64,000 bases of DNA from Siphonodentalium dalli. Its lineage: Eukaryota; Mollusca; Scaphopoda; Gadilida; Siphonodentaliidae. Each line of letters begins with the position of its first letter. Position 1 is the stretch's first letter. The stretch covers positions 136,403,990-136,467,989 of the forward strand of contig CP136067.1 of assembly GCA_032622095.1 (NCBI GenBank). The letters are read 5' to 3'. The notes below the pieces were generated by a model. The model was not told the DNA's origin and searched no databases. It was given only the letters and a program-made list of their open reading frames with translations. Below, piece after piece: positions 1 through 64,000 of the stretch. The position numbers were made by a program, and so were the translations under genes.

Positions 1-170
1 GTATAAAGTCTGGGATCATGCTAAATTGTATACTACCATGAATGGCGACATTACCAACCTGTTTGTCGCTTTCGTTACGCTTTGGAAATATAATTGTATG
101 TAAATAAGACGCTATTTAAGCTGCCAGTCGGGTTCAGATGGTTAATGAATTGAGCATGGTTTGTGCTGAC

Positions 171-290
171 TACAGTAATGCCCTAAATAATCGATTCCTT
201 AACCAGAGCAGAATTATGGGTAAATTTTCAGGATTTCGTCGGAAATATGGCTTGTTGCAATTCATCGGAAAGCTCTCACTAAGGATGCAT
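171..290 (+). repeat. Half copy of a palindromic MITE family
   Basis: The segment starting CAGTAATGCCCTAAATAATCG and ending in the GGAAAGCTCTCACT motif matches one arm of the hairpin elements at 34391-34643 and 34953-35332. Only one arm is present here, so it is a truncated or solo copy. Nearby short ORFs are translations of this repeat and are not called as genes. Confidence 0.7.
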
Positions 291-422
291 GCTGAAAATA
301 AAATTAACTTATTCTTTTTAAGTACAATTTCCTAAATTATTTCGGAACAAAAGAACCGCGAAACAAAGAATCCCCTGATACCTTCCGAACAAAGAACTGC
401 GGGTTTTCAATGGAATCTGTGT

Positions 423-655
423 CATGCGCTGTTCCGACGGCAGCAGAAGACATAGCTCTACTATCGTTATCAAAAGCTGGAATGGACAGTCTTCTGAAAT
501 TATGTTTCAACTACAGCCGACTACATGACGTTTTCTGTGCCATGCGCTGGCCCGACGGCAGCAGACGACATAGCTCTACTACCGTTATCAAAAGCTGGAA
601 TGGACAGTTTTCTGAAATTATGTTTCAACTGCAGCCGACTATATATGGCGTTTTA
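423..655. repeat. 118 bp tandem duplication
   Basis: Two diverged copies lie head to tail, about 118 bp apart. Each runs from a GCGCTG-(5 nt)-GGCAGCAG segment to a CAGCCGACTA segment. A 141-codon open frame crosses both, but the duplication alone can explain its repeated peptide. No known domain is visible, so I treat it as non-coding repeat. Confidence 0.6.
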
Positions 656-849
656 ATCATCGTTTTAATGAGACGAAGTGTCAGAACGAATCCCACAACA
701 GGCAGTGGTTCATCGGAGATCTACCAATATCGGAAACTTCTTCGTGTGTGCATGCATCTAGGAATTCAGCATAACAAATTTCAAAATGACCTCATCCGAG
801 CGAAAGATTTAACAACGAAACTGCGAAAAAGTTAGTTCGCCCTTGCTTG

Positions 850-1760
850 AAAGCAGCTTTTGAAATCGTGTTCTCCCCTGACGATGGGATATATTCTGAA
901 GTCGGTTGTCCTTCCAAGGGCGTTATATGGATGCGAATTCACACCAGTCAATACCCGTTATATGAGCATCTGACTAGAGCTAGCATTCCGATGCTGTGTA
1001 AAACATATAGAATATCTTCCTTAACGAACATCAACGGACGTCGCTCTCAGCTTGTTGGGATTTCTTCTTCTTGAGTCCGAAATCCATATGAAAAAGTTGA
1101 ACTTCCTCGCCCATCTGATACACCTTCCTCAAGGACACCAAGTACCGCTAAAGATCTTCCTCTTACGATTCTTTCAATACACTCTGTTCGATAGACATAC
1201 AACTGGATTTGTGCCAGAGGTTCATGTTCTTCGGCAATATAACCTCTACGATGTCCTTGACAGCTTTGTACAAACTGGACATTTTCCATCAGAATCCACA
1301 TGGAAAAATATTTATAAGAAAGCGGCTCGAGACTACTATTGCTCATTCTGGAAATCATCCGTTGACAACAACCCATCACTATCTACGTTTCGGCTATAGT
1401 TCATTCCGATCCCAGCACTCCCTGGTCGATATGGACACTACTTAGAAAGTATCCCAACCATTCAGTCCAACTTCGGAATCTCGCTCTGCTACTCAATAAG
1501 AGTCCTTACATATACAATCTGACATGCTGTGCATGTGGTAAGCAATTAATATATCAATGAACTTATCCATGCAATAAGGTACTGCTCTTCGGGTGTTATT
1601 CGTTCGCTACGAAATAGCTACTGGGAGACAATTCTCAACCACTACGGAGTTTCTGTGTTTATATTCATGCACAATTCCATGAGCGACGAAGAACTTCATT
1701 CACTGATTATAGGAGGGGACGTTTCAACATAGCCACATAATCTAATCGATAATAAGCACG
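850..1760 (+). pseudogene. Degenerate LINE reverse-transcriptase C-terminal region
   Basis: Pieces of the region downstream of the reverse transcriptase in animal non-LTR retrotransposons can be read here in shifting frames. A helical segment with SESTWKNIYKKAARDYYCSFW lies around 1281-1340. A second piece, RNLALLLNKSPYIYNLTCCACG, lies around 1475-1541 and matches the usual run into a cysteine-rich finger. Stops and frameshifts separate the pieces and no catalytic domain remains. It is dead and 5'-truncated. The clade cannot be assigned from this fragment. Confidence 0.55.
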
Positions 1761-2014
1761 CAATAATACTGTTCTCTGCAATGTACCTTCTTGTCTCGTG
1801 CTCCCTGAGTAGAGGAAAACCAATGACAAACAGCCGTGTTTGAATCCACACGCCATCTTATAATGTGGCATGCACATTCTGCATTCTAACTTTTACATAC
1901 GCTGTCACACAAGGGTATAGTATACTTTTTCACAGTTGTCATACTCGTGTTCAAAATTGTAAATAACCTTGTAACTCTTCTCCAGAAATGGAGGTATTGA
2001 AATAAATATATACA

Positions 2015-2440
2015 TGCATAAAGAACATTCGGAACAGAGAACATTCTTGATAAAGAACATTCTGCATGGATAAAGAACCTTCTGGACAAATAATATATAA
2101 GATATTCTGAATAAAGAACATTTGGAGTAAAGATAATTTGCAACAAAGAACCGCCTTGAGTTGATACTTTCAGAAGAAAGAACAATCGAAATAAAGAATT
2201 TTCGAAGTAAAGAATCTTCGGAATAAAGAACTATCTTCATAATTTTAGATAAAATAGCATTCTGAAAAAAGATAACTTTTGATAAAGACCCTTCTGGATT
2301 AAGAATCTTCGGGACAAATAATATACATGTATAAGCTATTCTGAATAAAGAACCTTCGGAATAAAGATCATTCGGAATAAAGAAATTTCAGAATTAAAAA
2401 CCTTCGGGTTAAAGAATCTTCGGAATAAATAACCACACCC
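2015..2440. repeat. Degenerate short tandem repeat (TTCGGAATAAAGAAC-like)
   Basis: A 15-18 bp motif of the form TTCGGAATAAAGAAC recurs about twenty times with many substitutions. The array starts just beyond the splice donor of the exon at 2457-2670, so it lies at the start of an intron of gene 2. Unlike the arrays in gene 1, its unit does not contain exon or donor sequence. Similar scattered units occur near 330-400 and 56200-56350. Confidence 0.7.
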
Positions 2441-2456
2441 TTCTATTTCTACTCAC

Positions 2457-2670
2457 TGTGAACAGATCGGGTAAATATATCTCTTTATAGCGTCTGTCAT
2501 TAAACTCGCCATGTTGTTTTGACCTGGTTCAGGGTTCATTGCACTCAATATAGCCTGTTGCATGATTTCTGTTGTCATGTTCTGTATTACCGGCCCCATC
2601 TTTTCGATGAGTGGATCCATGCATATCATAGCCTGTTTTGGATCACAAGCGTTGACCACAGCAACAAACG
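2457..2670 (-). CDS. Gene 2, exon 2: end of signal peptide plus first half of a cysteine module
   Basis: This is an internal exon of a secreted protein. The acceptor is a pyrimidine tract ending TTTCCAG before 2670. The donor is GTGAGT at 2456-2451. The exon gives 2 nt, 70 codons and 2 nt. It opens with FVAVVNA, the second half of a signal peptide, and cleavage is predicted before CDPKQ. The mature part has cysteines spaced C-x7-C-x52-C and ends ICS. The entry and exit phases equal those of the odd-numbered exons of gene 1 (60022, 55492, 40158), and the end resembles ITCP in the 55.5 kb exon. Reading on past the donor hits TGA at once, which supports splicing. The upstream in-frame ATG at 2725 lies in the intron. 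The next exon is left of the window or unrecognised. Function is unknown. Confidence 0.75.
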
Positions 2671-5600
2671 CTGGAAAGGTAAGAAGGAACCCAATGCGAA
2701 TTTGGGCGTGAAATTTCAAAAACATTATTTCAATCTATCAATTGGACGGAAAACAATCATTATCCTTAAATACCAATGTATGCTATAGTACTAATATGAC
2801 CATATGCTAGCGTAATTAACGAACCACAGCTAAACCACACACATAAGCCGGGATATATATGTGCCTGTTTTAATCTTACAGAAATAACTTCATAGATGCG
2901 TATTCCCATCAAATAAGATTCACCTAGGCCTTATATCATGGTGCGATTATGATTAATAAACTCCAGACATGCACAAGGGGTCATCGAATGAGTGGGTCCT
3001 ATAGCAATTTCGTGTATAAATTATGTCAATCATACATCAGGGCATGTGATAAATAAGAGATTCACAATGCAAACAGACTACGAGCTCACCACCTCAAAAT
3101 ATAAAACCTAAAAAAAATTTAAAAGCCGTTCCTTTTGTACAAATTATCATAGTCTATAAACTCCCAACATCAAACTGAAAGTATTCAAAAGTCAAGACTG
3201 TTGGTCATTGTCGAGAGGTGAGTATTTTACTGAAGTTAACCATTATATTATTGACACTGTGGGCGCAATCCGATTGAGATGTGTACTATACGAAGAAGCT
3301 TGTCGATTCCATCATGTCATTTCATTAAAAAATGTCATGATGTCGATTTCAACGAAATTTGACGAACAACGTCAACATGTAACTTTCAGCATCCGCCGAA
3401 TTCGCGATAACCTGAATGTATCTTCTGCTTTGTTCATAAGTATGTGTTTCTTATCGATTCACGAAAATAGAAGGATATCTAATGATTATCAGATTCACGT
3501 ATGTACTATGTAATATTAGGATAATTTAAACGCGATATGATAACGTTTGCATGCATCACGAATTTAGATTTCGATTCCAGTATTGTCTCCCGCCCTGCCA
3601 GAGTGATTGAGATTTTCCCATTGCACGCGCGATTTATATTTTAGGCAACTCCAATGTAAATATTTGACAGTCCATAATATGTCATAATTATGTTCTCAAT
3701 AAAATGTAAACCGCCGCTACGAATGAACTTCACTGTGCATAATTCCGATAGTAACTCCCCTAATTTTGGAACGCCGGCAATTGAAAGACACACGTTTATT
3801 TCCGATTACGACATTAATGCTTTAAGCTCACCGATCTACTGTGCGGCAAAAGTGATCGCAAAAATTCCAAACAGCAGTGTCGTATTATATAATAATTGGT
3901 GACGTCACAAAATCAGATATAGTCTATATACGACCCAAAGCGTCCGGCTTTGGTTCGTTATAACTTATAACAACACCTGCTCAACCTCACGATGTGAGAG
4001 ATACGTTCTAGATATGTAAACAAAAGTGTTTAAATAAACTAAAAACAACATTTTCAAGGCTGGTCATTGGAGATTTTGACATGAAATATTTGCAACAAAC
4101 GCACTGCATTATCTAGTTTATGAACACAACTAGGGTATGTGCACAGTTTACTAAGAAATCGTGAATGTCTGCGAGAAAATAAATAAAGCAGTTTCTTTCG
4201 AAAACCAAAAGGAGGGTAATCAGGTTCGTGTATCTGGGCAAGTGCGTCAGTTGCATTGTGATGTCGGTTTTCACACCCAATGGGCTGATTTCACTGTGAA
4301 ATTAACCCTTTGCGTGGATTTCCTCCATCCGTAAAACTGACAACGTCGTGATATGACATAGCGATTGAAACTACGATAAACATAAATCAACAATTCCAGT
4401 TGCATGTGGAGAGGTATCGCAAGCTCCAATTGCTGTCGAAGAAGGCGAAGTGATTCACACAGAGATATTAATGTATGCTGCCAATCGTAATTGTATATAC
4501 ACGTCGGATGGTTTGTACAATAATTGTCGACATCCTGTCGGGTGTCTTTATAGACATAACTTCCATATATAGGTAATCAGGTATAGCTGACTATTGATCT
4601 GAAACACATTGGACTCGTCATCTACACTCTTAAATAAAGCAATTGATTTATGTACTCCATAATACCTATAGCCCATATAGTACCAAGCAGCATGGTAATA
4701 TAAGCCTTTAGAACCGGTATAACACTGTAGAACCAGTAGATGATAGGTTCCACAGAGAACCAAATAGTTGGCTCCAAGCTGATTGGGTGAGACGGTCACG
4801 TGTGTCGATGTAGAGTGTCTGGTTCAAATGATCAAATTAAAGTGAACAAAATGGTCGCTAATCGACTATATATCGTTTAAAAGTACCTTATAACAACGGA
4901 GAAACATGACACAACACCCACTGACATCTTTTATTTAAAGGCGAATTCGGCCTCGACTTACAGGTACACTTTTGAAGTTTTAGTCGTGAAAATTGAAATG
5001 ATAACTAGTTTTTATTTTGGCCAAATTTGGCGAAATTGGATCAGTTCTGGAATAATGTCAACACTGTTTGATTTGGGTCTGAATGTGAATCGGAGAAGCT
5101 GTTAAACTACAAAAACCGATCGATCTTGATATTTTCGAGTTGTTAATTCGACTGTCACTGTTCACAACATTCCAAGCCAATGCCGTTGGTATTACACTTG
5201 GTACTGACACGATAATAATTCCCCAAAGTTTTGTTGCCAACCACTTGTGATTAGTACGTGACAATATCAACATCAACGTGGAAACTGAGAACGTTTAGTA
5301 GTCAGAATTGGTGTGTCGATATTCTCTTCTTCGGAATTAATTATGGCGAATACAGATCAGTCACTCGTCTCATGATACATCATATTTCACCGAAACATAT
5401 GTGTGGCCATGTCTACGAGTTGAGAACCGTGTCTCAAAATCATTGTCCAGTTTCGGAGTCTGCTGAACATTGTTCTGAATGTTTCCTACGGAGTCTGCGA
5501 CGAACTGTTAGGCCTACTGATTTATAGTGCTGTGATGTATGCATGACTGGTTGTAAGGTTGTAGACCGTTAATGACCGCGACTGTACCGTCATTCAAGTT

Positions 5601-5845
5601 CAACTACCGTCAAGTGGTATCACTGCGATTGATATTTTTCTTATACGGCATAACATATCGCCCAATTATGGAGTCTGCTATCCTTTTGATGACTTTAACT
5701 TTGAGTTGACGTGAAAAATAACGAAATTGGTGGTGGCTATTCTGAAATCGACGATGAACGATACCCACCAGTGACTTTTCCCAGAAATTAATGATTTTGG
5801 TAAAGTGAGCCCTGCGGCTATGTCCTAAGTTATTAGCCCACATTA
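2671..5845. other. Gene 2 intron 1, no recognisable genes
   Basis: This is the 3' part of the proposed 14.6 kb first intron of gene 2. I see only short open frames with no domain and no start or splice context. A short segment near 5780-5840 (around GTAAAGTGAGCCCTGCGG) belongs to the dispersed repeat of the 8.2-10.3 kb region. Confidence 0.5.
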
Positions 5846-5859
5846 ATGGATGGACATGT

Positions 5860-7600
5860 TCTCAATATTAACTGGGGTGTGGACAAATGGTATGTAATTC
5901 AGGAAATATACCTCTTCATTGCACGATGGGTGGGTTGGCTGACTTCCCGATGTCTGGGCACTTTACAAAAAGTGGCTAGCAAAGAGAAGGCGAAATCTCA
6001 CTGTTTTTGGGTACCCATAACCCTTCTAAACTCTTTAGCACACACTGAACCGAATCTATATGCTCTCATGTATTATTTACAATTTGTATGGGTGGTTTTG
6101 TTCTCGAAATCCTGGAACACTTTACAAAAGGCGGCTGGCAAATACGAAATGTAATGTGTTAGGCCACACTGCCCCATTTGCAATCTTGGGACACACAATG
6201 AACCGAAAGGCTGTGCTCCCATTATTAACTGCGTGTGTAGAGAAATGGACGCTATATAAAGGTAGAGTATACCAGGGTCTTGAATGTCTGGGTCACTTTA
6301 CAAAAAGTTGTTGATGAAAGAGAAAGGCGAATACTCACTGTTTTGGGGGGGGGGGGGGGACCCCATTAACCCATTTAATATGGAGTTATATTCTTTCACA
6401 CTTACCTGAGTGTGTGATCGAAAGGTATTGCTGTCATGGAATCATTAATTGATATATGGGTGATTTGGTTCCCTCGAAATCCTGGAACACTTTACAAAAA
6501 GCGGCTGGCAAACAAGAAGGCGAATTTTCTATGTCTTGAGGACCCCACTATCCAACTTGAAGTCTTAACAAAATGATATGCTCTCAATGTTAACTGAAGT
6601 TGTGGACAAATGGGATTATTATCTGGCAATACGAATCTGTTATGGATGAGATGGTTCCCGATAGCCTATGGCACTTCACAACAAATGGTCAGCAATGAAA
6701 GGGCTAAATTTTACTCTCAGGCGACTCCATCCCTATCTGAAGTCTTGAACACAACACTAGCTCAAGGCATAAGCTATCCATATTACCAGAGATTGTGGCC
6801 GAATGGCAATGGTCTCGCGAGCCCGCCGTTCGCGAGAACACCGTGGCACCTTACACAAAGCAGATGGCAAACGATGAAGGCGAATTTTAAGGGACCCCTA
6901 CCCCATGTAAACCATTGAACCTACCACGAACTGAATGGATGTGCCCTCATGGTCAAACGACGATATGGACAAATGGCTATTCTATAAAGAAATACACAAT
7001 TGTTATAGATGGGTTATCCGACAGTCAGGGACACTTTACAAAAAGCGACTGAAAAATAAATAATGCGATTTTTCAATGTTTGTATTACCCCCTTCCCAAT
7101 TTGAAGACTAGAACACATCACGGATTGGAACGATATCATCATTGACTGCGTGTATGGACAATGGCGAGTTAATTGTACAAGGACGTAAACAATGTAAATA
7201 GATGGATTTGGGTTCAGAAAGAATGAGCACTTAACGAAAAGTGACTGGAAAATAAGAAAGGCAAAATTTTGAGGACTCCTACTTTATTTGAAGTCTTGGA
7301 AGACACCACGTGGTGAAATGATATGACCCCAATATTAATTGAGGGCTTGACCAAAGGTTAGTTTTTATCAGAATATACATATGTGTTGGTGCCCGAAAGG
7401 CTGCATCATGTGGCACTCCACAACAAGCGGCTGGCAAATGTTCACTGTTGTATGTACCCCTACCCCATTTGAGGTCTTGAACACATCATGTACTGAAGGG
7501 ATTATGAATTCAATATCAACATATATTGTGGCCGAAACTATGCGATATATAAGTATGTGGTAGTTTTATCCGGAAGTAAACAATTTATCTGGGAGGGAGA
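5860..7600. repeat. ~190 bp degenerate satellite, block A
   Basis: About nine diverged units recur every 160-215 bp. Landmarks in each unit are CACTTTACAAAA, GCGGCTGGCAAA, AAGGCGAATTTT, CATTTGAAGTCTTGAACACA and a GTGTGGACAAATGG segment. A poly-G run occurs near 6341-6359. The order of unit variants matches block B at 11.1-13.4 kb, for example the unit with the TTCGCGAGAACACCGTGGCA variant near 6829 and near 12485. Short open frames here are repeat translations. Confidence 0.8.
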
Positions 7601-7859
7601 TTGTATGGGGAAAATTAGGATGTAATCCAGTTGGAACTGATTGGATACAATGATATACACATAGTTTCGTTGGAGCTGATTGGACGCAATGCTACACAGA
7701 AAATGTTGTTTTCGTCATTGATACGCCCGTCGCCGTGAGATTGCAGACGATCTGGAGGTGGTAAATTTTGCGCTCAGCAGGGTTTCAATGCTTTTCACGA
7801 AGTTTTAACAAATGACAGCATTATGGAAATCGATTTGTTTTCGAGATAAATGTCTGAAC

Positions 7860-8090
7860 CCCGTCAACTATTTTAATATTTTCGCGCTGACTGAGTTGCT
7901 GTACATAAAAACCACTGTATTCCAAAAAGTATTGATATGCTTTTTCCATTTGCCACAATGACAGAGAGGGGACGTTTTAATGTGATTACTCAATTGGCCA
8001 TAGTTCAAACTACTGCATTTCAATCTTAAACGGGAATGGAGTACTTGTGCATCTATACGTCTGACATGCTGGGTTCTCCAGCTGTCCAAT
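7860..8090 (-). pseudogene. LINE C-terminal finger remnant
   Basis: The minus strand reads a segment with KTSPLCHCGKWKKHIN near 8000-7940, preceded by LSNH. It is a decayed copy of the fragment at 13630-13904, which preserves more of the cysteine/histidine finger. It sits at the equivalent place in the duplicated block. Not functional. Confidence 0.55.
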
Positions 8091-8189
8091 TATTGTAATC
8101 TCTGTATACCATTATTGTTTTTTTGAGAATAAACTATTGATTTGTTGATTGATATGCGACACTTATTGTATGTAATAGCAAATAAAATA

Positions 8190-8790
8190 TGTTGTTGTTG
8201 TAATTTGGGGTCTGGAAGCCTGAACACGTCTTTAATCACTTAAGCAATGTCCCCGGGCTCAATTTTCAGCAAAAGAATTATGTTGGGTCCCAGTATGATC
8301 AATTGGGAAATTTGGTAAAGTTATGAACAAAAATATGTAATTTTTCGACCAAAAACGTGTTTGGGGGAGGTGTAGCTAAAATCCATTATTTCGCAAATTG
8401 TTCTAAATTTCTGTTAACTTCTTTCTGCACATGCTTGGCAGATAACTGCATCACCATAAGAATTAAATATTTGGGCATTATAACAATATCCATTTGAATG
8501 ATAATGTTCGAAAAATAATATTTTTGTGAAAAAGTGCGATTTTTCAGCAAAAAATAAATATTTTGGCTCCAAATGGCAGGAAAATCTAAATTAACCAACA
8601 CTTTTTTTCATATCAGGTAGAAGTATGGTATGATGTAGTAATTTTAACCCCAACAATATGGGCAAATAGGCTAGGACATAGCCACATGGCTCGCTTTACC
8701 AAAATCGTTAATTTCTGGAAAAAGTAACTGGAGGGTATAGCTCATCGTCGATTTGATAATAGCCACCACCTATTCCGTTATTTTTCAATT
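8190..8790. repeat. Dispersed repeat, copy 1
   Basis: It contains the landmarks GTTGTAATTTGGGGTCTGG, CGACCAAAAACGTGTTTGGG, GCTCCAAATGGCAGGAAAAT and CGTTAATTTCTGG in order. The same order is seen at 8928-9540, inverted at 9600-10150, and at 13960-14580. It has no coding capacity I can recognise. Confidence 0.7.
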
Positions 8791-8814
8791 TCTGTCAAAT
8801 TCTTTCTACTTGTG

Positions 8815-10300
8815 TTGTCCAGATAACTACTGAGCCATATGTTATATAGTTGGTCACGTTGTTTATAACAAAGGTTTTAGTACTTAACATCGATGTTAAT
8901 GCATGCAAAATTAACTGTTATCAATACAATAATTGTTGTTGTTGTAACTGGGGGTCTGAAAGCCTGAATACATCTGTAATCGATTAAACGGCATCTCTGG
9001 ACAACACTTTCAGTACAAGATTCATATTGGGTCCCATTCAGATCAATTCAAAAATGTTTGTAATGACATCAAAAATATGTATTTGTTTCGACCAAAAACG
9101 TGTTTGGGGGAGGGGTAGCTAAAATCCAATATCTCGCAAACCGTTCAAAATTGTTGTTAACTTCTTCCTTTATAAGCTTGTTAGATAACTACTACACTAT
9201 ATGACCTAAATATTTCAATATTATTGCTATATACGTTTGAATGATAATGTTCGAAATATATAATTTTTTTGAAACAGAGTGATTTTTCAATAAAAAATAA
9301 ATGTTCCGGCTCCAAATGGCACTAAAATCCAAATTAACCAACACTTCTTGCATATCAGGTACAAATATGGTATGCTGTGGTCATTTTAACACCAACAATG
9401 TGGGCAAATATCTTTGGAAATAGCCGCAGGGCTCACTTTACCAAAATCGTTAATTTCTGGGAAACGTCACTGGTGGGTATCGTTCATCGTCAATTTGAGA
9501 ATAGCCACCACCAATTCCGTTACTTTTCACTATCATTTTCGTAAAGAGTATATATTTTTCCTTTAAATAAAGTTAGTTTTAACTTGTTCTACCGTGGGTA
9601 GGGGTATCTCAAAAACTTTTTCCAGAAATTAACGATTTTAGTAAAGCGAGCCCTGCGGATATGTCCTAAACTATTTGCCCACATTGTTTGTGTTAAAATT
9701 ATTAAATCATACCATATCTCTATTTGATATGCAAAAATTTAGATTTTCCTGCCATTTACAGCCGAAACATTTATTTTTTGCTGAAAAATCGCCCTTTTTC
9801 ACAAAAATATTATTTTTCAAACATTATCATTGAAACAGATATTGCAATAATGCCGAAATATTTAGTCCATATGGTGTAGTAGTTATCTAACAACCATATG
9901 AAGAAATAAGTGAACAGAAATTTTGAACGGTTTTCGAGATACTGGATTATAGCTACCCCTCCCCCAAACACGTTTTTGGTCGAAAAAAATACATATTTTT
10001 GATGACGACTTTACAAACATTTTCTAATTGATCTTAATGGGACCCAATATGAATCTTGTACTGAAAGTGTTGTCCATAGATACCATTTAATTGATTACAT
10101 ATGTGTCCAGGCTTCAAGACCCCCAGTTACAACAACAACATATTTTATTGATAGCAGGTAATTCTTCATGCATTAACATCGATTTTATAGTATTAAAATA
10201 TTTGTTATAAACAACACATGACCAACTATATAATTCATATGGCTCACTAGTTATCTGGACATCACAAGTAAAAAGAATTTGACAAAAATTGTGAATGGTT
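8815..10300. mobile_element. Long inverted repeat, ~700 bp arms around 9570
   Basis: The arm 8815-9480 reappears inverted at about 9600-10300. Both contain the sequence around GTTGTCCAGATAACTACTGA, the ACATCGATGTTAATGCATG segment, and the dispersed-repeat landmarks. The left arm runs into the right through about 100 bp of single-copy sequence. This is a fold-back arrangement, or a non-autonomous DNA transposon with long terminal inverted repeats. I could not define target-site duplications. A further inverted fragment runs to ~10515. Confidence 0.55.
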
Positions 10301-10515
10301 TTCCAGATATTGGATTGAGGTACCGCTCCCCCGAACGCGTTTTTGGTAGAAAAAATACATATTTATGTTAACGACTACACAAACTTTTCTAAATGATTCT
10401 AATGTGCATCAGATCATTATTCATGGGGTGAAAACCTGATCCGTAGACACCGCGAGCGTGGTTAAAGATGTCCTTATGCTTCCAAACCACCAGTTACAAC
10501 AACACATGTTATTTA

Positions 10516-11089
10516 TAACATCCATGCAATTTTATTTTAATATATAGAGACTTTGTATACAACTAAAGTATTTGTTCTAAACGACATATAATATAGACTA
10601 ACATATACAAAACAAAAACATTGTTGCTGCCACTCGCATTATTCCTACTCGGTTCCACTCACACGTGTATATTAATAGTATTCGTTCATTATATCGACCA
10701 AGTAGGTGCCCATACATATGAACCACTTTCCGTAGCATCGCCCTAACAAAGCCTATTAAAAAACCCCAGTCTGCACACGATAAACGTAACCTAGGAAACA
10801 ATCAAAATAATTCGGCCATCTTCATCATATAATATGTCACCACATTCAGGGGTGATAGGAAGACGGTCAGCCATGACTATATCACCCTAACAATATACAT
10901 GCATAGTCTATTAATATTATATTTATTTGTAATTGTACTTTTCATGTGTGAATATTGTACATAAAATTATCCTATCCTCTCCTATATAGTGAACGTTAGA
11001 GTCCCTCTAAATCGACCAAAACATAGGAACGATGGATATTGTATCTTATATATCATAAGCTAGTCTGACCAAGGTAGCAAACGTTAGTT
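10516..11089. other. No feature seen
   Basis: AT-rich intronic sequence of gene 2. A 67-codon minus frame at 10598-10801 has no recognisable domain and no splice context. Confidence 0.4.
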
Positions 11090-13390
11090 CAAATATGTTT
11101 ATAGTTGGGTTGGTTCCCGAAAGCCTTTGGCACTTTACAAAAATTGGATGGCAAACGCCAAAGGCGAATATTTTTTTGTTTTGTGTGACCATTTATAAGC
11201 CCATTTAAACCTTGAACACACCATGCGCCAAATATATATGCTCTTATTATTAACTGACAGTGAATGAAATGTAGTCCTATCAGGGAATATACAATTTATA
11301 TGGGTAGTTTGGTTCCCAAAATCCTAGGGTACTTTACAAAAGGCGGCTGGCAAATACGAAAGTTGAATTTTCTTTGAGCACCCTACCCCATTTGAGGTCT
11401 TAAACACACCACAAATTGAACGGATATGCTCTCAATATTAACGGAGGGTGTGGACAAATGGTAGGTAATTCAGGAAATACACATATTTAATGAGTGGGTT
11501 GGTTTCGAATGTCTGGGACACTTTACAAAAAGTGGCTACCAAACGAGAAAGGCGAATTCTCAATGTGTTGGGTACCCATAACCTATTTGAACTCTTGAGC
11601 ACATACCGAACTAGAGTTATATATATGCTCTCTATATTAACTGAAAACGAAAGGTAGTGTTATCGTGTATTATATACAATTTGTATTGGTGGTTTGGTTC
11701 CATAAATCATGGGGCACTTTACAAAAGACGACTTGCAAATACGAAATGTGAATTTTCTTTGTTTTGATGCCACACTACCCCATTTGAAGTCTTGAACACA
11801 CCATGAACTGAAAGGATAAAAGGGTATGCAACCAATATTAACTGAGTGTGTAGAGAAATGGATGCTATATCAAGAAATTCCCATTTTGTATGGATGGGTT
11901 GGTTCCTGAATGTCTGGGTTACTTTACAAAAGGCGGTTGGCAATAAGACAGGAGGATACTCACTGTTTTTTTTTGGGGGGGGGGACCCCTTAACCCATTT
12001 AATATCTTGAACACTGCATGAACTGAAGTTATATGCTCTCATTCTCATGCTGAATGTGTGAACAAAATGTAGGGCTATCACGGAATTATCAATTGGTATG
12101 GGTGGTTTGGTTACCCCGAAATCCTGGGACACTTTACAAAAATCGGCTAGCAAACACGAAAGGCGAATTTTCTATGTTTTGAGGACCCACTATCCCACTT
12201 GAAGTCTTAAACAAATAATATGCTCTCAATTTTAACTGAGGGTGTGGACAAATGGTAGTATTATCCGTAAATACGAATGTGTTATGGATGAGAAAGCCTA
12301 TGACAATTTACAACAAGCGGCCGGTAAACGAAAAGGGCTAATTTTCACTGTCTTATGGGACTCCAGTCCCTATTTGAAGTCTTGAACACACCACCAGCTG
12401 AAGGTATATGTTATCAATATCACCCGATAGTGTGGCCAAATGGCTGTTCTGTCAGAAAAGATGCAATGCTCTCGCGAACCAACCGTTCGCTAGAACACCG
12501 TGGCACCTTACACACAGCAGATGACAAACTATAAAGGCGAATTATAAGGAACCTCTACCCCATGTAAATCATTGAACTGAATGGATGTGTTGTCAATTTC
12601 AAATGGCTATTCTATCAGGAAATACACAATTGATATAGATGGATTGGTATCCAACCGTCAGGGACACTTTACAAAAAGCGACTGGAAAATAAATAAAGCT
12701 ATTTTCACTGTTGCTATTACCCGGTACCCAATTTGAAGACTAAAACACACCACGAACTGGAACGATATCCTCATTGACTGAGTGTATGGGCAATGGAGAG
12801 TTGTATAAGGATGTACACAATTTATATAGCTGATTGGGTTCAGAAAGAATGAGCGCTTAACGAAAAATGGCTGGAAAATAAGAAAGGCACAATTTTGAAG
12901 ACGCCCTACTTTATTTGAAGTCTTGAAAACGCCACATGGTGAAATGATATGATCTCAATATTAACCGAGGGTTTGACCAAATGTTAATTTTTATCAGGAT
13001 ATACACATGTGTTGGTTCCCGAACGTCTCCACCATGTGCCACTTCACAACAAGCGGCTGGCAAATTTTCACTGTTTTATGTACCCTACCCTATTTGAAGT
13101 CTTGAACACATCATGTACTGAAGGGATTATGCTCTGAATATCAACATATGTTGTGGCCGAATGGCTATTCTATCCGACACTATACGATATATAAGGCTGT
13201 ATTGGTTTACGACAGTATGTGACACTTTACAAAAAGCGACTGGCAGATAACAAATATGCAGTTTTTATCTGTTTATCTGACACATACGCTATTTTAATTC
13301 ATGAAAACACCACGAACTCGAGGGATACAGCCCCAGTTTTAACTGAGGCTGTGGACATAAGCTAGTTCTATTAGGAGGTAAACAATTATA
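11090..13390. repeat. ~190 bp degenerate satellite, block B
   Basis: About twelve units carry the same landmarks and the same order of variants as block A, roughly 5.65-5.8 kb downstream of it. Spacing between the TTTACAAAA landmarks is about 157-216 bp. A poly-T/poly-G run lies near 11960-11985. The 144-codon minus frame at 11719-12153 is a repeat translation. Confidence 0.8.
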
Positions 13391-13629
13391 TGGGAGGGGG
13401 AGAGAGAGAGAGAGAATGAGATAGACTGTATGGGAAAAGTGAGGATGTAATCCATTTGGAGCTGATTGGATACAATGCTATACATATAATTTTGTTGGAG
13501 CTGATTATATACAATGATATACAAATAATGTTGCTTATATACGTCATTGATATGTCCGTCGCTGGTGGGGGTAAATTTCGAGTCCAAGTTCGGCTTCAAT
13601 GCTTTTCACGAAGTTTCCACAAATGACAG

Positions 13630-13904
13630 ATTTATGGAAATCGCTTTGTTTTCGAGATAAATGTTTGAACCGCGTCAAATATTTTAATATTTTTACGACG
13701 ACTGAGTTCCTGTGTTTCACACAAAACAGTATTTCTGATAAAAATAACAATTGGTATGGCGTATAGAAGTTCAGTCCTAGGACCATTGTATTCAGGACAA
13801 TCCAATAAGTAATGATGTGCTGTTTCTATTTTGCCATATTGACAGAGAGGGGACGTTTTAACGTGATTACTCAATAGGTCATAGTCCAAGCTATTGCATT
13901 TCAA
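13630..13904 (-). pseudogene. LINE 3'-terminal coding fragment (finger and C-terminal helix)
   Basis: The minus strand shows TSPLCQYGKIETAHHYLLDC followed by PEYNGPR. This is the common finger pattern found after the reverse transcriptase of many animal LINEs, with one expected cysteine replaced (CQYG for CxCG). A downstream piece, IKIFDAVQTFISKTKRF, is typical of the C-terminus of these proteins. Frameshifts separate the two. It is a 5'-truncated dead copy inside gene 2 intron 1. Confidence 0.7.
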
Positions 13905-13959
13905 TCTTAAGCGAAAATTGTGCGCTTGTGATATGCGACACTTGCTGTGGTAATAGTAA

Positions 13960-14580
13960 ATAAATTGTGTTGTTGTTGTTGTTGTAATTTGGGGTCTGGA
14001 AGCCCGAACACGTCTTTAATCACGTAAGCAATGTCCCGGGGCTCAATTTTCAGCAAACGAGTTATGTTGGGTCCCATTATGATCAATTGGGAAATTTGGT
14101 AAAGTTCATAACAAACATATGTAATTTTTCGACAAAAAACGTGTTTGGGGGAGGGATATCTAAAATCCATTATTTCTCAAAATGTTCTAAATTTCTGTTA
14201 ACTTCTTTCTACATTTGCTTGGCAGATAACTGCTACATCATACGGATTAAATATATTGGCATTACAGCAATACCGATTTGAATTATAATGTTTGAAAATG
14301 AATATGTTTGTGAAAAAGAGCGATATTTCAGCAAAAAATAAATGTTTCGGCTCCAAATGGCAGGAAAATATAAATTAGCCAAAACTTTTTTCAAATCAAG
14401 TAGAGGTATGGTATAATATAGTAATTTCAACCCCAACAATATTGGCAAATAGGTTAGGACATAGCCACATGTCTCGCTTTACCAAAATCGTTAATTTCTG
14501 AAAAAAGTCACTGGTGTGTATCGTTCGTCGTCGATTTGACAATAGCCACCACCAATTCCGTTAATTTTCACTATCATTTT
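13960..14580. repeat. Dispersed repeat, copy in block B
   Basis: Same landmarks and orientation as 8190-8790, including GTTGTAATTTGGGGTCTGG and CCGTTAATTTTCACTATC. It follows the LINE fragment, as in block A. A short piece near 14735-14770 (ACCATTTCTGACTATGG, then TTTTCTTGT) recurs at 41040-41070 and 59680-59702. Confidence 0.7.
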
Positions 14581-14829
14581 CGTCAAGAGTATACATTTCT
14601 CTTTAAAAAAAGTTGGTTTCAACTTGTTCTACCGTGGGTATGGGTATCTCGAAAACTAGAGCTCTTTTTCAATTTGGCCGCTGCACTAATAATTTTATAT
14701 TATAATCTATATTTATGGCTAATAATATGATCTTGGTGGTGTTACCATTTCTGACTATGGTTTTCTTGTACATACTTGTTCTAAGAGTATGGTATGCAGC
14801 CCGGGAGGTGACATGGTAAATATTTTTTA

Positions 14830-15012
14830 TAATCCATGCGCACGGATTAGTAATCCGTGCTCACGAAATAACAATCCGTGCGCACGAATTAATAATCCGT
14901 GCGCACAAATTAATAATCCGTGCGCACGGAATAGTAATCCGTGCGCACGAAATAACAATACGTGCGCAGGATTAATCCGTGCGCACGAATTAATAATCCG
15001 TGCGCACGGTTT
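14830..15012. repeat. 21 bp array of GTGCGCAC palindromes (left)
   Basis: Nine copies of a GTGCGCAC-type core, some mutated (ATGCGCAC, GTGCTCAC, GTGCGCAG), are spaced by 13 bp AT-rich spacers such as GAATTAATAATCC and GAAATAACAATCC. The period is about 21 bp. The spacers recur, so this is not a CRISPR. The same array occurs inverted at 16647-16810. Confidence 0.85.
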
Positions 15013-15119
15013 AACATATATAAATACTGTGCTATCGGTAATTCAGTCAAAATGTCCTCACGCCTGCGGACTCCTTTACAACGCAGTTGCGACAACAAAT
15101 TATACATGAGAGTACGCTT

Positions 15120-16470
15120 GATACGTGGATGGTTCCTGGGGGGGGGGGGGGGGTTATGCGACCGTATGCCATTAGGGCTTACTTAGTTACTAACAAATTA
15201 TATTGGGCTGTGGTGTCGACGTGGGCTCACGAATGGAGTATTTACCTATATGGACCGTGGTGACTAGTGTGCCCCCGCTCGTGTGTAAGCCAGTTCCGGA
15301 CTGTACATGCATATACATATATATGACCCGGGATGCTACGTGATGCTCAATGATAGTTTGCCAGTATACTTCACTCTAAAGTATACATACATAATGGATC
15401 GTTGCGCAGTGACGGCTGCACCATGCCGATATGATATCAGGAATGGCGGAAATGGAATGTAGGATACCTTAAGGAGTCATCGGGCACAAATCGAATTTTA
15501 TCAGTAGAATAAAGGTTCAAGCTGTTATTGACAAATTGTCCAATTGTTGAAAGCAGCTGAATAATTAGTTCAACAATACACGACGAATGTTTTCGCAGAT
15601 TATTTGCCTAACTTCTCTATTATCCTGATGTTATCCGCTCTCCCAATACGCCATGGTTGTTATTTATGTAAGATGTCGTGTCTTTTAGTTCGTTCGACGC
15701 CAATATCACGTCTAAATCACTCTGATTTCAGTGATTTTATCGAAATAAAAATGTCTGCATAAATCCGCCACAAAATGGCGAGACAATAATTTGAGTGATA
15801 AAGCAGGTACTTAACCCCGGGAAATTACGTACTCGTCATTATACGTACCGACCCGATTAACACAGAATGAATGCGAAATTATATACATATTAAATATCAG
15901 CAGAGTAAGATTCAGTCATACTGTATGGAGTCATTGCAGTATATAATATGTCGCCGATAAATATACTATTGAGTTTTGACGGCATGACTGAATCACGAAA
16001 ATATTAACCTTAGTAACTAAGGTGTGACTAAGGTCAAACTTAGTTACTTTTGGTTATGCTAGTCAAAAATTACTAAGTTACGGGTTGACTAAGGCTATGA
16101 CTAAGTTTTTTGTTCAGTGCTCTTCCGCAAGACTAAATTCTGAAAACAGGCATCAGTATATGTAGTTTTGTGGAAAATGGAATGAGGGTCAATTAGGGAA
16201 GGAGGTGGGGGGGGGGGGGGGGCTAAAGTGCATTTCATGGCTTGAATTGAATACAATAGACCCATGTGTATGCCAGTTCCGGACTGAACAGTGTTTACAT
16301 GTACGTGCGTATAGATGTGACCCGCGGTGCCTTGTGGTCACGGAGAGTATGAGTATCCCAATTTCCTTAACTCTATAATATAGATACTCATATATGGATC
16401 GTTGTGCAGTGGTGGTTCCACCATGCGATATGGCAGGTATGGCATTGAAACAATAGCTTTTGGTCCACCC
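15120..16470. repeat. Diverged direct duplication, each copy opened by a poly-G tract
   Basis: The segment 15138-15460 and the segment 16206-16460 share, in order, a long poly-G run, AAGCCAGTTCCGGACTG / TGCCAGTTCCGGACTG, TATGACCCGGGATGC / TGTGACCCGCGGTGC, and ATGGATCGTTGCGCAGTG / ATGGATCGTTGTGCAGTG. They are about 1 kb apart and lie between the two inverted GTGCGCAC arrays. No coding sequence is recognised. Confidence 0.65.
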
Positions 16471-16646
16471 CACCTGTTAACCACACCCGTACCACAAACA
16501 TGCCATGTCAGGAGCTCGCCAAGTAAAACTCATCATAGGGCGACGATGGGTTATTAGTCAACGATGGTATTATGTTCAATTCAACATATAACGAAGACAC
16601 TTTATCCCCATTGACTTTCCTTGGGAAATGCAAGGGGGATTGTTAA

Positions 16647-16810
16647 TCCGTGCGCACGGATTGTTATTTCGTGCGCACGGATTATTAATTCGTGCGCACG
16701 GATTATTAATTCGTGCGCACGGATTATTAACTCGTGCGCACGGATTACTATTCCGTGCGCACGGATTAATAATTCGTGCGCACGGATTGTTATTTCGTGC
16801 GCACGCGGAT
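16647..16810. repeat. 21 bp array of GTGCGCAC palindromes (right, inverted)
   Basis: Eight perfect GTGCGCAC cores lie at a 21 bp period, with the spacers of the left array in reverse complement. It lies in gene 2 intron 1, about 460 bp from exon 1. The two arrays may be the ends of one ~2 kb element. Confidence 0.85.
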
Positions 16811-17266
16811 TATTATTCCTACATTCTTACATTCCAACTAGTACCCTGCCCTCTATCACACGTGATATACATACATCTATACACACCACATACCTATAGA
16901 TATACACATACATCAAATTAATTAAACAAAATCTGAGATAACTTCCTCATAGTGAGCACAGAACAATTCACTCTTTAACAAAGAATGAATCAGGTACGTG
17001 CTTATTGTGAGCTGTTGCTTCGTAATATGCATGAAACAATCTCATGGTGTCTATACACCCGTTCCAAAAGCAGGACGTATACTCGCGGGGTAATTGTGGG
17101 GTAAAATTATATGAAAAACAAATAACTGAAGTTTCGGGAAGAAGACGGTGGAGAGAAAAAAGTAAAATGGTTGATAAAGGACGACAATGCACTAAATTAG
17201 ACGCAATACAGATAATGGGTCGTTTGCTGCATGGAAATACAACAGTTGTGTAACAGCTATACTTAC

Positions 17267-17303
17267 TGCACATTATTATGGTTAAGACTTTTATCGACGT
17301 CAT
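17267..17303 (-). CDS. Gene 2, exon 1: start codon and first half of signal peptide
   Basis: The ATG at 17303-17301 begins MTSIKVLTIIMC plus one nucleotide. It is followed by a strong donor GTAAGTATAG (17266-17257). One nucleotide of overhang exactly complements the two-nucleotide entry of the exon at 2457-2670. The junction codon is Thr. Joined, the first 20 residues form a classical signal peptide: a lysine at position 5, then the hydrophobic stretch VLTIIMC-T-FVAVVNA, with V and A at -3 and -1. The link spans 14.6 kb of repeats. It rests on phase, donor strength and signal-peptide continuity, not on transcript evidence. Confidence 0.7.
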
Positions 17304-17437
17304 GTTGCAACTATCCCGTATGGAGGTACGTATTATTCCACACTAAATATTTTACCCAGAACTCTTCCGCACAATTTATCTGAAAATCTCGGTATATGCA
17401 ACTTCAGGAATGAACGGAACTCCGTCAGCTGTACGCC

Positions 17438-17463
17438 GGTATATATATAATAAAACCCGCCCC
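17438..17463 (-). promoter_or_regulatory. Candidate core promoter of gene 2 (TATA and GC box)
   Basis: Upstream of the gene 2 ATG, the minus strand has a GGGGCGGG box (17463-17456) followed by TATATATA (17449-17440). The TATA lies about 137 bp before the ATG, which would allow a 5' UTR of roughly 105-110 nt. Inference from sequence only. Confidence 0.45.
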
Positions 17464-17704
17464 ATCGACCATGCTTAATTGACCAGAAGTACAGCATGCG
17501 CTCTCGAGATCCATCGATTCATTCAAATACGTAAATTACACTTATTATACAATTAAATTGCTGCACATATTCTATGGGCGCTCTATCGACGTTTATGCGA
17601 CAGTACATATTTATTGTGGAAGCCCAGGTAGCGAAAAATGGAGCTGTCTGATTTGATGTATATGACGCGATACAGTGTATGGCGTCATTTCGGCCCATGT
17701 GCAG

Positions 17705-17783
17705 TTTAATGATGATGATGATTCTGGTTATGATAATTATGATACTGGATAATGATGGTGGTGATGATGATGACGATACTAAT

Positions 17784-17818
<35 letters not shown>

Positions 17819-18008
17819 CGGTAGTAATAATGATGATGATTATGATGATGATTCTGGTTATGATAATTATGATACTGGATAATGATGGTGGCGGTGGTGA
17901 TGGTGATGATGATAATACTGATGACGATGATGATGATGGTGATGATGATGGTGGTGGTAATGATGATGATGATGATTCTGGTTATGATAATTATGATACT
18001 GGATAATG
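17705..18008. repeat. GAT-rich microsatellite with three longer repeat copies
   Basis: Runs of GAT/GGT triplets are interrupted three times by ATTCTGGTTATGATAATTAT followed by GATACTGGATAATGATGGTG, about 126-135 bp apart. Reading frames rich in Asp/Gly or Met result. They are low-complexity artefacts. The tract directly precedes the 42 bp minisatellite. Confidence 0.85.
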
Positions 18009-18044
18009 ATGGTGACGTATGGAACCCTTCAGCTGCCTTATGTG

Positions 18045-21000
18045 GTGTTTCGCCATTATGTGAGGTCGTCTCGTCATGATATAAAGTCGTGTGGCCATTA
18101 TGTGAGGTCGCCTCGTCATGATATAAAGTCGTTTGGCCAGTACGTGAGGTCGTCTCGTGATGATATAAAGTCGTTTGGCCATTATGTGAGGTCGCCTCGT
18201 CATGATATAAAGTCGTGTGGCCATTTTGTGAGGTCGTCTCGTCATGATATAAAGTCGTTTGGCCATTATGTGAGGTCGTATCATCATGATATAAAGTCGT
18301 GTGGCCATTATGTGAGGTCGACTCGTCTTGATATAAAGTCGTTTGGCCATTATGTGAGGTCGTATCATCATGATAAAAAGTCGTTTGGCCATCATGTGAG
18401 GTCGCCTCGTCATGATATAAAGTCGTGTGGCCATTATGTGAGATCGCCTCGTCATCATATTAAGTCGATTGGCCATTACGTGAGGTCGCCTCGTCATGAT
18501 ATAAAGTCGTTTGGCCATTATGTGAGGTCGTCGCGTCATCATATTAAGTCGTGTCGCCAGTATGTGAGGTCGTCTCGTCATGATATAAAGTCGTTTGGCC
18601 ATTATTTGAGGTCGCCTCGTCATGATATAAAGTCGTTTGGCCATTATGTGAGGTCGTCTCGTCATGATATAAAGTCGTTTGGCCATTATGTGAGGTCGTC
18701 GCGTCATCATATTAAGTCGTGTCGCCAGTATGTGAGGTCGTCTCGTCATGATATAAAGTCGTTTGGCCATTATTTGAGGTCGCCTCGTCATGATATAAAG
18801 TCGTTTGGCCATTATGTGAGGTCGTCTCGTCATGATATAAAGTCGTTTGGCCATTATGTGAGGTCGTATCATCATGATAAAAAGTCGTTTGGCCATCATG
18901 TGAGGTCGCCTCGTCATGATATAAAGTCGTGTGGCCATTATGTGAGATCGCCTCGTCATCATATTAAGTCGATTGGCCATTACGTGAGGTCGCCTCGTCA
19001 TGATATAAAGTCGTTTGGCCATTATGTGAGGTCGTCGCGTCATCATATTAAGTCGTGTCGCCAGTATGTGAGGTCGTCTCGTCATGATATAAAGTCGTTT
19101 GGCCTGTATGTGAGGTCGTCTCGTCATGATATAAAGTCGTTTGGCCATTATTTGAGGTCGCCTCGTCATGATATAAAGTCGTTTGGCCATTATGTGAGGT
19201 CGTCTCGTCATGATATAAAGTCGTTTGGCCATTATGTGAGGTCGTCGCGTCATCATATTAAGTCGTGTCGCCAGTATGTGAGGTCGTCTCGTCATGATAT
19301 AAAGTCGTTTGGCCATTATTTGAGGTCGCCTCGTCATGATATAAAGTCGTTTGGCCATTATGTGAGGTCATCTCGTCATGATATAAAGTCGGTTGGCCAT
19401 TATGTGAGGTCGCCTCGTCATGATATAAAGTCGTTTGGCCATTATGTGAGGTCGCCTCGTCATGATATAAAGTCGTTTGGCCAGTATGTGAGGTCGCCTC
19501 GTCATGATATAAAGTCGTTTGGTCATTATGTGAGGTCGCCTCGTCATGATATAAAGTCGTTTGGCCAGTATGTGAGGTCGTCTCGTCATGATATAAAGTC
19601 GTTTGGCCAGTATGTTAGGTCGTCTCGTCATGATATAAAGTCGTTTGGCCATTATGTGAGGTCGTCTCGTCATGATATAAAGTGGTTTGGCCATTATGTG
19701 AGGTCATCTCGTCATGATATAAAGTCGTTTGGCCAGTATGTGAGGTCGTCTCGTCATGATATAAAGTCGTTTGGCCAGTATGTGAGGTCGCCTCGTCATG
19801 ATATAAAGTCGTTTGGCCATTATGTGAGGTCGCCTCGTCATGATATATAGTCGTTTGGCCATTATGTGAGGTCATCTCGTCATGAAATAAAGTCGTTTGG
19901 CCATTATGTGAGGTCGCCTCGTCATGATATAGAGTCGTTTGGCCAGTACGTGAGATCGTCTCGTCATGATATAAAGTCGTTTGGCCATTATGTGAGGTCG
20001 TCTCGTCATGATATAAAGTCGTTTGGCCATTATGTGAGGTCGTCGCGTCATGATATAAAGTCGTTTGGCCAGTATGTTAGGTCATCTCGTCATGATATAA
20101 AGTCGTTTGGCCAGTATGTGAGGTCATCTAGTCATGATATAAAGTCGTTTGGCCATTATGTGAGGTCGCCTCGTCATGATATAAAGTCGTTTGGTCATTA
20201 TGTGAGGTCGCCTCGTCATGATATAAAGTCGTTTGGCCTGTATGTGAGGTCGTCTCGTCATGATATAAAGTCGTTTGGCCATTATGTGAGGTCGCCTCGT
20301 CATGATATAGAGTCGTTTGGCCAGTACGTGAGATCGTCTCGTCATGATATAAAGTCGTTTGGCCTGTATGTGAGGTCGCCTCGTCATGCTATAAAGTCGT
20401 GTGGCCATTATATGAGGACGCCTCGTCATGATATAAAGTCATTTGGCCAGTACGTGAGGTCATCTCGTCATGATATATGGTCGTATGGCCATTATGTGAG
20501 GTCGTCTGGTCATGATATAAAGTCCATGGGCCATTATGTGAGGTCGTCGCGTCATGATATAAAGTCGTTTGGCCAGTATGTTAGGTCATCTCGTCATGAT
20601 ATAAAGTCGTTTGGCCAGTATGTGAGGTCATCTAGTCATGATATAAAGTCGTTTGGCCATTATGTGAGGTCGTCGCGTCATCATATAAAGTCGGTTGGCC
20701 AGTACGTGAGGTCATCTCGTCATGATATAAAGTCGTTTGGCCAGTATGTGAGGTCGACTCGTCATGATATAAAGTCGTGTGGCCATTATACGAGGACGCC
20801 TCGTCATGATATAAAGTCATTTGGCCAGTACGTGAGGTTTTCTCGTCGTGATATAAAGTCGTTTGGCTATTATGTGAGGTCGCCTCGTCATGATATAAAG
20901 TCGTGTGGCCATTATGTGAGGTCGTCTCGTCATGATATAAAGTGGTTTGGTCATTATGTGAGGTCGCCTCGTTATGATATAAAGTCGTTTGGCCAGTATG

Positions 21001-24000
21001 TGAGGTCATCTCGCCATGATATAAAGTCGTTTGGCCATTATGTGAGGTCGCCTCGTCATGATATAAAGTCGTTTGGCCATTATGTGAGGTCGCCTCGTCA
21101 TGATATAAAGTCGTTTGGCCATTATGTGATGTCGCCTCGTCATGATATAAAGTCGTTTGGCCAGTATGTGATGTCGCCTCGTCATGATATAAAGTCGTTT
21201 GGCCAGTATGTGAGGTCGCCTCGTCGTGATATAAAGTCGTTTGGCCATTATGTGATGTCGCCTCGTCATGATATAAAGTCGTTTGGCCATTATGTGAGGT
21301 CGCCTCGTCATGATATAAAGTCGTTTGGCCAGTATGTGAGGTCGCCTCGTCATGATATAAAGTCGTTTGGCCAGTATGTGAGGTCGCCTCGTCATGATAT
21401 AAAGTCGTTTGGCCAGTATGTGAGGTCATCTCGTCATGATATAAAGTCGTTTTCCCATTATGTGAGGTCGCCTCGTCATGATATAAAGTCGTTTGGCCAG
21501 TATGTGAGGTCGTCTCGTCATGATATAAAGTGGTTTGGCCAGTATGTGAGGTCGCCTCGTCATTATATAAAGTGGTTTGGCCAGTATGTGAGGTCGCCTC
21601 GTCATGATATAACGTCGTCTGGCCAGTATGTGAGGTCGCCTCGTCATGATATAAAGTCGTTTGGCCATTATGTGATGTCGTCTCGCCATGATATAAAGTC
21701 GTTTGGCCAGTATGTGAGGTCGCCCCGTCATGATATAAAGTCGTTTGGCCAGTATGTGAGGTCGTCTCGTCATGATATAAAGTCGTTTGGCCTGTATGTG
21801 AGGTCGCCTCGTCATAAAATAAAGTCGTTTGGCCAGTATGTGATGTCGCCTCGTCATGATATAAAGTCGTTTGGCCAGTATGTGAGGTCGCCTCGTCATG
21901 ATATAAAGTCGTTTGGCCAGTATGTGAGGTCATCCCGTCATGATATAAAGTCGTTTGGCCAGGATGTGAGGTCATCTCGTCGAAATATAATGTCGTTTGG
22001 CCAGTATGTGAGGTCATCTCGTCATGATATAAAGTCGTTTGGCCAGTATGTGAGGTCGTCTCGTCATGATATAAAGTCGTTTGGCCTGTATGTGAGGTCG
22101 CCTCGTCATAAAATAAAGTCGTTTGGCCAGTATGTGATGTCGCCTCGTCATGATATAAAGTCGTTTGGCCAGTATGTGAGGTCGCCTCGTCATGATATAA
22201 AGTCGTTTGGCCAGTATGTGAGGTCATCCCGTCATGATATAAAGTCGTTTGGCCAGTATGTGAGGTCATCTCGTCATGATATAATGTCGTTTGGCCAGTA
22301 TGTGAGGTGATCTCGTCGTGATATAAAGTCGTTTGGCCATTATGTGAGGTCGTCTCGTCATGATATAAAGTCATTTGGCCAGTATGTGAGGTCGTCTCGT
22401 CGTGATATAAAGTCGTTTGGCCATTATCTGAGGTCGCCTCGTCATCATATAAAGTCGTTTGGCCATTATGTGAGGTCGTCTCGTCATGATATAAAGTGGT
22501 TTGGCCATTATGTGAGGTCGCCTCGTCATGATATAAAGTCGTTTGGCCATTATGTGAGGTCGCCTCGTCATGCTATAAAGTCGTTTGGCCAGTATGTGAG
22601 TTCATCTCGTCATGATATAAAGTCGTTTGGCCAGGATGTGAGGTCGTCTCGTCATGATATAAAGTCGTTTGGCCAGTATGTGAGTTCATCTCGTCATGAT
22701 ATAAAGTCGTTTGGCCAGGATGTGAGGTCGTCTCGTCATGATATAAAGTCGTTTGGCCAGGATGTGAGGTCGTCTCGTCATGATATAAAGTCGTTTGGCC
22801 AGTATGTGAGGTCGTCTCGTCATGATATAAAGTCGTTTGGCCAGAATGTGAGGTCATCTCGTCGAAATATAATGTCGTTTGGCCAGTATGTGAGGTCATC
22901 TCGTCATGATATAAAGTCGTTTGGCCAGTATGTGAGGTCGTCTCGTCATGATATAAAGTCGTTTGGCCAGAATGTGAGGTCATCTCGTCGAAATATAATG
23001 TCGTTTGGCCAGTATGTGAGGTCATCTCGTCATGATATAAAGTCGTTTGGCCAGTATGTGAGGTCGTCTCGTCATGATATAAAGTGGTTTGGCCAGTATG
23101 TGAGGTCGTCTCGTCATGATATAAAGTCGTTTGGCCAGTATGTGAGGTCGCCTCGTCATTATATAAAGTGGTTTGGCCAGTATGTGAGGTCGCCTCGTCA
23201 TTATATAAAGTGGTTTGGCCAGTATGTGAGGTCGCCTCGTCATTATATAAAGTGGTTTGGCCAGTATGTGAGGTCGCCTCGTCATGATATAAAGTGGTTT
23301 GGCCAGTATGTGAGGTCGCCTCGTCATGATATAAAGTGGTTTGGCCAGTATGTGAGGTCGCCTCGTCATGATATAAAGTCGTTTGGCCAGTATGTGAGGT
23401 CGCCTCGTCATGATATAAAGTCGTTTGGCCAGTATGTGAGGTCGCCTCGTCATGATATAAAGTCGTTTGGCCAGTATGTGAGGTCGCCTCGTCATGATAT
23501 AAAGTGGTTTGGCCAGTATGTGAGGTCGTCTCGTCATGATATGAAGTGGTTTGGCCAGTATGTGAGGTCGCCTCGTCATGATATAAAGTCGTTTGGCCAG
23601 TATGTGAGGTCGCCTCGTCATGATATAAAGTCGTTTGGCCAGTATGTGAGGTCGCCTCGTCATTATATAAAGTGGTTTGGCCAGTATGTGAGGTCGTCTC
23701 GTCATGATATGAAGTGGTTTGGCCAGTATGTGAGGTCGCCTCGTCATTATATAAAGTGGTTTGGCCAGTATGTGAGGTCGCCTCGTCATTATATAAAGTG
23801 GTTTGGCCAGTATGTGAGGTCGCCTCGTCATTATATAAAGTGGTTTGGCCAGTATGTGAGGTCGCCTCGTCATGATATAAAGTCGTTTGGCCAGTATGTG
23901 AGGTCGCCTCGTCATTATATAAAGTCGTGTGGCCAGTATGTGAGGTCATCTCGTCATGATATAAAGTCTTTTGGCCAGTATGTGAGGTCGTCTCGTCATG

Positions 24001-26885
24001 ATATAAAGTCGTTTGGCCATTATGTGAGGTCGCCTCGTCATGCTATAAAGTGGTTTGGCCAGTATGTGAGGTCGCCTCGTCATTATATAAAGTCGTGTGG
24101 CCAGTATGTGAGGTCATCTCGTCATGATATAAAGTCTTTTGGCCAGTATGTGAGGTCGTCTCGTCATGATATAAAGTCGTTTGGCCATTATGTGAGGTCG
24201 CCTCGTCATGCTATAAAGTCGTTTGGATAGCATGTGAGGTCGTCTCGTCGTGATATAAAGTCGTCTGGCCAGTATGTGAGGTCGCCTCGTCATGATATAA
24301 AGTCGTTTGGATAGCATGTGAGGTCGTCTCGTCGTGATATAAAGTCGTCTGGCCAGTATGTGAGGTCGCCTCGTCATGATATAAAGTCGTTTGGTCATTA
24401 TGTGAGGTCGTCTCGTCATGATATAAAGTGGTTTGGCCATTATGTGAGGTCGCCTCGTCATGATATAAAGTCGTTTGGCCATTATGTGAGGTCGCCTCGT
24501 CATCATATTAAGTCGTTTGGCCAATATGTGAGGTCATCTCGTCATGATATAAAGTCGTTTGGCCAGTATGTGAGTTCATCTCGTCATGATATAAAGTCGT
24601 TTGGCCAGTATGTGAGGTCGTCTCGTCAGGATATAAAGTCGTTTGGCCATTATGTGAGGTCGCCTCGTCATGCTATAAAGTCGTTTGGCTAGCATGTGAG
24701 GTCGTCTCGTCGTGATATAAAGTGGTTTGGCCATTATGTGAGATCGCCTCGTCATGATATAAAGTCGTTTGGCCAGTATGTGAGGTCGTCTCGTCATTAT
24801 ATAAAGTCGTTTGGCCAGAATGTGAGGTCGCCTCGTCATGATATAAAGTCGTTTGGCCAGTATGTGAGGTCATCTCGTCATGATATAACGTCGTTTGGCC
24901 AGTGTGGGAGGTCGCCTCGTCATGATATAAAGTCGTTTGGCCAGTATGTGAGGTCGTCTCGTCATGATATAAAGTGGTTTGGCCATTATGTGAGGTCATC
25001 TCGTCATGATATAAAGTCGTTTGGCCAGTATGTGAGGTCGTCTCGTCATTATATAAAGTCGTTTGGCCATTATGTGAGGTCGCCACGTCATGATATAAAG
25101 TCGTTTGGCCATTATGTGAGGTCGCCTCGTCATGATATATAGTCGTTTGGCCAGTATGTGAGGTCATCTCGTCATGATATAAAGTCGTTTGGCCATTATG
25201 TGAGGTCGTCTCGTCATGATATAAAGTCGTTTGGCCAGTACGTGAGATCGTCTCGTCATGATATAAAGTCGTTTGGCCATTACGTGAGGTCGCCTCGTCA
25301 TGATATAAAGTCGTTTGGCCATTATGTGAGGTCGTCGCGTCATCATATAAAGTCGTTTGGCCATTATGTGAGGTCGCCTCGTCATGATATAAAGTCGTTT
25401 GGCCAGTATGTTAGGTCATCTCGTCATGATATAAAGTCGTTTGGCCAGTATGTGAGGTCATCTAGTCATGATATAAAGTCGTTTGGCCATTATGTGAGGT
25501 CGCCTCGTCGTGATATAAAGTCGTTTGGCCAGTACGTGAGATCGTCTCGTCATGATATAAAGTCGTTTGGCCAGTATGTGAGGTCGTCTTGTCATGATAT
25601 AAAGTCGTTTGGCCATTATGTGAGGTCGCCTCGTCATGATATAAAGTCGTTTGGCCAGTATGTGAGGTCATCTCGTCATGATATATGGTCGTGTGGCCAT
25701 TATGTGAGGTCGTCTGGTCATGATATAAAGTCCATTGGAAATTATGTGAGGTCGTATCGTCATGATATAAAGTCGTTGGCCATCATGTGAGGTCGCCTCG
25801 TCATGATATAAATGTCGTGTGGCCATTATGTGAGGTCGTCTCGTCATGATATGAAGTCGTTTGGCCATTATATGAGGTCGTCGCGTCATCATATAAAGTC
25901 GTTTGGCCCGTACGTGAGGTCGTCTCGTCATGATATAAAGTCGTGTGGCCATTATGTGAGGTCGCCTCGTCATGATATAAAGGCGTTTGGCCATTATGTG
26001 AGGTCGTCGCGTCATCATATAAAGTCGTGTCGCCAGTACGTGAGGTCGACTCGTCATGATATAAAGTCGTGTGGCCATTATGTGAGGTCGCCTTGTCATG
26101 ATATAAAGGCGTTTGGCCATTATGTGAGGTCGCCTCGTCATCATGATATAAAGTCGTGTGGCCATTATGTGAGGTGGTCTCGTCATGATATAAAGTCATT
26201 TGGCTATTATGTGAGGTCGCCTCGTCATGATATAAAGTCGTGTGGCCATTATGTGAGGTCGCCTCGTCATGATATAAAGGCGTTTGGCCATTATGTGAGG
26301 TCGTCTCGTCATCATGATATAAAGTCGTGTGGCCATTATTTTAGGTCGTCTCGTCATGATATAAAGTCGTTTGGTCATTATGTGAGGTCGTCTCGTCATG
26401 ATATAAAGTCTTGTGGCCATTATGTGAGGTCGTCTCGTCATGATATAAAGTCTTGTGGCCATTATGTGAGGTCGTATCGTCATGATATAAAGTCGTTGGC
26501 CATCATGTGAGGTCGCCTCGTCATGATATAAAGTCGTGTGGCCATTATGTGAGGTCGTATCGTCATGATATAAAGTCGTCTGGCCAGTATGTGAGGTCAT
26601 CTCGTCATGATATAAAGTCGTTTGGCCAGTATGTGAGGTCGCCTCGTCATGATATAAAGTCGTTTGGCCAGTATGTGAGGTCGTCTCGTCATTATATAAA
26701 GTCGTTTGGCCATTATGTGAGGTCGCCTCGTCATCATATAAAGTCGTTTGGCCATTATGTGAGGTCGCCTCGTCATCATATTAAGTCGTTTGGCCATTAC
26801 GTGAGGTCGTCTCGTCGTCATATAAAGTCGTTTCGCCATTATGTGAAGTCGCCGCGTCATGATATAAAGTCGTTTCGCCATTACC
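18045..26885. repeat. 8.8 kb minisatellite of 42 bp units (~210 copies)
   Basis: The unit runs ATTATGTGAGGTCGTCTCGT, then CATGATATAAAGTCGTTTGG, then CC. Common variants are AGTATG for ATTATG, GCCTCGT for GTCTCGT, CATTAT for CATGAT, AGTGG for AGTCG and TGTGG for TTTGG. Because 42 is a multiple of three, long frames stay open on both strands at once, up to 814 codons on plus and 580 on minus. Variation falls on all codon positions and often changes the residue, so there is no sign of selection on a protein. Higher-order copies exist: a block with ATCATCATGATAAAAAGTCG recurs exactly 504 bp (12 units) apart at 18362 and 18866, and a block with CGTCATAAAATAAAGTCG recurs 294 bp (7 units) apart near 21810 and 22104. 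It lies upstream of gene 2, beginning ~740 bp from its ATG. Confidence 0.95.
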
Positions 26886-27122
26886 CCCCAACCCACCTTG
26901 CCCATTGTAAATCGTTCTAGATTCATATTGAAAACCAAAACAATGGAGCGAGTGGATAGTGCCCACATTACCAAGTCCCTGTATACAGGACTATGTATAT
27001 ATGCCCACAAACATATACGTATTTTGTCCAGGCCCACCGGTGATTTTTAAATATTTTAAAATTAATTTTTTGTCCCAAATATTTGCGGGCATTTTTACTC
27101 GAAATTCTACATTACAAGAGAT

Positions 27123-27261
27123 GACCTGCAGGTCGGTTGGGGTCATTGTTTTTTTCCGGAAGAGTAATTAAACAACGTTCGTGTGAATCCTTCGGGATTC
27201 ACACACTTTGTTTCATTACACTTCCGGTAAAAATCCAATGAACCCAACCGACCTGCAGGTC
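27123..27261. mobile_element. 139 bp hairpin MITE with GACCTGCAGGTC ends
   Basis: The ends GACCTGCAGGTCGGTTGGG and its inverse CCCAACCGACCTGCAGGTC frame arms with TTTCCGGAAG / CTTCCGGTAAA. The centre is GTGTGAATCC-TTCG-GGATTCACAC. The whole element can fold into one imperfect hairpin. No coding capacity. Confidence 0.75.
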
Positions 27262-28159
27262 CTTTCTTATTCATCCATCAATCTTGTGATATAAGCGAAA
27301 TATTCGTGTTTTATCGCTCGATCGGGGGACAAATACTACTAATATGGTAACATTTTATTAATATTAGCTTATCTGCGCACATTATCAACATAACACGCCT
27401 AGTGTTATGCACCATTCATTTTCACTTCTTTAAACATACACGTAAATGACGCTTATGGCTGCGGACACACACATACCACAGTAGCTATGGCATATAGTAG
27501 GTGTGACAATTTATTACGGTGGAGTTTGGTGACAATTGGTCGACACAATTAAAATGCCATAGCTAACCATGTCGCCCGCTGCATATTCGCACAATGAGTC
27601 TTCCAAAGTTTGTTGTAATCAGCCTTTTTCTTGTTTTGGTCCTTGTATATAATAGGGTTCGCTTTGTTTATTCCAGATACTTTCTCTCAGCTGTATTTAC
27701 CCAAACAGTTCCGACACAGCTTCATCGGCCCACATGATAATTGTAGCGGAATTTTGCGTTGAACTAAACGTCGCAAAATAAAAAACGCAATTGGGGAACT
27801 GTCTTAATACGCATGAAATTAATATAAGTAGATAAACATGCATTGAAATAATATCAATAAAACAAACTACGTGCATGATATATGAGTGATATATTGCCAC
27901 GGTCAAACACGATTCTGGACGATCGATCGTGCAGTTATATATATCGTATAGAATACAATGTAGCAAAACGTAATTACATGTCGAAGAGATCAACCTTGGT
28001 GAAACGCAATAGGTTAATTGATCCAGTCGACTCATTGTGCGGAAATTCAGCGGGCAACATGGCTAGCGATGACACAGAATTATGACGACCAATTGTTACC
28101 AAACTCCACCATAATATATTGTCACACCTACTATGCCATCGCTAATGTGGTAAGTATGT
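27262..28159. other. No gene recognised
   Basis: AT-rich sequence. The segment near 27490-27560 (TAGTAGGTGTGACAATTTAT, TTGGTGACAATTGG) reappears inverted near 28100-28135, so 27490-28135 may be a long-TIR element with unrecognised interior. No domain seen in its short frames. Confidence 0.4.
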
Positions 28160-28660
28160 CCCCTGGTCAAGTGGTCCTACTAATATACTATGATGCTGGT
28201 GGTCCTGCTGAATTGCTATGATGCGGGTAGGGCAAACTGATGCCGTTACGAAAACGTACCGTTATTGTTGTCATTTTCGCGGTGTTTGGCTAATCCGAGC
28301 GATTTGAGAAAAAGCTAGTGTGTATGAAACATTCAAGAACATATATATTTTTGAAAAATATAATAATGCCTGCGCTGGTGATTCTAAAACGACGTGAATA
28401 TCCATCTTGATTATAGTCGATTTTCAACAGCTAATACAACCAGTATTAAATATATTTCGCAATAAATATGTTTTTGAATGTTTGATACGCATAATGGCTT
28501 TTCCTGGATTTGTTCAGTTCATCAGAACACTGCGAAAAAGACATATTAAAAACACAACGGTACTTTTTGTTAACAGCACCAGTTTGCCCTAACAGCAGAA
28601 TAGCAATTCATCAGGACCCAACCGCATCATAGCACATTAGCAGGATCAATTGACGATGGG
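28160..28660. mobile_element. ~500 bp TIR MITE (CCCCTGGTCAAGTGGTCC family), copy 1
   Basis: It opens CCCCTGGTCAAGTGGTCCTA and has TGATGCTGGTGGTCCTGCTG and AGGGCAAACTGATGCCGTTA inside. Its right end carries the same motifs inverted and more decayed (GTTTGCCCTAACAGCAG, ATTAGCAGGATCAATTGACG). The middle matches copy 2 at 36276-36460. Non-coding. Confidence 0.75.
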
Positions 28661-29900
28661 TGGTACTGTCGTAATGTAGTTTGGGGGAAGCGATATATGA
28701 TTTAATGAACATATTGTTTTGTTTTGTTTTTTGCACAATGGTATTGGCTATCTGCATTGGGAGACAACATCGTTGTCGTGGTACGTGTGTCCGCAGAGAA
28801 TCGCGATCGATTTATGGTATGGGGCTCTTTCAGAAAACACAGGTGCGCGGATAGCAGCCCGCACGTTTTTGACACATTCCAGCTTAATTAATTTCCATTG
28901 ACCGACACTTTGAATGCATTAAGTCCCTCTAAACTAGTTTGTTTAATTAGACCATAGGATTCAACAATACAATGGATAAATATATATCTGAGAAAACAAA
29001 CAATTATTTGAAAGTTTGAGAACATTTTCTCAGTAACACGTTAGCGCTGCATGAGACAAATAGCCCTATCGTGACATTTTACAGTTATATCCTCCGCTGA
29101 CCCTAGTTGTACATGCAGATGCGTCTGGAATGTTAACGCCAACGTGCGTTGTTCCCATATATGGTGAGAAAATAAAGGAAGTTGTAAATAAATGTTTTTA
29201 TCGATACATAAAACGTAACAAGACTAAACAAACAAAGTTGAAAAATAATCGATTTAGAAAAGTTATAACATAACGAAATGCTACTACTTTCAATAGAATA
29301 TCTTTATTTCACATCTATATGTTAGAGAGTTTTTGCACGACCACAAGTACGATACTGAGGATCTCTAATGAGTCGCAATTCTATACGAAATTTATTAACC
29401 AAGCGCATTAAATTCGATTCGAGCCCAGCAATAGCGAGACTCGAATCGAATTTAGTGGACGAGGTTAAAACAATTCGTATATAATTTTGACGAAATTGAG
29501 ATCCATTTTATCACATGATCACATTTTAGCAAGGAAAAACGATATCGAAACGGCTCAGTTAAACAAAATAAATACTGATTTCCTTATCACAACCACAGTA
29601 AAGTAAAGTAAAGACACCTTCAAGAAAAAATATGGTTCCATTTTAAATGTGTTTTTTTTCATGTTGACAACATTGTTCACCCACTCTGTGCATCCAGTCA
29701 ACACTAAATAACCCAACACAAATATATACATATATATGATAAAATATATTTACTATATAAAATATCTAACTACATGTATGTTCACACTATAGGCACGTGC
29801 ATGTAACACATATATATATGAATTAGATCATGCCATGAATTTATACTCTGGTTAAGATAGATAAGATAAATTTTATTTAAAAGTCGGAGGTATTTATATA
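28661..29900. other. No gene recognised
   Basis: AT-rich intergenic sequence between the two genes. A small palindrome near 29406-29452 is built on AATTCGATTCGAG / CTCGAATCGAATT. No open frame has a known domain. Confidence 0.4.
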
Positions 29901-29901
29901 G

Positions 29902-29984
29902 AATACACCCATAGTAGCCGAGAATAACAAATTTTCACCACGAGTGGTGAATTGTTTTTAATTCTCGGCTACTATGGGTGTATT
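29902..29984. repeat. 83 bp near-perfect palindrome
   Basis: AATACACCCATAGTAGCCGA and its inverse TCGGCTACTATGGGTGTATT flank ACCACGAGTGGT. Related half-sites (CTACTATGGGTATAA, TATACCCACAGTAGG) recur at 30570-30720. It can form a cruciform or a hairpin RNA. Confidence 0.8.
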
Positions 29985-32900
29985 TTGTTTATACCATAAT
30001 TATTATTCTTCGGTCGCTTCGTAAATGTATTGCTACTGAGCTACTCTGTGGTGACTGTTAACATGTATGTGCACCGAGTGACCCAAATATGTTAAGCTAT
30101 CATGAATGTGGGTCACGCGTAGTAATACATATTTCTAGGAAATTCGGTGATCCGCCACTTTCTTGGGCATCAGTCAGCTGATGTGAACACACATTCAGAT
30201 TTCCCACATTGCAGATACCATTAACAATCTATACGTTGTAGTAAAAATATAAGCCGTCGTTCGCTTTAAACACGGAAAGGCAGACGAACACGTGCGTTTG
30301 TTTTGTTTACATTTTCAACAGCTATCGCCGACCTGTATAAAACGTGTACTTTGTCGGTGTATGCACCTAGCATAAAACATCTTTAAACTAACTTCAATAT
30401 GTCATTTTTTGACAAGTAAACCCAGTAAATGCAATTGGACAGTATATATATGTGTGTTTAGACCACTTATCGCATTTCAGTGTGTTTTGAGTCGGAAAAA
30501 TTGTGTTATTTACTTCGCGAAGCTAAATTTCGACAGCGAGGTCACCAGAGGTCAAATGACGGGTCGTTCTACTATGGGTATAAACTTTTAACACATAAAG
30601 TACCGTTGAAACATTTACACAACAGTATAAATTTATACCAATAGTAGGAATCGTTATACCCACAGTAGGGTGTAAAGATGAAATTTACAAAACAGGTGTT
30701 ATACACACAGTAGCATAGCCAGTTATGGTATAAAAAACATATTACAAGCGCTACGAGATTCATGGCATGATCTAATATATGAATATGAATACATATAACT
30801 CATATGGATATCTTAGCTATGATAACCCTTTCTATACTAAATTGATTCTCCCATTCAATTATAAATTTAGACATTTGACCAGTCTATTATTCATTTAGAG
30901 GGGTGTCCATGTAGTAAAAGAAGATGGCAGAGAGAAACACAGATAATACACTAGCACATTGATTCATATTAATTGGTGGGAAATGATCAGATAATAAGCA
31001 CAACAGTGTTGAACTTAATTATTATCTGAACAGTTCCTAAGGGAACTACTTGTCGATGATTATATAGTATAGAAAGGGCAGGGACGTGGCGACAGGGTGA
31101 TGGTGGTGGTGGTGTGTGTGTGTGGGGGGGGGGGGGGGGGTCACACCAAGTTTGGTCAAAATTTTCAATAGTTTGAAATTTAATATCTGACACGGTATTA
31201 GTTGTAAATTTCACACCAACAATAGGTTGAATTTTCAGCCAAATTTCTCTCTCAACAATATCGCAGCGAATGAACAGTCTTCCAACAAAACTCGTTGTGC
31301 AATCTTTTGCGCCAGCTTTGTTATTCAATAATATTACTAATATATGCCTCTCTAAATGATAATAACAGGATGACTTAATCGGTCCATCGTAACAACATTT
31401 AAACTAGTTGAATGCTAATTGAGTTGCTTATCGTGTGCCGTCATGATTAATCATTATCCTAGACAAAATATATGTACATGTATGATAGCGAATTAGTGCG
31501 ACACTGAGTTTGAATAATTTGCGTGAAATATGATTTTGGATTATCCCTCTTTTATCAAATTCACAAAACGGTAAAGGTCATATACCACTAGTATAGTGGT
31601 ATACCACTATAATCGTGGAATTCAGGATGTGTCTGACCTGTTATATACACATATCATGTTTATTTTGTAATGGTTATTATATACATAAATACAAATCAAT
31701 ACAAACAAAATCAATACTCGCCTTTGTTACATAATTTTGTATCGGTCACGTATCATTACATATATATTTTTAAACAAAACAATCACAAAAGGTTACACAT
31801 CATGTGCTGACATACCCCAGGGTGCCAAACTGAATCATGGGCAGGACGGAAACCAAATTAAAAATAAACAAAGATGACTAACTCTAGAACGAAAATGAAA
31901 CTGTAAAATATATTTGTTTCAAAAGTTCAGTCCATATGTCCATGATATAATATCTGAAGATCATGAGAGGAGACTTAATGTTGCTTGATTTGCGAAATTT
32001 AATGATTATTTTCAATTAGAGAGACAACTACCGATATTTAAAATAAGTTTCTATATTTGAGAATGTTCATGTCATGCCTGTTGATCAATGCAAAATTGGG
32101 GTTCTGGGTCAATGGGTCATAACAAAGTTATAGTTGACTACCATATCTCTTAACACTATGGCCTATAATTCCAGTTGATTGCTCCCTGCTTGAGTGGACC
32201 ACATTACATAACAACATTTGTTTTCATTGGGCTGGACTATTGGTGACTGCTTAATTCTTCATTATAATATATCGGGGTATGATGCTATATAATGCAATGA
32301 AAAATCTAACTCAGCATTATAATACAAATTAAGACTCCTTTCACAGAGCCACAGCAATACGCTATTTTGTGATTGGAGTGTTGTGTGATATTATTAATTG
32401 TTCTGGGCAGTTCTTGGAACCGAAAGGGACAAAAAGAAAATAATATGTTCAACATTTAAAATGTATAAAACTGTATTGTTTTAATCGTCTCTTAATAATT
32501 GCTCAGATTCTATATACAATGAAGATGATATGTGAAATTCACGATTTTTCGCCAGATAGATCCAGATATATACTTTGTTGAAATCTCTTGCCATTTCTGG
32601 CTGGATTTATGCAAAACGTGTGTCTCCCCTAAAGGGTACGTTCATATATACGCTGGCAAGTTTGCACGGTATGTTTTTGCGGTCATTTCGTCATAGAAAA
32701 TCACATTGTGCCATAATATGAAACGGAAGTTGTGCACATAGCATACATCTTTACCAAAGCGAAAAGACATGAGAAGTAACATTTATCTAGTTCTCACTTT
32801 GTAATATTGCTACTGGAATTTGCCTTCAAATACCTGTATGATTTATTCTTGCGAGATAATTGCATGATATTAACAGGAAAATTCCGGTAGCATCGTTACT

Positions 32901-34334
32901 AGTGGGAACTATAGAGATTTTACTTCTCAGGTAGTTAGCTGTGATGGCACAACAGATGCATTTTATGTGCTTGTTTCCGTTCAGATAATGGCACCAAATC
33001 GTTTTTCTTACGACAAAATGTCTGCAAACCATACCGTGCAATCTGTCCAGTGTAAGGTGTGTCGGGTCTTTGTTGTGTATAATTGTGAGGCGAATTGGTC
33101 ACTTGTGAAAGTGATGATGTTGAAATGAGTATAGCTTTTATCTCTGAGCTATACAGATGAATTTCTGTCAATCACCAGACAAGAGAAAAATGGACTTTTC
33201 CAACGGACGGTATAATCCAATCAAACGCATTGCAGTTTATGCTTTCCGCAGGTAAGCTATTCAACATGTCTATACCATGTGATACTATTTGAACCAATCG
33301 TTGAACATCGACATGTGAAGTGCAACTATATTTGGCAGCACCACTTCAAAAGTTTGTGTAACCAGTTTTAACTTATTGATCAAGACCATGCACTCTGTCC
33401 AAACTGACAATACAATTGATGCCTATTAGACTGATACCATGTGTAAACAAACATCTCAATATCTATTGATCTTTATATATCTTGTACTCCACTAAATATC
33501 TGACTAATTTTGTATCAGGGACATGTGCGATTGATCAAATGATTGAGGGTGTCACCCAACCCCCCCCCCCCCCCCCCCCCCCAGAGTCTGAATCCAGAAT
33601 ACCAGTTAATGATGCACAATCCGAATTCACGCTCCAAAATTACTATTTCTTTGGGTTCAGGGGGTATAAAAAAAATACTTGATTCGAGTCGATGAACCCA
33701 CATATCAAAGCTCAGAGTGATCAGATATCGAATTTTTGAAATATATTATATTTCACCACCTGGTATATTTGGCGGCCTGGCAAATATTCTAAAAATGCCG
33801 ACCGACATACCCTTAATATAAAATTGCGTTGAACAAACGAACAAAATGTTGATATATACTTTTAAGGCAATTTTATACTATAGTTAACAGTGGTTGAAAT
33901 TTATTTTTTTTGGTCAAATAATCGATTCTGATAACAAACGACATTTCAAGAAATGGCGTTGCTGTTGTTGTTGTTGGAATTTGATGATATGGGGACAATC
34001 GAATAGGATTGTGTACCTACAGATGGGGGTGAATACAGAATACCATTGAACAGATGGGGGTGAATACTGAATACCATTAATACAACTATGTGATGAAAGA
34101 CACTGTATAGATTTCAGACTTCATTATAAATTATAACATTTATAATCGTCACTTTTCTCAATACTGATATGCCAAACTGTACAGCATTAAGCGAAAAAGT
34201 CCTGATAGCTTCATATTAATTACAGCGCCCGATTAACAGACTGAGACCCAGAAAAATGATTAAAAAGGGCTTAACTTGTTCATTCGAGCAATCAAATACC
34301 AAAAGTTATCGTCAGCAAAGTCGCGTACGAGTCT
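29985..34334. other. Intergenic stretch with scattered repeats, no gene recognised
   Basis: It holds GT/G-rich tracts at 31100-31140, a short end fragment of the Harbinger-like repeat near 32634-32665 (GGGTACGTTCATATATACGC), a poly-C run at 33561-33582, and at 33630-33765 a decayed half of the TTAA MITE found at 41288-41711. Short frames are unsupported. Confidence 0.45.
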
Positions 34335-34340
34335 TTTATT
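34335..34340 (-). terminator. Candidate polyadenylation signal of gene 1
   Basis: The first AATAAA seen on the minus strand after the gene 1 stop lies about 395 nt downstream of it. If used, the 3' UTR would include the entire palindromic MITE at 34391-34643. Inference only. Confidence 0.35.
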
Positions 34341-34390
34341 TGAATGCCGAATATCATTTATGACGGCGGTATGAATCCTGAATGTATGTG

Positions 34391-34643
34391 CAGTAATGCC
34401 CTAAATAATCGACTCCTTAACCACAGCAGAATTATTGGTAATTTTTCAGGATTTAGTCGGAAATATGGCTTGTTGCCATTCATCGGAAAGCTCTCAGTGC
34501 GGAAATATGTCTTGTTGTCATTCACCGGAAAGCTCGCACTGAGAGCTTTCCGATGAATGGCAACAAGCCATATTTCCGACTAAATCCTGAAAAATTACCC
34601 ATAATTCTCCTGTGGTTAAGGGGTCGATTATTTAGGGCATTAC
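34391..34643. mobile_element. 253 bp palindromic MITE in the 3' flank of gene 1
   Basis: The two ends CAGTAATGCCCTAAATAATC and its inverse GATTATTTAGGGCATTACTG begin arms of about 105 bp. Each arm contains TTTAGTCGGAAATATGGCTT and CATTCATCGGAAAGCTC, or their inverse. The arms are nearly identical. It begins 89 bp beyond the gene 1 stop codon. Its 65-70 codon frames are repeat translations. Confidence 0.85.
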
Positions 34644-34732
34644 TGTATGTATGCATCCCATGTCCCGACTAAAATGGCATGAATTCCGCCGGGGAGTGAC
34701 ACCCTCAGGTTGGTACATGCTGTGATTTTGTC

Positions 34733-34931
34733 TCAGCCGAGAATCAAGTTGATAAGAATGGCCCCCACCATCACACAGTATGACATGAAGGTAGTTTTGC
34801 TAGACATAGAAGACACGTAGTCTTTGATTCCTTCACAGTTAGGGTTGATCTCTTTGATGATTTTGTGTACGTCGTCATCCAATTTGCAATCCTTGAACTT
34901 CTTCGCGCAATCAGCTGCTTCTACGTACACC
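34733..34931 (-). CDS. Gene 1, last exon: half cysteine module plus hydrophobic C-terminal tail
   Basis: The acceptor TTCTTCTTACTGATTTCAG ends at 34932. The exon supplies 1 nt, then 65 codons, then TGA. The pattern DCAKKFKDCKLDDDVHKIIK followed by EINPNC aligns directly with the 56.7 kb exon (SCAQHFNVCGLDEKIKEVIM then EFRPDC), with identical cysteine spacing C-x6-C-x16-C. After it come a serine-rich stretch (YVSSMSSKTT) and a hydrophobic tail, CVMVGAILINLILG, ending at the stop. This fits a GPI-anchor signal or a short membrane anchor. The 1-nt entry matches the 2-nt exit of the exon at 40158. One palindromic MITE starts 20 bp from the acceptor and another lies 89 bp past the stop. Confidence 0.8.
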
Positions 34932-34952
34932 CTGAAATCAGTAAGAAGAATG

Positions 34953-35332
34953 CAGTAATGCCCTAAATAATCGACTGCTTAAAAACAACAGAATTATGGG
35001 TAACTTTTCAGGATTTAGTCGGAAATATGGCTTGTTGCCATTCATCGGAAAGCTCTCACTGAGCCATATTTAGTCGGAAATATGGCTTGTGGCCATTCTT
35101 CGGAAAGCTCTCACTGCATGAGCCATATTTAGTCGGAAATATGGCTTGTTGCCATTCTTCGGAAAGCTCTCACTGAGCCATATTTAGTCGGAAATATGGC
35201 TTGTTGCCATTCATCGGATAGCTCTCACTGAGCTTTCCGATGAATGGCAACAAGCCATATTTCAGACTAGATCCTGAAAATTTACCCACAATTCTGCTGT
35301 GGTCAAAGAGTCGATTATTTAGGGCATTGCTG
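34953..35332. mobile_element. Palindromic MITE, expanded copy, abutting the gene 1 last-exon acceptor
   Basis: Same family as 34391-34643. The left arm has internal tandem copies (about three) of a ~55 bp piece with GCCATATTTAGTCGGAAATA. The right arm has the inverse motifs and ends near GGGCATTGCTG. Its edge is 20 bp upstream of the last-exon acceptor, so it supplies the sequence where the branch point would be expected. Confidence 0.8.
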
Positions 35333-35384
35333 TATATTGACCCTGCTCGACAACCCAATGGTTTGAGTGTCCGAATTGTAATCA

Positions 35385-36543
35385 CCCCTGGTCAAGTGGT
35401 CCTGCTAGTCTGATATGATGTTGGTGGGTCCTGCTGAATTGCTATGATGCTGGTAGGGCAAACTGATGCCGTTACGAAATAGTACCGTTGTTTTTTGTCT
35501 AAATTAGTCATTTTCGCGGTGATTGGCTAATTGAGAAAAACAACCCAGTGTTTGTTTGAACCAATCAAGAACACAATTAGTGTTGAAAAATTCAACAATG
35601 GCTGAGTTGCACACTCTTCCAACGGTCGGTAATCTGATACCATACTTGGGACCATTTTACGGCAGCTCATACCTTAATTTGAAATTTTTAAATGACATAG
35701 TGAAATTACGGTACAATCTGCGTTATATTTCTCTAGACACATGGTTATTTGTTAGGTTATCTGATATAATTGTAAAAAATTAACATCTGCGCTGATGCAG
35801 CATTGAATGCCAGTGCATTCTCTTATATAGTCTCGCATATATACGAGAATGCACTGGCTTACAAGGTCAAGGTAAATATTGTTAGGCGGGGCTTAAAATC
35901 TGACAAGAATCAGGATTCTTAGTTTGATTCTCGTGAAAGCAGCTGATTCGCTGTAGAAATGATATATTTTGATTCTCGCAAAATGTTATGGGTTTTAAAG
36001 CATGCATGTTAGGCCGCCAATGTATTCTCCTGAATATGCACATGGGCCTGTAACGCGCTCCGCTGCACGTCCCGCCCCCTTGCGCTGCCCATATACGCCG
36101 CTTCTATATGTACGCGCCTGCTTCATAGAGAATATTATACTATCATTAACGTGAAGCAGGCGCGTACACATGGAAGCGACGTATATGGGCAGCGCAAAAG
36201 GGGGGCGGGCAGCGGAGAGCGTTACAGGCCCCTGTGTGTATATGCGAGGCTCTATATGTTTGCAAAACCACGTGATTAACCATATTGATTGTAGTCAAGT
36301 TGTAACAACTAATGCAAACAGTATTAACATATTTCACAATATATATGTTGTCGAATGTTTGATATACACATAATGGCCTTTACTATAGATATGTTCATAT
36401 TATCCGAACACCACGAACATGACTACTTTAGAAAACATAACGGTACTTTTTCTTAACAGCATCAGTTTTACCTAACAGCATCATAGCAATTCAGCAGGAC
36501 CCACCAGCATCATAGCACATCAGCAGGACCACTTGACCAGGGG
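35385..36543. mobile_element. CCCCTGGTCAAGTGGTCC MITE, copy 2, with nested insertions
   Basis: The ends CACCCCTGGTCAAGTGGTCC and its inverse GGACCACTTGACCAGGGGTG are nearly perfect. GTAAT flanks both sides and is a possible 5 bp target duplication. Relative to copy 1 it has about 650 bp of extra sequence, including a small palindrome (35806-35862, GTGCATTCTCTTATAT type) and the GC-rich palindrome at 36047-36236. Confidence 0.75.
36047..36236. repeat. GC-rich ~190 bp palindrome
   Basis: TGTAACGCGCTCCGCTGC and its diverged inverse GCAGCGGAGAGCGTTACA frame arms with TGCGCTGCCCATATACGCCG and GAAGCAGGCGCGTACA. Loop of about 25 bp near 36136. Markedly more GC-rich than its surroundings, and nested in a MITE. 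Confidence 0.75.
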
Positions 36544-37103
36544 TGGTAATGGTGTCGCCGCATCGGCATGAATTCGCTACCGCCACACTCATGTAACCTC
36601 TGACTAATACTCTTCCTATATATCATACAATGGTTTTACCACCAATTTCCCACATATCTTCTAGACAGATAATAAACGCTTTTTATTGATCATCTATTAT
36701 TTATATCCCCCCTCCTTAAGTCAGCTGATGTCAAAGGTGAGTAAGTAATGCTTTATTCTCAGCCAGTATATTCATGGAACATTATGTCAAACGTTATACT
36801 CAATACGGTATTTGAAAGCAGTTAGTTGCATTTATTTATTTTTTTCTAATGCGAAAAAAAGTAATTAAAAGGGACTTGAGTCCAGCCATTGCTGCTGAAA
36901 ATAACCTAATGAGCATGAGTCACCTCGTATCTGATCATAACAACGTTGTCTGCGTTTTAGAGTTTTAAGTTACTGTTCTTGACAGATACCGGTTTCTGTT
37001 GGTCGATGTTACAGTAACTGTTTATAAAAAATGGTCTCACCATGAGCAATCTTGTCACTGGACGATTTTTGATAATGAAAATAAGAAATAAGATTTGTAT
37101 GTG
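36544..37103. other. Gene 1 intron, no feature seen
   Basis: AT-rich intronic sequence with no open frame, repeat or exon I can support. Confidence 0.4.
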
Positions 37104-37107
37104 TTTT

Positions 37108-39202
37108 CTACGGCGGCCTGGAACCGCCACCTCCTCTTCAGTTAGTATCCTGATATATCAGGTTACCTATCCTGATATATCAGGTTAGTATCCTGATATA
37201 TCAGGTTACGTATCCTGATATATCAGGTTATTATCCTGATATATCAGGTTACGTATCCTGATATATCAGGTTACGTATCCTGATATATCAGGTTATTATC
37301 CCGATATATCAGGTTATGTTTCGACCAATCCAGAGTGTTTGGTTGGATTCTTGGTCAATATTGTTAGGCCAATGTATGCTCTTATATATGCGAGGCTACC
37401 AGTAGGAGACTCGCATATATAAAAGAGTTCATTGGCACAGGTTTTTGCAAAATTTCAAGGAGCCCCAGTCATGGAAGTGTTAGCAAGAACCGAACCATCC
37501 ACTGAGCGATGACCAGTCCATTATTAACCCTTTCTATACTATATAATCATTGACGAGTAGTTCAAATGAAAGTGTCAATGACACTGTAGCTCAACGTTGG
37601 GAGGTGTTAATTTCATGCTGAGCTGTCAATAGAATGATAAAGGACTCCCATAGAAGAAGGAAAGTCAAAAAGTTACAATAATGTACGCAATGGGCTTGTA
37701 TTCTGTAGATGATATTATTATACCCCCCTTTTTAAAACAAAGGGGGTATACTGTTTTGCACCTGTCCGTCCGTCCGTGCGTCTGTGTGTGCGTCCGTCAG
37801 TACGTCCGTCCGATGTCTGTTCATGTCATAACTTTAACAGTAGTGCTCAGATCTCAATGAAATTAGGTATGGATGTTCACTACTATGAGGACATTATATA
37901 GGTGGTTCCATTGTTCCATTCTAGAGTTATTCATCTTTGTTTATCTGGAAATGTTGGCTGTTTGGTCCATCCGATGTCTGTTCAGGTCATAACTTGCACA
38001 GTAATGCTCGGATCTCAATGAAATTTTGTATGGATGTTCACCGCTATGAGGACATTTAATGGCACATTCAACCGTTTTGTTTTGTTTTTTGTTCTATAGT
38101 TATTCATCTTTGTTTATATGAAAATGCTGATTTTTTGGGTCCAATCTGTCTGAGTATAGCATTCATAAGTTATAGATATGCCATCAATAGGCGGTAATCC
38201 ACAAGGGGGCATGCACCGGACGACAGTCCATCTCTTGTTTTCATTTAAAACATTTCACCAATAAATGAGGGATGCATGGTGTGCGAATGAAATCATGCTG
38301 GCGGCCATGTTTTCTTTTCATGAATTTCGTAATAATTGGATACCTCCCATGTTTTTCAATGACATTTTTGGTGGCTCCAATCTCCCAGAAGATCCATATG
38401 AAATTCAGTAAGGACTATATAAAGGATGTGGTCTGTATTGTGTGCCAAATCATTTAGTCATACAAAGTTTAAAATGCAAAATGACGGAAATGCTTTCAAT
38501 TAAATTCGGAAACATTTGATATCCCCAGAGGTGACCCAAAACACGTCTGTATAAAGTTTTAAAATATTTGTTCCGATATTTGTTCTGCTGGGTGAGCCAA
38601 TGGATCCAAATTTGAAATCCAAGATGGCTGATGGCGGCCATGTTTTCTAACGAATTTCGGGAAAAATAGATGGCTCCCATCTAGAGTTCACCCTGAAGAT
38701 CCATATGAAGTTTGGTGAGGGGTGTGTGGTTAATCGCCTACATGTAGATGCCACATCACTCATCCTCGTCGTCACCAAACTTAATATGGAACCAACCACA
38801 AGCCTCCGCCAATGAGAGACGACATTCTGGATTGGTCGAGACAACCTGATATATCAGGATACATAACCTGATATATCAGGATACATAACCTGATATATCA
38901 GGATAATAACCTGATATATCAGGATACGTAACCTGATATATCAGGATACGTAACCTGATATGTCAGGATAATAACCTGATATATCAGGATACGTAACCTG
39001 ATATATCAGGATAATAACCTGATATATCATGATACGTAACCTGATATATCAGGATATGTAACCTGATATATCAGGATAATAACCTGATATATCAGGATAC
39101 GTAACCTGATATATCAGGATACTAACCTGATATATCAGTATACGTAACCTGATATATCAGGATACTAACTGAAGAGGAGGTGGCGGTTCCAGGCCGCCGT
39201 AG
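37108..39202. mobile_element. 2.1 kb TIR transposon with subterminal palindromic tandem repeats
   Basis: The ends CTACGGCGGCCTGGAACCGC and its inverse are flanked on both sides by TTTT (37104-37107, 39203-39206). After the first ~37 bp, both ends carry tandem ~20-22 bp units built on the palindrome CCTGATATATCAGG, about eight on the left and sixteen on the right. The shared TIR then continues with GACCAATCCAGA / TCTGGATTGGTC. The interior has a 69 bp palindrome (37369-37437) and a CCGTCCGTCCG-rich segment after GGGGGTATACTG (37743 on). No transposase is recognisable, so it is non-autonomous. It lies in gene 1's last intron. Confidence 0.8.
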
Positions 39203-39234
39203 TTTTCGGCTGTATCCATCGTGGATGCCTTGTG

Positions 39235-40157
39235 GCACTTTGATTATAATTTATAAGGTACTTACGGGCACATTTGATGTGAATTTGCATGGTACTTACG
39301 GGCACATTTGATGTGAATTTGTATGATACTTACGGGCACATTTGATGTGAATTTGTATGATACTTACGCACTTTAATGTGAATTTGCATGGTACTTACGG
39401 GCACTTTAATGTGAATTTGCATGGTACTTACGGGCACTTTAATGTGAATTTGCATGGTACTTACGGGCACTTTAATCTGAATTTGCATGGTACTTACGGG
39501 CACTTTAATGTGAATTTGCATGGTACTTACGGGCACTTTAATGTGAATTTGCATGGTACTTACGGGCACTTTAATGTGAATTTGCATGGTACTTACGGGC
39601 ACTTTAATGTGAATTTGCATGGTACTTACGGGCACTTTAATCTGAATTTGCATGGTACTTACGGGCACTTTAATCTGAATTTGCATGGTACTTACGGGCA
39701 CTTTAATGTGAATTTGCATGGGACTTACGGGCACTTTAATGTGAATTTGCATGGTACTTACGGGCACTTTAATGTGAATTTGCATGGTACTTACGGGCAC
39801 TTTAATGTGAATTTGCATGGTACTTACGGGCACTTTAATGTGAATTTGCATGGTACTTACGGGCACTTTAATGTGAATTTGTATGGTACTTACGGGCACT
39901 TTAATGTGAATTTGCATGGTACTTACGGGCACTTTAATGTGAATTTGCATGGTACTTACGGGCACTTTAATGTGAATTTGCATGGTACTTACGGGCACTT
40001 TAATGTGAATTTGCATGGTACTTACGGGCACTTTAATGTGAATTTGCATGGTACTTACAGGCACTTTAATGTGAATTTGCATGGTACTTACGGGCACTTT
40101 AATGTGAATTTGCATGGTACTTACGGGCACTTTAATGTGAATTTGCATGGTACTTAC
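39235..40157. repeat. 33 bp minisatellite made from the splice donor of the adjacent exon
   Basis: About 28 units of 33 bp (36 bp for the most distal ones). On the minus strand each unit reads GTAAGTACCATGCAAATTC, then ACATTAAAGTGCCC. The distal units read ACATCAAATGTGCCC. The exon at 40158-40275 ends CAAATGTGCCC followed by GTAAGTACCATGC, so the unit is the exon's last ~11 nt plus its donor and ~20 nt of intron. GTAAGT is present in essentially every copy. Because 33 is divisible by three, frames of 314 (plus) and 277 (minus) codons stay open through the array. In the reading frame of the exon, the first read-through codons give CCG TAA, a stop. Confidence 0.9.
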
Positions 40158-40275
40158 GGGCACATTTGTTCCTTGGATGGAGATCCGATCGATGTGTTGA
40201 ATTGGTCGATTTTATCACGTCCACAGGCCTTTGCGTTATTTTGCAAGCATGTCATGGCTGTCTCATCGAAAAACA
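40158..40275 (-). CDS. Gene 1 exon: first half of third cysteine module
   Basis: The acceptor ATATTCTTCATTTACAG ends at 40276. The donor is GTAAGTACC at 40157. The exon gives 2 nt, 38 codons and 2 nt, exactly the phases needed between the exons at 43070 and 34733. It reads FFDETAMTCLQNNAKACG, then RDKIDQFNTSIGSPSKEQMC. Its C-x7-C-x20-C aligns with C-x10-C-x20-C of the 60.0 kb exon. With the last exon it completes a module of C-x7-C-x20-C-x8-C-x6-C-x16-C. Its donor has been expanded into the 33 bp array. A LINE fragment begins ~10-25 bp upstream of the acceptor. Confidence 0.8.
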
Positions 40276-40284
40276 CTGTAAATG

Positions 40285-40590
40285 AAGAATATACCCATTA
40301 AATTATGCCAGTTCTATAAAATGTTTATAAAAATGACACCACCATACCTCTATACATTAGTCCCAATATCAACAGAAAATATGCATCGATATCCACTGAG
40401 GAAGCATCACTTGGACAACCTGTCTTGCGATTCTGCGTCATATGATAAGTCCTTTCTCCCTTCATCGATGGAGTTGTGGAACTCACTCTCAGCTAACATA
40501 CGAAATTGCACAACATTACCTGAGTTCAAATTAGCTATCGGCAGCACTGATAATAACACTAGGGAACCCTACATCTATCACTGTTATTAG
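40285..40590 (+). pseudogene. LINE ORF2 C-terminal fragment
   Basis: The plus strand reads a run of PPYLYTLVP, HRYPLRKHHLDNL, YDKSFLPSSMELWNSLSANI and LPEFKLAI. This is the standard tail after the reverse transcriptase of several LINE clades (LVP...YPLR...SF.PS...WN.L...I...FK). The catalytic domain is missing (5' truncation). It is antisense to gene 1 and lies directly against an exon acceptor. Confidence 0.75.
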
Positions 40591-40729
40591 CGCACGCACC
40601 GCGTGTATACCGTTCTCCAATTTTTTGATAGCTGTGGTCCTATGGGCATTTTATTTATAGATAATTTGTTTTTCCGGTTTAAAAGTCGAACTGCGCGACC
40701 AGGAGGCCGAGTCCGGTAAAAGGTGCAGT

Positions 40730-41075
40730 TTGGAATTTCAATTTCGTTTATTTTCCTTTACAATTTTGGTTTGTGACAAGCTATGTCAATTACCAATAAA
40801 AGAAATTTAAAAGATATTAATTTTGTAAGTCTTATATTTCAACTTTTATAGATATTTTTCGTTCTGCAGCCCACTGATGGTTGTGGTCGGAGACGGCTGA
40901 GTCGGCCGCCGGTTCGTTAATTATGTGCTGGTTGTTATTGTTATTTTAACGGAGTTCTGAGTTGGTCATTCGCAAAACCAATATATTTTAAATTCTATAA
41001 TTACAATCATGGGTATATAATATATGATCTTGAGCGCGTTACCATTTCTGACTATGGTTTTCTTGTCATTACTCA
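40730..41075 (+). repeat. LINE 3' UTR-like dispersed repeat
   Basis: The segment from AATTTCAATTTCGTTTATT to CCGGTTCGTTAATTA recurs at 58296-58510 with about 80% visible similarity. It follows the LINE coding tail. The end ACCATTTCTGACTATGG with TTTTCTTGT recurs near 14735-14770 and 59680-59702. Confidence 0.65.
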
Positions 41076-41089
41076 TGCCCATCGCAAGT

Positions 41090-41240
41090 TCATCGCTGTA
41101 GGCTTCAACATGGGTGTAGTTTTCTTAATAAAGATATGTGCGAAAATCACCTAAGATCAAGTCCTTTATGTGCATGTGGAACAGAAGAAACGGCATCACA
41201 TTTTATATTCCATTGTCCGATGAACCGGAACATTTAGAAA
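41090..41240 (+). pseudogene. LINE finger remnant
   Basis: The plus strand reads DMCENHLRSSPLCACGTEET followed by ASHFIFHCPMNRN then a stop. This is the C-x-C...H...C finger found near the C-terminus of LINE proteins. It is cut on the right by the MITE at 41288. Confidence 0.7.
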
Positions 41241-41287
41241 TTTGACTCTCGAGTCTGCACTGAAAGGAGCAATCACAAAAAGCTTAA

Positions 41288-41711
41288 AGGTACTCAATCC
41301 GATCAGACGCTCCTAAATTACTATTTCTTTGGCTTCGAGGGTTAAAAATATTTGATTCGAGTCGAGGAACCACCCATCAAAGCTCAGAGTGATTAGATAT
41401 TGATTTTTGAAGTTTGTTATTTCTCGAGATGTGCACCAATAATTGGCACAGAAACACGATGTCAAACGGACAAACTGCGGATGGAGATGGATAACTCTAA
41501 ATCAAGTGGTAATGATGACGCAATTTTGACCGAGACCATCCTTTTGACGGCGTGTTTCTGGGCCACAAACAATAGAAATAATAAACTTCAAAAATCGATA
41601 TCTGATCACTCGGAGCGTTGACGGGTAGGTTCCTCGGCTCGAATCAAATATTGTTTACCCCCGAAGCCAAAGAAATAGTAATTTAGAAGCGTCTGATCGG
41701 ATTGAGTACCT
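41288..41711. mobile_element. TTAA-flanked MITE with ~140 bp TIRs
   Basis: AGGTACTCAATCCGATCAGA at the left is inverted at the right end (CTGATCGGATTGAGTACCT). TTAA flanks both ends (41284-41287, 41712-41715). A TA duplication reads equally well. The arms share TAAATTACTATTTCTTTGGC and AAGCTCAGAGTGAT / ATCACTCGGAGCGTT. Related halves lie at 33630-33765 and, inverted, at 54100-54235. Non-coding. Confidence 0.8.
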
Positions 41712-41715
41712 TTAA

Positions 41716-42399
41716 GTGAAAACATATCTACCTTTAATATAGTTAAGAAATTTATAACTTTTTCAGAACGTTTTTCCAACTAAAATTATGAAGAAGCAGC
41801 CAATAATGATATAACCGCGACATCGAAGTACTAAGTGCATTGATTACACATATTGCTCTCATTGTTCTCATTCAATCCAAATTTACACATAGCATGATAA
41901 ATTAACGTATATATTCCCTGCATCTAAGAAGCACGTCTGCCAATTGGGGATTTATAGAAACGAAACTAAAATTAAATAGAATCTAAGTTTCTATAGAAAT
42001 TTGATAATAAATAAACTTTCCAGAGAAGATGAGGTCTAAGCATAATGAGGTCCCGAGAGGGTGAATGCTATGAGGGATAGCGTCACCAAATTCACACTCT
42101 GGGGACGTATTATACAATACAGCGGTACATATATGTACACACATTTACGAAGACGAAGGAAGACGGCCTGTTTTGGCCATGCCACCCTGCACATGTAAAT
42201 TTGTATACATATATGTACCACTCTATTGTATAAATGTGCAAATAAACATTCAAACATTCTGCAAATGACAGGCACACTAAAAATGTATGTAGGTGAGAAT
42301 GACTCTATAGCCTATCATCAACGACCAACGTGCTCAGTGTGTGGTCGCGTTTTCCAATACATTTGAAACTATTGCTAAAAGAGAGAGAGAGAGATAATC
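41716..42399. other. Gene 1 intron, no feature seen
   Basis: AT-rich intronic sequence with a GA microsatellite near 42381-42395. The 79-codon minus frame at 42036-42275 has no domain. Confidence 0.4.
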
Positions 42400-42900
42400 A
42401 TTTATTAACGTGACATGTGCAATACATAAATCATCAATATATACAAAATTAAATTACAATTAGCACCCGGCCCATAGGGCCTATATGTCATGCTTAATAG
42501 TATAAATATGTACATGGTTTGGTCAAACACATGTGGACTATACTCAGTGATGATAATAAGAGGATATAAAGTAGAGAATTTCATTTTAATCTTAAACAAT
42601 TTGGAGATATTCGGGTTTATATAATTATTTTGTATTCTTATATGTTCATACGTTTGGTGTGTAATTCACGTGTATATTAATCGTTTTCTTCGCATAAAAG
42701 CATCAAAAAGAAATTTTGCTAGCTGTCGGGGAAATGAAATTAGCCCCATAAAAAAGTCGTCGATGTGGTCTGTTTTAAACATGTCGCTAATATATCTTGG
42801 GACGGAATTTAAAGGAGACATCCGGATGTCATTGTAAAAAGGGACAAAACAAAAGAACATGTTTTTCGTCTTCAACTTTGAACTTATAGATTGCAATAGA
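42400..42900 (-). pseudogene. LINE C-terminal fragment
   Basis: The minus strand shows EDEKHVLLFCP, then (after a frameshift in a T-run) FYNDIRMSPLN, and further on LAKFLFDAFMRRK. This matches the finger, YNDIR and LAKFL-AF segments common at the C-terminus of many molluscan-type LINE proteins. It ends in AT-rich 3' sequence and a CT repeat. Same orientation as gene 1, in the intron just 3' of the exon at 43070. Dead copy. Confidence 0.65.
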
Positions 42901-43069
42901 GTGTGATTAACTTTGGTTGATTGATATTATATATTTATGTCGTAAACATCTAAATTGAGATGTTTTGATAAAATGGGGTGTGTTTTGAGGGGAAATTTCA
43001 TTTAACATGGTGACAAGTACGACGGCCTATATGTGTTTTCTACATATATATTCTGATATGATTATATAC

Positions 43070-43227
43070 CGTATTTATTGTCATCCGTCTTGGCACAAAC
43101 TATTTTGAAAGCTTTCATAACACCATCGATGTTTATCATGTTGTTGATGTCTGAAGCGTAGCTGGTGCAGCCAGTACCAGAAATGGTTTCACTCAAACAC
43201 TGCACAGCCGAGTCGACAGCAGCTTCT
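43070..43227 (-). CDS. Gene 1 exon: second half of second cysteine module
   Basis: The acceptor is GCCTGATTTTCACAG before 43227 and the donor GTATAT at 43069 (weak but usable). The exon gives 1 nt, 52 codons and 1 nt. These phases complement the 55.5 kb exon (2-nt exit) and the 40.2 kb exon (2-nt entry). It reads EAAVDSAVQCLSETISGTGC, then TSYASDINNMINIDGVMKAF, then KIVC. Cysteine spacing is C-x9-C-x23-C, looser than the C-x6-C-x16-C of its sister exons. Helix-rich and polar, with no membrane segment. The intron upstream of it holds the 9.1 kb Polinton. Confidence 0.75.
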
Positions 43228-44682
43228 CTGTGAAAATCAGGCAATGAATGGAACAGTATATTTTGATTGAATGCTCTGGAGTGGATAGTTGGTAAATCAA
43301 GGACTGTTGCACCAATACAAAGCCTAGGCATGCTTTATTTTAATCACGACATATCGTATAGCAGCACATGCGACGGCTTTAATATCTTTGCAGTACACAA
43401 CGGTCGGTCACTGGACCTCAATGGACAACTTACATTGGCGTTATAATATATTTTCTAAATTGATACTGCTGTGTCTTGGTGTGTGATACCACCCCAACCC
43501 CACCATATTGATCGCGGCGACTTGAATCGAACCAAGTGTCCGACTTATACTTATTGTCTCAACAATTGGATATTTGTAATATCCAACGGTTGGATATTTG
43601 ATATCCAGTTGTCACACTCAGACACACAACGCGTGTGTCAATTACGCATTAAGACTAAGCCTATTCGTCAGGATAGACTCCTGCTACAAACAATGGATGA
43701 CGCCACGAAATGTTCTAACAAAGACCAAACAGCATTATTGCTCATCGCAATCGCCGAGACATCGCCGACCAAAATCGAAATCACCATAACATCGCTGCGA
43801 TTATGAGTGAAGTTGATTAATACCATGCACATGTAGTGTCTTAAGGAATCACTGAACTAAATGGTTTCCCATAGGCGACAGTGTTAACGTTTCGACCGAA
43901 TTCTCTGAATTGAAGGCTACAGGCTATTCCAGCGGTGTTTACCCAGCTAGATTGACACCAGTTGATCACGAAAATGCAAGAAAAATCAAAGGTCATGTGT
44001 TTACTTTTTAAATAAATCCTCAAGTTTACGACAGGGCTATCCCACAGCCAAATTTGGTCTTAAAAAACCCAGAACTACAGCAGCTAGTTAAATAAATTTC
44101 CCACTCACAAAATTCCATTTCCCCATTAATTAACCAGTTTAAATTTCATCCTTTAATAACGTGTCACGTGTATCAGGTGAAGGTCATTCTTCAGTTACCT
44201 TCACCTTTAGCATTCCACGGTGTACTCGCTCCCCGACTCTAGAACACATTTAGCTCCCTGATTCCTACTGACCTTATCGACATGAAAAGTAATCACATGA
44301 CTTACTATCGACATGTGTTCGCTCACGTGATACCGGCTTGTTGATTTGTATACAAATAGCACCGCTGTCGTAATTTGTTTGGTTAGAATCGCCCTGGAAG
44401 CTGAGCAATTACGCTTGAGCAATTTGCCTCACGGGTCTAGAAAATATCAAACATTCGTGATATGCGAGCTCGATTGCTCAGAGCAATCAGACATCATATA
44501 AATGCCGCGCACACGTGTAGCCAAATTACTCAGAGACCGATAGCTCAGCAATCAGACTCTGTTGTGCGACGGCCTTTATGGTATCAATGACAAACTACTT
44601 AGAAAATGCACAATTCCAACAGTTGATTAAATGCGCAGCGAGATCTATGCAATTACTTAAAGGCCCACACAGTTTTCGAATG
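43228..44682. other. Gene 1 intron, no gene recognised
   Basis: Mostly single-copy AT-rich sequence. A short palindrome built on ATATCCAACGGTTGGATAT lies near 43579-43597. Short frames, including 111 codons at 43471-43806, lack domains. Confidence 0.4.
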
Positions 44683-44688
44683 CCCATA

Positions 44689-47600
44689 AGTAGTACGTGG
44701 GTCGAACTCCTTGACTTCAATCGTAAAATTGGGCATAAGTGTATTTTGAGTATGTTAGTACTATAGTACTATATATATTTGAGAATCGTTGATAAAAATG
44801 GGCGTAAGTATATTTTCGATAGAGCAGGTCGCCAGAGCGTCATGTTGATGTGTTTATATTTTTGGTGAAGTTTTTTTTGTTTGTAATCTCGGCCGACTAT
44901 TGCGTGTCTGACACATAAACTAAATAATCTCAGCTAAAGACGGCTTAACCAAATTATTCATAGAGCAGGTCATCATATTTGAGCGTCATGTGTATATTGT
45001 TGACTAACAAGTTGGTCGATCGTGATTATTTTCAGTAAGATGTATGCGTGTCTGACACATCAACCGAATAATCTCAGCTTAAGACGGCTTAACCAAATTA
45101 TTTGCTTAAAGGTTCAGACACACATACATCTTACTGTATTTTGAGTAACAGATGAATATTCCTACCTACTGGATAGTGCGTATTCATCCGAAGAAATGTC
45201 TGACGATTCCGGAAACTGGGATTAAAAAAATGAACACTTTAAATATTGTATATCCTACCATATGTGAACTTGAATTATGTCATCACCAATAAATACATGT
45301 ATAATCGATTATCTTTTCAATAATAATATCTCTCTGGGTTCTATCGTGGTAAAAAATCTTTTGTTTGACAGAGATTTTCCATTCAATGTTTGTCACAGAC
45401 CTACGTCGTAATACTCCCCTCCCCCAACACCCCCTACCCCAACCACCTTCCCATCTCACATCACTTACCCGCAACTAATCATGCGCGTATATATTGTACA
45501 ATGTGTACGTGTCGGAGCACAAGACATCCAAATAAGGAGTATTACCTCATAGTAAAGCAACGCTCTTTATTCATCTTTCAACATAAATGACACACGTGCA
45601 TTATTGCGAATTATTGGAAGAGCGTACGTTTATAGAGTTATTGTTCTTAGAACGAGAATCGTTAGTCCTGTAACAGCACTGAATCTGGCGAGGTTTGCCG
45701 AATGCTATGCACCCGTGTCAGCTAAATCCACATTAAGCATTCAATTTTGAATAAGGTTGATTTGTTTTTCAAATTTAATAGTGTTGCTATGATGAGGCTG
45801 ATCGAAGAAGAAAAATAAATTCGTTTTATTAATTTGTCAATTCTATTCCAACATGGCGGCCACCACTGGGGGCCCATAGGTCTGAATCGCCCGGATGTAA
45901 AAACAATTTTTTTCATGTTGACGGAGTATAGAAATTAGTGACGTCACAACTATACTTGCGTCGCTTACGCGTGGAATAAAATAGTCACGGGCTATTGAGA
46001 AGTATGGCCTTGAACGTAAATAATAAAGCGCGTTATCGAATCTATGTTACACCATAACCGCGGGTTATTGTAATATAATGAAGATTTTCCACTGAGTTTT
46101 ACCACAGAACTACGTGATAATACCCAAATCAAATCAGTTGTCCGTAAAGAAAAACCAACCAATAACCAAGATGACTTGTCCGTAACTAAATGCAAAAGAC
46201 CTCAAACGTTGAAAAAGAATTTCATACCGAATATAAGTAATCTCCCAAACTTCTCAAAACACGGCCATAACATCAAATTAGTTTCACGGGTTGCATGTAT
46301 GATCACCCGTACACGTCAGCAGCTTGTCGCGTTAATACTTCACCTGTACATATAAACGGCTTATTGAGTTATGCATACATATAGTACGTCACCTGGACAT
46401 TTTATCAGTTTATCACGTGATCACTAAATGTGGCAATCGGGTGTCCGCAGATGCCTGCAATGTATTATTTATAATAATTGGACTCATTGATATCACGTAA
46501 ATAATACTCTTAGTTGTTCCAATAAAATAGTTATCAAATTCGATCAGCAATAGATTTGACTATGGAATATAACGACCTTTAACTTATTTATCGATCTATG
46601 TTAGAACATGGTCTTAACAAAAAAACATGACCATAACAAAAATTACCTTACCTTTATGCATGAATCTAATTTGACCATGCGTAAATATTGTCAGCTTATC
46701 GTCTGATGAGCAAATCCGATGTTTACATACTTAAACTGAGGTATGATTGTATTATGTGTACATGTATATAAGGTCATAGCGTGACGAGCAAAATGTGATG
46801 TTTACACACTTAAGCTCTGGATAAACAATACATATCGCATCTGCAGCAGTCTACTTCATTGTGAATTAAGTCACTCTGGGTTAGTTGACTACAAACCTGT
46901 TACACCACATCATTGGGTTATTGTAATTTAATGAAAATTTTACACGGAGGTATCGTGATTGCTTTCAAAAATAGTACAACTTCCCGTTTGTAACACATGG
47001 ATGAAGATCGTTTAACGCATACGAAATTACTACACGACTGAACGGAACCTTGAAATTTATATTTCACATCTTCCCAACAACAGATACAGACATAGTGTTA
47101 TACTGTCTTGTATGTACACACGCTATGACATAATTAAAGGGGGCAATACACTCAAGGTGTTGCATGTTAAAGAAACACGAGGCAAGGGACGTGATGCAAT
47201 ATTGGTGTGTGAATATTAAAGGAACACAATGCACTGTAAAGGAACAAAAGGCACTCATTATGAATGAATGTTAAAGAAACACAATAAACGCATTGGTGTT
47301 TGAATATTAAAGGAACACAATGCACTCTAACGGGACACAAGACACTCATTGTGAATGAATGTTAACTATACAAGCGCAGTGATTGACAGTTAAAATGACA
47401 CACAACAATATTTAAAGTTCAAATTTTCGGGCTCTTAATGCGCCTTTTATCATTACGTATCGTTTCTCACTCTACAATTCCCAATAATCCACTCACTCTC
47501 TCCCCGCTTATAGATATACAACGAAAACGAGAATATCATGTTGATGAAGTTTATTGAAATTTAATCGTTGTCTGAATCTACCGCCCATTCATTATTATAT

Positions 47601-48052
47601 CCGTGTTTGGTCAGTTTGACCATTTTCTTCATGATCATGTTATGTATGGGTGATGTTTTCATTCGATGCTGGTATTCTATTAACAACAACGACGATGATG
47701 ACGACCACAACAACAACAACAACATCTACTTTTGGGGGGGTGGGGCAAAATAACATGACACCGCCGTTGCCGCCGCCGCCGTTGCCGCCGCCGCCCCCGC
47801 AGTAAAATAACATGACATGTGGTACATAATACATTCGTTGTATTATATTAACTATTCACTGTCACTTTCACCGGATTTGTCATCACTTTCGTCAGAAGTG
47901 TCATTTGTTTCGTCCATGAATTTTTCTAGCATCGGTTTGTACTTTAATATTGACATTTTCACTGCATCACGATCTTCATAACCATTATTCAAATATTTGT
48001 TGACGTGTGACACCATGGATAGATTGACCAATGACTGCTATTGTATCTTTTG
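44689..48052. repeat. Left terminal inverted repeat of the Polinton
   Basis: It matches 49824-53788 in reverse complement over its whole length, from AGTAGTACGTGGGTC to CTATTGTATCTTTTG. Inside are tandem units of the AGGAACACAATGCACTC type (47160-47370) and a GC-rich CCGCCG microsatellite (47760-47800). Its inner end carries an inverted copy of the last part of the zinc-finger gene. Confidence 0.85.
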
Positions 48053-48331
48053 ACAGATATGCGTGCCCAGACTCGTTTGATGTTCGCTATCGCATTACTA
48101 TGTTTTAATAGCCGAGACTTCACTTCTCGTCTGACTCTCTTACCGACAAGACCTGTTGATTCCCTGTCTACACAGTGCTTCTCCGGCAGACTATTTCATC
48201 TACATAAAGTTATCAAACATACGGACTTCTGATCTGAATTGACAATGACGTCAATACAGGACAGATTTTAGGTTATAAGGAACAATTGTATAAAGTAAAA
48301 CCATATACCGAGACAGTTTAGTCAAGTATAA
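48053..48331. other. Left part of the Polinton unique core
   Basis: Leader region before the ATPase gene. A 63-codon frame at 48041-48232 has no recognisable domain. Promoter elements for the ATPase would be expected here, but I cannot identify one with confidence. Confidence 0.35.
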
Positions 48332-49465
48332 ATGAAGCACCAGTGTTCAAATTGCTCTAGTGAGTATGTGCGGAACCATGATTTGATAAGACATGTACAA
48401 TCTAAGCACACTGAATTTGTTAATCGACACCCACAGCAGCAGTACCAAGCAGCAGCAACAAACAGCAGCAGCAGGCAGCAGCATCATCAGCCACAACAAC
48501 AGCCATTACAGCAACACCAGATACTACAACACCATCAGGGGAAACAGCAACAAAGAGACATAACATCCTGCTTTGATGATCCAATGGCCAATGTCCAAGA
48601 AAATTTTATTTTCAAGCATCCATTCACGGCATTCGTAAGTGGACCGACATCTAGTGGGAAGACGTACTTCGTGAAAACCTTGTTACAAAAGTCTGCCTCA
48701 AAAATATCACCTGCACCTGACAGAATAATATGGTTTTATAAATATTGGCAGCCCCTATATGACGAAATAAAATATACCGTCACCCCTCAGGTCAACTTTA
48801 TACGAGGAATACCAGAAAACTTGGATTCTCTTATCAACCCTCGGTATAAAAATCTAGTTATACTCGATGACTTGATGCAAACTTCATCAAAAGACCAGAG
48901 AGTTAATGATTTGCATTCCGAAGGAAGTCACCATTTGAACTTATCTTTGATAAGTTTGAACCAGAATTTCTACTACAACAAAGATCCAACGCAACGACGA
49001 AATTGTCAATATTTGGTATTGTTCAATAACCCAATCGACAAGGGATTAATTTCAACATTATCAAGACAGATGTATCGTGAATGTCCTCAGCGTATGGTGC
49101 GAGAGTTTTCGGAAGCGACGAGTGAACCGTACGGTTACCTACTGTTGGATTTAAAAGCCGCAACACCGGACACATTACGTCTGCGACAGAATGTTCTAAA
49201 AGAGGGCACGAACCAACATATGGGTGAATGGAATGGCATGAAATACGATGACAGAGAACATCCAGATAAACAGAATGGGATGAAATATTATACCAACAAT
49301 ATTCAGGGTCAACAGAATTCGATGAAATACGATGACAGAGAACTCCCTGGTCAACAGAATGGCATAGCATATAATTATATTGTGCCCCATGGTCAACATA
49401 ATGGCTATACTAAGGACATAAGGCCACCTGGTGAGCTCGATGAAATTAATAAGAAGAACCGTTAA
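48332..49465 (+). CDS. Packaging-type P-loop ATPase (A32-like) with N-terminal C2H2 finger
   Basis: A 377-residue frame, intact from ATG to stop. Residues 5-26 form a C-x2-C-x12-H-x4-H finger (CSNCSSEYVRNHDLIRHV...H). Residues 34-75 are a Gln/His-rich linker. The ATPase core starts near residue 92. Walker A is GPTSSGKT (104-111), Walker B is LVILDD (175-180), and a sensor-like segment SLISLNQNF lies at 205-213. This layout fits the FtsK/HerA-related DNA-packaging ATPases of Polintons and related DNA viruses, which drive genome packaging into capsids. The finger and Q-rich linker are additions whose role is unknown. The C-terminal 90 residues contain repeated NGMKY-DD-E segments (about 10-25 residues per unit). 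No capsid gene accompanies it, so activity here would need partners elsewhere. Confidence 0.85.
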   Translation: MKHQCSNCSSEYVRNHDLIRHVQSKHTEFVNRHPQQQYQAAATNSSSRQQHHQPQQQPLQQHQILQHHQGKQQQRDITSCFDDPMANVQENFIFKHPFTAFVSGPTSSGKTYFVKTLLQKSASKISPAPDRIIWFYKYWQPLYDEIKYTVTPQVNFIRGIPENLDSLINPRYKNLVILDDLMQTSSKDQRVNDLHSEGSHHLNLSLISLNQNFYYNKDPTQRRNCQYLVLFNNPIDKGLISTLSRQMYRECPQRMVREFSEATSEPYGYLLLDLKAATPDTLRLRQNVLKEGTNQHMGEWNGMKYDDREHPDKQNGMKYYTNNIQGQQNSMKYDDRELPGQQNGIAYNYIVPHGQHNGYTKDIRPPGELDEINKKNR

Positions 49466-49486
49466 AACATAGACATTCGAGAAGAC

Positions 49487-50030
49487 ATGTCGTACCCTTG
49501 TAATGACTGCGGGCTTTTGTTCGAAGATCATTATGATGTTCAGAGACACGTAAAAAACTGGTGTAAAGAAAATAAGTTAAAACGAAAATTAACTGAGGAT
49601 ACGGATGATAGTCAGAATAAGAAAATTAAATTGAATGAAGATGAATACTTCAAAAGTTTGTGTGATGAGAGTAGAGATAAAGCACATGAGGAATGGAGTG
49701 ATAAAGTGGAAACGTATAAGGAAAATGGCTCAACAGAAACAGAAGCAAAATACAAGCTGACAAGGACCTTAAAAGTAAAGATATGAAGCAATTTATGAAT
49801 GGTTATGCTAGGACAATATTAGCCAAAAGATACAATAGCAGTCATTGGTCAATATATCCATGGTGTCACACGTCAACAAATATTTGAATAATGGTTATGA
49901 AGATCGTGATGCAGTGAAAATGTCAATATTAAAGTACAAACCGATGCTAGAAAAATTCATGGACGAAACAAATGACACTTCTGACGAAAGTGATGACAAC
50001 TCGGACGAAAGTGACCAAACACGGATATAA
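49487..50030 (+). pseudogene. Polinton zinc-finger protein, frame-broken
   Basis: The frame opens 21 bp after the ATPase stop with a zinc-finger-like segment (C-x2-C-x12-H-x4-C: CNDCGLLFEDHYDVQRHVKN then WC). A Lys/Asp/Glu-rich middle follows. The first frame stops at 49786. Continuing homologous-looking sequence is found in a second frame from an A-run near 49775 (DMKQFMNGYARTILAKRY), and in a third frame from about 49845, which ends in an acidic DESDDNSDES tail at 50030. Two frameshifts therefore separate one apparent gene of about 180 residues. Its 3' part lies inside the right TIR and is mirrored at 47870-48050. Sequencing error is an alternative explanation. Confidence 0.55.
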
Positions 50031-53000
50031 TAAAAAAACAATTGTATTATGTACCACATGTCATGTTATTTTACTGCGGCGGCGGCAACGGCGGCGGCAA
50101 CGGGGGCGGCAACGGCGGTGTCATGTTATTTTGCCCCCCCAAAGTAGATGTTGTTGTTGTTGTGGTCGTCATCATCGTCGTTGTTGTTAATAGAATACCA
50201 GCATCGAATGAAAACATCACCCATACATAAATAACATGATCATGAAGAAAATGGTCAAACTGACCAAACACGGATATAATAATGAATGGGCGGTAGATTC
50301 AGATAACGATTAAATTTCAATAAACTTCAACAACATGATATTCTCGTTTTCGTTATATATCTATAAGCGGGGAGAGAGTGAGTGGATTATTGGGAATTGT
50401 AGAGTGAGAAACGATACGTAATGATAAAGGGCGCATTAAGAGCCCGAAAATTTGAACTTTAAATATTGTTGTGTGTCATTTTAACTGTCAATCACTGCGC
50501 TTGTATAGTTAACATTCATTCACAATGAGTGTCTTGTGTCCCTTTAGAGTGCATTGTGTTCCTTAATATTCAAACACCAGTGCGTTTATTGTGTTTCTTT
50601 AACATTCATTTGTAATGAGTGCCTTTTGTTCCTTTACAGTGCATTGTGTTCCTTTAATATTCACACACCAATATTGCATCACGTCCCTTGCCTCGTGTTT
50701 CTTTAACATTCAACACCTTGAGTGTATTGCCCCCTTTAATTATGTCATAGCGTGTGTACATACAAGACAGTATAACACTATGATTATGTCTGTATCTGTT
50801 GTTGGGAAGATGTGAAATATAAATTTCAAGGTTCAGTTCAGTCGTGTAGTAATTTCGTATACGTTAAACGCTCCTCATTCATGTGCTACAAACGGGAAGT
50901 TGTACTATTTTTGAAAGCAATCACGATACCTCCGTGTAAAATTTTCATTAAATTACAATAACCCAATGATGTGGTGTAACAGGTTTGTAGTCAACTAACC
51001 CAGAGTGACTTAATTCACAATGAAGTAGACTGCTGCAGATGCGATATGTATTGTTTATCCAGAGCTTAAGTGTGTAAACATCACATTTTGCTCGTCACGC
51101 TATGACCATATATACATGTACACATAATACAATCATACCTCAGTTTAAGTATGTAAACATCAGATTTGCTCATCAGACGATAAGCTGACAATATTTACGC
51201 ATGGTCAAATTAGATTCATGCATAAAGGTAAGGTAATTTTTGTTATGGTCATGTTTTTTGTTAAGAACATGTTCTAACATAGATCGATAAATAAGTTAAA
51301 GATCGTTATATTCCATAGTCAAATCTATTGGTGATCGAATTTGATAACTATTTTATTGGAACATCTAAGAGTATTATTTACGTGAGATCAATGAGTCCAA
51401 TTATTATAAATAATACATTGCAGGCATCTGCGGACACCCGATTGCCACATTTAGTGATCACGTGATAAACTGATAAAATGTCCAGGTGACGTACTATATG
51501 TATGCATAACTCAATAAGCCGTTTATATGTACAGGTGAAGTATTAACGCGATAAGCTGCTGACGTGTACGGGTGATCATACATGCAACCCGTGAAACTAA
51601 TTTGATGTTATGGCCGTGTTTTTGAGAAGTTTGGGAGATTACATATATTCGGTATGAAATTCTTTTTCAACGTTTGAGGTCTTTTGCATTTAGTTACGGA
51701 CAAGTCATCTTGGTTATTGGTTGGTTTTTCTTTACGGACAACTGATTTGATTTGGGTATTATCACGTAGTTCTGTGGTAAAACTCAGTGGAAAATCTTCA
51801 TTATATTACAATAACCCGCGGTTATGGTGTAACATAGATTCGATAACTCGCTTTATTATTTACGTACAAGGCCATACTTCTCAATAGCCCGTGACTATTT
51901 TATTCCACGCGTAAGCGACGCAAGTATAGTTGTGACGTCACTAATTTCTATACTCCGTCAACATGAATTAATTTTTTTTACATCCGGGCGATTCAGACCT
52001 ATGGGCCCCCAGTGGTGGCCGCCATGTTGGAATAGAATTGACAAATTAATAAAACGAATTTATTTTTCTTCTTCGATCAGCCTCGCCATAGCAACACTAT
52101 TAAATTTGAAAAACAAATCAACCTTATTCAAAATTAAATGCTTAATGTGGATTTAGCAGACACGGGTGCATAGCATTCGGCAAACCTCGCCAGATTCAGT
52201 GCCGTTACAGGACTAACGATGGTCGTTCTAAGAACAATAACTCTATAAACGTACGCTCTTCCAATAATTCGCGATAATGCACGTGTGTCATTTATGTTGA
52301 AAGATGAATAAAGAGCGTTGCTTTACTATGAGGTAATACTCCTTATTTGGATGTCTTGTGCTCCGACACGTACACATTGTACAATATATACGCGCATGAA
52401 TAGGTGCGGGTAAGTGATGTGAGATGGGAAGGTGGTTGGGGTAGGGGGTGTTGGGGGAGGGGAGTATTATGACGTAGGTCTGTGACAAACATTGAGTGTA
52501 AAATCTCTTGTCAAACAAAAGATTTTTTACCACGATAGAACCCAGAGAGATATTATTATTGAAAAGATAATCGATTATACATGTATTTATTGGTGATGAC
52601 ATAATTCAAGTTCACATATAGTAGGATACTATACAATATTTAAAGTGTTCATTTTTTAAATCCCAGTTGACGGAATCGTCAGACATTTCTTCGGATGAAT
52701 ACGCACTATCCAGTAGGTAGGAATATTCATCTGTTACTCAAAATACAGTAAGATGTATGTGTGTCTGAATCTTTACGCAAATAATTCGGTTAAGCCGTCT
52801 TAAGCTGAGATTATTCGGTTGATGTGTCAGATATTTAATAGTCGATCGTGATTATTTTCAGTAAGATGTATGCCTGTCTGAACCTTTAAAGGTACGGTTG
52901 GCCTTGGCGGTGGGTATCCTGTGAAAGTATTTCCACCCGTCAAAACCCGCCACAAACAGAAAGAACAACAAAATGTAGACAGACTTTGTCCATATACAAA

Positions 53001-53788
53001 TAAGAAATATCGCATAAACAGTATGTTATTGTCATATATGTGACCATTGTTATGTAAACAAAAGCATAAAAAGTAACTTTTCTTGTGTTTGTTTATATTA
53101 TGATGGTAAACATAAAGAGCGTTCTCTGTTGGTGAATTCCTGATATGGAACGAATAAAGAGCGTTTATGCCATTTGTGTGTGATTAGCCGGCAGCATTGT
53201 GCTGTCTTCTGTAACACAATCAGGCTCTTGCTTAGGTAAAATATAGTAAATCTTTATGATAACATGCTGTTTACGCGATGGTCATGGTATATATGAACGA
53301 AACTGTATGCGTTTTAATGTTTTTCTGTTTACGGTGACTGGAATAAATATGAATATTTTCGACAACGAAGGCCTCACGTGCCTTTAAGCAAATAATTTGG
53401 TTAAGCCGTCTTAAGCTGAGATTATTTAGTTGATGTGTCAGACACGCATACATCTTACTGAAAATAATCACGATCGACCAACTTGTTAGTCAACAATATA
53501 CACATGACGCTCAAATATGATGACCTGCTCTATGAATAATTTGGTTAAGCCGTCTTTAGCTGAGATTAATTAGTTTATGTGTCAGACACGCAATAGTCGG
53601 CCGAGATTACAAAAAAGCAACCTCACCAAAAATATAAACATGACGCTCTGGCGACCTGCTCTATCGAAAATATACTTACGCCCATTTTTATCAACGATTC
53701 TCAAATGTATAGTACTATAGTACTAACATACTCAAAATACACTTATGCCCAATTTTACGATTGAAGTCAAGGAGACCCACGTACTACT
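49824..53788. repeat. Right terminal inverted repeat of the Polinton
   Basis: Inverse of 44689-48052, about 600 bp longer. The excess is the 494 bp MITE at 52890-53383 plus a partial duplication of a ~100 bp segment near 52750-52885 (CAGTAAGATGTATG units). Elsewhere the arms look nearly identical, with scattered substitutions and length changes in the GGCGGC and GTT microsatellites. Confidence 0.85.
52890..53383. mobile_element. 494 bp MITE inserted in the right Polinton arm
   Basis: The ends AGGTACGGTTGGCCTT and CGAAGGCCTCACGTGCCT form imperfect inverted repeats of ~16 bp. TTAA flanks both sides. The other Polinton arm keeps the empty site GAACCTTTAAGCAAATAA (near 45103-45120, inverse), which shows precise insertion with duplication of TA or TTAA. 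A second copy is at 60880-61372. No transposase is encoded. Confidence 0.85.
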
Positions 53789-53794
53789 CCCATA

Positions 53795-54249
53795 TCACAT
53801 TATGCACAATATATTCATAGTATATATTATATACTATTTGGAAGAGGAACCGAAAATATATTATTCTATATCAGATATACGGTACAACTGTGGGATAAGA
53901 GTGTCCACCGAGTGCTATATATTCTCATATTCGCCCAATGACTTCCTCCGTTATTTACCCCAGCATGCATCATAAGTCACAACTAAGAGATAAAGTTACT
54001 CCCATTCCATTGACCAGATTAAATTAAGAACAGAACACACGTCGGTACATTGACAAAAACAACATGTTTGACGATGGTTTTCTGGGCCACAAATTAATAA
54101 TTGCACATCTCGAGAAATAACAAACTTCAAAAATCGATATCTGATCACTCTGAACTTTGATGGGTGGGTTCATCGACTAGAATCAAATACCACCCCGAAG
54201 CCAAAGAAATAGTAATTTAGGAGCGTCAATTCGGATAATACATCTTTAA
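53795..54249. other. Gene 1 intron with a decayed MITE half
   Basis: At 54100-54235 the inverse of the 41288-41711 MITE arm is found (AATCGATATCTGATCACTC, AAGAAATAGTAATTTAGGAG). The rest is AT-rich and featureless. Confidence 0.5.
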
Positions 54250-54584
54250 CCCTTTACCCAACAGAAGGGCCCTGTGCCAATGCATTCTCTTATATATGCG
54301 AGTCGACCATAGGTCGCCTCGCATATATAAGAGAATGCATTGGCTTAACACATTAAATATTATTAAAAAAATTTAGGCCAATGCATTCTCTTATATATGC
54401 GAGGCGACCTATGGTCGACTCGCATATATAAGAGAATGCATTGGCACAGGGTATAACTGTAACTATCACAATGTGGTCAAGGAGCCGGTTCCAATGATAT
54501 CCATATTTGTATGGTGCTATTGAGACAGACCGAAGATATTTTAGGCTGTTGAAGCTTTATTTGGCCGGTTTGTTGGGTAAAGGG
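54250..54584. mobile_element. piggyBac-like MITE, copy 1, carrying two palindromes
   Basis: The ends read TTAA-CCCTTTACCCAACA and TGTTGGGTAAAGGG-TTAA. The TTAA target and CCC start are typical of piggyBac superfamily ends. Inside are two ~69 bp palindromes (54276-54344, 54377-54445) built on GCCAATGCATTCTCTTATAT and its inverse. Confidence 0.8.
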
Positions 54585-54660
54585 TTAAGTAAATATTTTT
54601 CTTGAAAATATAAGTGTTATCTACTCACTGTGGACAGGTAATGTCAGCGCTCTTTGTTAA

Positions 54661-55035
54661 CCCTTTACCCAACAAACCGGCCAAAACCGGCCAAATAAAG
54701 CTTCAACAGCCTAAAATATCTTCGGTCTGTCTCAATAGAACCATACAAATATGGATATCATTGGAACCGGCTCCTTGACCACATTGTGATAGTTACAGTT
54801 ATGCCCTGTGCCAATGCATTCTCTTATATATGCGAGTCGACCATAGGTCGCCTCGCATATATAAGAGAATGCATTGGCCTAAAAAAAATCTTTTTTTAAC
54901 ACTTTTTACCATTTTTTCTTACATTCTTTAACAATTTTATAATTTTTAATGTGTTAAGCCAATGCATTCTCTTATATATGCGAGGCGACCTATAAGAGAA
55001 TGCATTGGCACAGGGCCGTTCTGTTGGGTAAAGGG
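54661..55035. mobile_element. piggyBac-like MITE, copy 2, inverted
   Basis: An inverted copy of 54250-54584 flanked by TTAA (54657-54660, 55036-55039). It carries a 69 bp palindrome (54810-54878) and a shortened one (54958-55009). It is inserted in the TTAA of a unit of the exon-derived array, which is why one array unit (54610-54660) lies between the two MITEs. Confidence 0.8.
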
Positions 55036-55039
55036 TTAA

Positions 55040-55491
55040 TATCATTGCAGGCCCGCCCTTGTGTTATCTACTCACTGTGGACAGGTAATGCCAGCGCTCT
55101 TGGTTAATATCATTGCAGGCCCGCCCTTCATCATATAAGTGTTATCTACTCACTGTGGACAGGTAATGCCAGCGCTCTTGGTTAATATCATTGCAGGCCC
55201 GCCCTTCATCATATAAGTGTTATCTACTCACTGTGGACAGGTAATGCCAGCGCTCTTGGTTAATATAAGTGTTATCTACTCACTGTGGACAGGTAATGCC
55301 AGCGCTCTTGGTTAATATAAATGTTATCTACTCACTGTGGACAGGTAATGCCAGCGCTCTTGGTTAATATAAGTGTTATCTACTCACTGTGGACAGGTAA
55401 TGCCAGCGCTCTTGGTTAATATAAGTGTTATCTACTCACTGTGGACAGGTAATGCCAGCGCTCTTGGTTAATATAAGTGTTATCTACTCAC
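55040..55491. repeat. Tandem array of an exon 3' end with splice donor (53-75 bp unit)
   Basis: On the minus strand each unit contains ACCAAGAGCGCTGGCATTAC, then CTGTCCACA and GTGAGTAGATAACACTT. This is the last ~35 nt of the exon at 55492-55645 plus its donor and ~18 nt of intron. Counting the authentic junction there are nine copies: six at a 53 bp period, two to three longer ones that include more exon (a GGGCGGGCCTGCAATG stretch), and one stranded at 54610-54656 by MITE insertion. Read-through past any donor meets TGA at once. Confidence 0.9.
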
Positions 55492-55645
55492 TGTGGACAG
55501 GTAATGCCAGCGCTCTTGGTTAATATCATTGCAGACCCGCCCTTCATCATTGCCATCGCGCTCGTTATGCTTTCTTCTGTCTGAAATTCCAATCCCAGCT
55601 TTAAGGCCAGTGGAATGATGCACTGTGGCAGGTTGCATCCACTGC
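55492..55645 (-). CDS. Gene 1 exon: first half of second cysteine module
   Basis: The acceptor ATTCCTTCTTCTCAG ends at 55646. The donor is GTGAGT at 55491, the first of nine tandem copies. The exon gives 2 nt, 50 codons and 2 nt. It reads SGCNLPQCIIPLALKLGLEF, then QTEESITSAMAMMKGGSAMI, and ends ITCP. Cysteine spacing is C-x4-C-x40-C, longer than the x20 of modules one and three and closer to the x52 of gene 2 exon 2. A copy-like duplication of its own tail follows in the intron. Confidence 0.8.
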
Positions 55646-56589
55646 CTGAGAAGAAGGAATCAGTAAGCTACAAATTTACCGACGAGTTGTGAGTCAAATT
55701 TATGAAATGAGTTTCATAAAATCTCATATCACAACAAAACGAGTTGTAGATCTTGTATATCACGTGGGGAAAAAACTAGAGCTTTATGCCTTTTTAACAA
55801 ATCAAAATCCATAAATGAAGCAGAAAAATGCATGCAAAATACATACATTTACGGCATTGGCTGAGACACTTCGCAACCGTATACGACAGTATTTGCGCGC
55901 TCTGGCTGGCGACGAAAACTATAGTCCTTAAATTTGCCTCTTTGTTTTTGTGTCTATTTTCGTTAGTGCAACGAAGTTGGACAATAAAATGAACAAAGCA
56001 TTCATTTTGCATTTTCTGCTGTTGCTGTCATGTCCGGCTTTTCGAATGTTATTAATCCGCCTGAATCAATGTAAAGACGCGCGGTCATTTTGTTGGCGCG
56101 ATGCCAAGTGTAAATTTAGCACGGGAAGCACTAGTGAGCGATAAGGAAATATGTAATGGCATCTGTAATAATATAACAGGGATTTCATGTGATATATAGA
56201 AGGTTCGCGATGATTACCGGTGAAGAACCAAAATAAAGAACCTAATGAAGAACCAAAACGTACATGTTTTGAATCCTCGGAGAACCAAATTAAAGGACCA
56301 AATTAACTACAAATAAGACATTCTGGTTCCTATTGGAACCAAACTTGTTTCTAATTTTTGAACACATTCCTAAACGAGCTACCAGCTCCCACTAATAATT
56401 ACGAACTTAAGAAAATAGCCACCATTTATTGGTAAATACAGAATTCTGCAAAAATTCACAAAACTCAAACTCACATAGTGTAGATATATTGTAACTCTTT
56501 GTACAGGCGACAATATCATGTTGTTGTTTGTTTTGTTAAATGAGATTAAAGAATTATAATTACAATATATATGAAACAACAGTTTGTGC

Positions 56590-56648
56590 AGGTAGGTCTG
56601 AACGCACCCTTGCCGTTTGTGTAGTTAGGTATATGAACGCAACCTTAC
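56590..56648. repeat. Short tandem duplication of an exon end and donor (~34 bp, ~2.7 copies)
   Basis: On the minus strand the end of the exon at 56649-56752 (GTTCAGACCTGACTGCACAA, CTG, donor GTAAGGTTGC) is followed by GTTCATATACCTAACTACAC then AAACGGCAAGGGTGC, and by GTTCAGACCTACCTGCACAA then ACTGTTG. These are diverged copies of the exon end. The donor is mutated in both extra copies (GGCAAGG, CTGTTG). Confidence 0.8.
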
Positions 56649-56752
56649 CAGTTGTGCAGTCAGGTCTGAACTCCATGATAACTTCTTTTATTTTCTCGTC
56701 CAGTCCACACACATTGAAATGCTGTGCACATGATGCTAATTGGTCAAACATT
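56649..56752 (-). CDS. Gene 1 exon: second half of first cysteine module
   Basis: The acceptor TTCATCCATTTCAG ends at 56753. The donor is GTAAGG at 56648. The exon gives 1 nt, 34 codons and 1 nt. It reads MFDQLASCAQHFNVCGLDEK, then IKEVIMEFRPDCTT. It aligns residue by residue with the start of the last exon (CA..F..C.LD..V..II.E..P.C), with the same C-x6-C-x16-C spacing. It joins the 60.0 kb exon at a Ser codon and the 55.5 kb exon at a Gly codon. Confidence 0.8.
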
Positions 56753-56772
56753 CTGAAATGGATGAATTAAGG

Positions 56773-56897
56773 ATCTACAACGAGTCCCCAGTTTATAGCG
56801 GCATTTACAAAACGAGACCAGTAAAATAGGTCGGGACCAAGCCTCAGACCTAATTTACTGGACGAATTCCGCTATAAACTGGGGACGAGTTGTAGAT
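56773..56897. repeat. 125 bp palindrome upstream of a gene 1 acceptor
   Basis: CTACAACGAGTCCCCAGTTT and its inverse AAACTGGGGACGAGTTGTAG flank a partly palindromic middle (CCAGTAAAATAGGTC, GACCTAATTTACTGG). It starts about 20 bp intronic of the exon acceptor at 56753. Confidence 0.75.
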
Positions 56898-57227
56898 TCT
56901 ACATTGTATATATTACATGACTAAAAACCTCGATAAAGCATACTTAAATCAATAAATGGGGCGTGAAATTAACGTCGACTTCTATAAGGCAAATAGAGAC
57001 TCTTTGGCGTATTTAATGAAATAACTGTTCAACCTTTTCATTCATTAGAATTTGTTGGAAAAACATTGGAAGCCATAATATTTCGAGAATGGTAATGTAA
57101 ATTAACAGACAACAAACCCAAAGTCAAAGGTCACCTGGCACTATTTCCTGATATGCACCGAAAGTTTCATATCACAATTTATAGAATGGGTTTATTGAAT
57201 GGAAATACGGGTAGTATCATGTAATAA

Positions 57228-57396
57228 ATAGAGGATATCCACACTTTTTCAGTGGATATGGGTTATATCTCATGAGTGATGACAAAACATTGAATTTCCA
57301 CGAGTGGCTTTGACCACGAGTGGAAATTCAAATGTTTTGTCATCACGAATGAGATTTAACCCATATTCACTGAAAAAGTGTGGATATTCTGTTTAT
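57228..57396. repeat. ~165 bp near-perfect palindrome plus adjacent direct repeat
   Basis: GGATATCCACACTTTTTCAG on the left is inverted at CTGAAAAAGTGTGGATATTC on the right. Arms continue through GATGACAAAACATTGAATTT and its inverse to the centre CCACGAGTGG-CTTTG-ACCACGAGTGG. Directly after it, a ~55 bp segment (TACTTGCCTATGGCCCCCAA) is repeated about 127 bp on (to 57575). Confidence 0.75.
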
Positions 57397-57575
57397 TATA
57401 TACTTTAGTTACTTGCCTATGGCCCCCAATGAATGTCAATACATCAGAAATTTCAAGCTGACACATTACGCCCAAAAACATATTCCAATAATTAAAACAC
57501 TCAAAAAGTTTAGATTTTGTATTTATTATATACTTTCGTTACTTGCCGATGGCCCCCAATGAATGTCAGTACATA

Positions 57576-58295
57576 ATGTGTGTAGGAAATCATTCACTAT
57601 GAAGTATAACCTGACTACACACATGATCGAGGATCCATACGGCGCAATAATACCAGTGAGATATCGATATCTCACTAGTGGGATATCACTTATATCTCAC
57701 TGCTAAAACCTTATAATTCATGGGCAAGTATATAATAAAACAAATTATTGATATATAGATCTGGATATGTCTAACATAATTCATCCATTTCTTTACGGAT
57801 TCTCTCATCAATTATCAACGTATATATTGGCATCGTCTGTTATTCATCTGGGGGAGAGTGTTCGGAAAATATAAGCAGACAGTGTAGTATAGGCTTCATA
57901 TTCATTGTTGGAAAGTTTTCAGATAATAAGTCCAACAAACGGCCTATTATCTGAACATTGTCTAAGATGACCACTCGTCAATGCGTATTTCGTAAAGAAA
58001 GGGTTTACCTGCAATTTGAAAGGCACACTGTTCTATCTGGATTATGTGATTTCATTCTGATATTAGTGATACAAATAATGTGATAATTACTTCCGATACC
58101 GCTTAATTAATTGTATTAATATTTGCTCTTGAATTTTTTCCAGTATCGAAATATGTCGATAAATACTTTATCTACCTTTCTACTGGCATAATATGTCCCA
58201 GAAAGACGCATTGAAGTAATAAAAATTAAAACTCTGAACACGATGTTTGATTCTAAAAATGAAAAAATAGCCATTTGCATGACACGGAACAGAAA
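57576..58295. other. Gene 1 intron, no gene recognised
   Basis: AT-rich intronic DNA. A small palindrome around GTGAGATATCGATATCTCAC lies at 57656-57675. Nothing else seen. Confidence 0.4.
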
Positions 58296-58510
58296 TTTCA
58301 ATTTCGTTTATTGTCGCTTATACATTATTATGTCAATGATGTTGATTTTTGTGATAAGCTATATGCCAATTACAAATAGAAGAAATGAAATAGATAATTT
58401 GTAAGTCTTATATTTCAACTTTTATCGACATTTTTCGTTCCGCAACCCACTATTAGTTGTAGTCGGAGATAGCCGAGTCAGTAACCGGTTCGTTAATTAG
58501 GTGCTGATCG
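58296..58510 (+). repeat. LINE 3' UTR-like repeat, second copy
   Basis: Matches 40733-40935 from AATTTCAATTTCGTTTATTG to CCGGTTCGTTAATTAG, without an adjacent coding tail in the same orientation. Confidence 0.65.
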
Positions 58511-58879
58511 GTGTGACAATTTGCAGTAGGTCCCTATTTGCGGAGTTCCCCGAATTCGCGTAAATCCCCTAAAATGGTCGAAATAGGTTGATTTTAATTA
58601 GGGAACGGTGCGTATATGTCAATTGATACGTATTTTAAACAAATAACGACACGATCATCATAATAGTGGTTTGTTCTATCAATTATATGATCATCATCAT
58701 CATCGTTATCACCATCATCATCATCATCATCATAATACGGAACAAGTCTTACGACTTTTCGTCCTAATAACATTATTTGCAATGTTTGTTTACAAATATA
58801 TGTATCGTGATTCGATATGTTCTTGTGGGTCACTTAAACATATCACTTGTCGTCGAACTCGTATTTTATATAATAGAAG

Positions 58880-59345
58880 AATGAGTATATTTAGAATTGA
58901 TCGAGTGTTGGAGCCTCAACAGCGAAGTCTGACAGAGAGTTCTAGCTATTTACCACCCTCTGCGTGAAGAAATATTTTCCTATGTCCTTGTTAACAGTGC
59001 GCATCTGTAGCTTGTTATTATGTCCTCTTGTTCTTCCTGGTGAATTTCTTTCTAATAGAGCACAGGCATTAGTATTGTAATGACCATTCAACAGTTTATA
59101 TACCTAGATTAGATCTCTAAACCTTCGATATTTTAAAGACATTAGATTGTGAGTCTTATCATTCGGTCTCGGTAGCATAGAGTTTTGATTTGAGGAACTA
59201 GTTTCGTTGCTTTTCTTCGTATTTTCTCTAACACAATGCTTTGATAGTTGTGATGTGCATGGGCTCCATGCAGAGTTACATTATTCGATGATAGGTTTGA
59301 CCATGCTTGTGTTTTGAGCGATCGGAAAGTCTCGATGTCCAAGTT
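58880..59345 (-). pseudogene. LINE reverse-transcriptase C-terminal fragment
   Basis: The minus strand reads SIVLEKIRRKATKLVPQIKT, then LCYRDRMIRL, the familiar 'EKIQRRATKLVP' start of the region after the reverse transcriptase. Farther on it reads GKYFFTQRVVNS, then a stop in place of Trp, then NSLSDFAVEAPTLDQF. Between them lie frameshifts and stops. It is clearly a dead CR1/L2-type (tentative) LINE end in a gene 1 intron. Confidence 0.75.
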
Positions 59346-60021
59346 CGTGAAAGTTCTATTGACTATGCCGATTATTTGAGAAGCTTTATTGTTTTAGGAT
59401 ATTGTCAAATTGAGCTACAGCGATGGGATATCTCACAGGACAACACATTTCGGGTTTTCGCAGGGTGTGTATTCGCGGGATGGCTGATATTTGCAGTATG
59501 TATTACTATGTAACTATTATGACCGCGTTAATTGCTTTCGATGTTTAGGTATGAATAATGGCTGGGCCACTCTTGAAGATTATATGGCGGGAATTATGCC
59601 TCCGATTAGTAAATTTTGTATCCACATTACGGGCTTTCTGGTGTGGTGAATGAGAAACCTGCAGTAATAAGCCGTACCATTTCTGATTATGGTTTTCTTG
59701 TTTAATTATGTGCAGATGTGTAAAGTGTGTACCACCGCGGTCCTGCCTGTGGAAGCTCTAATATTATCCGCGTGGTCTATAACACACGGATAAGATGATT
59801 GGATCTGAAAGAGACACATTACATTTTCATCAAATATATGTGTAACTGAATATAGTGAGGCATATGCCGTCTCACAAATTAACCATCGTATCTAATTTGT
59901 GATGATGTCCACCTTACTCGTACAATATACCCTATCCGTAATAGTGATTTTGCGAAAGGTCTATATTATTATTATGTGACTATTGTATGACTGTTTGTGT
60001 CTGATTGTGTATGCTACTTAC
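59346..60021. other. Gene 1 intron, no gene recognised
   Basis: A fragment of the repeat ending ACCATTTCTGATTATGG, TTTTCTTGT lies near 59680-59702. No exon or ORF I can support. Confidence 0.4.
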
Positions 60022-60130
60022 GAGCACAGCGACTCTCTTGAAGATGTCGGACCATCTGTAATTATTTGCTGCACGGTATTCTTCCCACAAGTTATGACAG
60101 GATCCACGTTCGTCACCATGCATTGCATGG
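60022..60130 (-). CDS. Gene 1 exon: first half of first cysteine module (5'-most exon seen)
   Basis: The acceptor TTTTCTTCAATTCTGCAG ends at 60131. The donor is GTAAGT at 60021. The exon gives 2 nt, 35 codons and 2 nt. It reads MQCMVTNVDPVITCGKNTVQ, then QIITDGPTSSRESLC. Cysteine spacing C-x10-C-x20-C matches the 40.2 kb exon. The 2-nt entry is the same as that of gene 2 exon 2, so a signal-peptide exon ending with one extra nucleotide would fit directly upstream. I could not find that exon between 60.1 and 64 kb. The in-frame ATG here is not taken as the protein start because it lies directly after a good acceptor. Confidence 0.75.
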
Positions 60131-60419
60131 CTGCAGAATTGAAGAAAACTACAAAAGAAGAATACGGTAAAACAACTAGGGTCATCGGAGGATATAACCG
60201 TAAACCGTCATGATTGGACTATTTGTCTCAAAGATAACGTCTTACTGATAAAATTCACGAAATGTTCTCAAACCTTTGTTTTCTCAGAGATACATTTTAT
60301 CTATCTATGGGTTTCTCCTAACCTTCATCATGTTGAAGTTTTAAAGGAGGCGCATGATTGTGTAGCTATACAATTTTTATGTGCAATATTTTTGGTGAAT
60401 TTTGGATTTTATTTAAAAA

Positions 60420-60879
60420 CTTGATAAAAACTCAGATTAGGTACAGGTTAGTTATGGGAGTTTGAAGTGGTCGCCATAGAGAGCAGATTTGAACTTGTCC
60501 AGGTCTGTGAGGGTAGCAATAGCAGGGCCAAGAGAGTTCCATGCAAGAATAGTACGTAGGTAGAATGAGGTGCGGATGTATTTGGGTTCAGTGAAAACAG
60601 TACAAATTTATTACCTCTGGATGTTGTGAGGGGATGGGGGCAGTGTCTCGTATATTAACAATATTGTTTTTGATTTTGTAGAACATGACAAGTGATGAAT
60701 ATAATCGTCGCTGTTCTAGAGAAGGCCATTGCATGTGTTTTAGCATGCCAGAGGCACTGCTTGGGTAGTTGTAAATGTTCAGTGTGTATACCGGGCTGCT
60801 CTGTATTGGACTATTTCTATTTGGTCTCTTGTGTATGCTTGCCATTGGTGCCATATGGTTGAGCAATATTCCAGTTTAA
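60420..60879 (-). pseudogene. CR1-like LINE C-terminal fragment
   Basis: The minus strand reads LEYCSTIWHQWQAYTRDQIE and IVQYRAARY, then after a frameshift NYPSSASGMLKHMQWPSLEQ, RRLYSSLVMFYKIKNNIVNI. These are the A.R.W..... and M-L-W-LE-RR-..-MFYKI segments typical of the region after the reverse transcriptase. The 5' side is cut at the MITE at 60880. It lies about 290 bp upstream of the 60.0 kb exon. Confidence 0.8.
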
Positions 60880-61372
60880 AGGTACGGTTGGCCTTGGTGG
60901 TGGGTATCCTGTGAAAATATTTCCACCCGTCAAAAACCGCCACAAACAGAAAGAACATCAAAATGTATACAAACTTTGTCCGTACACAAATGAGAAATAT
61001 CGCATAAACAGTATGTTATTGTCATATGTTTGACCATTGTTATGTAAACAAAAGCATAACAAGTTACTTTTCTGGTGTTTGTTTATATTATGGTGGTAAG
61101 CTTAACGAGCGTTCTTTGTTGGTGAATTCCTGATATGGAACTAATAAAGAGCTTTATGCCATTTGTGAGTGATTAGCCAGTAGCATTGTTATGTCTTCTG
61201 TAACACAATCAGGCTCTTGCTTAGGTAAAATATATTAGGTCTTTATGATAACATGCTGTTTACACGATGGTCATGGTATATATGAACGAAACTGTATGCG
61301 TTTTAATGTTTTTCTGTTTACGGTGATTGGAACAAATATGAATATTTTCGACAACTAAGGCCTCACGTGCCT
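60880..61372. mobile_element. 493 bp MITE, second copy
   Basis: Same ends and length as 52890-53383, about 90% similar by eye. Flanks are TTAA on the left and TTAG on the right. TA is intact on both sides, which favours TA (mariner-like) over TTAA as the true target duplication. Confidence 0.8.
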
Positions 61373-61375
61373 TTA

Positions 61376-64000
61376 GGGTACGTTCATATATACGCTGGCA
61401 ATATTACACTGCAAACTGCAAAAATGCCAGCTGCAAAGGTTGTTTTGTTTTGTTAGCTGGAATTTTTGCCAGCTACCGACTAGCTCGTGCTCGGTCGTTG
61501 TTGGTCGTCAACAATCAACGGTGATAAATGATAACGGCGTATACCCTCTCTGCCGGTGGCCTCAACACAAGGCCACCCACAATACTTGATTGTGTCTGTA
61601 CCGTCCTTGATACGATCGAATGGGATCAGGGTGTGTTCTCTGTGATTCTTATACACACTTAGTTATACATGTGTACGGATCTCCGTTATATGAAGATATG
61701 ATGATATGGCCTGATACAATAAGTACAAAAAGTGATGCTTCCCGAGTCATAATTGTGGGAGCAATATGGGAGGTGGTGGCAGGACTCACTATGAGTATCC
61801 ATGCATTGCTCCAAACGTGCTTACTTCAGTGAGCGTGTACAAATTCTCAATTGTGATCGAAATGGTCATGTATCGATCAGAATGGCACATTGAGATATCA
61901 CTCAATTCAGATCAAGCTGGGGATCGAATACGTCCCAACACCATCTACACAGACTGCGATATCGATGTAATTGTAGTGGTTTAAAGTGACTGCTTGTGTC
62001 GTGGTGGTGGGGCGGGGTCTAACTGTAGTGATAATGGGATGTTAGTCTTTAGCATTGATAAAGCATATATGGGCCTATATAATTATTCATGCCATTTGAA
62101 TAACAATATATTGTGTGCTTTTGATTAACTTGTGTTACTATTTATTTTATTTCTTTGTTTTGTTTTGTTTAACATCAGCACCACGTCCCCCACGTTGTTC
62201 TTAACTTATTGTTTCGCTTAACATGAAGACCAACGAGTTCGTGACTAAAATTATTGGAATGACAAGTTTGGAGTTTGGGATGATACCCAGGATGATTTGA
62301 ATTCGTCGGTTATCTTCGTTGAGCCAAGTGCGGACCCACCATATCCTGTCTAGGTGACGTTTATTGTACTCATATATGAGAAGCATCCCAACGAGAGAGC
62401 TGGCCGTGGCGATATCACATCCCAACATGTCAAGTGACATTATTTTGACTGGCCTAAGAATACCAACACGCATCGTGTTCTAATAATTGCGAACAGCTCA
62501 TCAATCACACAAAACGGCTGTCGTTCATAGATCACTACTAATGCTGATTTGTTGACAGCGGGCAGAAATTAATCCGTTTTGGCAATTTTGCAGCTGGCAT
62601 TTTTGGGTACGTTCATACGCTGGCAATATTGCACTGCAAACTGCAAAAATGCCAGCTGCAAAGGTTGTTTTGTTTTGTTTTGTTAGCTGGCATTTTTGCC
62701 AGCTACCGACGAGCTCGTGCTGTCTCGTGGCTGGTCGTCAACAATCAACGGTGGTATATGATAACGGGTGTATACATCTCTGCCGGTGGCCACAACACAA
62801 AGCCACTAACAATAATTGTTTGTGTCTGTACCGTCCTTGATACGATCGAATGTGATCGGGGTGTGTTCTCTGTGATTCTCATGCACACATAATTATACAT
62901 GTGGATCTCCGTTAAAGTGATGCTTCCGGAGTCATAAATGTGGGAGCTATTGGGGAAGTTGTGGCAGGACTCACTATGAGTATCCATGCATTGCTTCAAA
63001 TGTGCTTACTTCAGTGTACAAATTCTCAATTGTTATCGAAATGGTCATGTATCGATCAGAATGGCACATTGAGATATCACTCAATTCAGATCAAGCTGGA
63101 GTTCGAATACGTGCTAACACCATATACCAAGACTGCGATATCGATGTAATTGTAGTGGTTTAAAGGTGACTGGTTGTGTCGTCGTGGCGGTGGGGTGGGG
63201 TCTAACAGTAGGGATAATGGGATGTTAGTCTTTGGCATTGATAAAGCATATATGGGCCTATATTATTATTCATGCCATTTGAATAACTATATATTGTGTG
63301 CTTTTGATTAACTTGTATTACTATTTATTTGATTTCTTTGTTTTGTTTAACATCAGCACCACGTCCCCCCCCCCCCCGTTTTTCTTAACTTATTGTGTTG
63401 CTTAACATGAAGACCAACGAGTTTGTGACTAAAATTATTGGAATGACAAGTTTGGAGTTTGGGATGATACCCGGGAAGATTTGAATTCGTCGGTTATCTT
63501 CGTTGAGCCAAGTGCGGACGCACCACCTCCTGTCTAGGTGACGTTAATTGTACTCATATATGAGCAGTATCCCGCCGAGAGTGCTGGCCGTGGCGATATC
63601 ACATTCCAACATGTCAAGTGACATTATTTTGACTGGCCTAAGAATACCAACACGCACCGTGTTCTGATATATTGCAAACAGCTCATCAATCACGCAAAAC
63701 GGCTGTCGTTCATTGATCACTACTAACGCTGATTTGTTGACAGCGGGCAGAAATTAATCCGTTTTGGCAATTTTGCAGCTGGCATTTTTGGGTACGTTCA
63801 TACGCTGGCAATATTGCACTGCAAACTGCAAAAATGCCAGCTGCAAAGGTTGTTTTGTTTTGTTTTGTTAGCTGGCATTTTTGCCAGCTACCGACGAGCT
63901 CGTGCTGTCTCGTGGCTGGTCGTCAACAATCAACGGTGGTATATGATAACGGGTGTATACATCTCTGCCGGTGGCCACAACACAAGGCCACTAACAATAA
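61376..64000. mobile_element. Head-to-tail array of ~1.2 kb Harbinger-like units
   Basis: Units start at 61376, 62605 and 63790 with GGGTACGTTCATA(TATA)CGCTGGCAA followed by TGCAAACTGCAAAAATGCCA. Each ends GCAATTTTGCAGCTGGCATT-TTT. Unit lengths are 1229 and 1185 bp, and the third runs off the window. The end motif is inverse to the GCCAGCTGCAAA motif inside the start. Unit 1 starts after TTA. The third unit joins the second without intervening DNA. A decayed transposase start is readable on the minus strand (next entry). The mode of tandem amplification is not clear. Confidence 0.7.
62201..62473 (-). pseudogene. Possible PIF/Harbinger transposase N-terminal remnant
   Basis: A minus-strand frame has LLIYEYNKRHLDRIWWVRTW followed by LNEDNRR. 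HARBI1-type transposases commonly begin with a leucine-rich stretch, an Arg-rich run and 'WVRPWL', so this resembles that N-terminus. Nothing of the DDE catalytic domain follows. In the second unit (63400-63660) the same frame has a stop within the equivalent segment. A degenerate internal-deletion derivative is likely. Confidence 0.5.

Follow-up and report, generated by a model that had tools for sequence, protein, structure and literature searches.

Within the 64,000-nucleotide stretch of Siphonodentalium dalli DNA that was analysed (the window), a predicted exon ends in a donor junction of which tandem copies fill part of the next intron, where GTAAGT opens 28 of 28 successive units on the minus strand, the first at 40157 and the last at 39265. 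We interpret this array as a junction-seeded minisatellite, or mirage, that would have grown by near-neutral turnover, a reading to which we assign a probability of roughly 0.8. The array has company, in that the same gene has five visible exon ends, of which three are tandemly copied into the intron that follows. Overall, the array looks like a product of the turnover of repeat DNA, and not like splice signals lined up by design.

The gene runs along the minus strand and was modelled with six exons. The first visible exon, e3a (60022–60148, 127 bp), is the array-free paralogue of the exon at 40158–40275; it has an AG acceptor and a single-copy donor, CTC|GTAAGTAGCATACA, its end reading CTGTGCTC|GTAAGTAGCATACA, with the same phase and donor as that paralogue. 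It is followed by e3b (56649–56752, 104 bp, donor ACTG|GTAAGG), placed by its phmmer similarity to the terminal exon, its AG acceptor and its phases, and by e3c (55492–55645, 154 bp, donor CCACA|GTGAGTAG), placed by an open frame, an AG acceptor and phases that fit both neighbours. Exon e2 (43070–43227, 158 bp) has an AG acceptor, three cysteines, a phase that fits both neighbours and an array-free donor, G|GTATAT. The fifth visible exon, e1a (40158–40275, 118 bp), whose 3′ end seeds the 28-unit array, ends CAAATGTGCCC|GTAAGT and is supported by an open frame, an AG acceptor, its paralogue and its phases. The terminal exon, e1b (34733–34931), provides the acceptor of the array-bearing intron and was identified by phmmer, phase and its AG; it carries the stop codon and encodes a hydrophobic C-terminus that by eye resembles a GPI signal. 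With AG/GT ends, the six exons are in phase and together form a 285-residue frame that stops at 34733, the intron phases alternate 2, 1, 2, 1, 2, and in this model the frame is unbroken at all three array-bearing exons.

Similarity between the exons themselves provides further evidence for the model. In a tblastn comparison of the e1a peptide with the window, the single other place below E 1 was 60146–60024, also on the minus strand (E 7e-5 to 1.7e-4). By phmmer, the joined e1a and e1b peptide matches 56766–56563 (E 1.1e-4), and the joined e3a and e3b peptide matches 34978–34736 (E 1.5e-4), the two first exons scoring E 0.015 and 0.0061 within those searches. The predicted exon e1a is well supported by these comparisons together with its splice sites and phases. 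The middle pair, e3c and e2, was placed by frame, phase, splice sites and cysteines, not by similarity; e2 has no phmmer match below E 2 among the other exons, and the cysteine spacing of e3c is unlike that of the other exons. The conceptual protein can be read as three two-exon cysteine-rich domains, the middle one presumed, followed by a tail that by eye resembles a GPI-anchor signal.

Database comparisons returned little. Pfam scans of the minus strand over 29302–39240 and 40162–49500 gave CEP104_N alone, at E 0.036 and far under the cut-off, and the conceptual 285-residue protein had nothing above the Pfam cut-off, its three weak matches reaching E 0.11 at best. The protein has no match in the PDB, and not one of the candidates drawn from the protein database (19 and 297) reached E 10. 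Over the window, no Rfam family reached threshold. A first exon with a signal peptide or start codon was sought at 60149–64000, where three distinct frames were found, none of them convincing.

The array that adjoins e1a extends over 39234–40157 on the minus strand, as defined by TRF, the unit listing and the 28 GTAAGT units; TRF itself reports 39257–40163 with a period of 33, 27.5 copies and 97% matches. By donor position, 23 units measure 33 bp, one measures 31 bp (39398), three measure 34 bp (39367, 39333 and 39299) and one is degenerate (39265); the units were cut at GTAAGT, such that a donor-less unit would merge with its neighbour, and no unit length hints at one. The 23-mer GTAAGTACCATGCAAATTCACAT has 27 matches at ≤3 mismatches, all inside the array, compared with a mean of 0.00 in 100 shuffles. 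The unit has no match outside the array in the 64,000-nt window and none in viral contigs, nor does it match the genome contigs that were searched, although these comprise bacteria and archaea only and the comparison is correspondingly weak.

Most of the array is homogeneous. Among the proximal 24 units, 17 equal the modal unit and the mean pairwise identity is 98.1%, as expected of recent turnover. These 24 units are marked by a C-to-T change that creates ATTAAA in the 33-bp unit, and the hexamer occurs 24 times in the array, alternating with GTAAGT in the amplified unit. The inner units read TTAAAGTGCCC before the donor, whereas the last 11 bases of e1a, CAAATGTGCCC, directly precede the donors at 39333, 39299 and 39265, the last of which belongs to a unit with six substitutions elsewhere and GTAAGT intact. 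A preliminary description of this DNA had reported an exon-end junction repeated about 28 times, with exon sequence kept in the distal units, and both statements are borne out. Its further statement, that GTAAGT is kept while the flanks vary, exaggerates the contrast, since the flanks are near-constant too.

The unit originates from the exon end, as the preliminary description had also proposed, and the single-copy junction at 60148–60022 supports this origin. Of the 16 bases beyond GTAAGT, the start of the e3a intron shares 11 with the array unit; among 62961 other positions on the minus strand, 119 show this agreement. Since this array-free paralogue carries the same junction and a similar intron start, the junction is most likely older than the array.

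A second array of the same type is found at the donor of e3c, which ends ATTAACCAAGAGCGCTGGCATTACCTGTCCACA|GTGAGTAG and is followed by 0.4 kb of intron that repeats this junction (55061–55491 on the minus strand, from the unit listing and a TRF call at 55061–55526). The genuine donor at 55491 is succeeded by donors at 55439, 55387, 55335, 55283, 55231, 55153 and 55075, with 52-bp units adjoining the exon and then two 78-bp units. A stray ninth copy, recognized from the sequence and the unit listing, is located at 54606–54660 on the same strand (donor 54628), beyond other repeat DNA. GTGAGTAG is present in all nine copies, and changes of any kind are few there. The third array (56582–56671, minus strand; TRF and sequence) comprises approximately 2.7 copies of a unit of approximately 35 bp at the end of e3b, where CTGCACAACTG|GTAAGG is followed by two poorer copies. 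In copy two GT has become GC (GCAAGG) and copy three is donor-less, leaving one of the three with its donor.

Both long arrays are polar with respect to the exon, as seen from six donors compared in each. In the first array, 11 exon bases precede the donor in far units and six in near ones (one at 39367, a cut unit), and in the second the identical exon bases number 43 in far and 35 in near units; the longest exon match extends over 11 bases in the first array and, if one mismatch is allowed, over 59 in the second. Unit length shows the same polarity, with 34 bp for far and 33 bp for near units in the first array and 78 bp and 52 bp, respectively, in the second. The exon-side units are short and uniform, and the outermost copies of both arrays have diverged. 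The polarity fails at the very end, since the outermost copy of the second array, the stray one, has 15 identical exon bases. Because the far units are exon-rich and the near units short and uniform, a shortened unit appears to have expanded at one end, and the active end would be the exon-proximal one.

We suggest that the array began as a tandem duplication of 34 bp across the boundary of e1a and its intron, made up of the 11 terminal bases of the exon and 23 intronic bases that include the donor, and that it subsequently grew within the intron by slippage or unequal exchange. Recent slippage was one of the two explanations in the preliminary description, and slippage or unequal exchange fits the arrangement of the units. 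The loss of one base would have produced the 33-bp unit, which was then amplified beside the exon and left the 34-bp and degenerate units at the far end. Splicing of the exon most likely still uses the first donor, and the other 27 would be decoys giving an immediate stop. The same process may have struck two more donors of the gene. DNA hairpins were considered as a cause of the instability and rejected, as three stretches of two units each were no more stably folded than their shuffled versions (z 0.58, −0.94 and 1.16).

Other repeats and elements are also present in the window. The intron between 55492 and 43227 contains an element at 44689–53788 with inverted repeats of approximately 3 kb (45051–48052 versus 52831–49824, 96.6%; also 44689–45112 versus 53788–53381). 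An ORF in this element, at 48332–49465, has zinc-finger-like and A32-like ATPase matches, the Pox_A32 match being just below the cut-off at E 9.7e-5. This transposon ATPase gene has 291 relatives; among the 120 listed, 16 are named by organism, comprising 14 bivalves (with Pecten, Mizuhopecten, Pinctada, Mytilus, Ruditapes and Mya among them) and two bacterial MAGs. These names point towards bivalves, although transposons can move between species. A probable foldback element is located at 37108–39202, its arms being arrays, in opposite orientation, of a palindrome-bearing unit, CCTGATATATCAGG. At 18047–26880, approximately 210 copies of a 42-bp unit leave several frames open for long distances; the plus strand carries 189 GTRAG cores and the minus strand none. 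Two arrays of 21-bp units, at 14829–15008 and 16637–16815, have a GTGCGCACGAATTA-like core in common and lie approximately 1.6 kb apart in opposite orientation, and the window ends in a tandem duplication of approximately 1.1 kb at 61729–64000 (61729–62815 and 62914–64000, 93%).

The arrays of the gene fall on donors, with three of the five donors and none of the five acceptors of the gene model lying inside an array. In post hoc tests on seven TRF arrays that we chose (period at least 30, within the gene body), random independent placement hits three donors with P 0.0019, or 7e-5 for two-unit seeds, and plain coverage by the same seven arrays (9.1% of the gene) gives P 0.0066 for the five donors and 0.056 for all ten junctions. 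Plain coverage by all 19 TRF arrays (11.2% of the gene), likewise post hoc, gives P 0.012 and 0.093, respectively. Neutral turnover alone leaves this placement of three arrays at donors and not at acceptors unexplained. A speculative and rather unlikely explanation is that donor junctions, but not acceptors, are hotspots of minisatellite birth in this lineage, where a feature associated with the transcribed 5′ splice site, such as bound U1, an R-loop or a paused polymerase, might provoke local re-replication.

It is improbable, in our estimation, that the repeated donors form a poison switch, whereby occasional use of a downstream donor would lead to an immediate stop, nonsense-mediated decay and lowered expression. 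The immediate stop had been pointed out in the preliminary description and is indeed present, since the codons read past the junction in the model frame are CCG TAA for the first array and CAG TGA for the second; in addition, 24 of the 28 donors of the first array (the genuine one counted) are identical from −3 to +8 to the genuine donor. However, the single-copy paralogue e3a likewise reads an immediate stop (S*). The stop thus goes with the phase-2 junction and is no sign of design. Moreover, the mirages of amphioxus Adh3 and globins are described as harmless to regular splicing in the available text of PMC3087553.

The preliminary description had also raised the possibility of a selected row of U1 snRNP sites, in which the donors would be maintained for exon definition or against premature polyadenylation in the 5.2-kb intron. 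We consider this quite improbable, even though GTAAGT is unchanged in all 28 units, including the last one with its other substitutions, and GTGAGTAG in all nine copies of the second array. When a one-base gap is placed by hand, distinct changes in the first array number 14, of which 11 are substitutions, with none in the six GTAAGT columns, for which an even spread gives P 0.066–0.118 (14 to 11 changes). Within the proximal 24 units, where four distinct substitutions occur, the absence of any in GTAAGT has P 0.46. A MAFFT-based count (18 distinct changes; P 0.030, and 0.014 on variable columns) would favour maintained donors, but this count was set aside, as the alignment is probably faulty, with a one-base deletion spread over several columns. 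The constancy of GTAAGT demonstrates neither selection nor its absence. Furthermore, the third array retains one donor in three copies, the other two donors of the gene, with introns of 3.3 and 2.8 kb, are array-free, and the unit introduces 24 ATTAAA hexamers, which would be odd for a suppressor of polyadenylation. U1 telescripting needs U1 sites within introns; intronic U1 sites are common to that system and to the present arrays, but there is no sign that the present ones act in this way.

We regard as highly improbable the reverse order, in which an array of unrelated satellite DNA, or one belonging to a transposon, existed beforehand and lent its edge to the exon as a donor. The foldback element does end approximately 30 bases away from the distal side of the array, but the array-free paralogue shares the donor and resembles the unit at its intron start (11/16), the unit is without another copy in the window, and the gene shows the same behaviour at two further exon ends. 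We likewise attach a very small probability to an unreal exon with an accidental splice-junction match, which would account for a conceptual protein without a detected relative and for the start-codon exon not found at 60149–64000, but not for six exons that join in phase with AG/GT ends into a 285-residue frame, nor for the resemblance between the pair 60148/56752 and the pair 40275/34931.

The junction-seeded reading has a close parallel in the mirages of amphioxus, tandem repeats across exon–intron boundaries that are described for Adh3 and for the globins BflGb6 and BflGb9 (PMC3087553), with mirage-like repeats in PGBD5 and a cited case in troponin C (TnC) (PMC3902484). Their units measure 10–72 bp in Adh3 and 150–160 bp in the globins (PMC3087553, PMC3902484). 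As far as the available text of these papers describes them, the mirages share with the present arrays units of exon plus intron sequence, many copies with splice signals and homogenized inner units. By our gene model, the unit here spans the exon–intron boundary and the bordering exon is intact, and many, but not all, copies keep their splice signals (28/28, 9/9 and 1/3). The same accounts also point to differences: the ends of amphioxus mirages deviate, whereas here the distal end alone does so; both kinds of boundary are affected in amphioxus (BflGb6 on the acceptor side), whereas the three arrays in one gene here are all at donors; and regular splicing and instability are reported for amphioxus, whereas the present arrays are known from one sequence alone. 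In addition, the host is not a cephalochordate, and here one array contains 28 donors.

Further parallels are provided by human genes in segmental duplications, where minisatellite units of approximately 30 bp can sit at exon–intron boundaries and bring cryptic splice sites into use; among the variable repeats of that study, half are coding and alter gene structure (PMC2812944), whereas the present repeats are intronic and the adjoining exon is apparently unchanged. Tandem duplication of AGGT-containing sequence, a route to intron gain treated in the discussion of PMC3087553, also multiplies splice signals, but here donors alone have multiplied, with no evident new intron. The earthworm metallothionein gene was considered as a precedent and rejected, since its repeats, as presented in the accessible part of PMC12783039, lie within an intron and not across a junction. 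Among the open-licence PMC papers searched, none described, in its title or the opening of its abstract, a mirage from a mollusc or any other non-amphioxus host. We regard the array at e1a as a mirage-type minisatellite of a known kind, probably in a phylum new to it, and notable for its 28 donors and for the presence of three arrays in one gene.

Mirages would thereby extend beyond cephalochordates, and the presence of three in one gene suggests that exon ends become tandem repeats through a more widespread process. The bias towards donors (three of five, versus none of five acceptors) can be tested genome-wide, and 28 near-equal donors offer a natural setting in which to test the choice that the spliceosome makes between identical sites. 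If donor junctions were indeed hotspots of minisatellite birth, splicing itself would leave its mark on genes that carry several mirages, and decoy donors and new introns would arise from the arrays repeatedly.
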